Positions 1 through 40,765 of a stretch of DNA of 40,765 nucleotides are shown in pieces. A program made the translations under genes and the position numbers. The notes under the pieces were generated by a model. That model ran no database searches. It was given only the letters and a program-made list of their open reading frames with translations, and was not told where the DNA came from. Every line of letters starts with the position of its first letter. Position 1 is the stretch's first letter. The DNA lies in assembly GCA_903889905.1 (NCBI GenBank), contig CAISZI010000008.1:1-40765 (forward strand), in the 5' to 3' direction. The stretch comes from Candidatus Wirthbacteria bacterium (GTDB lineage: Bacteria; Patescibacteriota; CG2-30-54-11).

Positions 1-4
1 AAGA

Positions 5-29
5 GGGCGACCGCCAGGGTCGCCACTAC
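5..29. repeat. Partial GTAGGGGC-family palindrome
   Basis: This imperfect palindrome has arms GGCGACC and GGTCGCC and ends in ACTAC. It matches the right half of the composite copy at 22410-22470 apart from two substitutions. It may be cut by the window edge, so its left boundary is unknown. Confidence 0.6.
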
Positions 30-89
30 GTACTTGATCTCTATTATTCTTTACAAACCTTATTACTTAATGAACTAAATGAAGGCCCC

Positions 90-1073
90 ATGCTCTTCTC
101 CAATTCCATTCTCGACCTGATCGGCCAAACCCCACTCATTCGCATCAATCATCTTAACTGCGAACCCTCCAACCTTGTCCTGGCCAAGGTGGAAAGTTTT
201 AATCCCGGCGGCAGTATCAAAGACCGTATTGGCAGACACATGCTCGACCGCGCCGAACAGCAGGGCAAACTCAAACCTGGCGCAGTGGTGATCGAAGCGA
301 CCGGTGCCGGCAATACCGGTCTGGGCATCACGATCGCAGCCAAAGTCAAAGGCTACCATGCCATTATCACCACACCGGACAAAAACAGCCCCGAAATCAT
401 CAACATGATGCGGGCCTATGGCGCCGAAGTGGTCATCTGCCCGACCAATGTGGATCATGACGATCCCAAAAGTTATCATTCTGTTGCAGCACGCCTGAAC
501 AAGGAATTTCGTGGCTCGTTCTATGTCAACCAATACGACAATCCGGCTAACCCTGAAACGCACGAACTTTTCACCGGCCCCGAAATCTGGGAACAAACGG
601 ACGGCAAAATCGACGTGCTAGTGGTTGGCCCAGGTACGGGCGGCACCATCACGGGTTTAAGCCGCTATCTCAAAAAACAAAAACCTGCGATCCGCATCAT
701 CGGTCCTGACCCCATGGACTCGGTTTTTAAAGCTTTCCTGGAGAAAAACAAAATCGAAGCGCCCTCAACTGATATTTCTAAAATTGATGGCATTGGCCAA
801 TCATTCATTCCCAACATTGCCAGCCTGCAGAAAGTCGATGAACTTTTCCCGGTCAAAGACAAGGAAACCATGCTCATGACCCGTCGCCTGGCGCTCCAGG
901 AACAACTGTTTGTCGGTATGTCTTCCGGTGCCGCGATGGTGGCGTATGACAAATACTGTCTCAAATACCACCCCCACAACCAAACCATTGTCCTCATCTT
1001 TCCCGACTCCGGCAACCGCTACCTGAGCAAAGTGTTTGATGACGAGTGGATGAAGAAGAATGGATTTATGTAA
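90..1073 (+). CDS. cbs: Cystathionine beta-synthase / cysteine synthase family (PLP fold type II)
   Basis: Predicted to condense serine and homocysteine to cystathionine in the cytoplasm, using PLP. The 327 residues contain the PLP-lysine motif FNPGGSIKDR (Lys44), a substrate loop near residues 69-77, and the phosphate-binding glycines GPGTGGTITG near residue 180. The stretch GAEVVICPTNVDHDDPKS resembles cystathionine beta-synthases more than O-acetylserine sulfhydrylases. There is no haem domain and no C-terminal CBS-domain pair, so this is a catalytic core only. The substrate loop reads EATGAGNTG, one residue longer than the usual EPTSGNTG or EATAGNTG. The start has a GAAGG about 4 bases upstream. 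The cystathionine gamma-lyase-like gene downstream supports a transsulfuration role. Cysteine synthase activity is the main alternative. Confidence 0.85.
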   Translation: MLFSNSILDLIGQTPLIRINHLNCEPSNLVLAKVESFNPGGSIKDRIGRHMLDRAEQQGKLKPGAVVIEATGAGNTGLGITIAAKVKGYHAIITTPDKNSPEIINMMRAYGAEVVICPTNVDHDDPKSYHSVAARLNKEFRGSFYVNQYDNPANPETHELFTGPEIWEQTDGKIDVLVVGPGTGGTITGLSRYLKKQKPAIRIIGPDPMDSVFKAFLEKNKIEAPSTDISKIDGIGQSFIPNIASLQKVDELFPVKDKETMLMTRRLALQEQLFVGMSSGAAMVAYDKYCLKYHPHNQTIVLIFPDSGNRYLSKVFDDEWMKKNGFM

Positions 1074-1087
1074 ATAATTGTTGATCC

Positions 1088-1176
1088 GTCATTGCGAGGC
1101 CCTGCGCGGCAATCTAGTTTCTTATCCAACCCTTCATAACCAATAGATTGCCACGTCGATGACTTCTCGCAATGAC
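1088..1176. repeat. Inverted-repeat element of the GTCATTGCGAG type
   Basis: The outer arms GTCATTGCGAG (1088-1098) and CTCGCAATGAC (1166-1176) are perfectly complementary. The inner arms GGCAATCTA (1108-1116) and TAGATTGCC (1144-1152) also pair. The result is an 89-base foldback element between two genes. Sequences of this kind are widely dispersed in bacterial genomes. The element contains the ATG at 1172 that an automatic caller could mistake for the next gene's start. Confidence 0.85.
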
Positions 1177-1207
1177 ATCTAATTTACCACGCATCAAGGA
1201 AATTATC

Positions 1208-2413
1208 ATGAAATTCACCACCCGTGCCCTCCACACCTCTTACATTCCCACCCAATCCGACGGCGCTATCATCCCGCCCCTACACCTGACCTCCACCTTT
1301 GCATACGCCAACCAGGGCGGCGTCAAACCAGAAGGGATGAGCGACCAGGAATGGCAAAAAAGTCGCCAGCAACGTTTTGGCAATGACGGTTGGTACGATT
1401 ATTCCCGCACCATCAATCCCACCCGCCAGATTCTCGAAGACACGATCGCCGCGCTCGATGGCAATAAATACGGTCTCGCCTACTCCTCTGGCTCCGCAGT
1501 GCTTGTCAACCTGATCGCGACGCTCAAAGCAGGCGAAAAAGTCTTATTTTCTACCGACGTCTACGGCGGTACCTATCGCTACATCGTCCGCGTCGCCAAT
1601 CCCCAGGGCCTGGGCTACGAAATCGCCGATCTCACCGACCTTAATCTCGTGGAAACCAAACTCAAAACCGGCACCATCCGACTCGTCTGGCTCGAAACCC
1701 CGACCAATCCCATGCTCAAAGTCACCGACATCGCCGCGCTGGCCAAACTGGTGCACAAATACAACGCCCTGCTGATTGTCGACAACACCTTTGCCTCTCC
1801 CATCCTGCAGCAACCCAGCCAACTCGGCGCTGACATCGTCGTCTATTCCACCACCAAATACATCAATGGCCATAGCGACAGCGTCGGTGGCGCTCTCACC
1901 CTCAGCGACGACAAACTCTACACCCAGCTCAAATTCATCCAAAATTCCATCGGCGCCATTCTCTCACCTTTTGACTCGTGGCTGACGCTCAGGGGTTTGC
2001 GCACTCTTGAACTTCGCATGGAGCGCCACGCCAAAAATGCGGACGCCATCGTTCCGTATTTACAAAAGCATCCCAAAGTCGCCGCCGTGTACTATCCCGG
2101 CAGTCACTCCAAGGATCAAGCAGAAATAGTCAAAAAACAAATGTCCCATCCAGGCGGCATGGTTTCACTGGAACTGATGCCCGGTGCTGATATGCACACC
2201 TTTTTCAAAGGCTTAAAATTAATCCGTCTCGCCGAAAGCCTCGGTGGCGTCGAATCCCTCATCGACCACCCCGCCAGCATGACCCATGGTTCCATTCCCA
2301 AGGAGGAACGGATCAAGATCGGCCTCAAGGACGAACTCATGCGCCTCTCGATCGGGATTGAGAACAGTGAGGATTTGATAGAAGATTTGTCCAACGCGTT
2401 GCATCAAGCATAA
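1208..2413 (+). CDS. Cystathionine gamma-lyase / gamma-synthase family (Cys/Met metabolism PLP enzyme)
   Basis: A fold-type-I PLP enzyme of the family that makes or cleaves cystathionine. With the preceding beta-synthase it could complete conversion of homocysteine to cysteine. The 401 residues show the family stretch ETPTNPMLKVTDI near 163, VDNTF at 191-195, and the PLP lysine in YSTTKYINGHSD (Lys217). The C-terminal LAESLGGVESLIDHPASMTH motif is typical. An insert of about 25 residues at positions 36-62 follows the N-terminal TSTFAY. I chose the ATG at 1208 because AAGGA lies 7 bases upstream; an in-frame ATG at 1172 lies inside the inverted repeat and would add 12 unlikely residues. Sequence alone does not separate gamma-lyase, gamma-synthase and methionine gamma-lyase. 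Confidence 0.9.
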   Translation: MKFTTRALHTSYIPTQSDGAIIPPLHLTSTFAYANQGGVKPEGMSDQEWQKSRQQRFGNDGWYDYSRTINPTRQILEDTIAALDGNKYGLAYSSGSAVLVNLIATLKAGEKVLFSTDVYGGTYRYIVRVANPQGLGYEIADLTDLNLVETKLKTGTIRLVWLETPTNPMLKVTDIAALAKLVHKYNALLIVDNTFASPILQQPSQLGADIVVYSTTKYINGHSDSVGGALTLSDDKLYTQLKFIQNSIGAILSPFDSWLTLRGLRTLELRMERHAKNADAIVPYLQKHPKVAAVYYPGSHSKDQAEIVKKQMSHPGGMVSLELMPGADMHTFFKGLKLIRLAESLGGVESLIDHPASMTHGSIPKEERIKIGLKDELMRLSIGIENSEDLIEDLSNALHQA

Positions 2414-2424
2414 TTTCCCCTCCT

Positions 2425-2449
2425 GTAGGGGCGGTTCATGAACCGCCCT
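2425..2449. repeat. GTAGGGGC-family palindrome
   Basis: A perfect 20-base palindrome, GGGCGGTTCATGAACCGCCC (2429-2448), follows a GTA flank. It overlaps the in-frame ATG at 2438, which argues against that ATG as the start of the next gene. Confidence 0.8.
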
Positions 2450-2563
2450 CCCCCAATAAACCCAATAAACTCTGCATTGGCAAAGCCAGTTTCCAGTGCT
2501 ACACTGTGCCCAAGCCCGTCCGGGCTTTTGTTGTGTTCTATAAACTTTTTTGAGGCAGCATAT

Positions 2564-4666
2564 ATGCTAAGTATGTTTTTCTCCCCCAAATCCGTCGCCG
2601 TCATCGGTGCCTCCAAAGACCCATCCAAAATCGGGCACCAGGTTTTGCGCAACATCATCAAGGGCGGTTTCGAAGGTTCGATCTTCGGCGTCAACCCCAA
2701 GGAAACTGAAATCCTCGGCAAACCAATCTTCCCCTCTGTCAAAAACATCCCCGGTGACCTCGACCTCGTTGTCATTGTCATCCCCGCCAAATTTGTCTTG
2801 GACGCGGTCAAGGAATGCGTGGAAAAAGGTGTCCGTGGCGCCGTGATCATCACCGCTGGATTTAAGGAAACGGGCAAAGAAGGCGCCGACGTTGAAAACC
2901 AGATTCGTACCGTCGCCAAAGCAGGCAACATGCGCATTGTCGGCCCCAACTGCCTCGGCCTCATCTCCTCCAAAGGCAAACTCAATGCTTCTTTCGTCGG
3001 CGAAATGGCCACTCCCGGCAATGTTGCTTTCATCTCCCAATCCGGTGCACTTTGCTCCGCCGTTCTGGACTGGTCCCATGGTGAAAACGTGGGATTTAGC
3101 ATGTTTGTCTCGGTCGGCAACAAATGTGACGTGGACGAAGCCGACCTGCTGCGGGAATTTGCCAATGACAAAGGCACGGAAGTCATCATGGTCTATGCCG
3201 AAGACATCCACCATGGCCGCGCCTTCATGGAAGTCACCGAAGAAGTCAGCTGCCTCAAACCCATCATTGCCCTCAAATCCGGCCGCACCACCTCTGGCAT
3301 GGCTGCCATTTCCTCGCATACCGGTTCTCTGGCTGGTGACGACAAAGCCTATACCCAGGCATTCAAACAACCCGGCGCCATCCGTTGCCGTACCATTGCC
3401 GACCTTTTTAATTTGACCAAAGCCTTTGCCCTGCAACCTCGACTCACCGGTCCCAACATCGCCGTCATCACCAATGCAGGTGGTCCCGGCGTGATGGCCA
3501 CTGACGCCGTTGAAGATGCCAAATTGACCCTCGCCAAACTCGCTCCCGAGACCACCGCCGCGCTCAAGGGTTTTTTGCCAGCCGCAGCCAACACACACAA
3601 CCCGATTGACGTCCTCGGTGATGCGATGCCTGACCGCTATGAATTTGCGCTCAAACAAGTCCTGGGTGATCCCAATGTCGACGCCGTCCTCGTCATTTTG
3701 ACGCCCCAGTCGATGACCGACGTCGAAGGCACCGCGCATGCCGTTGGTGAAGCAGCACGCGGTTGCAAAAAACCCGTGCTCTGTTCCTGGATGGGTGGCC
3801 GTCAGGTTGCCAAGGCCGAAGAAATTTTCAAACAGTATAGTCTTCCCCACTACCTCTATCCCGAATCCGCGGTCAAAGTGCTGCAAAAAATGTACACCTA
3901 CAAAAAACGCTGCGATCGTCCCCACAAATCCTGGCTGCTTCCCGACAACACCGCGACACGCAATGCTGCCGCCAGTCAGATTATTGCCGATGTCAAAGCC
4001 ACCGGCCGCACGACCTTGAATGAATTCGAAGCCCGCCAGGTCATGCACGCCTATGGTATGCCCGTGAGCCAAGCATCACTGGCCAAGACCGTCGACGCAG
4101 CCGTGAGTGCAGCAGACGAAACCGGCTATCCTGTGGTGCTCAAAATTGTTTCACCCGACATCCTGCATAAATCCGACATCGGCGGCGTCAAAGTCAACCT
4201 CAAGTCCGCCGACGAAGTACGCGCCGCCTTTGACAGCATTATGACCAGCTGCCGCGCCGCCATGCCCCAGGCCGACATCCACGGCATCCTCGTTGACAAA
4301 ATGCTACTCACCCAGAACAAGCAAGTGATCATCGGCATGAAGCGTACCCCGAATTTTGGCCCGATGCTGATGGTTGGTCTGGGTGGCATTTTTGTGGAAA
4401 TTCTCAAAGACGTCTCTTTCCGCCTCGTCCCACTCGATCGGGATGAAGCCAAAAAAATGATCTCCGAAATCAAGACCTATCCCATCCTGGCTGGCACCCG
4501 TGGCGAAAAGCCCTATGACATCGACACCCTCGCCGACTGCCTCGTCAAACTCTCCAACCTTTGCATTGACTTCCCCGAAATCAAGGAACTCGACATCAAC
4601 CCCATCATGCTCTTCCCCCAGGGCGAAGGCGCCAATGGCGTGGATGTAAAGATTCTGCTGAGCTAA
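2564..4666 (+). CDS. ADP-forming acetate/acyl-CoA ligase, fused alpha-beta subunits
   Basis: Predicted to convert acetyl-CoA, ADP and phosphate to acetate, CoA and ATP, a substrate-level phosphorylation step. The 700 residues start with a CoA-binding Rossmann domain (SVAVIGASKDPSKIG near residue 10). A succinyl-CoA-ligase-like domain follows, with the phosphohistidine motif SSHTGSLAG (His252). The C-terminal third is an ATP-grasp domain (VVLKIVSPDILHKSDIGG, near 530). Both subunits are thus in one chain, a known arrangement. The ATG at 2564 has GAGG 8 bases upstream; the longer frame from 2438 begins in a repeat and adds 42 non-homologous residues. With the PDH complex at 16-21.6 kb it would close a pyruvate-to-acetate route. 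Other short acyl-CoA substrates are possible. Confidence 0.93.
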   Translation: MLSMFFSPKSVAVIGASKDPSKIGHQVLRNIIKGGFEGSIFGVNPKETEILGKPIFPSVKNIPGDLDLVVIVIPAKFVLDAVKECVEKGVRGAVIITAGFKETGKEGADVENQIRTVAKAGNMRIVGPNCLGLISSKGKLNASFVGEMATPGNVAFISQSGALCSAVLDWSHGENVGFSMFVSVGNKCDVDEADLLREFANDKGTEVIMVYAEDIHHGRAFMEVTEEVSCLKPIIALKSGRTTSGMAAISSHTGSLAGDDKAYTQAFKQPGAIRCRTIADLFNLTKAFALQPRLTGPNIAVITNAGGPGVMATDAVEDAKLTLAKLAPETTAALKGFLPAAANTHNPIDVLGDAMPDRYEFALKQVLGDPNVDAVLVILTPQSMTDVEGTAHAVGEAARGCKKPVLCSWMGGRQVAKAEEIFKQYSLPHYLYPESAVKVLQKMYTYKKRCDRPHKSWLLPDNTATRNAAASQIIADVKATGRTTLNEFEARQVMHAYGMPVSQASLAKTVDAAVSAADETGYPVVLKIVSPDILHKSDIGGVKVNLKSADEVRAAFDSIMTSCRAAMPQADIHGILVDKMLLTQNKQVIIGMKRTPNFGPMLMVGLGGIFVEILKDVSFRLVPLDRDEAKKMISEIKTYPILAGTRGEKPYDIDTLADCLVKLSNLCIDFPEIKELDINPIMLFPQGEGANGVDVKILLS

Positions 4667-4695
4667 TCTCAAGTCAACGACTTTCGCTATTTCAG

Positions 4696-4727
4696 AAAAG
4701 GGCAACACTAGGTTGCCCTTTTTTATT
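4696..4727. terminator. Strong, probably bidirectional intrinsic terminator
   Basis: The arms AAAAGGGCAAC and GTTGCCCTTTT pair perfectly over 11 bp around loop ACTAG, and a T-rich tail follows on the plus strand. On the minus strand the hairpin is followed by TTTTC. It therefore sits correctly to end both the acyl-CoA ligase gene and the leftward 1300-residue gene. Confidence 0.9.
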
Positions 4728-4756
4728 ACGAATTTAGTTTCTTTGACTAACTTACT

Positions 4757-7700
4757 TCAATTGGGCGAACCTGCACCATCCATTGAACTTAATATTTTTT
4801 GAATTGCACCAGCTTGGGATTCATCTGAGCTTAATTCGTTCAATGCTCTCCTGATCGGGTTTAACAATTCATCCATTTGTCCCTTAGCAAAGACACCTAC
4901 CTGAGCTGCATCACTTACGTCTTTGACGAGCCATGTGCAATCACTGACGAAACGCTGCACATCTATTCTTTTGTTTCTCCAGTCTTCTGCTATACGCTGA
5001 TATACTATCGAAATATACTCTCGAATCCCTTTTGTAAGACTCGAAGGATCAATGGGATCTTTAACTTCAACACTAATTGTTGCAGCAAATCTATTCAGAA
5101 TTGCTCGTCTTGAATTTGCCTCCATTTTCTTTTTCATCATTTCCATTCTCAATGCAAACAGCTCGTTATGCCTTGGCATATTTACAAGACTAGTTGCCGC
5201 TTCCATCAATTCATCTGTTGGCTCCTGACCATTCTCTACCATTTGGTAAACAATCGCTTCAAGGCTGAGCATGAGCTTTATTAACGGTTCAGATTTGGAA
5301 TGCTGGTATCCAAGTTTTTCTATCTCGTCACGAATGTCACGCCAGTCAGTATTCCCAGTATCAACTTGTATTTGCAGTGCTGCAATCTCGTCTTCTTCTC
5401 GCGCAAAAGTTCGGAGCGACTCTCTGCCTCTGTATGTATCCCAGCGTTCAATTGGAAATTGATCCTCAGGAATCGAATATCTCTTCATGATTTGCTTGGC
5501 ACTTATTGACAAAGTACTTATTGGATTCTCAGTGTTATCTGTCTCCATATTCATTATTACTTTTCCGATCTTTTGCAATAACTCTTCCGACAGCTTCTTC
5601 GCCGTCGCGTCATCCAACAACTTCACATCACCAGCTCTCCTGATTAATTCAATCACAGCCCCAACTTGTTTCACGTATCCTTCCATCCCGGCTGCATCTT
5701 TCAAAGCTAGTGGTAGATTTCCTAGGCGTTCACTCAGCTTCTGCGACACCATGTCTGCTGTTACTCCATCACTCTCAATATTAAATCCAGGAGCCAGATC
5801 TTTCATATAATGAGTTTGTTGCTCTTGTTGATATTTATTCTCTGCCAATTTTTTCGACAAAGCATTCAGGTGGTATTCTTGAGTATATAATTCTAATTCC
5901 GTGGCAGCAGCCATTCCCACGTGAATCAAATCAGCATTTGCGCTCTCGCCTTTGCTCTGTTCTGTCGTTGCCAATGCCAACAACTTTTGAAAGAACTGCC
6001 GTTGTTGTTCAGGATTACTTTTTAAGCGCCTAATGGCTCCCAAGACTCCTGACCATTGACCGCTCGAAATAAGGTCAGTGATGTTTTTTAATTCTTCTTC
6101 CGCAGCCTTTTGTTTCGCCAATTCTTCGTCGGCACGTTGCTTTTCAATCAATTCTAATTGTCGTTGCTTCTCAGCCTGACGTGCATCTTCCTGGGCCTTT
6201 CGCTCTGCTGCTACCTGTTCTCGCTTAAATTTATTTAATACTGCTGCATCTCCGCTGTAATGCAACGCGTATTCTGCTTTACAGCCGATTTCTAATAAAT
6301 TCGCGTCTGTATTACCAGAATTAAAATCGCTCAAGATAGCCGGATAAATCTCTCGCCAGAGTTGTCTTTGTATTAAATCAGTGTCAATTAGTCCAACCAA
6401 CAAATCAATGTTTTTCCATTGTTTGTCACGTATCGCGTTTCGAACGCTCGAAATATTTTTTGCCTGATACTCGGCGGCTCGACGATTAGCTACTTCCTTT
6501 TCCACCTCAGGTCGACGTTTTTTCCTCCAGTCGTTACCCCGCAGGCCCTCATCAAACTTGACGACATAACTAATCTTATCACGAGCTTCTTTAGCATCAC
6601 GAGCTTCTTCAGCAATACGAATTTTATGCATGCTCTGCATTATCTGATCTGCTTGATTCAAAGGCCCTTCAGCGCGAGTATCAGAATAACCGTGTCGGAT
6701 CAAAACAGTTTGTGTCAGGTTGAGCATTTCCTGATAGGTCGCAAATGCTGTTGGCGGATCGAGAAATCCAACGTCTACCGCAGTTTGAACATTACGCTGC
6801 AATGCTGCCATCACTATAGTCCATGTGTCCATGTTAATGCCTTTTCCAGCGCTTACCTCTTCACGATATGCCAGTTCGCTGTCAATTTTCGCCTTGACTG
6901 TTTCACTGTTGATAATTCCCTCTGCTATATCCAACGCTTTGCCCAATGCAGCAATTTTCACTGCTCGTTCCTGCTGGTTTTCCAGGTCTTGTTGTCGACT
7001 CGCCAATGCTGGTGGAGTGGCATGCTTGAGATCACCCATGACTTGCGTCAACACGCTGATCTCATTGTCCGCCAGACTGTTATGCGCAAGCTTTGCACTT
7101 AGGGCCGTCTCAATTCCCTGGTAAATCCACGCGCTTGCCTCAGGGCTGTGCTTGATCTGAAGTGCTGCTGTCATTGCCTCAGTCCACTTCCCTTGGGCGA
7201 CGAGATCATCAATACTGGCAATGAGTGGTTTCTCCAAGAAAGCATCCACTTGTTGCTGTAGCAACGTATCAGTGATATTTTTCCGAGCCGAATTCAATTC
7301 TTTCGACTTGTCAGGATCGGACAAAATACTTTTTTGACTGATGGCAATCATATCCAGAAATAACTTATTTCTTTTTTGTTCTACCATCACCTGATCTATC
7401 CCGGCCAGCCTTCTCCCTGAGTTACCGACGCGATTGCTTAAATGCTGAATGGCTATTTTTGCAAAATAAAGTCGAGTTTTAATTACATTTTGCAACTCCT
7501 GCGTCGGCGTTAAAAGTTGTCTCGTTTCAAGATCAAATACGTCTCCCTTTGGCGTAAAATTTTCCAGAGACATGGATGCAGTTTTGGTCATATGATTTTC
7601 CAGGTCCTGTACCTGAGCATCGAAATATTGTCTGGCCATTTCCTTTTCAACTGTTTCAGCAATTGATTTTGAACCTGGAATGGGTTTTCTCGCCATTACA

Positions 7701-8659
7701 AAATAACGACCTCTAATTGCCGCCTTAAGGTCTCCAATACTCTGATAACGAAGTTTCAATTTCGAATCTGCGTCAGCCACGCCATCCCCTAATAGCTGTT
7801 CAAAAGCGCGGATACGATCATCATGGCTGAAAGAACTTCGTCCCAGTACTGAGGCAATAATGGTATTGGCCATTCGCTTTTGGAAGCCTTGCTCAGCATG
7901 GTCTATTACGGCATTCGTCTCATCCGCGGTTTGTGTTACCAATTCTTTGACTTTTGCGACAATTACCTCCAATTTACACTCTGGCGTATCGCATAAAGTC
8001 ATCAATTCTTGTTGCATTATGTCAAATTGAACTGGAGCCTTGCGGGCGTCAGTTGCATTATCCAATGCGGGAATTTGATAAAATTCTGAAAGTTTAGAAA
8101 GCATCGCCAGATTCTCACCCATTTTGGCATTGCGAGTTGCTTCCAGGATTCGTTGACGAATTTCAGGCTGAGACCTCGCTGCGCGCAGAAAATCAGCCCT
8201 TTTGGCGGGATCCCCGTACTCTTCCTTCCCCATGGCCTCTTGCAAAATCTTTTCTGAGAACACCCGTTCGACTTTACGATCCCGACGGTCGACAACACTC
8301 TTCTTGGCTTTTTCCAGCGCATTTTGGACCACTTCGGCGACATGCGGTGGCATTTGCTCTAGCGTTTCGAGAGCAGCATTCAATTTCGCATCCATCGCGT
8401 CTATTTCTGCCGTTACATCATCATGCATATAGTCGACGACATGTCCCAAATCTCTGGCATCAACGGGTTTGGCTTTTTCGTTATTAAATTCATTCAATGC
8501 CAAACTGTCAAAAATCTTACCTAGATAATGGGCGACAGTTTGCTTCTCGATCTCACTAAGATCAGTCTGCTGCACAACCTCACGGCGAGCAATACTTTCG
8601 ATACCAGACCACAGCTGTTTGGGATCAGAATGCGATTCGATACTCATTGCGTCTGTCAC
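4757..8659 (-). CDS. Giant (1300 aa) all-helical repeat protein of unknown function
   Basis: I do not recognise this protein. It has no signal peptide and no membrane segment, so it is probably cytoplasmic. The sequence is rich in Q, E, K and A and reads as almost entirely helical. A charged coiled-coil-like stretch rich in AERKAQEDARQAEKQ lies around residues 807-858. Helical-hairpin motifs centred on a tryptophan recur: LVAQGKW (about 492), AIRDKQWKN (about 748), LISSGQWSG (about 868) and GNTDWRDIRD (about 1105). Only four cysteines are present. The gene lies 18 bases downstream of the 107-residue gene, probably on one transcript. Its start is GTG at 8657-8659; an ATG at 8645-8647 is the alternative, and neither has a clear ribosome binding site. 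The DNA is AT-richer than the metabolic genes: 21 of 60 bases are G or C at 5041-5100. A scaffold role is only a guess. Confidence 0.85.
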   Translation of the reverse strand: MTDAMSIESHSDPKQLWSGIESIARREVVQQTDLSEIEKQTVAHYLGKIFDSLALNEFNNEKAKPVDARDLGHVVDYMHDDVTAEIDAMDAKLNAALETLEQMPPHVAEVVQNALEKAKKSVVDRRDRKVERVFSEKILQEAMGKEEYGDPAKRADFLRAARSQPEIRQRILEATRNAKMGENLAMLSKLSEFYQIPALDNATDARKAPVQFDIMQQELMTLCDTPECKLEVIVAKVKELVTQTADETNAVIDHAEQGFQKRMANTIIASVLGRSSFSHDDRIRAFEQLLGDGVADADSKLKLRYQSIGDLKAAIRGRYFVMARKPIPGSKSIAETVEKEMARQYFDAQVQDLENHMTKTASMSLENFTPKGDVFDLETRQLLTPTQELQNVIKTRLYFAKIAIQHLSNRVGNSGRRLAGIDQVMVEQKRNKLFLDMIAISQKSILSDPDKSKELNSARKNITDTLLQQQVDAFLEKPLIASIDDLVAQGKWTEAMTAALQIKHSPEASAWIYQGIETALSAKLAHNSLADNEISVLTQVMGDLKHATPPALASRQQDLENQQERAVKIAALGKALDIAEGIINSETVKAKIDSELAYREEVSAGKGINMDTWTIVMAALQRNVQTAVDVGFLDPPTAFATYQEMLNLTQTVLIRHGYSDTRAEGPLNQADQIMQSMHKIRIAEEARDAKEARDKISYVVKFDEGLRGNDWRKKRRPEVEKEVANRRAAEYQAKNISSVRNAIRDKQWKNIDLLVGLIDTDLIQRQLWREIYPAILSDFNSGNTDANLLEIGCKAEYALHYSGDAAVLNKFKREQVAAERKAQEDARQAEKQRQLELIEKQRADEELAKQKAAEEELKNITDLISSGQWSGVLGAIRRLKSNPEQQRQFFQKLLALATTEQSKGESANADLIHVGMAAATELELYTQEYHLNALSKKLAENKYQQEQQTHYMKDLAPGFNIESDGVTADMVSQKLSERLGNLPLALKDAAGMEGYVKQVGAVIELIRRAGDVKLLDDATAKKLSEELLQKIGKVIMNMETDNTENPISTLSISAKQIMKRYSIPEDQFPIERWDTYRGRESLRTFAREEDEIAALQIQVDTGNTDWRDIRDEIEKLGYQHSKSEPLIKLMLSLEAIVYQMVENGQEPTDELMEAATSLVNMPRHNELFALRMEMMKKKMEANSRRAILNRFAATISVEVKDPIDPSSLTKGIREYISIVYQRIAEDWRNKRIDVQRFVSDCTWLVKDVSDAAQVGVFAKGQMDELLNPIRRALNELSSDESQAGAIQKILSSMDGAGSPN

Positions 8660-8677
8660 TTATATTAAAGTTGAATT

Positions 8678-9001
8678 CTATTTAACTTGCTGCATGGATT
8701 CCAGCAGCGCATCAATTTGCAATGTGTCCATAGCATCATAAAAGCCCTCCTGAATATGATGCGTGTGATGACGAATAAGTTGCAAGACTTCCATATATTG
8801 TGACAGCAACTTTTTGATTTCCTGTTTGCTGTGTTTGATTTGCAATACAGAAAGGTTGTCTTGTTGGGTTATTTCATCCACTTTTTCCTGCATGATTTGC
8901 CGTGCCTGGTCCACTGCCAAATGGGCTTGACTCAATAATTGCTGGGCTTCGGTGATGCTGACAACGGCTGTCTGCAACAATAATTGATGATGCTTGTCCA
9001 T
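8678..9001 (-). CDS. Small helical protein (107 aa), unknown function
   Basis: I do not recognise this family. The protein reads as two or three long amphipathic helices with heptad-like leucine and isoleucine spacing, rich in glutamine. It has no membrane segment and no signal peptide. A histidine cluster, IRHHTHHIQ, lies near residue 80. It is the first gene of the leftward unit, with the giant helical protein 18 bases downstream, so the two may form a complex. AAGG lies about 9 bases before the ATG, and an extended -10 promoter lies about 35 bases upstream. Confidence 0.75.
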   Translation of the reverse strand: MDKHHQLLLQTAVVSITEAQQLLSQAHLAVDQARQIMQEKVDEITQQDNLSVLQIKHSKQEIKKLLSQYMEVLQLIRHHTHHIQEGFYDAMDTLQIDALLESMQQVK

Positions 9002-9034
9002 AGGAATTTACCTTTATATTTAGCCTATCATTCT

Positions 9035-9043
9035 ATTATATCA
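9035..9043 (-). promoter_or_regulatory. Extended -10 promoter for the leftward unit
   Basis: On the minus strand the sequence reads TGATATAAT, a perfect TATAAT preceded by TGn. No consensus -35 lies at the usual distance, as is common for extended -10 promoters. The predicted transcript starts about 25 bases before the 107-residue gene. Confidence 0.6.
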
Positions 9044-9055
9044 CGAGGTCAAACC

Positions 9056-9084
9056 GGCTTACCGGATAAATAATCCGGTGAGCC
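9056..9084. promoter_or_regulatory. Inverted repeat between the divergent promoters
   Basis: The arms GGCTTACCGGAT (9056-9067) and ATCCGGTGAGCC (9073-9084) pair over 12 positions, with one G-T, around loop AAATA. The repeat lies just upstream of the leftward -10 and about 50 bases before the rightward -35. It could be an operator for both units or a structural insulator. No repeat of this sequence was noticed elsewhere in the window. Confidence 0.55.
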
Positions 9085-9131
9085 TTTAATTTCTATCAAG
9101 GATTTCCTGAATTCTCTTTACGTCATCAACC

Positions 9132-9160
9132 TTGTTCAATTCCCAAATTGTCCTTATAAT
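9132..9160 (+). promoter_or_regulatory. Sigma-70-type promoter for the rightward unit
   Basis: TTGTTC (9132-9137) and a perfect TATAAT (9155-9160) are separated by exactly 17 bases. The expected start near 9167 gives a leader of about 27 bases before the TTG start of the 77-residue gene. Confidence 0.7.
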
Positions 9161-9193
9161 TAAAGGATTTACTTACCAAAGGGATAATTTTCT

Positions 9194-9427
9194 TTGTTTA
9201 ATCAACACAAAGACATTCTTGATTCGTTGCTAAATGAATACGAACAGATCAGAAAATCATTTCTGACCAGTTGGCAGCAGACGGAAAGTGTCCCAAACAG
9301 TTTGACCATCACCCAAAAAATCGACCACTACCAGCAGCTGCACGCATGGTACTTCGACCAAAGCAGCCGCATCCATGACCAGCTCAACCAATTAATCACC
9401 ATGATCAACAACGATGACAGCCAATAA
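9194..9427 (+). CDS. Small helical protein (77 aa), unknown function
   Basis: I do not recognise this family. The protein looks like a helical hairpin: helix at about residues 3-26, a loop containing SWQQTESVPNS, and helix at about 40-72 rich in glutamine, histidine and aromatic residues. It starts with TTG at 9194; AAAGGG lies 10 bases upstream and a good promoter precedes it. Its last 14 bases overlap the metallopeptidase gene, so the two are probably translationally coupled. The analogous size and helical character of the 107-residue protein on the other strand suggest that each side of this locus carries a small partner protein. Confidence 0.7.
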   Translation: MFNQHKDILDSLLNEYEQIRKSFLTSWQQTESVPNSLTITQKIDHYQQLHAWYFDQSSRIHDQLNQLITMINNDDSQ

Positions 9428-10703
9428 TTATTCAAGCGAACCTCCCCAATGGGGACCGGAACTAATGGGAATGACTACCCCGTCCAATGCAGACAAGCGT
9501 GACGGTCGCGGGGATGCGACGGAACAACCAGAACAAGCGAAACTTGATCAACTGGTTACCGAGCTCTCCACCCACGCCGATCTCGTGGATGGCGCCATGG
9601 CAAAGGATTTCAACCTCATGAAAAAAGCCTTCGCCGTGCTGGAGGAATTGGTCCACAAGGATAGCTCCCCAGAACCAAACGTTCCCGACACAACAACTAC
9701 AACACGCATTTTTACCACCAACGACATTCCCGATACTCCTTCGAAACAACAGGCAGCTTGCGATCAGATTGAATTCTGGGAAGGCATAAAAATCGGTGGT
9801 AATCGTGCAATCGTCCGTACCGAAGAGCTTAAAAATCTTCTCTTTACCACAACCGAAAATCCCAAAATCAAGTTCTATCATGTTGCTGACGGCCCCCAAC
9901 TGGATGCCCAACAATACCAAAAACAAGCCGATCAGGTTGCCAACCTGATTGATGGGGGTGCAACCGCGTGCGAACAATTACAGATACTGATGCTTCCAGA
10001 TTCAAAATTCGCACCCGCAAGAAGTGGTGGTTCCGTGGAAAAAGAACCTCGTATATTTCTCTGTCAGGATAATCCCAATCTGAGATATGTCTTCAACCAC
10101 GAATATGTTCATCAATATCTCAAATGGAAATATGGTGATAGTACAGTTACGGCTATTGTTGAAGGTGCTGCGACACGCTTTGCCCGCCTCGTTGACCCCA
10201 GCGACCAATTCAACAACATGGAACGATATTCAGGATACGCGGACGTTGATAAATTGAAATTAGCCAATAGAACTGTAGGACGATCCAATACTGAAATGCT
10301 TGAAAATGCAGGGAAACCCGATGCGACAGAAGCTGAAAAATACGATACGAGCTACCGCTTTGGCTATGAATTAACGGGATTTATATTGGGGACTTATGGT
10401 CCGGAAGAAGGTAAAGCGATTTTCCTGGATATCTACCAGTACACCTGTCGCCAAAATATAATCCACAACAAAACAGGTGAGACCCTAGTCAAAAATGGCC
10501 AGCGCCTCGGTCACAGCCGCGACATCATGGAACAGGCTGTGAGGACTGTCCTGGAGAATCACCAAGCCGGGATCAAGTCAGCACAGCAAATGTTTCAGGC
10601 ACAAACCGGGCAGGCCAAAGAATTTATTACTGATCCAACTCACTTCTTCGCAGGTCTGGATCAATACATGAAAGACAGGCTTCCAATTATTGCTGCCAGC
10701 TAA
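9414..10703 (+). CDS. HExxH zinc metallopeptidase-like protein (gluzincin / peptidase MA type)
   Basis: Residues 229-233 read HEYVH, a zincin zinc-binding and catalytic motif. Glu250 in VEGAATRFARL lies 17 residues after the second histidine, as expected for the third ligand of a gluzincin. The later stretch YRFGYELTGFILGTYG (near 323) resembles the helix that follows in peptidase-MA-like proteins. Residues 1-115 are polar, proline- and threonine-rich in part, and carry no signal peptide, so the enzyme is either cytoplasmic or exported by a specialised route. The start ATG lies inside the upstream 77-residue gene and has no clear ribosome binding site, which fits translational coupling. The substrate is unknown. 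The giant helical protein or one of the small helical proteins is a possible target, by inference only. Confidence 0.75.
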   Translation: MTANNYSSEPPQWGPELMGMTTPSNADKRDGRGDATEQPEQAKLDQLVTELSTHADLVDGAMAKDFNLMKKAFAVLEELVHKDSSPEPNVPDTTTTTRIFTTNDIPDTPSKQQAACDQIEFWEGIKIGGNRAIVRTEELKNLLFTTTENPKIKFYHVADGPQLDAQQYQKQADQVANLIDGGATACEQLQILMLPDSKFAPARSGGSVEKEPRIFLCQDNPNLRYVFNHEYVHQYLKWKYGDSTVTAIVEGAATRFARLVDPSDQFNNMERYSGYADVDKLKLANRTVGRSNTEMLENAGKPDATEAEKYDTSYRFGYELTGFILGTYGPEEGKAIFLDIYQYTCRQNIIHNKTGETLVKNGQRLGHSRDIMEQAVRTVLENHQAGIKSAQQMFQAQTGQAKEFITDPTHFFAGLDQYMKDRLPIIAAS

Positions 10704-10848
10704 CAGAATTCCGCCCCTCTCTAATCGATCAAACAAATCACCAATTAGCGAAAATATTTCTCCCTGTCCATCGGTTTGCATAAGCTTTGGAGCTTGTGGA
10801 AGGACTCAAAATAAGTTCTGAACCAGCCTATGTCAACGGTTAAAACTC

Positions 10849-10857
10849 TGTTATAAT
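10849..10857 (+). promoter_or_regulatory. Extended -10 promoter
   Basis: TGTTATAAT carries a perfect TATAAT with TGn in front. It lies 31 bases before the start of the 134-residue membrane protein gene. The rest of the gap 10704-10888 shows no gene. Confidence 0.55.
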
Positions 10858-10888
10858 GCATGCCGTTTATACATTTTAGGAGTTAGGC

Positions 10889-11293
10889 ATGCCAGCAACT
10901 CAACCTGCTCCGCAATCACTACCTCACCCAGTTTGCCACCATATATTGCTCAATAGACGCTATTGGCCACTGCTAGTTCACCCCGTTTTCACAATAGTCG
11001 CAACCGTATATATGACTGCGTTGTCCAGGTTGAGTGCCGAGAAGTCTGTCCTGCATTTTTTTTCTGATCGCTGTATGTCCGAAGGTGATGTTTTGGCACT
11101 GCCCGGTCGTTGTACTTTGATCAATCAACCGCTCACGATTTACTGTATCTTTATGGTATTAATCCCTGTAACCAACATACTACTGCTTAAATACAAAACA
11201 AAAACCGTCTTGCCATATGTTTTAAGTCTTATAAGCCTGATCCTATCTATCATGATGGCAGGCACTATGTTCACCAATCCTACTTGGATTTGA
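10889..11293 (+). CDS. Small integral membrane protein (134 aa), unknown function
   Basis: Three hydrophobic segments are visible at about residues 25-47, 80-101 and 107-128, which suggests three membrane passes. The loop between the first two contains cysteines in DRCMSEGDVLALPGRC that could form a disulfide if external. AGGAG lies 7 bases before the ATG, and an extended -10 element precedes it, so it appears to be transcribed alone. I do not recognise the family. It lies at the right edge of the AT-richer block. Confidence 0.7.
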   Translation: MPATQPAPQSLPHPVCHHILLNRRYWPLLVHPVFTIVATVYMTALSRLSAEKSVLHFFSDRCMSEGDVLALPGRCTLINQPLTIYCIFMVLIPVTNILLLKYKTKTVLPYVLSLISLILSIMMAGTMFTNPTWI

Positions 11294-11335
11294 TGAAACT
11301 TCCTGCGCACAGCAAACCAAATCTTTGTATTTATT

Positions 11336-11360
11336 AAAGACTGGATTTCCAGCCTTTTTA
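11336..11360 (+). terminator. Probable intrinsic terminator
   Basis: The arms AAAGACTGG and CCAGCCTTT pair with one A-C mismatch around loop ATTT, and the T-rich tail continues to about 11360. It fits the end of the 134-residue gene. Confidence 0.5.
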
Positions 11361-11439
11361 TATTTACAAACGCCTCCACGTCATCTCCACAATCGCCTGT
11401 TAAGGTTTGGCTCAGGATTATCAAAAAAGGGGAATTCAC

Positions 11440-12675
11440 ATGCAAAAGCGCTGGCTTGTCATTGCCGCAGTGGTGGTGTTGGGCGCAGGCGGCTACATCG
11501 TTTATAAAAGCGGCAAAGGAAGCGCCTCAACCACGCGCTACGTGACCCAACCAGCCGCGATGGGCACACTTACGATTTCGGTTTCCGGCAGCGGTAACGT
11601 CATCGTGACCAATTCTGCCAATGTAGTACCAACCCAGAGCAGCGGCACGATCTCGAACCTGACCGTCAAAATCGGCGACAAAGTCACCGCTGGTCAAACA
11701 CTTTTTGATGTTGTTAGCGATGCGGCTCAGAATCAGTCGACTTTAAACCAGCTCTATTCATCCTACCTGCAAGCCAAACAATCCGTGGCCAATGCGCAGA
11801 CATCCGCCACGCAGGCGCAGATTGACTTACAGACGGCCAATAATCAGAACGCCGCTCACCCCAATGCGGTTCTCCCCACCCAAATCCAGCTTTTACAACT
11901 CAAACTCAATTCCACCCAGGCAGCGCTGGCCTCAGCCCAGTCCAACACCAATACCGCCTGGACCAATTACACCAGCCAAAAAACTGCCATTGCCAATACT
12001 GCCGTGACCGCCCCCATCGCCGGCACCATCACCGCGATCAATGTCGCAAACGGCGGCACAATCGGCAGCACCAGCTCAACTTCCACCACCAAAAGCAGCA
12101 CAACCAGCAGCAGTGCCGCCGTGGTCATCACCGACTTCAGCACACTGGAAACGCAGGCCTCGATCAATGAAGTCGATATCCCCTCGGTCGCTGTTGGCCA
12201 GAAAGCATCGGTCACTTTCACCGCTATCCCCACCCTGACGCTGACGGGCAAAGTCGCCAGCATCGACAGCACCGGCACCTCCAACCAGGGTGTCGTCACC
12301 TACAACGCCTACATCACCTTTGATAGCGCCAGTCCGCTTGTCAAACCCGGCATGAGCACTTCCGCCACCATCACGACGCAAGTCAAACAAAACGTTCTAT
12401 TGGTTCCCGCTGCAGCCGTCAAAACCCAGGGCAGCAATACCTATGTGCAGGTGCTGGATAGCAATAACCAACCGACCAATGTCACGGTCCAGACTGGACT
12501 TTCGGATGCCACAGACACGGAAATCACTGCCGGCATTACCGCTGGACAAAGTGTCATCACACAAACCATCACCTCAACGGTTAAATCTTCGACTTCCTCC
12601 ACCACCACGCGCATACCCGGACTGACCGGAGGCGGCGGTACCTTTGGTGGCGGTGGTCGTGCCCTCGGGAATTAG
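11440..12675 (+). CDS. MacA-like periplasmic adaptor (HlyD/RND membrane-fusion family)
   Basis: The adaptor subunit of an ABC export system, anchored by one N-terminal membrane segment (about residues 4-21). The barrel-sandwich half near residue 62 (SGTISNLTVKIGDKVTAGQ) is followed by a coiled-coil hairpin at about 85-185. The second lipoyl half (VTAPIAGTITAINVANGG) and a beta-barrel domain come next. A serine/threonine-rich insert lies at 210-227 and a glycine-rich tail (GGGGTFGGGG) at the C-terminus; both are unusual. The ATG at 11440 has a GGGGAA about 6 bases upstream; the longer frame from 11407 lacks support. The gene is followed after 11 bases by the ATPase gene. The exported substrate is unknown. 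Confidence 0.88.
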   Translation: MQKRWLVIAAVVVLGAGGYIVYKSGKGSASTTRYVTQPAAMGTLTISVSGSGNVIVTNSANVVPTQSSGTISNLTVKIGDKVTAGQTLFDVVSDAAQNQSTLNQLYSSYLQAKQSVANAQTSATQAQIDLQTANNQNAAHPNAVLPTQIQLLQLKLNSTQAALASAQSNTNTAWTNYTSQKTAIANTAVTAPIAGTITAINVANGGTIGSTSSTSTTKSSTTSSSAAVVITDFSTLETQASINEVDIPSVAVGQKASVTFTAIPTLTLTGKVASIDSTGTSNQGVVTYNAYITFDSASPLVKPGMSTSATITTQVKQNVLLVPAAAVKTQGSNTYVQVLDSNNQPTNVTVQTGLSDATDTEITAGITAGQSVITQTITSTVKSSTSSTTTRIPGLTGGGGTFGGGGRALGN

Positions 12676-12686
12676 GAACCAAACTC

Positions 12687-13367
12687 ATGATCGAAATCAA
12701 GGACGTCAGCAAAATTTATCACACCGGCGGCGAAGAAACCGTTGCCCTGGACCACGTCTCGCTCAAAATCAACGACGGTGAATTTGTCGCGATCGTCGGC
12801 CCATCCGGGAGTGGAAAATCAACGATGATGCACATCCTGGGAGCGCTGGACAACCCGACCACCGGCCAGTATCTGATCGACGGACAGGATGTGGCCAAAC
12901 TCAAAGACGACCAATTAGCCAAAATGCGCAAAAACAAGATTGGTTTTGTCTTCCAGGCGTTTAACCTTTTGCCACGGGCTACCGTGATGCGCAATGTCAC
13001 CCTGCCGCTAATTTATGCTGGAGCTCCACAAAAGGAACGGGAGCAGAAAGCCACGGCCGCACTCGCAGCAGCCGGTCTGGACAAATCCAAATACAACAAT
13101 CATTCCAACCAGCTTTCTGGCGGTCAGATGCAACGTGTCGCTATTGCCCGCGCCCTGGTCAACGATCCATCTCTGATCCTGGCCGATGAACCCACCGGAA
13201 ACCTGGACAGCAAAACCAGCCACACGATCATGACCACACTGCAGGCGCTTAACAAAAAAGGCCATACCATTGTCTTGATCACCCACGAACTCGATATCGC
13301 CGCCTATGCCTCACGTGTCATCTCGATCCGCGACGGCAAACTAGAACATGACAGGAAGAACAAATGA
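12687..13367 (+). CDS. ABC transporter ATPase, MacB/LolD type
   Basis: The 226-residue nucleotide-binding subunit of a MacB-like exporter. Walker A is GPSGSGKST near residue 38, the signature is [15 protein letters not shown] near 142, and Walker B with its glutamate is [13 protein letters not shown] near 164, with the switch histidine in LITHELD. The TGNLDSKT sequence after Walker B is typical of the LolD/MacB/FtsE group. The stop overlaps the permease ATG by 4 bases (ATGA), so the two are coupled. ATPase and permease are separate chains here, unlike the fused proteobacterial MacB. Confidence 0.95.
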
Positions 13368-14581
13368 GCATTACCGATTTATTTTCCGAAACATTCTGGG
13401 CGCTGACTGGCAACAAAATCCGTACCGCCCTCACCATCTTAGGTATCGTCATCGGCATTGGTTCCGTCATCACCATGGTGGCCATCGGCCAAGGCTCGCA
13501 AGCTGCAATCGAAAACAGCATTGCCGCCATTGGTTCCAACCTGCTCATCGTCACCCCTGGCGCACAACGCGGCGCAGGCGGATTCAGCGCCGGTCGCGGT
13601 TCCGCCCGCACCCTGACCCAGGCTGATGCCGATGCGATCAAATCCACTGTGACCAATACGAGTGGCGTCGCCCCAGAACTTACAAGCCGTTATCAAATTG
13701 CGGCTAAAGGCCAAAACACCAACACCTCGGTCACAGGCACAGTCCCTGATTATCTAACCGTTCGCAATGTCCAAATAGCAACAGGCACTTTCTTTGCCGA
13801 CAGCCAGGTCAGTAGCGACGCCAAAGTCGCTATCCTGGGCCCAACTACCGTGACAGATTTATATGGTACCGCCGATCCGGTCGGACAAACCATCCGCATC
13901 CGCAATATTGATTTTCAGGTGATCGGCACCACGGTTGCCAAAGGTGGGACAGGCTTTAACAATCCCGATGATATCGTTTACATCCCCATTTCCACCGCAC
14001 AACGCTTTCTCTCTGGCGGCACTTATGTTTCCCAAATCAGCATCGCAGCCAAAACCCAAAAAGTCATGTCCGATGTGCAGCAACAAATCACCGCCCTGCT
14101 GGATCAACGCCACAAAATCACGAGCAGCGCGACGGCCGATTTCTCGGTCATCAACCAGGCTGACATTGCCGGTGCCGCGACCAGCACTACCAATACACTG
14201 ACTTTACTACTCGCCTCGACTGCCGGTATTTCACTGTTCGTCGGCGGCATCGGCATCATGAACATGATGCTGACTTCGGTGACAGAACGCACCCGTGAAA
14301 TCGGCCTGCGCAAAGCCATCGGTGCCACCAATGGTGACATCAGTAGACAATTTCTGATGGAAGCCATCATGCTGACGTTTATCGGTGGTGCGATTGGCGT
14401 TGGCCTGGGATGGGCGGCTGCCCTGGCTCTCAAACAGTTTGCCAATGTCAGCACACAAATCTCCATCACTTCCATCATTGCCGCCTTTGCCGTTTCGGCA
14501 GTGGTTGGCATTATCTTTGGCTATTACCCGGCGCGCCGGGCTTCGCTCCTGAAGCCCATCGAAGCCCTCCGATACGAATAA
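13364..14581 (+). CDS. ABC transporter permease, MacB/FtsX type
   Basis: The 405-residue membrane subunit. The first membrane helix lies near residues 20-45 after the conserved NKIRTALTILGIVIGIGSV. A large extracellular MacB core domain spans about 50-270. Three C-terminal membrane helices form the FtsX domain, including GGIGIMNMMLTSVTERTREIG and the final PARRASLLKPIEALRYE. This 4-helix topology is that of mechanotransmission-type exporters, which move substrates already outside the membrane or extract lipoproteins and peptides. It belongs to the same operon as the adaptor and ATPase. Confidence 0.93.
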   Translation: MSITDLFSETFWALTGNKIRTALTILGIVIGIGSVITMVAIGQGSQAAIENSIAAIGSNLLIVTPGAQRGAGGFSAGRGSARTLTQADADAIKSTVTNTSGVAPELTSRYQIAAKGQNTNTSVTGTVPDYLTVRNVQIATGTFFADSQVSSDAKVAILGPTTVTDLYGTADPVGQTIRIRNIDFQVIGTTVAKGGTGFNNPDDIVYIPISTAQRFLSGGTYVSQISIAAKTQKVMSDVQQQITALLDQRHKITSSATADFSVINQADIAGAATSTTNTLTLLLASTAGISLFVGGIGIMNMMLTSVTERTREIGLRKAIGATNGDISRQFLMEAIMLTFIGGAIGVGLGWAAALALKQFANVSTQISITSIIAAFAVSAVVGIIFGYYPARRASLLKPIEALRYE

Positions 14582-14602
14582 TTATTTTTCTAAGGAATTA
14601 AA

Positions 14603-15115
14603 ATGGACAAAAAGTTTATCCCGGTTTGGATTGTTTCACTCGTGATTGTTGGCGCCGGCGCTTTCTACAGCGGCATGCTGTTCCAAAAATCGCAGGACAA
14701 AACGACCACCACAGCCGCATCAAATAGTGGCGTACGCACGGCAGCAGCTGGAGGTGGCAACTTTCAGAATTTGACCCCGGCTCAACGGACACAATTACAA
14801 CAACAGTTTGGTGGAGCCGGAGGCACGGGACGCGCAGGGCGCGGTGGAGCTGGCCTTACAATCGGTAGCGTCCTCTCCAAAGACGCCACCAGCCTCACCA
14901 TCAAAATGACCGATGGCAGCACCAAAACGATTTACTATTCAGATAAAACTACAGTCACCAAAACAGCTGATACGACCATAAGTGACGTCGCTGTCGGCTC
15001 TGAAATCACCGCCAATGGCACGGCTAACACGGATGGCAGCGTTTCGGCTACGACGATCCAGATTCGTCCGGCTGTTCCCGCCACGACAACAACCACACCC
15101 AGCGGTGGTGTCTAA
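14603..15115 (+). CDS. Membrane-anchored protein with a DUF5666-like beta domain
   Basis: A 170-residue protein with an N-terminal anchor (about residues 5-27), a glycine-, alanine- and arginine-rich linker at 48-84, and a C-terminal beta-rich domain with LTIGSVLSKDATSLTIKM and a DVAVGSEITANG motif. The domain resembles the DUF5666 type of small external beta-barrel. It lies 21 bases after the permease gene with AAGGA before its ATG, so it is probably the fourth member of the export operon. It may be an accessory factor or substrate. The linker recalls the glycine-rich tail of the adaptor. Confidence 0.65.
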   Translation: MDKKFIPVWIVSLVIVGAGAFYSGMLFQKSQDKTTTTAASNSGVRTAAAGGGNFQNLTPAQRTQLQQQFGGAGGTGRAGRGGAGLTIGSVLSKDATSLTIKMTDGSTKTIYYSDKTTVTKTADTTISDVAVGSEITANGTANTDGSVSATTIQIRPAVPATTTTTPSGGV

Positions 15116-15156
15116 AAAAACCAAGCTCCAAAACGACAATTAATGCTAATTACCAA

Positions 15157-15184
15157 CCAAGAGGCGCCGAGCGGTGCCTCTTGG
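15157..15184. terminator. Long hairpin after the export operon
   Basis: CCAAGAGGCGCC and GGTGCCTCTTGG pair over 12 positions with one G-T, around loop GAGC. It lies 42 bases after the stop of the 170-residue gene. No T-tract follows, so it is a poor classic terminator, but it may protect or end the transcript. Confidence 0.5.
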
Positions 15185-15227
15185 CGTAATGGCAATACTT
15201 TGAAAACCATCAATACAATTGATCAAC

Positions 15228-15256
15228 TTGTTAACAATGGTTAATTTTGCTATACT
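15228..15256 (+). promoter_or_regulatory. Sigma-70-type promoter for the lplA-pdh operon
   Basis: TTGTTA (15228-15233) and TATACT (15251-15256) are separated by 17 bases. It lies about 30 bases before the lplA start and is the only clear promoter seen ahead of the PDH genes. Confidence 0.65.
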
Positions 15257-15286
15257 TAATTCATATAATTTTTGTATTAAAATAAA

Positions 15287-16024
15287 ATGACTACCGCGAC
15301 TGACTTCAACATCGTCATTTCCACCTCCACCGATCCCTACCGGAATCTTGCCCTGGAACAGAATCTGTTTCAACAAATCGAGCCTGGTCAGGTATATTTC
15401 ATGCTGTGGCAGAACCAGGACAGTGTCATCATTGGTAGAAACCAGAATCCCCTGCAGGAAATTAACCTTTCCTACCTGCGCCTGCATGACATTCAACTGG
15501 CGCGACGCATGACGGGAGGTGGTACTGTTTTTCACGATCTTGGCAATTTGAATTACAGTTTTATCACCGACCGTGCTATTTACGATGAAACGCAGCAATT
15601 TGGCCTGATTCTAAGCGCGCTCGCCAAATGGCAGCTCCTGGCCGACCTCAACCACCGCAAAGACCTATTGCTCGGCTCCCGCAAATTTTCCGGCAACTCA
15701 TTTCGCTTTACCTCTCGTCAGGCCCTGCACCACGGCACATTGCTGGTCAGTTCCAACCTCGACAAACTGCAAGCCACACTGAACCCGCAATTTGAAAACA
15801 TTGACACCTCTGCTGTTCGTTCCAACCACACCGCCGTCGTTAACCTCTGCGAACTCAATCCCGTGCTGACAGTTGCCCGACTCAAACAGTCACTTCTGGA
15901 CACGTTTGGCGAGATTTATGGTGCGGCTGACACGTTTGTCATCGACCCCGAGGACATTGTCGAGCTTGATCACGAATATCTGACACATGCTTCGGACGAC
16001 TGGATTTACGGAATGGAATTATAA
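15287..16024 (+). CDS. lplA: Lipoate-protein ligase A
   Basis: Attaches free lipoate to acceptor proteins through a lipoyl-AMP intermediate. The 245-residue chain has RRMTGGGTVFHDLGNLNYSF near residue 73 and the catalytic lysine in GSRKFSGNSFR (Lys133, the number used for Escherichia coli LplA). HHGTLLVSSNL follows near 153. It is shorter than two-domain LplA enzymes and has at most a reduced C-terminal accessory domain. It lies first in the operon with the PDH subunits, one base before pdhA, so its likely target is the E2 lipoyl domain encoded downstream. No lipA or lipB is in this window, which fits scavenging but does not prove it. No good ribosome binding site is visible before the ATG. 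Confidence 0.92.
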   Translation: MTTATDFNIVISTSTDPYRNLALEQNLFQQIEPGQVYFMLWQNQDSVIIGRNQNPLQEINLSYLRLHDIQLARRMTGGGTVFHDLGNLNYSFITDRAIYDETQQFGLILSALAKWQLLADLNHRKDLLLGSRKFSGNSFRFTSRQALHHGTLLVSSNLDKLQATLNPQFENIDTSAVRSNHTAVVNLCELNPVLTVARLKQSLLDTFGEIYGAADTFVIDPEDIVELDHEYLTHASDDWIYGMEL

Positions 16025-16025
16025 T

Positions 16026-17015
16026 ATGACCCAGCACAAAGATTTCCTGACTCGTTTGCTCCGTCAGATGTTGCTTATTCGCCGCTTTGAAGAAAAATCC
16101 GGCGAGCTTTATGGTATTCGCAAAATCGGTGGTTTCTGCCACCTGTATTCGGGCCAGGAAGCCGTAGCCGTGGGCAGCATCGCGACGCTGGATCTAAGCC
16201 GTGATCACGTCCTGACCGCCTACCGTGACCATGGCCATGCGCTCGCCATCGGGATGGACCCTAAAGTGGTGATGGCAGAATTGTTTGGAAAATCAACCGG
16301 CAGTTCCAAAGGCAAGGGCGGCTCCATGCACCTGTTTGATCCCAATCGACATTTTTGGGGCGGTAATGGCATTGTCGGGGCGCACATTCCGGTTGCCACC
16401 GGTGTTGCGTTTAAAATTCACTACAACGAGGAAGCTGGCGTGGTGCTGTGTTTTTTTGGTGATGGCGCCATTCACCAGGGCGTTTTTCACGAGAGTCTCA
16501 ACATGGCTCGCATCTGGAATTTACCCATCGTCTATATTTGCGAAAACAACCAGTATGGCATGGGCACGGATTACAAACGCGTTTCGGCTGAACCGGATTT
16601 TTATAAACTGGCGCAGTCCTATCGCATGCACGGCGAGCAGATCGATGGCATGGATGTGGAACACGTTTATGACCAAGTGATGGCGGCCACAGCCATGGCC
16701 AGGAAAGGCAACCCCGTTCTACTCGAAGCCAAAACCTACCGCTATCGTGGACACAGCATGAGCGACCCGGCCAAATACCGTACCAAAGAAGAAGTAGACC
16801 AGTTCAAAACCCAGGATCCGATCCTGCACCTCAAGTCCAAGCTGATGAACAACCACGACCTCACCGCCGAAGATTTTGATCAACTTGATCAGGAAGCTAT
16901 GACACAGGTTGAAAACGCAGTAAAATTTGCCGACGAAAGTGCGGCGCCGGCGGTCGAAAGTATTTTTGAAGATGTTTATACCAATAATTCCTCTCCCCCA
17001 CCGGGGGAGAGTTAG
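16026..17015 (+). CDS. pdhA: Pyruvate dehydrogenase E1 component, alpha subunit
   Basis: With E1 beta it decarboxylates pyruvate using thiamine diphosphate and acetylates the E2 lipoyl arm. The 329 residues hold the thiamine-diphosphate motif from GDG (145-147) to ENN (173-175), and the loop YRYRGHSMSDPAKYRT near 242. The ATG at 16026 follows the lplA stop by one base; the longer frame from 15987 runs inside lplA and is unlikely. The last seven residues (SPPPGES) and the stop codon lie within the CTCTCCCC-type repeat that begins at 16991, so the original C-terminus may have been altered by repeat insertion. A branched-chain 2-oxoacid substrate is a weaker alternative. Confidence 0.94.
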   Translation: MTQHKDFLTRLLRQMLLIRRFEEKSGELYGIRKIGGFCHLYSGQEAVAVGSIATLDLSRDHVLTAYRDHGHALAIGMDPKVVMAELFGKSTGSSKGKGGSMHLFDPNRHFWGGNGIVGAHIPVATGVAFKIHYNEEAGVVLCFFGDGAIHQGVFHESLNMARIWNLPIVYICENNQYGMGTDYKRVSAEPDFYKLAQSYRMHGEQIDGMDVEHVYDQVMAATAMARKGNPVLLEAKTYRYRGHSMSDPAKYRTKEEVDQFKTQDPILHLKSKLMNNHDLTAEDFDQLDQEAMTQVENAVKFADESAAPAVESIFEDVYTNNSSPPPGES

Positions 17016-17102
17016 AGAGAGGGGATTCCCCTGACCCAGATTCCTCCCCGGAATTAAATTTCGGAATCCCCCTCTCCTGTATCCTCCCCCCAGTGGGAGG
17101 AG
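16991..17102. repeat. CTCTCCCC-family foldback element
   Basis: The left hairpin is CTCTCCCCCACCGGGGGAGAG (16991-17011, arms of nine). The right hairpin is CCTCCCCCCAGTGGGAGG. Between them, GAGAGGGGATTCC and GGAATCCCCCTCTC are inverted copies, so the unit can fold as a whole. It starts inside the pdhA coding end and fills most of the 105-base pdhA-pdhB gap. A related copy lies at 21634-21705. Confidence 0.8.
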
Positions 17103-17120
17103 AAAAGCAGGAATACCCCC

Positions 17121-18110
17121 ATGTCCCTCCTCACCTTCCGTGAAGCCCTCCGCAATGCCTTGATCGAAGAAATGGACCGCGACCCGACCGTCTTGCTGAT
17201 GGGCGAAGAAGTCGCTGAGTACCAGGGCGCTTACAAAGTTTCACAGGGTCTGCTTGAAAAATACGGCCCCAAACGGATCATCGACACACCCATTACCGAA
17301 GCGGCCTTTACCGGCATCGCTATTGGCGCAGCCATGGCGGGGTTGCATCCGATCGTAGAATGGATGACCTTCAACTTTGGCATTCTGGCGCTGGACCAGG
17401 TGATCAACAATGCCGCCAAAATGCGGTATATGTCAGGCGGCCAGACCAGCATTCCCATTGTCATCCGCGGTCCCAACGGCCCGGCAGAATTTCTGGGTTC
17501 ACAGCATTCACAAAACCTCGCCTCGATCCTCACTCATATTCCAGGTCTCAAAGTAATTTGTCCGGCTACACCCTATGACGCCAAGGGACTACTCAAGACC
17601 GCCATCCGTGACGGCAATCCGGTCATGTTCATGGAAAGCGAACTCATGTACCAGCTGCAGGGTGAAGTGCCGGACAAAGAATATCTGATCCCGTTTGGCA
17701 AAGCTGACATCAAACGTGCTGGCCAGGACGTGACGCTGCTCGCTTATGGCCGAGAGTTGCACACCGCGCTTGCCGCGGCAGAACAACTCGCGACTCAAGG
17801 CATTGACGCCGAAGTCATTGACCTGCGCAGTCTGCGGCCACTGGACAGCGAAACCATTTTTGCCTCGGTTGCCAAAACCAATCACCTCGTGATCGTTGAC
17901 GAAAGCTGGCCAATCGCAAGTCTCGGTTCCTATATCGCGCACCTGGTGGCGCACGATTGTTTTGATCTGCTCGACGCACCGATTGAACTGGTGCAAATGG
18001 AAGACGTACCCATGCCATACAATCATGCACTTGAACTCGCGGTCCTACCTTCGATGGATAAAATCATTACCGCCGTGCAACTTTCACTTTCATCAACGCA
18101 GCAGGCATAA
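17121..18110 (+). CDS. pdhB: Pyruvate dehydrogenase E1 component, beta subunit
   Basis: The partner of PdhA in the thiamine-diphosphate-dependent E1 heterotetramer. The 329 residues include LMGEEVAEYQGAYKVSQGL near 25, the conserved DTPITEAAFTGIAIGAA near 55, and the C-terminal transketolase domain with VDESWPIASLGSYI near 259. EDVPMPYNHALE near 295 is a PDH-type signature. A repeat separates it from pdhA, yet gene order and direction remain intact. Two bases separate it from pdhC. Confidence 0.95.
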   Translation: MSLLTFREALRNALIEEMDRDPTVLLMGEEVAEYQGAYKVSQGLLEKYGPKRIIDTPITEAAFTGIAIGAAMAGLHPIVEWMTFNFGILALDQVINNAAKMRYMSGGQTSIPIVIRGPNGPAEFLGSQHSQNLASILTHIPGLKVICPATPYDAKGLLKTAIRDGNPVMFMESELMYQLQGEVPDKEYLIPFGKADIKRAGQDVTLLAYGRELHTALAAAEQLATQGIDAEVIDLRSLRPLDSETIFASVAKTNHLVIVDESWPIASLGSYIAHLVAHDCFDLLDAPIELVQMEDVPMPYNHALELAVLPSMDKIITAVQLSLSSTQQA

Positions 18111-18112
18111 CC

Positions 18113-19327
18113 ATGGCTAAACCACTCCTCATGCTCGCGCTTTCCCCCACCATGCAGCAAGGCCTGATCGCCAAATGGCTGGTGAGTGAAGGTGACACGA
18201 TCAAATCCGGCGACGTCATCATGGCTGTGGAAACCGACAAAGCCACCATGGAATATGAATCGCCCCAATCCGGCACACTGCTCAAGATTGTGGCTGCCGC
18301 CGGTTCGAGAGCCAGTGTTGGACAGCTTGTTGGCATCATCGGTACGGCGGGTGAAGACTTGACGGCAGTTCTGAAGGAGGCAACCACGCCGGCTGCTCCT
18401 GTTGCCGCAACCACCTCGGCCCCAGTGCTTGCCAAGGCCAAAAATCCCACCCCTTTAAAACGGCCCAATCTGATTTTCAGTAACCGCAAACCCGCTTCGC
18501 CACTTGCCCGCAAGCTGGCCCGTGACGCTGGCCTGAATCTGCTTGCTGTGCAAGGCAGCGGGCCTAATGGTCGTATTGTCAAACACGACGTTGAGGTGGC
18601 CATGCTGCAAGCCTCGGGACGCAAGCTTCAACCCACGCTTGACCTCACCACTTTGCCCAAGGGACACACCTTGCCCTTGAGCGAAAAACGACGCATCACC
18701 GCTGAGCGCCTGAGCCAGTCCATGTACACCGCACCGCACTACTATCTGACAATGGCTGTGGAAATCGACAATCTCCTTGCCACACGCGCTAAACTCAACC
18801 AGGACAGAACCGACAAACTGTCGCTCAATGCCTTCATCCTCAAAGTGGTTGCTGACGCATTGACTGAACATCCCACCATCAACCGCACCTGGGCCAATGA
18901 TCAACTCTATCAGTTTGACACCATCGACATTGCCTTTGCCGTGGCACTCGAGGACGGTCTGATCACGCCAGTCGTACGCGATGCCGGTAGTAAATCGATT
19001 GCACAAATCGACCAGGACATCCGAACATTGGTTGAAAAATCCCGTAACAAGACGATCACCCTGCCTGAATTTACGAATTCCACCTTTACCATTTCTAACC
19101 TGGGTTCATTCGACATCGAAGAGTTTACTGCCATCATCAACCCGCCGGGTTCGGCCATCCTGGCGATTGGCAAAGCCACCCCAACACCCGTGGTGGACAA
19201 GGACAACCAAATCATCATCCGCCAGCTGCTTAAATTAACGCTTTCCTGTGACCATCGTGTCATTGACGGTGCCGTGGGTGCTGCTTTTTTGAAAGCGCTC
19301 AAAAACCTGCTAGAGTATCCCCAGTAG
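18113..19327 (+). CDS. pdhC: Pyruvate dehydrogenase E2, dihydrolipoamide acetyltransferase
   Basis: Core of the complex; it transfers acetyl from lipoate to CoA. There is one lipoyl domain (about residues 1-80) with the modified lysine in ETDKATMEYES (Lys43). After a linker comes a peripheral subunit-binding domain (ASPLARKLARDAGLNL and GSGPNGRIVKHDV, about 125-163). The catalytic acetyltransferase domain (about 175-404) ends with the active-site motif DHRVIDGA (His381, Asp385). The 404-residue length is normal for a one-lipoyl E2. LplA, encoded at the head of the operon, is the likely modifying enzyme. Confidence 0.95.
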   Translation: MAKPLLMLALSPTMQQGLIAKWLVSEGDTIKSGDVIMAVETDKATMEYESPQSGTLLKIVAAAGSRASVGQLVGIIGTAGEDLTAVLKEATTPAAPVAATTSAPVLAKAKNPTPLKRPNLIFSNRKPASPLARKLARDAGLNLLAVQGSGPNGRIVKHDVEVAMLQASGRKLQPTLDLTTLPKGHTLPLSEKRRITAERLSQSMYTAPHYYLTMAVEIDNLLATRAKLNQDRTDKLSLNAFILKVVADALTEHPTINRTWANDQLYQFDTIDIAFAVALEDGLITPVVRDAGSKSIAQIDQDIRTLVEKSRNKTITLPEFTNSTFTISNLGSFDIEEFTAIINPPGSAILAIGKATPTPVVDKDNQIIIRQLLKLTLSCDHRVIDGAVGAAFLKALKNLLEYPQ

Positions 19328-19348
19328 AAACCCTAACAAAGGCACTTG

Positions 19349-20188
19349 ATGAACTGGCTAGTTTTGGCATTGGTCAATATTGTTTCTATTTCGATTGGCA
19401 ATTTATATCAGCGCAAAGCCATGCAAGCCGAAGACAGTGACCCGATCGGCTATGCCATCGTTTTCCAGTTTTTACTGGGTTTTGCTGTGCTGCTGTTTGC
19501 CATGGTAGTCGGGTTCAAACTTCCCCCCATTGCTACGTATCCACTCAATTTTGCCCTGAGCGCCGTGTTCTATGGCATTGGCACGCTTTGCATGTTTCAG
19601 GCCGCCAAGCTGATTGAAGCCTCGGAACTCACCATCATTGCCGCGCTGGGTTCGATGGTCACCATCATTGCATCGGTTATTGTTCTCCATGAAAATTTTT
19701 CGTTGCAACAAGCTCTCGGCGTACTGCTGATTTTTATTGCCATCATCATGGTGCAAAAAAAACGGTCGCTCAAGCTGGATCGCGGTGCCTGGTGGGGAGT
19801 GGTTGGTACCTGCCTCTTTGGACTGGCAGTAGTCAGTGACGTTTTTGTGATTAAACACTTTGATCCTGTTTCGTATGCTGTAGCCATGTGCTTCATGCCC
19901 GGTATTTTGCTGCTATGCTTGTTTCCGCGCAAAATTAAAGTTTTCAAACCGATCGTCAGTTCCGGCCGCAATCTCTTTATCTTTGTTTTTCTATACGCCA
20001 TTCAGGTCATTTCCTACTACGCCGCGCTCGGACTCGGGGCCAATGCCTCACAACTCAGCCCCATTACCCGTGCCCAAATCATACTGACCGTTCTGCTCTC
20101 GGCCATATTCCTCCGCGAACGCGACCGTCTCTGGCTCAAACTCGGCGCTGCCATCCTCACCACAGCCGGCGTACTGCTGATTACGTAA
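19349..20188 (+). CDS. EamA / drug-metabolite-transporter family permease
   Basis: A 279-residue integral membrane protein with about ten hydrophobic helices in two EamA halves (about 1-135 and 145-279). The second half ends with the usual ITRAQIILTVLLSAIFLRERD signature. I prefer the ATG at 19349, 6 bases after AAAGG, over the adjacent TTG at 19346. It sits between pdhC and lpdA in the same direction with gaps of 21 and 49 bases, so it is probably cotranscribed. Its substrate is unknown; export of a fermentation product or uptake of a cofactor precursor would both fit the context but neither is shown. Confidence 0.85.
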   Translation: MNWLVLALVNIVSISIGNLYQRKAMQAEDSDPIGYAIVFQFLLGFAVLLFAMVVGFKLPPIATYPLNFALSAVFYGIGTLCMFQAAKLIEASELTIIAALGSMVTIIASVIVLHENFSLQQALGVLLIFIAIIMVQKKRSLKLDRGAWWGVVGTCLFGLAVVSDVFVIKHFDPVSYAVAMCFMPGILLLCLFPRKIKVFKPIVSSGRNLFIFVFLYAIQVISYYAALGLGANASQLSPITRAQIILTVLLSAIFLRERDRLWLKLGAAILTTAGVLLIT

Positions 20189-20237
20189 TTCGACTTTTTG
20201 TTTGGATGTTAGTTATTTGTTATTAGGATTTATTGAT

Positions 20238-21623
20238 ATGTTTGACTATGATTTGCTCATTCTCGGTTCCGGGCCCGGCGGTTACGTCGCCGCGATCCGT
20301 GCCGCTCAACTCGGACTCAAAACCGTCATTATCGAAAAAGACAAACTCGGCGGTGTCTGCCTCAATGTCGGCTGCATTCCCTCCAAGGCGCTCATTCACC
20401 AGGCCGAAATTTTCCACGCCGGCACTGACTTGCAAAGCATGGGCATCCAGCTCGACCAATCCAAATTTGACTATGTAAATGTCTTCAACAAATCCCGCCT
20501 CGCCGCCACACGACTTTCCAAAGGGGTGGAATTCCTGATGAAAAAAAACCAGATCGACGTCATCAGCGGCACCGGCGTTCTCACCAACCCCAATCAAGTC
20601 ACGGTTAACGGAGAACGTAATATCACGGCAAAAAATATCATTATCGCCACAGGTTCGAGGCCGCGTATCTTGCCCGGTTTTGAATTTGACGGCAGCCATG
20701 TTTTGTCCTCCACCGATGCCCTGATGCTGCAAAAACTGCCGGCCAAGCTGCTGATCATCGGTAGTGGCGCCATCGGCCTGGAATTCGCCCACATCTTCAA
20801 TGCCTTTGGCGTGAGCATCACAGTCGTAGAAGTGATGGATCAGATTCTGCCCATTGAGGACGCAGAAACGGTCGCCGTACTGCGTAAGTCATTTGAGCGC
20901 CGCGGTATGACATTTCTTACCTCGACCAAAGCGCTCAAGTATGAATCAAGCAGCGGCAAGCTGACCGTGACACTGGAAGCAGCCGACAAAACCACCTCGA
21001 CGCTGGAAGTCGACCAGATTCTGGTCGCCGTCGGACGCACCACCAATACGGAAAGCATTGGACTGGAAACGCTTGGCATCAAAACCGAACGTGGCTTTGT
21101 CATGGTCACTGACTATTTCCAAACCACCATACCCGGCATCTACGCCATCGGCGACATCGTGCCGCTGCCGCAACTCGCGCATGTGGCTTCCAAAGCCGGC
21201 GAAATTGCCGTAGAACATATTGCCGGGCTCAAACCCGAGACACATATTCGTCCCGACCTGATCCCCAGCGCTGTCTATACCGAACCTCAAATCGGCAGTT
21301 TTGGTCCCACCGAAGCCAAGTTGCAGCAAAGCGGCAGAACCTATGCCAAAGCAACTTTCCCCTTCCGCGGCGTGGGCAAAGCCGTGGCTGTGGAACAAAG
21401 CGAAGGTCTGGTCAAAGTCCTCTATGATCCCAAAACCAAAGAAATCCTCGCCGCCCACCTGGTCGGTTCCGAAGCCACCGAAGTCGTCCACGAAATCCTG
21501 CTTGCCAAGAAAACCGAGCTGCTGCCCGAAGACATTGCCAGCATGATGCATGCCCATCCGACACTTTCGGAAGTAGTCATGGAAACCATGCGCGCGGTGG
21601 AAGGGTGGGCGATTCATGCATGA
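20238..21623 (+). CDS. lpdA: Dihydrolipoamide dehydrogenase (E3)
   Basis: Reoxidises the dihydrolipoyl arm of E2 and passes electrons through FAD to NAD. The 461 residues contain the FAD motif GSGPGG (11-16) and the redox disulfide GGVCLNVGCIPSK (Cys41, Cys46). The NAD site is LIIGSGAIGLEF near 175, and the C-terminal dimer motif HAHPTLSE supplies His440 and Glu445. A TTG-initiated frame from 20202 would add 12 residues. The ATG at 20238, with AGGA about 9 bases upstream and the canonical N-terminal DYDLLILGSG, is better. It is the last gene of the lplA-pdh operon. Confidence 0.96.
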   Translation: MFDYDLLILGSGPGGYVAAIRAAQLGLKTVIIEKDKLGGVCLNVGCIPSKALIHQAEIFHAGTDLQSMGIQLDQSKFDYVNVFNKSRLAATRLSKGVEFLMKKNQIDVISGTGVLTNPNQVTVNGERNITAKNIIIATGSRPRILPGFEFDGSHVLSSTDALMLQKLPAKLLIIGSGAIGLEFAHIFNAFGVSITVVEVMDQILPIEDAETVAVLRKSFERRGMTFLTSTKALKYESSSGKLTVTLEAADKTTSTLEVDQILVAVGRTTNTESIGLETLGIKTERGFVMVTDYFQTTIPGIYAIGDIVPLPQLAHVASKAGEIAVEHIAGLKPETHIRPDLIPSAVYTEPQIGSFGPTEAKLQQSGRTYAKATFPFRGVGKAVAVEQSEGLVKVLYDPKTKEILAAHLVGSEATEVVHEILLAKKTELLPEDIASMMHAHPTLSEVVMETMRAVEGWAIHA

Positions 21624-21633
21624 TCTCTTCTTC

Positions 21634-21705
21634 TCCTCCCCTTGGGGGAAGGATGCAAGGAGAGGGGAATCCCCTCTCTCTAACTCTCCCCCTTGGGGGA
21701 GAGGA
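21634..21705. repeat. CTCTCCCC-family foldback element
   Basis: Three nested palindromes follow lpdA: a CTCCCCTTGGGGGAA arm pair, GAGAGGGGAATCCCCTCTC (21660-21678), and CTCTCCCCCTTGGGGGAGAG. The arrangement parallels the copy at 16991-17102. It may also serve as a transcript-end structure for the PDH operon, though no T-tract follows. Confidence 0.8.
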
Positions 21706-21757
21706 TCAGTGGTAACTCATTTTTCCGCACTATCTTTTATTTCCTCTCCGCATTCTC

Positions 21758-21763
21758 TATAAT
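21758..21763 (+). promoter_or_regulatory. -10 element (TATAAT)
   Basis: A perfect TATAAT lies 32 bases before the ATG of the 180-residue membrane protein gene. The -35 region is weak, so this is tentative. Confidence 0.4.
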
Positions 21764-21795
21764 CATTGTGTCTACCTACTTTGGAGTCAAAACCA

Positions 21796-22338
21796 ATGAG
21801 TCAAGAAAAAGTAGCAGCGCGCTCGACGTTTGTCACGCCCGCAGCGCTGCGAGTTTATGGCGCGATGCTCGCCATCACAGGTTGCCTGCTGATACCCATG
21901 TTCGGGTTTAGCCAAAACGTAACAGGGACTCTGGTCAACTTCATCCTCTTCACCACCGCCATGACCGTTGGCATCGAAAGTGCCTGCATCGCCGGTTCCT
22001 TCTCGGCCACCAGCGCACTCGTCAAAGGCGTCCTGTTTGGACCCTTCACCGCCGCACTCGCGCCCATGATTCCCTTCATCATTGCCGGTAACGCGATCAT
22101 GGTCGTCGGCTATGCCATTGGCAAAAAAATCCACCCGCTCGTGGGTATTGCCGCCGGCGCCCTGATCAAATTCGCCTTTTTGTACCTGACTTCGACTGAA
22201 GTGGTAGCCAAACACGTCAAATTGCCTGCCGCTATCCTGAGTGCCATGAGTTGGCCGCAGCTGCTCACCGCCTGTGTCGGTGGTCTGCTCGCCTACCTCG
22301 CTGTCACCGGCGTCAAAGCCGCCCGTAAATCCGCGTAA
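21796..22338 (+). CDS. ECF-transporter S-component-like integral membrane protein
   Basis: A 180-residue protein with about five or six hydrophobic segments, from residue 18 to 172. The small size, alanine/glycine-rich helices and the stretch LFGPFTAALAPMIPFIIAGNAIMVVG resemble substrate-binding S components of ECF vitamin or cofactor transporters, and related membrane proteins often misnamed iron hydrogenase. The ATG at 21796 has GGAG 9 bases upstream; an in-frame ATG at 21766 is less likely. No ECF ATPase or T component is in this window. The substrate is unknown, and the family call is at the level of resemblance only. Confidence 0.5.
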   Translation: MSQEKVAARSTFVTPAALRVYGAMLAITGCLLIPMFGFSQNVTGTLVNFILFTTAMTVGIESACIAGSFSATSALVKGVLFGPFTAALAPMIPFIIAGNAIMVVGYAIGKKIHPLVGIAAGALIKFAFLYLTSTEVVAKHVKLPAAILSAMSWPQLLTACVGGLLAYLAVTGVKAARKSA

Positions 22339-22362
22339 TCTGCGACCAGATCTATCTTTCCC

Positions 22363-22387
22363 GTAGGGGCGTATCGCATACGCCCCT
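22363..22387. repeat. GTAGGGGC-family palindrome
   Basis: AGGGGCGTAT and ATACGCCCCT pair perfectly around CGC. The core differs from the copy at 2425 but is internally complementary. Confidence 0.8.
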
Positions 22388-22409
22388 TTCTTTTGTCCAA
22401 AAATCCACC

Positions 22410-22470
22410 GTAGGGGCAAGTCTTGCACCTGCCCTATTTGATGCAAGGCGACCGCAAGGGTCGCCCCTAC
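22410..22470. repeat. Composite GTAGGGGC-family element
   Basis: The 61-base unit has perfect terminal inverted repeats, GTAGGGGC (22410-22417) and GCCCCTAC (22463-22470). Inside are two further near-palindromes, one around CAAGTCTTGCACCTG and one around CGACCGCAAGGGTCG. The second matches the fragment at 5-29. It lies 23 bases after the copy at 22363. Confidence 0.8.
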
Positions 22471-22496
22471 AAAAAAATAAGATCTGTCTCATGTTT

Positions 22497-22520
22497 CCAT
22501 CCCTTTAATTAAAGGGATGG
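22497..22520. repeat. Perfect 24-base palindrome
   Basis: CCATCCCTTTAA and TTAAAGGGATGG are perfect inverted copies with no loop. It lies 14 bases beyond the stop of the leftward 83-residue gene. No T-tract follows on either strand, so a terminator role is uncertain. Confidence 0.6.
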
Positions 22521-22534
22521 ACTAAGGGAGAGTT

Positions 22535-22786
22535 CTACAGCTCCATCTCCACCAACTTTGCCTTGACGCGTGGTATCTTCCCAATCCGCTCTTCCAAACT
22601 CTTGATTTCCTGCGGAGTCCCAGTCAGTTCCAAAATGACCGTCCCATAATCCGCACAATTTTCACCGGTTTCATGCAGTCCAAGCCGTGTTTTGATGAAA
22701 CAACCAGCCTCGGACAAAATCCCCTGCAGTTCCTGTGCTGTTTCCCGGCGTTGCTCCAGCATGACGATCAAGATGGATTTGTGCAT
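22535..22786 (-). CDS. TM1266-like small ACT/ferredoxin-fold protein (putative iron-only hydrogenase system regulator)
   Basis: The 83 residues fit the beta-alpha-beta-beta-alpha-beta pattern of the TM1266/ACT-like family. A long first helix RRETAQELQGILSEAG leads to IKTRLGLHE, then TVILELTGTPQEIKSLEERIGKIPRVKAK. The pattern of a glycine-leucine pair after the first helix and a closing G-x-I/L-P-x-V-K motif matches TM1266. Members are often called iron-only hydrogenase regulators because they cluster with hydrogenase maturation genes; none is seen here. AAAGG precedes the ATG, and a weak promoter (TTGCCA, 18 bases, TAGATT) is visible upstream. It is transcribed away from ldhA. Confidence 0.6.
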   Translation of the reverse strand: MHKSILIVMLEQRRETAQELQGILSEAGCFIKTRLGLHETGENCADYGTVILELTGTPQEIKSLEERIGKIPRVKAKLVEMEL

Positions 22787-22833
22787 GTTCGCCTTTCGTA
22801 TGAATAGTGACTTAATCTAACCCTGTTTGCTAT

Positions 22834-22860
22834 GCCTTGGCAAGCAACTTAAACCAAGGC
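22834..22860. promoter_or_regulatory. Inverted repeat, possible operator, between the TM1266-like gene and ldhA
   Basis: GCCTTGG (22834-22840) and CCAAGGC (22854-22860) are perfect inverted copies 13 bases apart. The left arm overlaps the possible -35 of the leftward gene, and the right arm ends 4 bases before the -35 of ldhA. This is a suitable position for a shared operator. It does not match the Rex consensus. Confidence 0.4.
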
Positions 22861-22863
22861 CAT

Positions 22864-22891
22864 TTGTCAGGCTGGTTAAATAAGATATAAT
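22864..22891 (+). promoter_or_regulatory. Sigma-70-type promoter for ldhA
   Basis: TTGTCA (22864-22869) and a perfect TATAAT (22886-22891) are spaced 16 bases apart, 39 bases before the ldhA ATG. Confidence 0.7.
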
Positions 22892-22930
22892 AGATATTAG
22901 TTAACCATCATCAAAAACAAAGGAATCCCC

Positions 22931-23929
22931 ATGCAAATCGCTTTTTTTGAAGTCAAAACCCTGGAAAAACGCAAAATCATCAAAGCACTGGGTAGTGGCA
23001 ACACGTTAAGTTTTTTCAAAGAACCATTAACCATCAAAAATGTTGATAAGGCCAAAGACGCCGATGTCGTATCAATATTTATCTACTCCAAAATCACTGC
23101 TGATGTCATCAAAGCCATTCCGAATCTCAAACTGATTACCACTCGCTCCACGGGTTTTGACCACATCGATCTGGCCACGGCCAAAGCAAAAAAAATTATC
23201 GTCTGCAATGTTCCCACCTATGGCGACAATACCGTGGCTGAGCATACTTTTGCCCTGATTCTGGCCCTGTCGCGCAATGTCCACAAATCTTATGTGCGCA
23301 CCATGCGCAATGACTACAGCATTGAAGGCCTGATCGGCTTTGACCTCAAGGGCAAAACCATTGGCGTGATCGGGACGGGTAAAATCGGCATGCATGTCAT
23401 CAAAATCGCCCGCGGTTTTGGCATGAACGTATTGGCCTTTGACGTGCGTCAGGATAAATTCCTGAGCGAAGTGCTGGACTTTACCTATGTCTCGCTCGAA
23501 CATCTGCTCAAAAATGCCAATATCATTAGCTTGCATGCGCCGTATAACGAACACACTCATCATCTGATCAACAAAGACAACACCAAGCTGATCAAAAAGG
23601 GAGCACTCCTGATCAACACTTCTCGCGGCGGACTCGTGGATACCAACGCCCTGCTGGATGCTTTGGATGACGGCACCCTTTCTGGCGCTGGACTCGATGT
23701 GCTCGAAGGCGAACAGCTGATCAAGGAAGAAAAACAACTGCTCCATGACCCCACCAAAATGAACGCCATGGGTGAAATGCTGCGCGATCATTTGCTACTC
23801 TCGCATGACAACGTCGTGTTCACACCGCACATTGCCTTCTACAGCCAGGAAGCGCTGGAACGAATTCTGGAAACGACACTCGACAATATGCAAAACTTTT
23901 TCAATAACAAAACTATCAATCAGGTCTAG
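22931..23929 (+). CDS. ldhA: D-lactate dehydrogenase (D-2-hydroxyacid dehydrogenase family)
   Basis: Predicted to reduce pyruvate to D-lactate with NADH and so regenerate NAD in fermentation. The 332 residues show the NAD motif GVIGTGKIG (145-153), with Asp171 in AFDVR selecting NAD over NADP. The catalytic residues are Arg232 in NTSRGG, Glu259 in LDVLEGE, and His300 in TPHIAFYS. AAAGGA lies 6 bases before the ATG. The stop TAG shares a CTAG tetranucleotide with the stop of the converging Wzy-like gene. Other D-2-hydroxyacids are possible, but the LDVLEGE and PHIAFYS context favours lactate. Confidence 0.85.
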   Translation: MQIAFFEVKTLEKRKIIKALGSGNTLSFFKEPLTIKNVDKAKDADVVSIFIYSKITADVIKAIPNLKLITTRSTGFDHIDLATAKAKKIIVCNVPTYGDNTVAEHTFALILALSRNVHKSYVRTMRNDYSIEGLIGFDLKGKTIGVIGTGKIGMHVIKIARGFGMNVLAFDVRQDKFLSEVLDFTYVSLEHLLKNANIISLHAPYNEHTHHLINKDNTKLIKKGALLINTSRGGLVDTNALLDALDDGTLSGAGLDVLEGEQLIKEEKQLLHDPTKMNAMGEMLRDHLLLSHDNVVFTPHIAFYSQEALERILETTLDNMQNFFNNKTINQV

Positions 23930-25800
23930 GGTTTATTCAGTTCCGCCAGCAGCATGTCGACACGGTTGGCCTTGTCTGCTTGACCATGGCGCGTGTACAG
24001 CTGCGACAGAAGTTCATAAGCTTTGACGACATCGGGTTTGACAATATCCCGCGACGGCATGTCTGACTGCATTGCGGCCAGCGTGTATTTGGTCGAAAAA
24101 GTTTCCAGCAATGTTATCGCTGTCGGGTCATTGCCCTGCATGACATACAAAACCGCCAGATTGGCATAAAACTGCGGCCGGTTCCAGGGATCGAGCCTCA
24201 GCGCCTGCTGATAATCCGTAATTGCCTGGGAATAATTCCCACTCGCTGCGGCTAGGTCGGCATGCAGCGCATACACATAATTAAACTGTGGGTTGAGCGC
24301 TGTCGTCTGCTGCGTCAATTGCAAAGCTGAATTAATGTCCTGGTTGCCATAAGCAATTTCAGCCAGCCGCAATCGATAACTGGGTTCGAGTGGATTTAAG
24401 ACAGAGGCCGCGCTAAAACTGGACTGACTGCTGGTGAGGTCACTGCTGGTGAATTGATCCAGTCCCTGCGACGCCAGCCAATCCGCCGCCGCCAGACTGC
24501 TGGAAAGTATGATCACGACGAGCACCGCACCCATTGCAATCCATTTTTGACGCCCTTGTGGCACTGCTGCAGTAGCTCTGGGTGAGGCCGGAAAGAGTAA
24601 TGCCAGGACGATCACCAGCGTCGCCATGATGGCTGGTATCGCCAGATCAAAGTCCAACCCCGCGTGCAGAAACATGGCAGCAACGGCTCCTAATAGGCCG
24701 ATGCGAACAGTCTTTTCCAGCTGACCCGCATGATCAACTTTGCGCCAATGGGTACGGCTCAAACCGACGACCTCTTTGCCCAGCACCCAAAATAACAGTA
24801 GCAAGACAACAGCGGCAATCAGCCCACCTTCAGCCAGGGTTTGCAGATAAAAATTGTGTGCAAAATAAGAAAAAAAACGGACATCGGTTTGCACCTGTGG
24901 CAGAAAGTCGCCAAAACTACCCAAGCCAACGCCCACAAGCGGATGCTGCACCCAGAGGTTAAATGCACCTTCCCAGTAATGAAGTCTTCCGCTGACAGAG
25001 GACCCTTCCATGTCCACAACCGCTTCACTGCGATTGTGCTGTGCCGTCGGGATGAGGGCAAGACCCGGCGACTGTGTCACCAGTTTGACCAGCATCAGGC
25101 TAATGGCCATGATCAATCCAAGCGATAAAGCTACTTGCTTTGCCCCCAACTGCCGCGCCCAGAATACGGCAGCCAGCACCAAACCAACAGCCAGGCAAAG
25201 CCAGGCTGCGCGCGAATACGTCAGAACAAACACCACGATCGCTAACACCGCAAAACTTCCCCAAAGCCATTTACGCAGACTGACCGATGTCAAGAAAAGG
25301 GCAATCGTGATCAGCACCGTCGGCATCAAAAAAGCAGCCAACACATTGTGCCAGCCAAACTGGGCAACAATCCAGGCGTCCCGCACACCATCTGATGTGA
25401 ACAACCAGAACCCATAGAATGCCGTACCCACACCCATCGCCGCGAGCAGTTTAACCGCCGCCAGTCGAAGGTTGCGATCGCTAAACCAGTGGCGCAGTAC
25501 CACAAATCCAACCACAAACCAGCCCCAGCTCAGCCACCCCTCCAGCGCCGCGCTGCGATTTGCCGCAGCCATGATACTGCCCAGGACGCTGAATAAAATT
25601 AAGCCAACAATCACTGTTTTGATGGATTTGAGCTGTGGCGAAACAATACTTCCCATTCCAATCAAGCTCAGCACACCGATTGCCGCACCCACTTGCCACA
25701 GCCATTCCAGGTGGAGCTTCTGGCTGTCCCAGCCGATCAACGGAAACAGACACAAGGCCAACGCCAGCCATTTTCCTATTGTTGAAAGTCGTGTTTTCAT
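23926..25800 (-). CDS. O-antigen ligase / Wzy-like polymerase with C-terminal TPRs
   Basis: A 624-residue membrane protein with about ten hydrophobic helices in residues 1-440. It carries the Wzy_C-type signature: LTYSRAAWL near 193, and a large external loop with SGRLHYWEGAFNLWVQHPLVGVGLGSFG and HNFYLQTLAEGGL near 275-330. Residues about 450-620 form three or four tetratricopeptide repeats, for example NYSQAITDYQQALRLDPWNRP. Proteins of this type join or polymerise lipid-linked glycans outside the membrane. It belongs with the glycosyltransferase cluster upstream, although a terminator at 25838-25868 separates them. Its stop overlaps the ldhA stop at CTAG. Confidence 0.85.
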   Translation of the reverse strand: MKTRLSTIGKWLALALCLFPLIGWDSQKLHLEWLWQVGAAIGVLSLIGMGSIVSPQLKSIKTVIVGLILFSVLGSIMAAANRSAALEGWLSWGWFVVGFVVLRHWFSDRNLRLAAVKLLAAMGVGTAFYGFWLFTSDGVRDAWIVAQFGWHNVLAAFLMPTVLITIALFLTSVSLRKWLWGSFAVLAIVVFVLTYSRAAWLCLAVGLVLAAVFWARQLGAKQVALSLGLIMAISLMLVKLVTQSPGLALIPTAQHNRSEAVVDMEGSSVSGRLHYWEGAFNLWVQHPLVGVGLGSFGDFLPQVQTDVRFFSYFAHNFYLQTLAEGGLIAAVVLLLLFWVLGKEVVGLSRTHWRKVDHAGQLEKTVRIGLLGAVAAMFLHAGLDFDLAIPAIMATLVIVLALLFPASPRATAAVPQGRQKWIAMGAVLVVIILSSSLAAADWLASQGLDQFTSSDLTSSQSSFSAASVLNPLEPSYRLRLAEIAYGNQDINSALQLTQQTTALNPQFNYVYALHADLAAASGNYSQAITDYQQALRLDPWNRPQFYANLAVLYVMQGNDPTAITLLETFSTKYTLAAMQSDMPSRDIVKPDVVKAYELLSQLYTRHGQADKANRVDMLLAELNKP

Positions 25801-25837
25801 CAGGTCTTTACTTTAATAAATCCTGCCTCATCCTAAC

Positions 25838-25868
25838 AAAAAAGGACGGCATCGCAAAATGCCGTCCT
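25838..25868 (-). terminator. Strong intrinsic terminator after the lipoprotein gene
   Basis: On the minus strand AGGACGGCAT and ATGCCGTCCT pair perfectly over 10 bp around a 6-base loop, followed by TTTTTTG. It lies 22 bases after the lipoprotein stop. Confidence 0.9.
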
Positions 25869-25890
25869 CTTGTTTATGCGCAGCAGAAGC

Positions 25891-26994
25891 TTAGTTCGTT
25901 GTGTTATTGGCCTGCAATTGATTGAGGAGCTGCTGATACTCGGCGTCATTATAGGTTGAAGTCGAAGGGGTTGCCGGGGTTTCCGCGCTGAGCAATGAAG
26001 ACATACTTTGAATCGTGGTCATGAAATTCTCGGCACCCGTTGGTTCCGTGACTTTAAAGGCTTGGTTGACATTGTTAAGTGAAACCACCAGACGCAAAGA
26101 GTTATTCGCCTGGGCTGGGTCGGTGACTGAAATTTCGATTTTACGTGGAATACTGTCATCCTTACCTATCCAAATCGCACCGGATAAACCAAATTCTTTC
26201 ATACTTTTGTCATAAGCGGTTTTATCTTCGGTAGTGAAAGTCTGTGTTGGGTCGGCAATTTTGGCAATATCCTGAAGTGTCAACCATAAAGCTTCAGTAT
26301 CAACGCCGGTAAAATTCATTTTAACAGTGTTCACGTTGCCAATCGATTCGTTGGTCGAGAAAGTAACTCCCGTCAGCAGATTGCGCTTCGTAAGCAGCGG
26401 TAAAATTTCTGCAGCATTTTTGGCCGCGTCTTGAGCTGCTGTTGCGTCCGTACCAACATTCACATTTGCTGAAGAGGCTGCCGATTTCATCAAAGCTTGA
26501 AAAAGTGAATCCGTAGGATCCAGATAAAACCATTTGCTCAGGTATGGTGCCAGAACGGCATCCAATCCAGCAGTATTGCCCCCAGTTGCTGTCAGTTTTC
26601 CAATCGACATGTAGGCTTTTTTGGAAACGGCACGAACATCGAGATCCGTTAGTGCGATACTGCCTTCTGCACCCATGTCCAGAGTACCACCCAATTTAAG
26701 CTGTCCGGTCGGATTTTGTGCATCATGTGAATCCAAACCACCCGTCATCGTAAGACTGGCAGTCCCTTTGCTTGTACCAGACGTGACATTGGCAGAAAAT
26801 GAACCATCAAATCCAAAAGATTTGACTTCTCCCATTTTGGTCCAACCAGCGGCCATTACCGCGACAGGATTGGACTTGGCATCACCAGCTGGTGTGCTGG
26901 TGCCTGAGCTGGAAGAAGAAATCGGGTTTTTGCAGGCAGTAAGGGCCAGCATCCCAACCATAGCCACGCTGACGAAACGCAATTGACGACGCAT
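25891..26994 (-). CDS. Secreted lipoprotein, LppX/LolA-like fold possible
   Basis: A 367-residue lipoprotein: the N-terminus has positively charged RRQLR, a hydrophobic stretch, and the lipobox LTAC with Cys21. A serine-rich linker follows. The mature part is beta-rich, with alternating strands such as SFGFDGSFSANVTSG, KAYMSIGKLTATG and RKIEISVTDPAQANNSLRLVVSLNNVN. This resembles the half-barrel fold of LppX/LprG and LolA proteins that bind lipids, but no motif proves it. GGGAG lies 6 bases before the ATG. An 80-base gap with a weak TATATA (27038-27043) separates it from the glycosyltransferase gene, so it may have its own promoter. Confidence 0.75.
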   Translation of the reverse strand: MRRQLRFVSVAMVGMLALTACKNPISSSSSGTSTPAGDAKSNPVAVMAAGWTKMGEVKSFGFDGSFSANVTSGTSKGTASLTMTGGLDSHDAQNPTGQLKLGGTLDMGAEGSIALTDLDVRAVSKKAYMSIGKLTATGGNTAGLDAVLAPYLSKWFYLDPTDSLFQALMKSAASSANVNVGTDATAAQDAAKNAAEILPLLTKRNLLTGVTFSTNESIGNVNTVKMNFTGVDTEALWLTLQDIAKIADPTQTFTTEDKTAYDKSMKEFGLSGAIWIGKDDSIPRKIEISVTDPAQANNSLRLVVSLNNVNQAFKVTEPTGAENFMTTIQSMSSLLSAETPATPSTSTYNDAEYQQLLNQLQANNTTN

Positions 26995-27074
26995 TCTGGG
27001 CTCCCATTAGCAATGAATAAGACACAAAACTGACTTCTATATACCACAAAAATGGTATTAGTAAAAGATTTTAC

Positions 27075-28331
27075 TCAGAGTGTCGCAAAAATTTGCAGTA
27101 TTTCCTCGGCGCTCTTGTCCCAGTTAAATCTGGTCACAAATTGACGTGAATCCTGGCTCATTTTGTCCCGGGTGGTCGCATTGGTGGCCAGTTTGAGGAT
27201 GATGTCCGCCAGCTGCGCCGCGTCACTGTGATGAAAAGAAAGTCCAGCCTCGCCACCAATTTCAAGCAGGGAGCCTCCATCCGAGACCACCACCGGCGCA
27301 CCACAGGCCATGGCTTCCACCACCGGCATGCCAAACCCTTCATAATACGATGGCTGCACGTACGCCAGCGCAAAGCTCATCAGATCCGCCACTTCACTGT
27401 CACTGATATACCCGAGCAGTTTCAGATGTTTTCCCACCAGCATTTTGGCTGCAAAATCCTTGAGTTTCTGCACATATCGCGGACTTCCCTGCCCCGCCAT
27501 CACCAGTTGTAACCTGGCAATGGTACCGCCCAGCGACGCCAGAAATTCCTGTTTGAGGCTGTAGGAATGCACATTTTCGTCAATCGCAACTTCCGACTGC
27601 ACTTTGAGCTCGGCCATGGTTTTGGCCTGTTCAATACGGCCCATCACAATGCTAAACGCCTCGATTACCACTTCCAGGTTTTTTTTGGGCACCAGGTTGC
27701 CAACATAAAAAAGGTAAGGGGATTCCAGGTCGAAATTCTTTTTGAGCAGTGCCCGGTGTAACTGGTCGGAGGGTTTGTAAAGCTGGGCGTTGTAGCCGGG
27801 GTAAACCACCTGGATTTTGTTGGCACTGACCCCAAACAGGGTTTCCAAATCCTGGCGGGTTTTGATCGAATCTGCCACGATTTTGGAAGCCTGCGTTGCA
27901 CACTGACGTGTGGAACGGTCGAGATAAAGCTTTTCCAGCCAGCCATAGGCGCCGGGGATATAACGCCAGCCAATGTCATGGCATGTCCAGACCGATTTCC
28001 CCTGATAGCCCCGCGGCAAGACATGGCCAGGAACAAACAACACGTCAACGGGAGCGGCCTTGAGCTCGGCGCGCAGGGCTGTGTGTGTCCACATCTGCGG
28101 CAAGTGCAGGCGTTGGCGCATTTTGGCAAAACGAGAATGCGTTTCAACCACCTTGACGGCAACTGTGGCAGGTAGATGCTGCAGTTCTTTGATCGGCGCC
28201 TCCCGCGTAAACAGGCGATACGTATTCGCCTTGTCGACGCGTATCAGCGCCAGAATCATTTGTAATGAATAATTTTCAATCCCGCTGCGGCGTTCACGGT
28301 TGGCGCGCGAGGCATCAATGCCAATCAGCAT
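27075..28331 (-). CDS. Glycosyltransferase family 4
   Basis: A 418-residue GT-B glycosyltransferase. The N-terminal domain opens with IGIDASRANRERRSGIENY, an early sugar-acceptor loop, and the C-terminal domain begins with LFYVGNLVPKKNLEVVIEAF near 214. The donor-binding motif EGFGMPVVEAMACGAPVVVS near 332 carries the conserved glutamate pair of GT4 retaining enzymes. An insert of about 45 residues, AKTMAELKVQSEVAIDENV and following, interrupts the usual VGN region. It is the last of the three consecutive glycosyltransferases, 15 bases after the TagA-like gene. The sugar and acceptor are unknown. Confidence 0.92.
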   Translation of the reverse strand: MLIGIDASRANRERRSGIENYSLQMILALIRVDKANTYRLFTREAPIKELQHLPATVAVKVVETHSRFAKMRQRLHLPQMWTHTALRAELKAAPVDVLFVPGHVLPRGYQGKSVWTCHDIGWRYIPGAYGWLEKLYLDRSTRQCATQASKIVADSIKTRQDLETLFGVSANKIQVVYPGYNAQLYKPSDQLHRALLKKNFDLESPYLFYVGNLVPKKNLEVVIEAFSIVMGRIEQAKTMAELKVQSEVAIDENVHSYSLKQEFLASLGGTIARLQLVMAGQGSPRYVQKLKDFAAKMLVGKHLKLLGYISDSEVADLMSFALAYVQPSYYEGFGMPVVEAMACGAPVVVSDGGSLLEIGGEAGLSFHHSDAAQLADIILKLATNATTRDKMSQDSRQFVTRFNWDKSAEEILQIFATL

Positions 28332-28346
28332 AACAATCCTTGATGG

Positions 28347-29132
28347 TTACAAATGGATAAACCCCAGCTTTTCCAACCAGGCCAGTGTAACAAATTGCGG
28401 CAATTTAAGCATGCGCCCTAGCCGACGCGGTTCCTGGAGCAAACGAAACAGCCATTCCAGTCCATGCCGTGCCATGCAATCCGGTGGCTGCGGGCGCAGC
28501 CCGGCAAGCACATCAAAAGTCCCCCCCACGGCCATAGCCACTTTGACGCCGGGTAGCTGTGGCAGGTTGCGTTGCAGCCATTTTTCCTGATACGGCGCCC
28601 CAAAGGCAACCAGCAGCAGGTCGATTGGTCCACCGCCACTTAGTGCCAGAATGGTTGCGACCGTTTGTGCATCCGCTGCGCTTTCACGACGCCCCGCATA
28701 AGTCCCGGCAATCTGCAATCCAGGATAAGTCGTCTGCAAAATTCCAGCAGCTCTGGCTGCCACGCCCGCGGCCGCGCCCAGCAAAAAAACCCGCCAGTTA
28801 TTGGCCGCCGCAATGGCACACAAATCCTGCGCGAGCTGCCGGCCAGAAACTTTCTCGATTTCCCTGCGCTGGCTTAGATCAAGCCTCGACCGCAATGCAT
28901 TCACCACCGACTGACCATCAGGAATCGCTAAATCAGCCTCGTTTAAAATTTTGCAAAATTCCACATCCCGTTGCGCCGTCATCACGATTTCGGCGTTCGG
29001 TGTCACAATAACATGCTGCCCGCGATCCGCCATCCAATCCATCACAATTGCCTGCGCGCGTTCCGTGTTGACAGGGTGGACTTGCACGCCCAGGAGACGA
29101 ACCGATGCTGGAATAAGTAGTTCAACGATCAT
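28347..29132 (-). CDS. WecG/TagA/CpsF family glycosyltransferase
   Basis: A 261-residue inverting GT26 enzyme. Enzymes of this family add N-acetylmannosamine or a related sugar to an undecaprenyl-linked acceptor. Visible motifs are the early VTPNAEIVMTAQRD, the catalytic-region DLAIPDGQSVV near 87, VFLLGAAAGVA near 113, and GAPYQEKWL near 173, ending in GGTFDVLAGLRPQPPDCMARHGLEWLFRL. Its start overlaps the stop of the upstream glycosyltransferase by 4 bases (ATGA). This enzyme points to a teichoic-acid-like or capsule-like surface polymer. Confidence 0.93.
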   Translation of the reverse strand: MIVELLIPASVRLLGVQVHPVNTERAQAIVMDWMADRGQHVIVTPNAEIVMTAQRDVEFCKILNEADLAIPDGQSVVNALRSRLDLSQRREIEKVSGRQLAQDLCAIAAANNWRVFLLGAAAGVAARAAGILQTTYPGLQIAGTYAGRRESAADAQTVATILALSGGGPIDLLLVAFGAPYQEKWLQRNLPQLPGVKVAMAVGGTFDVLAGLRPQPPDCMARHGLEWLFRLLQEPRRLGRMLKLPQFVTLAWLEKLGFIHL

Positions 29133-30337
29133 TGTTCACCCAAAATTTGCGTTTTGGCGCGCACAAATTGCATAAATTCGTGTTTAAAACGGCTACTATC
29201 AAAACGTTTCACCGCAGCAAAAATTTCCCGTGGCTGATAATGGTTCTGTGCCCAGCGCGACTCAAACAGTCGTATCGCATCCATCAGCGAACGCACACTT
29301 TCCTGCTCAAAAAATTCACCCGTTTTGCCGCTTTCCACGATTTCCAGGGCACCCCCCTGATGATAGGCAAGTACGGGTTTGCCAAACGCCATGGCTTCCA
29401 CCATCACCATACCAAAGTCTTCGACCCCGCACATCAGCAACGCTTTGGCATGTCGATACTGTTCCTGCAGATCGGAGCGGTTCAAATTCGGCAGTACCTG
29501 CACCGTTCCCCAGGATTTTTTGCGCAGACGGGCAATCATTTTACCCTTGGGGTCAGTCCCGACAATATGCAATGGCAATTGGAGACGGTTGCACGCCTCG
29601 ACCGCGAGGTCCACTTTTTTGTATGACGACAAGCGGCCAACGACCAGGTAATAATTATCCTGGTTGTCCTGGCCGTCATAGATGGTTTTGATCGTGCGTT
29701 TAATCTTGCCATGCGGGATTTCCCGTTCATGCGCCAGGACATCCACAGGCGGATAAATTACCGTGCTTGGGCGTTCATAATATTTGGCAATGCGACGCTG
29801 GACATTGACTGAATTGGCAACATAAAAATCGACGCGATCCGCAGCCCAACGGTCCCATATCCGCAGCAGACTCATCAGTGGTGTAACCATCAGACTTTTG
29901 AGACCGCTAACATGCTGCTCGCGCAGATACCGTTCGTGCCAATCCCACAAAAAACGTGTCGGCGAGTGGCAATAATTGATATGCACGCTATCCGGCCGTG
30001 TGATCACCCCTTTGACCCAGGCACCGCTGTCAGAGATCACCACATCATAAGGGGTCAGGTCCAGCTTCTCTGTGGCAGTCGGATAGAACGGTAGGAGCAG
30101 GCGATGCTGACGCAGAACGCGGGGGTATTTTTGCAACGAACTGACGTGTATGGTGCGCGCCGCCAGTGTCGCCATGGTACCCGCATAGGCCTGATCCAGC
30201 GGCAAATTGTCTTCCCTAAACAGCGTATAAATGGGCGCCTCCGGAAACATTGCCGCGATGCAGGCCAGCACCTGTTCTGCCCCACCCCACTGATTCAAAA
30301 AATCATGCACCAGGGCGACCTTGAGTGGATTGCTCAT
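29129..30337 (-). CDS. Glycosyltransferase family 4
   Basis: A 402-residue GT-B enzyme. The N-terminus reads VALVHDFLNQWGGAEQVL, a glycine-rich acceptor loop. NYCHSPTRFLWDW near 119 and the donor motif EDFGMVMVEAMAFGKPVLAY near 313 are typical of mannosyl- or rhamnosyltransferases of polysaccharide clusters. It overlaps the methyltransferase stop and the TagA start by 4 bases each, so the three genes are translationally coupled. The precise sugar is unknown. Confidence 0.92.
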   Translation of the reverse strand: MSNPLKVALVHDFLNQWGGAEQVLACIAAMFPEAPIYTLFREDNLPLDQAYAGTMATLAARTIHVSSLQKYPRVLRQHRLLLPFYPTATEKLDLTPYDVVISDSGAWVKGVITRPDSVHINYCHSPTRFLWDWHERYLREQHVSGLKSLMVTPLMSLLRIWDRWAADRVDFYVANSVNVQRRIAKYYERPSTVIYPPVDVLAHEREIPHGKIKRTIKTIYDGQDNQDNYYLVVGRLSSYKKVDLAVEACNRLQLPLHIVGTDPKGKMIARLRKKSWGTVQVLPNLNRSDLQEQYRHAKALLMCGVEDFGMVMVEAMAFGKPVLAYHQGGALEIVESGKTGEFFEQESVRSLMDAIRLFESRWAQNHYQPREIFAAVKRFDSSRFKHEFMQFVRAKTQILGEQ

Positions 30338-30921
30338 GCGAACTTAAGCTCCTGGCGAATGGTGCCCATTGCATACACGTAAATCGGGTACTGGCCCGAA
30401 GTATCCGACCGCGTCACCGGCCAGTCCGGCACTTTGAAGCGGGGCGAGATGAGCCAGGCGTGGTCCGGCATTTCCCGCAGATATTTATCGCGCAACAAGA
30501 GGATTTCTGGTGGTTCCTGATAGGACATAACCACATCAAACGTCGTCAGGTCAGCTTTAAAAAAGTTAGCAAATACAATGGTAATTTCACTCCACAATTT
30601 GAGGTAATGTAAGCGGATAAAACTCACCAGATACGGGTACCAGGCTAACTCATACCCAACCGCCTGCATCTGGTACTGACGCACCGCTTCAATCAACACA
30701 CGCGCATCACCACTGCCCATATCGAGAATCCTTTGCCCGGGTTGGGGGCCAATCAGTTGCAGGGATTTACGCACCAGGTCCATCGCCAGAGGCTCAAACG
30801 GCGCCCCAAAGTAGTCTGAAATCAGCAACGAAACAATGCGCAATGGGATATACAGCGCAACGCCCATGCCAACCAGCACAATCATCACCAGAACCAGGCT
30901 CAAAACCACAGTGAGCAGCAA
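30334..30921 (-). CDS. Membrane-anchored class I SAM-dependent methyltransferase
   Basis: A 195-residue protein with one N-terminal membrane helix (about 3-26) followed by a methyltransferase domain. The SAM-binding motif is ILDMGSGDARVLIEA near 65, and the acidic residue of the second strand is in AVGYELAWYP. The listed start is TTG at 30919-30921; ATG at codon 13 is an alternative, and neither has a clear ribosome binding site. The frame opens straight after the mreB stop, so it probably depends on coupling. The substrate could be a glycan or lipid at the membrane, judged only from its position between mreB and the glycosyltransferases. Confidence 0.8.
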   Translation of the reverse strand: MLLTVVLSLVLVMIVLVGMGVALYIPLRIVSLLISDYFGAPFEPLAMDLVRKSLQLIGPQPGQRILDMGSGDARVLIEAVRQYQMQAVGYELAWYPYLVSFIRLHYLKLWSEITIVFANFFKADLTTFDVVMSYQEPPEILLLRDKYLREMPDHAWLISPRFKVPDWPVTRSDTSGQYPIYVYAMGTIRQELKFA

Positions 30922-30942
30922 AATAACGCCAGTGATAAAAAA

Positions 30943-31947
30943 TTAGCGGCTTCCCAGCACGGCTTTTTTGTAGGAATCCAGGTGCTCAAGCGCAATGCCG
31001 GTGCCTTTGGCCACACACAGCAGCGGGTCTTCGGCCACATAGCAGGAAACCTGCGTCACGTCCTGGATCATTTTGTCCAAATTGTTCAGGAGCGCGCCAC
31101 CACCTGTGAGGACAATGCCTTTGTCGACAATGTCGGAAGAGAGTTCTGGCGGGGTTCGTTCCAGCACGTATTTGACGGTATTGATGATTTCACTGAGCTG
31201 TTGGCTGATCGCGCCGACCACTTCATTGGTGCTGACCACGATCGTTTTGGGTAGTCCGGCGAGCAGGTCACGGCCACGCACTTCCATCTGCACATCCTGG
31301 GTCACTTCGATCGCGCTGCCAATTTTGATCTTGATCTCTTCGGCCGTGCGTTCACCAATCGTGAGGTTGTGGCGTTTTCGGATATAATTGGCAATCGCTT
31401 CATCCAGTTTGTTGCCACCCACGCGCACCGATTTGCTCACCACCACACCACCCAACGAAATCACCGCAACACCGGTCGTGCCGCCGCCCACGTCAATCAC
31501 CATGGAGCCGCTCGGCTGGGCAATCGGAATGCCCGCGCCAATCGCCGCCGCAAGTGGTTCCTCGATCAAAAAAGCGCTGCGCGCTCCTGCCTGCACCGTC
31601 GCATCGAGAGCGGCACGGCGTTCGGTACTGGTCACTCCGGTTGGCACACACACCATAACTTCCGGACGAAACAGGCGAAAAGTGCCACAGACTTTGTTAA
31701 TAAAATAGCGCAGCATGGCTTCGGTCACCACATAGTCAGCGATCACGCCATCGCGCATGGGCCGACAGGCAGTGATATTGCCAGGAGTGCGCCCCAGCAT
31801 TTCCTTGGCTTCGGTGCCAACGGCGTCGACACGATTGTCGTCTGATATCGCGACCACCGATGGTTCATTCATGACAATACCACGGCCTACCACATAGACG
31901 AGCACATTGGCCGTGCCCAGGTCGATCCCGATTCGTTTTGAAAACAT
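30943..31947 (-). CDS. mreB: Rod-shape-determining protein MreB
   Basis: The actin-like protein that guides lateral wall synthesis and gives rod shape. The 334 residues show phosphate-1 motif GIDLGTANVLVYV near 7, phosphate-2 motif DVGGGTTGVAVISLGG near 160, and the adenosine motif LTGGGALLNNLD near 290. The length is normal. The ATG is preceded by GGGGA. It lies 16 bases downstream of murA, which ties wall precursor synthesis to cell shape in one transcript. No mreC or mreD is seen in this window. Confidence 0.96.
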   Translation of the reverse strand: MFSKRIGIDLGTANVLVYVVGRGIVMNEPSVVAISDDNRVDAVGTEAKEMLGRTPGNITACRPMRDGVIADYVVTEAMLRYFINKVCGTFRLFRPEVMVCVPTGVTSTERRAALDATVQAGARSAFLIEEPLAAAIGAGIPIAQPSGSMVIDVGGGTTGVAVISLGGVVVSKSVRVGGNKLDEAIANYIRKRHNLTIGERTAEEIKIKIGSAIEVTQDVQMEVRGRDLLAGLPKTIVVSTNEVVGAISQQLSEIINTVKYVLERTPPELSSDIVDKGIVLTGGGALLNNLDKMIQDVTQVSCYVAEDPLLCVAKGTGIALEHLDSYKKAVLGSR

Positions 31948-31963
31948 GTCAAATCCCCTGCAA

Positions 31964-33217
31964 TTAAACCCGCTCGATCTGTGCGCCCAACGCTCCCAGG
32001 CGCTGCTCGATGTTCAGATAGCCGCGGTCAATGAGTTCCACATGATCAATGACACTCGTGCCTTCAGCCGCCAGCGCCGCAATCACCAGGGCCATACCGG
32101 CCCGGATGTCAGGACTTTCGATTTCTTTGGCATGCAATTTGGCCGGGCCCATCACCACCACCCGATGCGGGTCGCACATCACGATATTTGCCCCCATTTT
32201 GACCAGTTTGTCGGTATAAAACAGCCGACCTTCGTACATCCAGTCGTGGATCATACTGCTGCCGTGGCATTGCGTCGCCAGCACGGTAAACGGAGCCTGC
32301 AGGTCGCTCGGAAAACCTGGCCAGATGTTGGTCGTCAAATTGAAGCTGCGGTAATCCGCCTGTGCGGTAATAATCAGATTATGGTTTTCCAAGCGAAACG
32401 GGACACCGGCTTCTTTGAGTTTGAGTAAAACGGGATCAAGGTGATCCTCAATGACGTCCTGCAGGATGACTTCACCCATGCCCAGCGCGGCAGCGACAGC
32501 AAAACTGCCGACTTCCAACTGATCTGGAATAACCCGCACATCAAACCCCGCCAGGCTGCGCGAGCCCCTCACCGAGAGGAAATGCGACCCTGTTCCGGCA
32601 ATCGTCACGCCCATCTGAACCAAAGCTTCCCCCAAATTGTCGACGTGCGGTTCGCAGGCAGCATTGCGGATGACTGTCGTGCCGGCAATGCCAGCCGCCG
32701 CCATCATTAAATTTTCTGTGGCTGTGACCGACGCTTCGGGCAGAGTAATCCGCGTTGGCAGCAGTTTCCGGCTATCGACGCTGAAATCGTTTGCTGCCTC
32801 CTCCACCACGGCGCCGAGCTCACGCAGCCCAAAAAAATGCGCGTCCAGCGACCGTTTGCCCAGCACGCACCCGCCCGGATAAGGCAAAGAGATCTGGGGG
32901 AAACGACGACTCAGTGGCCCGAGCAGCAAGACTGACGCCCGCAGCTTACGAATTTTATCCCGGTCAATACGATCCAAACTCACATTGGCACAGCAAATTG
33001 TCACCGTTTTGTCATCATGCCAATGAACATCCGCCCCCATATTGGCCAAAATATCCACCAGGACATTGACATCGGCGATACGTGGCAAATTCCGCAAGGT
33101 ACATGGCGCATCGGTCAAAACGGTCGCAGCGAGCAGCGGCAAAGCGGCATTTTTGGCGCCCTGAATCTCGACTATTCCCCGCAGGGGTTTACCGCCTTGA
33201 ATCACAAATTTGGTCAC
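31964..33217 (-). CDS. murA: UDP-N-acetylglucosamine 1-carboxyvinyltransferase
   Basis: First committed step of peptidoglycan synthesis: transfer of enolpyruvate from PEP to UDP-GlcNAc. The 417 residues contain Lys22 in QGAKNAALPLL and the catalytic loop PYPGGCVLGKRSLDAH with Cys117. Cysteine there, not aspartate, predicts fosfomycin sensitivity by the known mechanism. The start is GTG at 33215-33217, with AAAGGA upstream. It heads the leftward operon of murA, mreB, methyltransferase and glycosyltransferases. Confidence 0.95.
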   Translation of the reverse strand: MTKFVIQGGKPLRGIVEIQGAKNAALPLLAATVLTDAPCTLRNLPRIADVNVLVDILANMGADVHWHDDKTVTICCANVSLDRIDRDKIRKLRASVLLLGPLSRRFPQISLPYPGGCVLGKRSLDAHFFGLRELGAVVEEAANDFSVDSRKLLPTRITLPEASVTATENLMMAAAGIAGTTVIRNAACEPHVDNLGEALVQMGVTIAGTGSHFLSVRGSRSLAGFDVRVIPDQLEVGSFAVAAALGMGEVILQDVIEDHLDPVLLKLKEAGVPFRLENHNLIITAQADYRSFNLTTNIWPGFPSDLQAPFTVLATQCHGSSMIHDWMYEGRLFYTDKLVKMGANIVMCDPHRVVVMGPAKLHAKEIESPDIRAGMALVIAALAAEGTSVIDHVELIDRGYLNIEQRLGALGAQIERV

Positions 33218-33252
33218 GCGTCATCCTTTCCTGTCAACAAAAACACACGGCG

Positions 33253-33281
33253 ATTTTATCCTAAAACCATCCCCCGCGCAA
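33253..33281 (-). promoter_or_regulatory. Promoter for the murA operon
   Basis: On the minus strand TTGCGC (33276-33281) and TAAAAT (33253-33258) are separated by 17 bases, 35 bases before the GTG of murA. Each hexamer departs from consensus, so confidence is moderate. Confidence 0.45.
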
Positions 33282-33354
33282 TCAAACCTCCTTGGATAAA
33301 TTGGCCAAAACACCGCACCCAAGCCGCAAACAACAGGCTCCACAAGAATAACAG

Positions 33355-33383
33355 TCGAACCTGGGGCGTTTTTCCATTATAAT
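33355..33383 (+). promoter_or_regulatory. Promoter for the PEGA-domain gene
   Basis: A perfect TATAAT (33378-33383) lies 24 bases before the ATG. The -35 is weak (TCGAAC, 33355-33360) at 17-base spacing. AAAGGAA precedes the ATG. Confidence 0.5.
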
Positions 33384-33407
33384 GTCCCCGTTAATCCAAA
33401 GGAACCT

Positions 33408-34886
33408 ATGCCAACTCGCATGATCAAATGGATCGTCCCCAAAATTGTCTTCATGACGGCTGCCATCGCCTTGATCTTTATGGCGCGCGGCTACCAGATT
33501 GACCTGCAGCAACGCAAGATCATCAGAACCGGCATTCTCGACCTGCGTTCCCAGCCCAAAGGCGCTTCGATCATGCTCGACAGCCTCCAGGAAGGACTGA
33601 CCCCCCGCAGCATTGGCAGTCTCAAACCACAGCGCTACACATTGACCCTGTCCAAACCTGGTTACCACACCTGGCAAAAATACGTCACCATTGTGCCGGA
33701 ATTTGCCACCCAGCTTTTTGACATTCTGCTCTATCCCGCCAAAGCCGACATCAATCCGATTGGCGTCATCACCTACCCGGCCGGCAGCGTGATCTTCCCG
33801 CACCCCGACGGCCAGCATTTCGCGGTACTCACCTTGCACGCGGATGCGGATCCTACCCTGCTGTTTGAGCTCTCAAGCGGTTATCAGATCTGGCAGACGA
33901 CGCTGCCTGCACCCGTGACAGACGCCTCGACCTTGCACTTTACCTGGGCGCCGGATGCAGGCACGGTGATCGTGCAATACCCCGGCCAAAAAACGACTGC
34001 AAACTTTATCGTCAATCTCAAAAAACAGGAAATCACTGACTTGAGTCCCATGCTTGGCAGCAAAATCTATGTGTCGAACGAGCGCCTGGCCGTGGCCTTC
34101 ACTGACAACAATACGGTTATTTTTTATGCCGATGCCATGAAACAACTTGCCAGTATCGATGTTACCAAAAAGTCGATTACCACAATCTCACAACTCTCGA
34201 TTCCGCTCATTCCACTGCTCGCCAATAAACCGAACATTCTCAGCAGCACACAACTGATCGGCATTATCTCAGACCAGAACACTCCTCCCCGGTATCAACT
34301 TGCCCAGATGGACCTGCCCGGCGGTACACCCAAAAGCATGTCGCCTGATTTGTCCTTTGCCACCATTCCGCTCATTTATTTCAGCCCCGACCAAAGCAGC
34401 GCCTTCATCGAGGATGGCACACGCGACCTGATCGTGACGGATTTGTTTACCAACGCCCCCGTTGTCGTCACGCTCAAGGATGCTGACGCCAAGCCGTTTG
34501 GCTGGTCGCCGAATGGTGACTTTTTTATTATGTTGACCCAACAGAATCAACTGATTTACTTTGACCAGTTGTCGTCGCAGACCACCTATGCTTACCAGAT
34601 CGATGCCCGCCTCAACCTCGAATCCCTTTGCTGGCATCCCAATAACGCCACCGTCTACCTCAAGACCCAAACCAGGGACACCCAAAAGCATCAACTCCTG
34701 GCTGTGGAACTGGATGGCAAAAATCCCACCGTGCTCCTCGATGAAGGCGCAACTGAGACACAAACCATTGCCAGTCTGGACACCGACGCTCCGATTCTCT
34801 GTCCTGACCGCAAAAACCTGCTCTTTTTTGCCCCAGCCATTGGTACCACGCAGGACCATTTATTTGGTCTGGCGCTTCCCCAGTAA
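33408..34886 (+). CDS. Membrane-anchored PEGA-domain protein with a beta-propeller-like region
   Basis: A 492-residue protein with an uncleaved N-terminal anchor (about 8-27). A PEGA domain follows at about 42-110, seen as LDLRSQPKGASIMLDS, LTPRSIGSLKPQRYTLTLSKPGYHTW. The remaining 370 residues have repeated strands with tryptophan or aromatic and aspartate motifs such as FTWAPDAGTVIV, IYFSPDQSSAFI and FGWSPNGDFFIML, typical of WD40/TolB-type beta-propellers. It is likely exposed at the cell surface and may bind wall or carbohydrate. It is transcribed divergently from murA and converges on dnaJ with a 14-base gap. The specific function is unknown. Confidence 0.8.
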   Translation: MPTRMIKWIVPKIVFMTAAIALIFMARGYQIDLQQRKIIRTGILDLRSQPKGASIMLDSLQEGLTPRSIGSLKPQRYTLTLSKPGYHTWQKYVTIVPEFATQLFDILLYPAKADINPIGVITYPAGSVIFPHPDGQHFAVLTLHADADPTLLFELSSGYQIWQTTLPAPVTDASTLHFTWAPDAGTVIVQYPGQKTTANFIVNLKKQEITDLSPMLGSKIYVSNERLAVAFTDNNTVIFYADAMKQLASIDVTKKSITTISQLSIPLIPLLANKPNILSSTQLIGIISDQNTPPRYQLAQMDLPGGTPKSMSPDLSFATIPLIYFSPDQSSAFIEDGTRDLIVTDLFTNAPVVVTLKDADAKPFGWSPNGDFFIMLTQQNQLIYFDQLSSQTTYAYQIDARLNLESLCWHPNNATVYLKTQTRDTQKHQLLAVELDGKNPTVLLDEGATETQTIASLDTDAPILCPDRKNLLFFAPAIGTTQDHLFGLALPQ

Positions 34887-34900
34887 GCAGCCACACGAGC

Positions 34901-36001
34901 TCAACCCAGGGACTGCTGCCATGACACGAGCAGTTCTTTTTGTTCACGCGTCAAGGACTTGGGTACTTCGATTTCAATTCTGACCAACAAATCACCGCTC
35001 CCGGATTTGGGATGTGCCATACCTTTGCCGGCAACGCGGATAACCTTGCCGCCGCTTGTACCTGCGGGAATCGTGAGCAAGATATCACCCTCCAGGGTTG
35101 GCACTTTGATTTTTCCACCCAGGGCTGCCGTGGGAAATGGGACCGCTACGGTTGTTTTTAAATGCAAATCATCCAGTTCAAAACGCGGATGTGGCAGTAG
35201 TCGAATCGTCACCAACAGGTCGCCAGGATTTTTGCCATGAGTATCGAACTCGCCCTCGCCCCGGAAACGAATCTGGGCGCCGTTTTTGGCGCCACGCGGA
35301 ATTTTGACCAGATAAGTTTTGATAGCCTGCAGATTACCACGGCCACTGCATTGTTTGCATTTGGCCGTAAAAACGTCACCACGGCCCTGGCATTGCGGAC
35401 AAATCACAGTATTCACCGATTGGCCAAATGCGGTCTGTCGCATGGAGCGTACTTCGCCACTACCGTTACAAGTTGAGCAGATTTTGGCGTGACTGCCTGG
35501 CTCGGCACCACTACCACCGCAATGATCGCAGCGTACGTTTTTTTGTAACCTGACTTCCCGTGTCGTGCCAGCATAAATTTCCTCCAGTGCTACATCTACA
35601 CTCGTTTGCAAGTCCGCGCCACGCCGGCCAGTTGATGTCTCTTGACCACGACTGCCACCAAACATGGAGCCGAAAATTTCTGAAAAATCAAACTGACTGC
35701 TGTCAAACGGCTGGCCACCAAACCCCGTAAACCCTCCCGCTCCCTGTCCCCGCGCAAAATCATTGGGATTGAACCCACCCACGCCCTGATCAAACGCCGC
35801 CTCACCAAACTGGTCGTAAGTCTGGCGCTTTTTGGCATCGCCCAAAATCTCATAGGCGGCATTGACTTCCTTGAACCTGGTTTCGTCCCCGCCTTTGCGA
35901 TCCGGATGATGCTTCTGGGCCAGTTTGCGAAACGCTTTTTTGATCTCAGTTTCAGTCGCAGTTTTGTTCACTCCCAGCACTTGATACAAATCTTTGGCCA
36001 T
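34901..36001 (-). CDS. dnaJ: Chaperone DnaJ
   Basis: The Hsp40 cochaperone that stimulates DnaK ATPase and delivers unfolded clients. The 366 residues include a J domain with HPD (HHPDRKG near 32), a Gly/Phe-rich region (about 75-125), and the four CXXCXGXG zinc repeats (CDHCGGSG, CSTCNGSG, CPQCQGRG, CKQCSGRG) at about 156-225. Two C-terminal client-binding domains follow. AAGGAG precedes the ATG. No CIRCE element is visible in the 95-base upstream gap, and no dnaK or grpE is adjacent, so it stands apart from the usual heat-shock operon. Confidence 0.96.
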   Translation of the reverse strand: MAKDLYQVLGVNKTATETEIKKAFRKLAQKHHPDRKGGDETRFKEVNAAYEILGDAKKRQTYDQFGEAAFDQGVGGFNPNDFARGQGAGGFTGFGGQPFDSSQFDFSEIFGSMFGGSRGQETSTGRRGADLQTSVDVALEEIYAGTTREVRLQKNVRCDHCGGSGAEPGSHAKICSTCNGSGEVRSMRQTAFGQSVNTVICPQCQGRGDVFTAKCKQCSGRGNLQAIKTYLVKIPRGAKNGAQIRFRGEGEFDTHGKNPGDLLVTIRLLPHPRFELDDLHLKTTVAVPFPTAALGGKIKVPTLEGDILLTIPAGTSGGKVIRVAGKGMAHPKSGSGDLLVRIEIEVPKSLTREQKELLVSWQQSLG

Positions 36002-36096
36002 GTGTTCTCCTTGGTTAAACAGTCAATTTCCTGGGTCGCCAAACTCACCAGCGACTCCCTGGACTACATTTTAACACAGCTGGCAAGCGCTCAAGC

Positions 36097-36771
36097 TTAA
36101 CGCGTCAACGCCGTCGCGCCTTTGCCAAAAACGGCTTCAAAATCGGTCACGAATTTATCTACACACAAATCCGTAAGCGGATGGTTTAGCAGTGAATCAG
36201 CCACATGCGGCGGAATGGTGACACAGTCAGCTCCCAGTCGGATCACGTCGATCACCTGTTGCGCATTGGAAAAAGACGCAGCCAGAACTTTGGTGGCAAA
36301 ACCCTGATCGCGCAGCACACTCACAATATCCGCCACCGCGTGCACACCTTCGGCCGAAATATTGTCCATGCGATTGACATACGGCGCCACATAACGCGCC
36401 CCGGCTTTGCCCGCCAGAAATGCCTGACTGGCGCTGAAGATCGCCGTGGCCGTGATGCGCAGTCCTTTGGCGCAAAGCGCTTTGATCGCCCGTAGTCCGT
36501 CTTTGGTCATGGGAATTTTGATAAACAAATTTTCATCTAATGTCGCGAGCGTTTGGGCTTCTTCCATGATGCCCTCAAAGTCACGACTCAGCACCTGGGT
36601 ATGGATGATTTTGTCCGGTCCCAGCAGATCCAGCAAATCCGGCAGCAGCTGATGAATTTGTTTGCCTTCCCGCGCCAAAATCGTGGGATTAGTGGTGATG
36701 CCATCAATCGGCAGGTATTCGCTTAAGCGGCGGATTTCGTCCAGGTTAGCCGTGTCCAGGTAAAATTCCAT
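36097..36771 (-). CDS. fsa: Transaldolase-like fructose-6-phosphate aldolase (FSA type)
   Basis: A 224-residue class I aldolase of the small transaldolase family. The Schiff-base lysine is Lys85 in FIKIPMT, and Asp6 in YLDTAN is conserved. At three positions that separate fructose-6-phosphate aldolase from transaldolase the residues are Gln59 (HTQVLS), Ala129 and Tyr131 (RYVAPYVNR), the FSA set at the same numbering as Escherichia coli FsaA. Transaldolases have Glu, Ser and Phe there. A start with GGAG before the ATG is clear. It would cleave fructose 6-phosphate to dihydroxyacetone and glyceraldehyde 3-phosphate or act in reverse. Automatic annotation would probably say transaldolase; activity is not proved. 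Confidence 0.8.
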   Translation of the reverse strand: MEFYLDTANLDEIRRLSEYLPIDGITTNPTILAREGKQIHQLLPDLLDLLGPDKIIHTQVLSRDFEGIMEEAQTLATLDENLFIKIPMTKDGLRAIKALCAKGLRITATAIFSASQAFLAGKAGARYVAPYVNRMDNISAEGVHAVADIVSVLRDQGFATKVLAASFSNAQQVIDVIRLGADCVTIPPHVADSLLNHPLTDLCVDKFVTDFEAVFGKGATALTR

Positions 36772-36948
36772 ATTCTCTCCGATGTAAATTCAAACGACTC
36801 TTATGGTAGCGGGCCCAAGGCAAGTTGTCCAGAGAAAGGGGTCTTGCTTTACTGAGTCAAATGGACGACAGTCCTTACCCTGGCGTTGCCCCTCTTACCA
36901 AAAAGGCGCCAACGCCTGTGCGCACGTGACCAATTCACAATCCACACA

Positions 36949-37590
36949 CTAATAACCCAGGATGCCCACTTTGGGGCAAATCGTAGTGAGTGGACACGTG
37001 AAACACTTCGGCTGACGCGCCACACAAATCTGCCGCCCAAACAACACCCACACCAGATTGATCCGCGGCCACATCGCCTGTGGAAACTGTTTCATCAAGT
37101 CCTGCTCCACTTTGATCGGATCGGTCTGTCGCGTCAGTCCCAGCCGGAATGCAATACGCTTCACATGCGTATCCACCGCAATGCCTGACGCGATGCCAAA
37201 CGCCTGTCCCAGCACCACATTGGCTGTCTTGCGCCCCACACCGGGAAAAGTTATAAGTTCATCAAGAGATTGCGGCACTTCCCCACCAAACTGCTCGACC
37301 AAAACTTTAGCTGCTCCAACAATCGCTTTGGCCTTGGTGCGATAAAACCCAAGGCTATGAATCAACTTTTCCACTGTTCCAAGATTGGCCGCGGCAAGCG
37401 CAGCTGGTGTTGGGAATGCCACAAACAGCGCTGGTGTAGCCTTATTCACCTGCACATCCGTTGTCTGTGCCGAGAGAATGACGGCGACAAGGAATTCAAA
37501 GTCGCTGTGGTGATTAAGTGCGGGTTTGGCTTCGGGAAAAGTTTTTTCAAGGCGCGTTTGGATTGAAAGTGATTGTTGCTTTGCAGACAT
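36949..37590 (-). CDS. nth: Endonuclease III
   Basis: A bifunctional DNA glycosylase and AP lyase that removes oxidised pyrimidines. The 213 residues contain the helix-hairpin-helix LITFPGVGRKTANVVL near 116, with the catalytic lysine just after GVGR and the catalytic aspartate in AVDTHVKR. The C-terminal [4Fe-4S] motif is C-x6-C-x2-C-x5-C (CVARQPKCFTCPLTTIC). The AGGA before the ATG supports the start. It is next to the aldolase gene with a 177-base gap that shows no gene. Confidence 0.96.
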   Translation of the reverse strand: MSAKQQSLSIQTRLEKTFPEAKPALNHHSDFEFLVAVILSAQTTDVQVNKATPALFVAFPTPAALAAANLGTVEKLIHSLGFYRTKAKAIVGAAKVLVEQFGGEVPQSLDELITFPGVGRKTANVVLGQAFGIASGIAVDTHVKRIAFRLGLTRQTDPIKVEQDLMKQFPQAMWPRINLVWVLFGRQICVARQPKCFTCPLTTICPKVGILGY

Positions 37591-37611
37591 TTATTTTTCC
37601 TCTTTTCGATG

Positions 37612-37636
37612 CCATCCTGAACTAGATTCAGGATCT
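37612..37636. repeat. Short palindrome of the ATCCTGAA-TTCAGGAT type
   Basis: The arms ATCCTGAA (37614-37621) and TTCAGGAT (37627-37634) pair perfectly around CTAGA. Sequences of this type are dispersed in many bacterial genomes. It is seen only once in this window. Confidence 0.5.
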
Positions 37637-37670
37637 AATCCTCCCGATTAAACACCCTCATTCTACCCCC

Positions 37671-37710
37671 AAAAAAGGAAGAGGGTACAGAAAATAAATT
37701 CTGTACCCTC
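37671..37710 (-). terminator. Intrinsic terminator of the microprotein unit
   Basis: On the minus strand GAGGGTACAGAA and TTCTGTACCCTC form a perfect 12-bp stem around a 6-base loop, followed by TTCCTTTTTT. It closes the 72-residue unit 68 bases after its stop. Confidence 0.85.
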
Positions 37711-37778
37711 CCGAAGAATAATACCTGCGCTATTTTCACCCAATAGCAGCCCCGGGACGATCCACAATCAGAGGAATA

Positions 37779-37997
37779 TTAATTCCTCCGGTTGTGGTAA
37801 CGATCAGATTCGTCCTCTCTTCCACGAGCAAGTTTTTGCCTTGCTCCTTCTAACTCCTCTTGAGCTCGGCGCTCTTTGCGCCGAGCCTCTCTATGTTTGT
37901 CATCGGTCTTACGACCGAGACAAATCTCCCGCACTAAAAGTGCGAGAAGCCCGGCGATAACAAGTAGAGCCACCGGCCAATACTGTATTATGTTCAC
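37779..37997 (-). CDS. Membrane-anchored basic microprotein (72 aa), unknown function
   Basis: A hydrophobic segment (about residues 7-24, WPVALLVIAGLLALLV) is followed by a strongly charged helix, EARRKERRAQEELEGARQKLARG, that looks like a coiled coil. This implies an inner-membrane anchor with a cytoplasmic or surface helix. It starts with GTG at 37995-37997, supported by GGAGGG about 6 bases upstream. A GAGGAAT-ATTA-ATTCCTC palindrome (37771-37788) spans its stop codon. The gene has its own promoter, structured leader and terminator, so it is an isolated transcription unit. I do not recognise the family. Confidence 0.7.
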   Translation of the reverse strand: MNIIQYWPVALLVIAGLLALLVREICLGRKTDDKHREARRKERRAQEELEGARQKLARGREDESDRYHNRRN

Positions 37998-38222
37998 TCC
38001 AATCCCTCCGCCCTTTCGGGCAAAAAAAGGCCTACCCTGGTTTGTTTTAACGGCAATAAGCCATCACCAAGCGGCCACGACCGGCATTCGCCAACTTTGA
38101 CGAACGCAATTCGTGGTCGCTTGCAAACCAAAGAAGGACTAGGAGGACGGGGCACCTATGCGCAGGTATTAAAGTACACCACCGGTAGCTCATTGACCGC
38201 AATGATCAACGCTACCTGCGGT
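37998..38222 (-). promoter_or_regulatory. Structured 5' leader or candidate regulatory RNA
   Basis: This stretch has no convincing gene. Taken as minus-strand RNA it folds strongly. Stem one joins AAGCGACCACGA (complement of 38111-38122) with TCGTGGCCGCTT (complement of 38069-38080), 11 of 12 pairs, extended by about 7 more inside. Near the 5' end, TACCTGCG (complement of 38161-38168) can pair with CGCAGGTA (complement of 38213-38220), while GGTAGC within the same region can instead pair with GCTACC (complement of 38184-38189). A run of seven T lies near 38025, next to a GCCC-GAAA-GGGC hairpin and the GGAGGG ribosome binding site. This resembles an attenuator or riboswitch-like control region for the microprotein. 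No known class is recognised. Confidence 0.5.
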
Positions 38223-38229
38223 ATGTTTA

Positions 38230-38238
38230 ATTATAACA
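38230..38238 (-). promoter_or_regulatory. Extended -10 promoter for the leader/microprotein unit
   Basis: The minus strand reads TGTTATAAT, a perfect extended -10. The transcript would begin near 38223, giving a leader of about 225 bases. Confidence 0.55.
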
Positions 38239-38248
38239 TGCCAAATCG

Positions 38249-38272
38249 CCCTCTCCCATAAATGGGAGAGGG
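38249..38272. repeat. CTCTCCCC-family palindrome
   Basis: CCCTCTCCCAT and ATGGGAGAGGG are perfect inverted copies around AA. The sequence matches the class at 16991 and 21634. The stretch 38273-38306 beyond it holds no gene. Confidence 0.75.
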
Positions 38273-38306
38273 GGTCTCGCCAGCAGGCAGGGACAGGTGG
38301 GGGCTC

Positions 38307-39362
38307 CTACAATCCCCTCTTCCTCTTCCGCATCACCTCAAACACCCGCGTCAGCCAGTACTTCCAGCTCAAAGCATAATCCTGTGCATGCAGATAATTC
38401 ACCGCATAACCACCAAACCCTTTTTTGAACTGCGACAGCCCAAACCAGGGGTGATCTTTGTCTTCGTCCCCGACAACGCCCCAGAAATTAAACCATTTGC
38501 AGCCGCGGCGCTTGGCTTCCAGGATGGCTTCCCACAGGATGGCATAAGCACCCGGCAACTTGGCGTGTTCGCTGTCGCTGGCAGCATAGTGATACACAGC
38601 CTGATCGCCGTAGTAGTTGATCATGGCCGCGGCAAAGGACTTGTCTTCAAACCTGGCCACAAACATGGCCACCTGATTGTCTGCAACAAAGGTGCTAAAG
38701 AGTTTTTGAAAATACCCGGCACTGAATGGTATAAATTTATGCCGCGCCACAGTTTCGGCCTGCAATTGGGACAGGATTTCAACCGCGTCAAGACTTGTCG
38801 TTTGTTCGACCACCACGCCATCTTTGGGCGCGCGGCGAACATAATAACGAGTGTTTTTGCGCATGTTGGCCAGAATGTCGTCTGCGCTCTGGGTCAAGTC
38901 AAGTAGCCAGGATTCCTCGGCGTGCAGGTGCATGGGCGACGGTTTGAATCCCGCCTTGGCAAAACTGCTTTGGCTCACATCCGTGGCGACCAGATTGGAC
39001 CGAACCCGCGCAAAGACCATGCCGCCAGCCAGGGATTTGAGATACTGCATCAAGGCTGTCAAAACCACTTGATAAGTCTCACTTTGCTCTACGCCAAGGC
39101 TACCAACCAGCGGCCTGCCATCATATACAACCAGCGGCCCCGCCGCGCAGGCATAGTAGCTACCGCGTCGCGCCAATGTTTTGACAAACAGCCCTGCACC
39201 AACCTGAGCCTCCCCGTCAAAAACACCCAGGTAAAGAGGCTGATCACCGAGCTGCCGGTTAAACTCGCCAAAATTCCAAGACTGCAAGAAATTCTGTGGC
39301 TCAAATTGGCGCACAAATGCTTCCCACGTCGCTTTGTCGGCAATGGGTTTAACGACCAGCAT
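38307..39362 (-). CDS. FemAB/FemX-type aminoacyltransferase (GNAT-like)
   Basis: A 351-residue FemAB-family protein, which in known members adds amino acids from tRNA to peptidoglycan precursors. The early FLQSWNFGEFNRQLGDQPLYLGV (near 25) and the later ANMRKNTRYYVRRA and YHYAASDSEHAKLPGAYAILWEAILEAKRRGCKWFNFWG are characteristic of two-GNAT-domain Fem proteins. The C-terminal GLSQFKKGFGG is a family hallmark. I chose ATG at 39362 with AAGGAG upstream; the frame starting at 39410 lies inside the DegT gene. It overlaps that gene by 14 bases. The acceptor may be lipid II, or another envelope glycan. Confidence 0.88.
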   Translation of the reverse strand: MLVVKPIADKATWEAFVRQFEPQNFLQSWNFGEFNRQLGDQPLYLGVFDGEAQVGAGLFVKTLARRGSYYACAAGPLVVYDGRPLVGSLGVEQSETYQVVLTALMQYLKSLAGGMVFARVRSNLVATDVSQSSFAKAGFKPSPMHLHAEESWLLDLTQSADDILANMRKNTRYYVRRAPKDGVVVEQTTSLDAVEILSQLQAETVARHKFIPFSAGYFQKLFSTFVADNQVAMFVARFEDKSFAAAMINYYGDQAVYHYAASDSEHAKLPGAYAILWEAILEAKRRGCKWFNFWGVVGDEDKDHPWFGLSQFKKGFGGYAVNYLHAQDYALSWKYWLTRVFEVMRKRKRGL

Positions 39363-40644
39363 CTGCGGTTTCTCCTTGTTGCTGCTGCACAAAGGCCCGC
39401 ACCACACCAATTACATGCCGCACGTCACTTTCACGCAGGCGCGGATGTGTCGGCAAATTGATCGTTTGACGCGCCAGGTCTTCGGCCACCGGACAGGAGC
39501 CAGACTTGTACTGCGCCGCGTCCAAATCAATCCCACGTGGCGCAATCACCTGCTGGTACCAGTCGCCGAGCAAAATTTTCTGTGCTTTGGCAAAAACCAT
39601 CAGCTCGTCGGCCCAGGGCGTGATAATCGTGTAACGTAGATAAATCGAGTTACGGTCGGCAAATGTGGTGGGTAAACGGAAATTATCGCTATTCATATCC
39701 AGTAGCGCTTCGTCGTATTTACGCGCGATTTTGCGCCGGCGCTTGTTGAATTCCGACATTTTTGAGAGTTGCTTTAGGGCCAAAATTGACAGCGCGTTGG
39801 GCATTTGGCGTGGCTGACTGCCATGCCGTTTGCCGGTTTTTTCGCAGTTATAAACCGCCTTGCTCAGCAAGCCCAGTTTCTGGCTGGCTGCGAGCATAGC
39901 CTTGCCAATGCCGCTAAAGTAAGTAGGCACGGCCAGCGCAAAGATGATGGGATGAAACAATTGCTGCGCAATCCAGCGTTTGTTCGGCAAGGGTAAAGAT
40001 TTTTGGTAAGTTTTGAGCTTGGATGCCAATATTGCGTCGTTTGTAATCGCTGCGCCACCATAGACACTGGAGATGACTTTGTCCCGGCCAAAACTAATGA
40101 ATGCCGCATCGCCAAACGTGCCCACCTGTTTCCAGGTTGAGCCATCGACGAGCACATCAGCACCCAGGGCATGCGCGCAGTCTTCAATCACTTTGAGCTT
40201 GTGCTTGCGGGCAAGTTCCATCACTTCCTCAATCTCGGCCGGCAGACCAAACGTGTGCTGCACAATGATCGCTTTGGTGCGTTTGGTGATTTTACTTTTC
40301 AGATCGGCAAGATGCATGTTGAACGACTGCGCCGCCACATCGACATAAATCGGTGTCGCCCCGGTCCAGCGCACGGCATTGGGTACCACCACGCAGGTAT
40401 ACGCCTGCAGCAGCACTTCGTCGCCCTTGCCAATTGCCATGGCCTGCAAAATTGCAAACAAACTGCTGCGTCCGCTGTCAAAGGTCACGCTGTGGTCAAT
40501 GCCAATTACCGGTCGCAGTGCCCGTTCCAAATCGTCCGTGGCATGGCCCTTAAGCCAGTGCTGTGGGGTTAGCATGAGTTTGAGTGCCTCCAGTTGATCG
40601 GCAAGCTGCGTGTTGGGTGACAGGGCAATTGCAATCGGTTTCAT
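39349..40644 (-). CDS. DegT/DnrJ/EryC1/StrS-family aminotransferase
   Basis: A 431-residue PLP enzyme of the family that transaminates nucleotide-linked keto sugars or acts as a dehydratase. The internal-aldimine lysine is Lys189 in SFGRDKVISSVYGG. Earlier motifs include FDSGRSSLFAILQAM near 55, DEVLLQAYTCVVVPNAV near 75, and VIEDCAHALGA near 152, with the acidic residue binding the PLP ring. Its start overlaps the upstream Mur-ligase-like stop by 4 bases and its end overlaps the FemAB gene by 14, which indicates tight coupling. It is likely to supply an amino sugar or amino-acid-like precursor for the envelope, but the substrate is unknown. Confidence 0.9.
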   Translation of the reverse strand: MKPIAIALSPNTQLADQLEALKLMLTPQHWLKGHATDDLERALRPVIGIDHSVTFDSGRSSLFAILQAMAIGKGDEVLLQAYTCVVVPNAVRWTGATPIYVDVAAQSFNMHLADLKSKITKRTKAIIVQHTFGLPAEIEEVMELARKHKLKVIEDCAHALGADVLVDGSTWKQVGTFGDAAFISFGRDKVISSVYGGAAITNDAILASKLKTYQKSLPLPNKRWIAQQLFHPIIFALAVPTYFSGIGKAMLAASQKLGLLSKAVYNCEKTGKRHGSQPRQMPNALSILALKQLSKMSEFNKRRRKIARKYDEALLDMNSDNFRLPTTFADRNSIYLRYTIITPWADELMVFAKAQKILLGDWYQQVIAPRGIDLDAAQYKSGSCPVAEDLARQTINLPTHPRLRESDVRHVIGVVRAFVQQQQGETADAGR

Positions 40645-40765
40645 GCCTCGCCTTTCGCTAGGAGCGCGCTGGTCAACCTAACCGGAAGCCGTCCCTCGAG
40701 CAGCAACACATCCCCTTTGCGCAAGTAGCCTTCCAAAAAGTCGAGCGCAGCATTAATGTCTTTGC
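40641..40765 (-). CDS. C-terminus of a Mur-ligase-like protein (MurF type), partial
   Basis: Forty codons before a TGA stop read INAALDFLEGYLRKGDVLLL and then EGRLPVRLTSALLAKGEA. This matches the last part of MurF and related Mur ligases, whose C-terminal domain ends with a LKPGDVVLVKGS-type strand. The gene continues beyond the window. Its stop overlaps the DegT ATG as ATGA. Only the end is visible, so the call is provisional. Confidence 0.5.
   Translation of the reverse strand, partial: KDINAALDFLEGYLRKGDVLLLEGRLPVRLTSALLAKGEA

What the first reader, a model, noticed from the sequence alone, without database searches (positions are those of the whole stretch)
4757..10703. Divergent four-gene cluster: giant helical-repeat protein, two small helical proteins and an HExxH peptidase
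A 1300-residue soluble helical protein is paired with a 107-residue helical protein; on the other strand a 77-residue helical protein overlaps an HExxH/E metallopeptidase-like gene. All four lack signal peptides and membrane segments. Both units have good promoters back to back, sharing an inverted repeat. The layout suggests a joint system, perhaps a protease with helical substrates or a scaffold, but I recognise no known defence, secretion or toxin system. The shared role is inference from arrangement.
Basis: partly seen in the sequence, partly recalled or inferred. Interest (0 to 1): 0.75.

Follow-up and report, generated by a model that had tools for sequence, protein, structure and literature searches.

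The report
Two orphan operons, one pair conserved
In an uncultured bacterium of the Candidate Phyla Radiation, a small helical protein and a giant, fast-changing helical protein form a conserved two-gene unit. It sits beside an unrelated small-protein/peptidase unit, so the four genes are probably two separate systems rather than one.

Summary
The four ORFs are real and lie in an AT-rich islet (GC 0.43-0.45 against about 0.51-0.56) of a 2.0-Mb genome in the Ca. Wirthbacteria class (CPR). None matches a known family.

They are not a conserved four-gene system. The 107-aa protein has a 39% identical homologue in Ca. Wirthbacteria CG2_30_54_11. There it is followed immediately, with overlapping frames, by a 1163-aa giant. 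The two giants share only their N-terminal ~130-150 residues; the ~1000-residue bodies are not detectably related. No peptidase is near that pair (TpiA and RidA flank it). The peptidase has one distant relative, in another CPR order, with invariant HExxH and EGxA motifs and no 77-aa partner.

Best reading: the 107-aa helical hairpin is a dedicated partner (chaperone-like) that binds the giant's conserved N-terminal domain; the giant's body is a rapidly diverging helical-repeat scaffold or cargo. The h77-peptidase operon is an independent orphan gluzincin-like unit. Binding, export and proteolysis are all inferred, not shown.

The promoter claim is at chance level. The inverted repeat is a real, strong hairpin, but a terminator is as likely as an operator.

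The parts
4757..8659 (-). Giant 1300-aa soluble helical protein. Residues 1 to about 150 are conserved in the relative; the rest is not. Three internal ~70-aa repeats at residues 478-547, 735-804 and 855-924.
   Evidence: Orthologue L010:6533-10024 (1163 aa) in Ca. Wirthbacteria CG2_30_54_11.
8231..8659 (-). Conserved N-terminal domain of the giant (residues 1-143), proposed docking site for the 107-aa protein
   Evidence: 29% identity to the Wirthbacteria giant; Smith-Waterman 98 against 31 +/- 5 in shuffles, body 42 against 49 +/- 7. The docking role is inference.
8678..9001 (-). 107-aa helical-hairpin protein, first gene of the giant's operon
   Evidence: 38-39% identity to L010:6163-6546; AF2 gives helices 3-46, 52-93 and 96-105, pLDDT 67.
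9056..9084 (.). 12-bp inverted repeat (hairpin) between the divergent operons; operator or terminator
9194..9427 (+). 77-aa Q-rich helical protein (TTG start), no relative found
9414..10703 (+). 429-aa gluzincin-like metallopeptidase, HEYVH at residues 229-233 and E250-G251; no signal peptide
   Evidence: Relative L023:739-2037 with HEVAH and EGLA; no Pfam, PDB, NCBIfam or PADLOC match.
4696..4722 (.). Strong hairpin with flanking A and T tracts on either side, probably a bidirectional terminator between the CoA ligase gene and the giant
   Evidence: -17.9 and -15.3 kcal/mol on the two strands, z -6.5 and -5.1

Best explanation
Two separately evolving accessory operons sit back to back in an AT-rich islet of a Ca. 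Wirthbacteria-class genome. Operon 1 makes a ~107-aa helical hairpin and, coupled to it, a giant soluble protein. The hairpin most likely binds the giant's conserved N-terminal ~130-150 residues as a dedicated partner or chaperone (inferred). The giant's long helical-repeat body changes so fast that it is a scaffold or cargo rather than an enzyme (inferred). Operon 2 makes a 77-aa helical protein and an orphan gluzincin-like zinc peptidase that probably acts in the cytoplasm or is itself delivered elsewhere (inferred). No functional link between the two operons is shown.
For: The 107-aa homologue in G002 (7e-21; named) is followed directly by a 1163-aa giant with a 14-nt overlap. Only the N-termini match (blastp 7e-5; Smith-Waterman 98 against 31 +/- 5, while the bodies score below the shuffle mean). 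Flanking genes differ, so the pair is kept as a unit. The 107-aa protein is predicted as a helical hairpin. The peptidase relative G359 keeps HExxH and EGxA and the C-terminal LVKNG...R.I.EQ stretch. The low-GC islet covers all four genes.
Against: Only two genomes carry the 107-aa/giant pair, and binding is not tested. The third genome of the class (G001, 68% complete) has no hit. The shared low GC of all four genes could mean they arrived and work together. In G359 the peptidase lies 12 bp from the convergent end of another soluble helical ORF, cut at the contig edge, which could be a hidden form of the same association.
Confidence: 0.5

Rival explanations
1. Delivered cargo: the giant (and perhaps the peptidase) are proteins exported without a Sec signal, for example by the Patescibacteria T4SS, and the small helical proteins are their targeting chaperones, much as Lap/PE-type hairpins escort LXG/PPE effectors.
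For: The layout of a small helical hairpin upstream of a large protein with a conserved N-terminus and divergent body is that of chaperone-effector pairs (PMC9600955). T4SS is widespread in Patescibacteria (PMC12102498) and essential in a Saccharibacterium (PMC11665869). This genome encodes a TM plus TrwB/TraC-like ATPase and a signal-less 3131-aa protein with GT51 and transpeptidase domains, which should act outside the cytoplasm.
Against: No WXG, LXG, Lap or T4SS-signal family match. The conserved [FY]xxx[DE] in the 107-aa proteins arises in 10% of column shuffles. No toxin domain was detected. EssC was not found, but only about 0.83 Mb of the genome was read.
Confidence: 0.25
2. One four-gene system: the peptidase processes the giant or the helical proteins.
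For: Divergent adjacency, shared low GC, similar layout of both units. The G359 peptidase also lies beside a soluble helical ORF.
Against: The G002 pair has no peptidase beside it and none was found in that genome. G359 has no 107-aa or 77-aa homologue. The G359 helical ORF is not detectably related to the giant.
Confidence: 0.15
3. The giant is a structural scaffold or filament of the cytoplasm and the 107-aa protein is its assembly subunit; nothing is exported.
For: No signal peptide, acidic, helix-rich, internal repeats. Giant soluble proteins recur in this genome.
Against: No direct evidence. A body with no detectable similarity between genera of one family is unusual for a structural protein with conserved contacts.
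Confidence: 0.25

Closest known systems
LXG effectors with Lap1/Lap2 helical targeting factors (T7SSb); PE/PPE pairs
   Same: Small ~100-aa helix-turn-helix protein encoded next to a large protein with a conserved helical N-terminus and a variable body; an aromatic-xxx-acidic motif near the end of helix 2
   Different: No profile match to any WXG, LXG or DUF family, no detected toxin domain, no T7SS found; the N-terminal domain is not an identified LXG domain; different phylum
Gluzincin metallopeptidases with HExxH...EG.A (Pfam Peptidase_MA_2-like; resemblance from my own knowledge)
   Same: HExxH, then E-G-x-A 12-16 residues later, followed by a helical C-terminal part with a conserved YRFG stretch
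   Different: No Pfam, NCBIfam or PDB profile match even at permissive E-values; long unrelated N-terminal part; no signal peptide
Giant proteins of CPR bacteria (for example Vampirococcus, PMC8080830)
   Same: Very large proteins of unknown role in a CPR bacterium
   Different: The Vampirococcus giants are inferred membrane/surface proteins; this one has no signal or membrane segment

Membership tests
Gluzincin (clan MA(E)) metallopeptidase | HExxH zinc-binding motif | tested here: met
   Residues 229-233 HEYVH; HEVAH in the G359 relative
Gluzincin (clan MA(E)) metallopeptidase | Downstream zinc-ligand Glu on the next helix | tested here: met
   E250-G251 invariant in the alignment; ligand role not shown
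Gluzincin (clan MA(E)) metallopeptidase | Thermolysin-like fold | tested here: inconclusive
   AF2 mean pLDDT 33.8, unusable
Pfam Peptidase_MA_2 and other curated peptidase families | Profile match | tested here: not met
   No peptidase family at E up to 1 for the whole proteins or 10 for the catalytic parts
LXG/Lap (T7SSb) effector module | Small helical-hairpin partner next to the effector | tested here: met
   107-aa gene directly upstream in two genera; hairpin model pLDDT 67
LXG/Lap (T7SSb) effector module | LXG or Lap/WXG100 family profile | tested here: not met
   No Pfam or NCBIfam match
LXG/Lap (T7SSb) effector module | EssC-type secretion ATPase in the genome | tested here: inconclusive
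   A Walker-motif scan found no FtsK/EssC-type hit in about 0.83 of 1.99 Mb
Known anti-phage defence system | PADLOC profile | tested here: not met
   Only E = 0.016-0.09 chance-level matches
Single conserved four-gene system | The four genes stay together in relatives | tested here: not met
   G002 has the giant pair alone; G359 has the peptidase without the small proteins

The most novel reading that the evidence does not exclude
A CPR-specific, signal-less delivery module: dedicated helical chaperones dock on the conserved N-termini of giant, hypervariable proteins (and of a peptidase) and hand them to a secretion machine such as the Patescibacteria T4SS. In the same genome a 3131-aa GT51-transpeptidase protein without signal or membrane segment would be another cargo.
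Probability: 0.13. Interest if true: 0.8.

Novelty: new variant of a known kind. Interest (0 to 1): 0.42.

Why it matters
The protein cargo of Patescibacteria secretion systems, and how these cells act on other cells, are largely unknown. A conserved small partner plus a giant with a conserved N-terminus and a hypervariable body gives a defined, testable pair. The peptidase defines a small orphan family with a recognisable active site.

Tried and rejected
Pfam, NCBIfam, PHROGs, PADLOC and PDB sequence searches gave no convincing match. The PHROG transposase hit to the 77-aa ORF (1e-5) covers only 64 of 990 positions of a helical stretch and I set it aside as a compositional match. Searches of viral contigs, phages and plasmids were negative or chance-level. 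The G057 'giant' hit is a TraC-like ATPase by its sequence, the G322 '107-aa' hit is in an NYN-type protein, and the weak A2 hits are chance-level. The G359 contig ends were read to rebuild the neighbour of its peptidase: a plausible N-terminal half (C26) was found, but there is no similarity to the window giant. AF2 on the peptidase is unusable. Foldseek on the 107-aa hairpin gives only generic helical bundles, best E 0.12.

Full report
Setting. The window is contig C8 of a 1.99-Mb, 97% complete genome in 66 contigs. Its phylum shows CPR-like genome sizes (0.5-1.7 Mb) and its class holds only three genomes, one family, three genera. One of the other two, G002, is Candidatus Wirthbacteria bacterium CG2_30_54_11. 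The window therefore belongs to a Wirthbacteria-class relative with an unusually large genome for a CPR member.

Observation. All four ORFs are present as described. They are soluble by hydropathy and acidic, and AT-rich: GC is 0.43-0.45 over 4.5-10.5 kb, against about 0.51-0.56 in most of the rest of the window. The giant's codon score (0.01) and GC3 (0.40, against 0.60 in neighbours) are atypical, which fits an accessory or acquired gene. A strong hairpin at 4696-4722 separates the giant from the CoA ligase, and a second one at 9056-9084 lies between the divergent operons. Sigma-70-like sites are no more frequent than in shuffled DNA.

The giant and the 107-aa protein form a conserved pair. 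A search in the class found a 107-aa homologue in G002 (E 7e-21, 39%). Directly downstream, overlapping it by 14 nt, is a 1163-aa ORF with no Pfam match. The first ~130-150 residues of both giants match (29% identity; blastp 7e-5; Smith-Waterman 98 against 31 +/- 5). The bodies score 42 against a shuffle mean of 49, so they are not detectably related, although a forced global alignment gives 25% against a null of 21.7 +/- 1%. The neighbours in G002 are TpiA and RidA, so the pair keeps together where the surroundings change, and without the peptidase. Profiles of the 107-aa protein and of the giant's N-terminus found nothing else convincing in 377-380 CPR genomes. The module is so far restricted to this class.

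The giant contains three ~70-residue segments that resemble each other (478-547, 735-804, 855-924). These support 'helical repeat' in a moderate way; the segments were first picked by eye and they are not tandem. The 107-aa protein is modelled as a two-helix hairpin with a short third helix (pLDDT 67). Foldseek returns only generic bundles.

The peptidase. One relative was found among 380 CPR genomes: G359, another order, 432 aa, 24% identical overall, blastp 1.5e-11 over the catalytic half. HExxH, EGxA and a C-terminal LVKNG...R.I.EQ stretch are kept, so a zinc-peptidase function is likely, but no curated family recognises either protein. In G359 the gene upstream is an Elp3-like enzyme (named from its sequence). 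The convergent neighbour 12 bp away is the last 241 residues of a soluble helical ORF that is cut by the contig end. A candidate N-terminal half lies at the end of contig C26. Neither half is detectably related to the window giant. This is a suggestive but unproven echo of the window's arrangement.

Mechanism. The two units share a layout (small acidic helical protein, then a larger soluble protein with tight coupling). For the first unit the conserved parts are the small protein and the giant's N-terminus; the variable part is the rest. The simplest mechanism is that the small protein binds that N-terminus as it is made. What the giant does then is open: cytoplasmic scaffold or exported cargo. 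Export has some circumstantial support. T4SS is widespread in Patescibacteria (PMC12102498) and a predicted T4SS is essential in a Saccharibacterium (PMC11665869). The genome encodes a TrwB/TraC-like ATPase. It also encodes a signal-less 3131-aa protein with GT51 and transpeptidase domains whose substrate is normally outside the cytoplasm. The comparison with LXG/Lap modules (PMC9600955) is about layout only: profile membership failed and the [FY]xxx[DE] motif is expected in 10% of shuffles.

Verdict. What remains is a conserved orphan giant/partner pair and an orphan peptidase. Main limits: three informative genomes, no deep alignments, poor structure models, and about 42% of the window's own genome read directly.

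Noticed in passing
L143:4277-13672 (-), i.e. G000:C40:164277-173672: 3131-aa ORF with GT51 transglycosylase (2115-2282, EDKRF kept) and PBP transpeptidase (2824-3109, SVAK, SHN, KTS) at its C-terminus, but no signal peptide or transmembrane segment by hydropathy (max 1.47); a 175-aa partly helical ORF follows 13 nt downstream.
   Followed up: partly
L124:9721-19539 (-), i.e. G000:C42:9721-19539: 3272-aa soluble helical ORF with no Pfam match; a divergent 96-aa helical ORF starts 150 bp away, an arrangement like the window's. What lies beyond it was not read.
   Followed up: partly
L142:3727-8817 (+), i.e. G000:C40:143727-148817: 1696-aa soluble, highly helical, acidic ORF with no Pfam match.
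   Followed up: partly
L124:5315-6538 (-), i.e. G000:C42:5315-6538: 407-aa ORF with several tandem repeats of about 33 residues (FKDARVGELHGTVATAKTTARNVRNDVVG), followed by a 115-aa helical ORF.
   Followed up: no
window 4501-10500: AT-rich islet (GC 0.43-0.45) in a 51% GC contig, coinciding with the four genes.
   Followed up: partly
window 11407-14581: MacA/MacB-type efflux genes directly downstream of the peptidase region.
   Followed up: no
window 15287-21623: Lipoate ligase and a complete-looking 2-oxoacid dehydrogenase set (E1 alpha and beta, E2, E3), unusual metabolic richness for a CPR genome.
   Followed up: no
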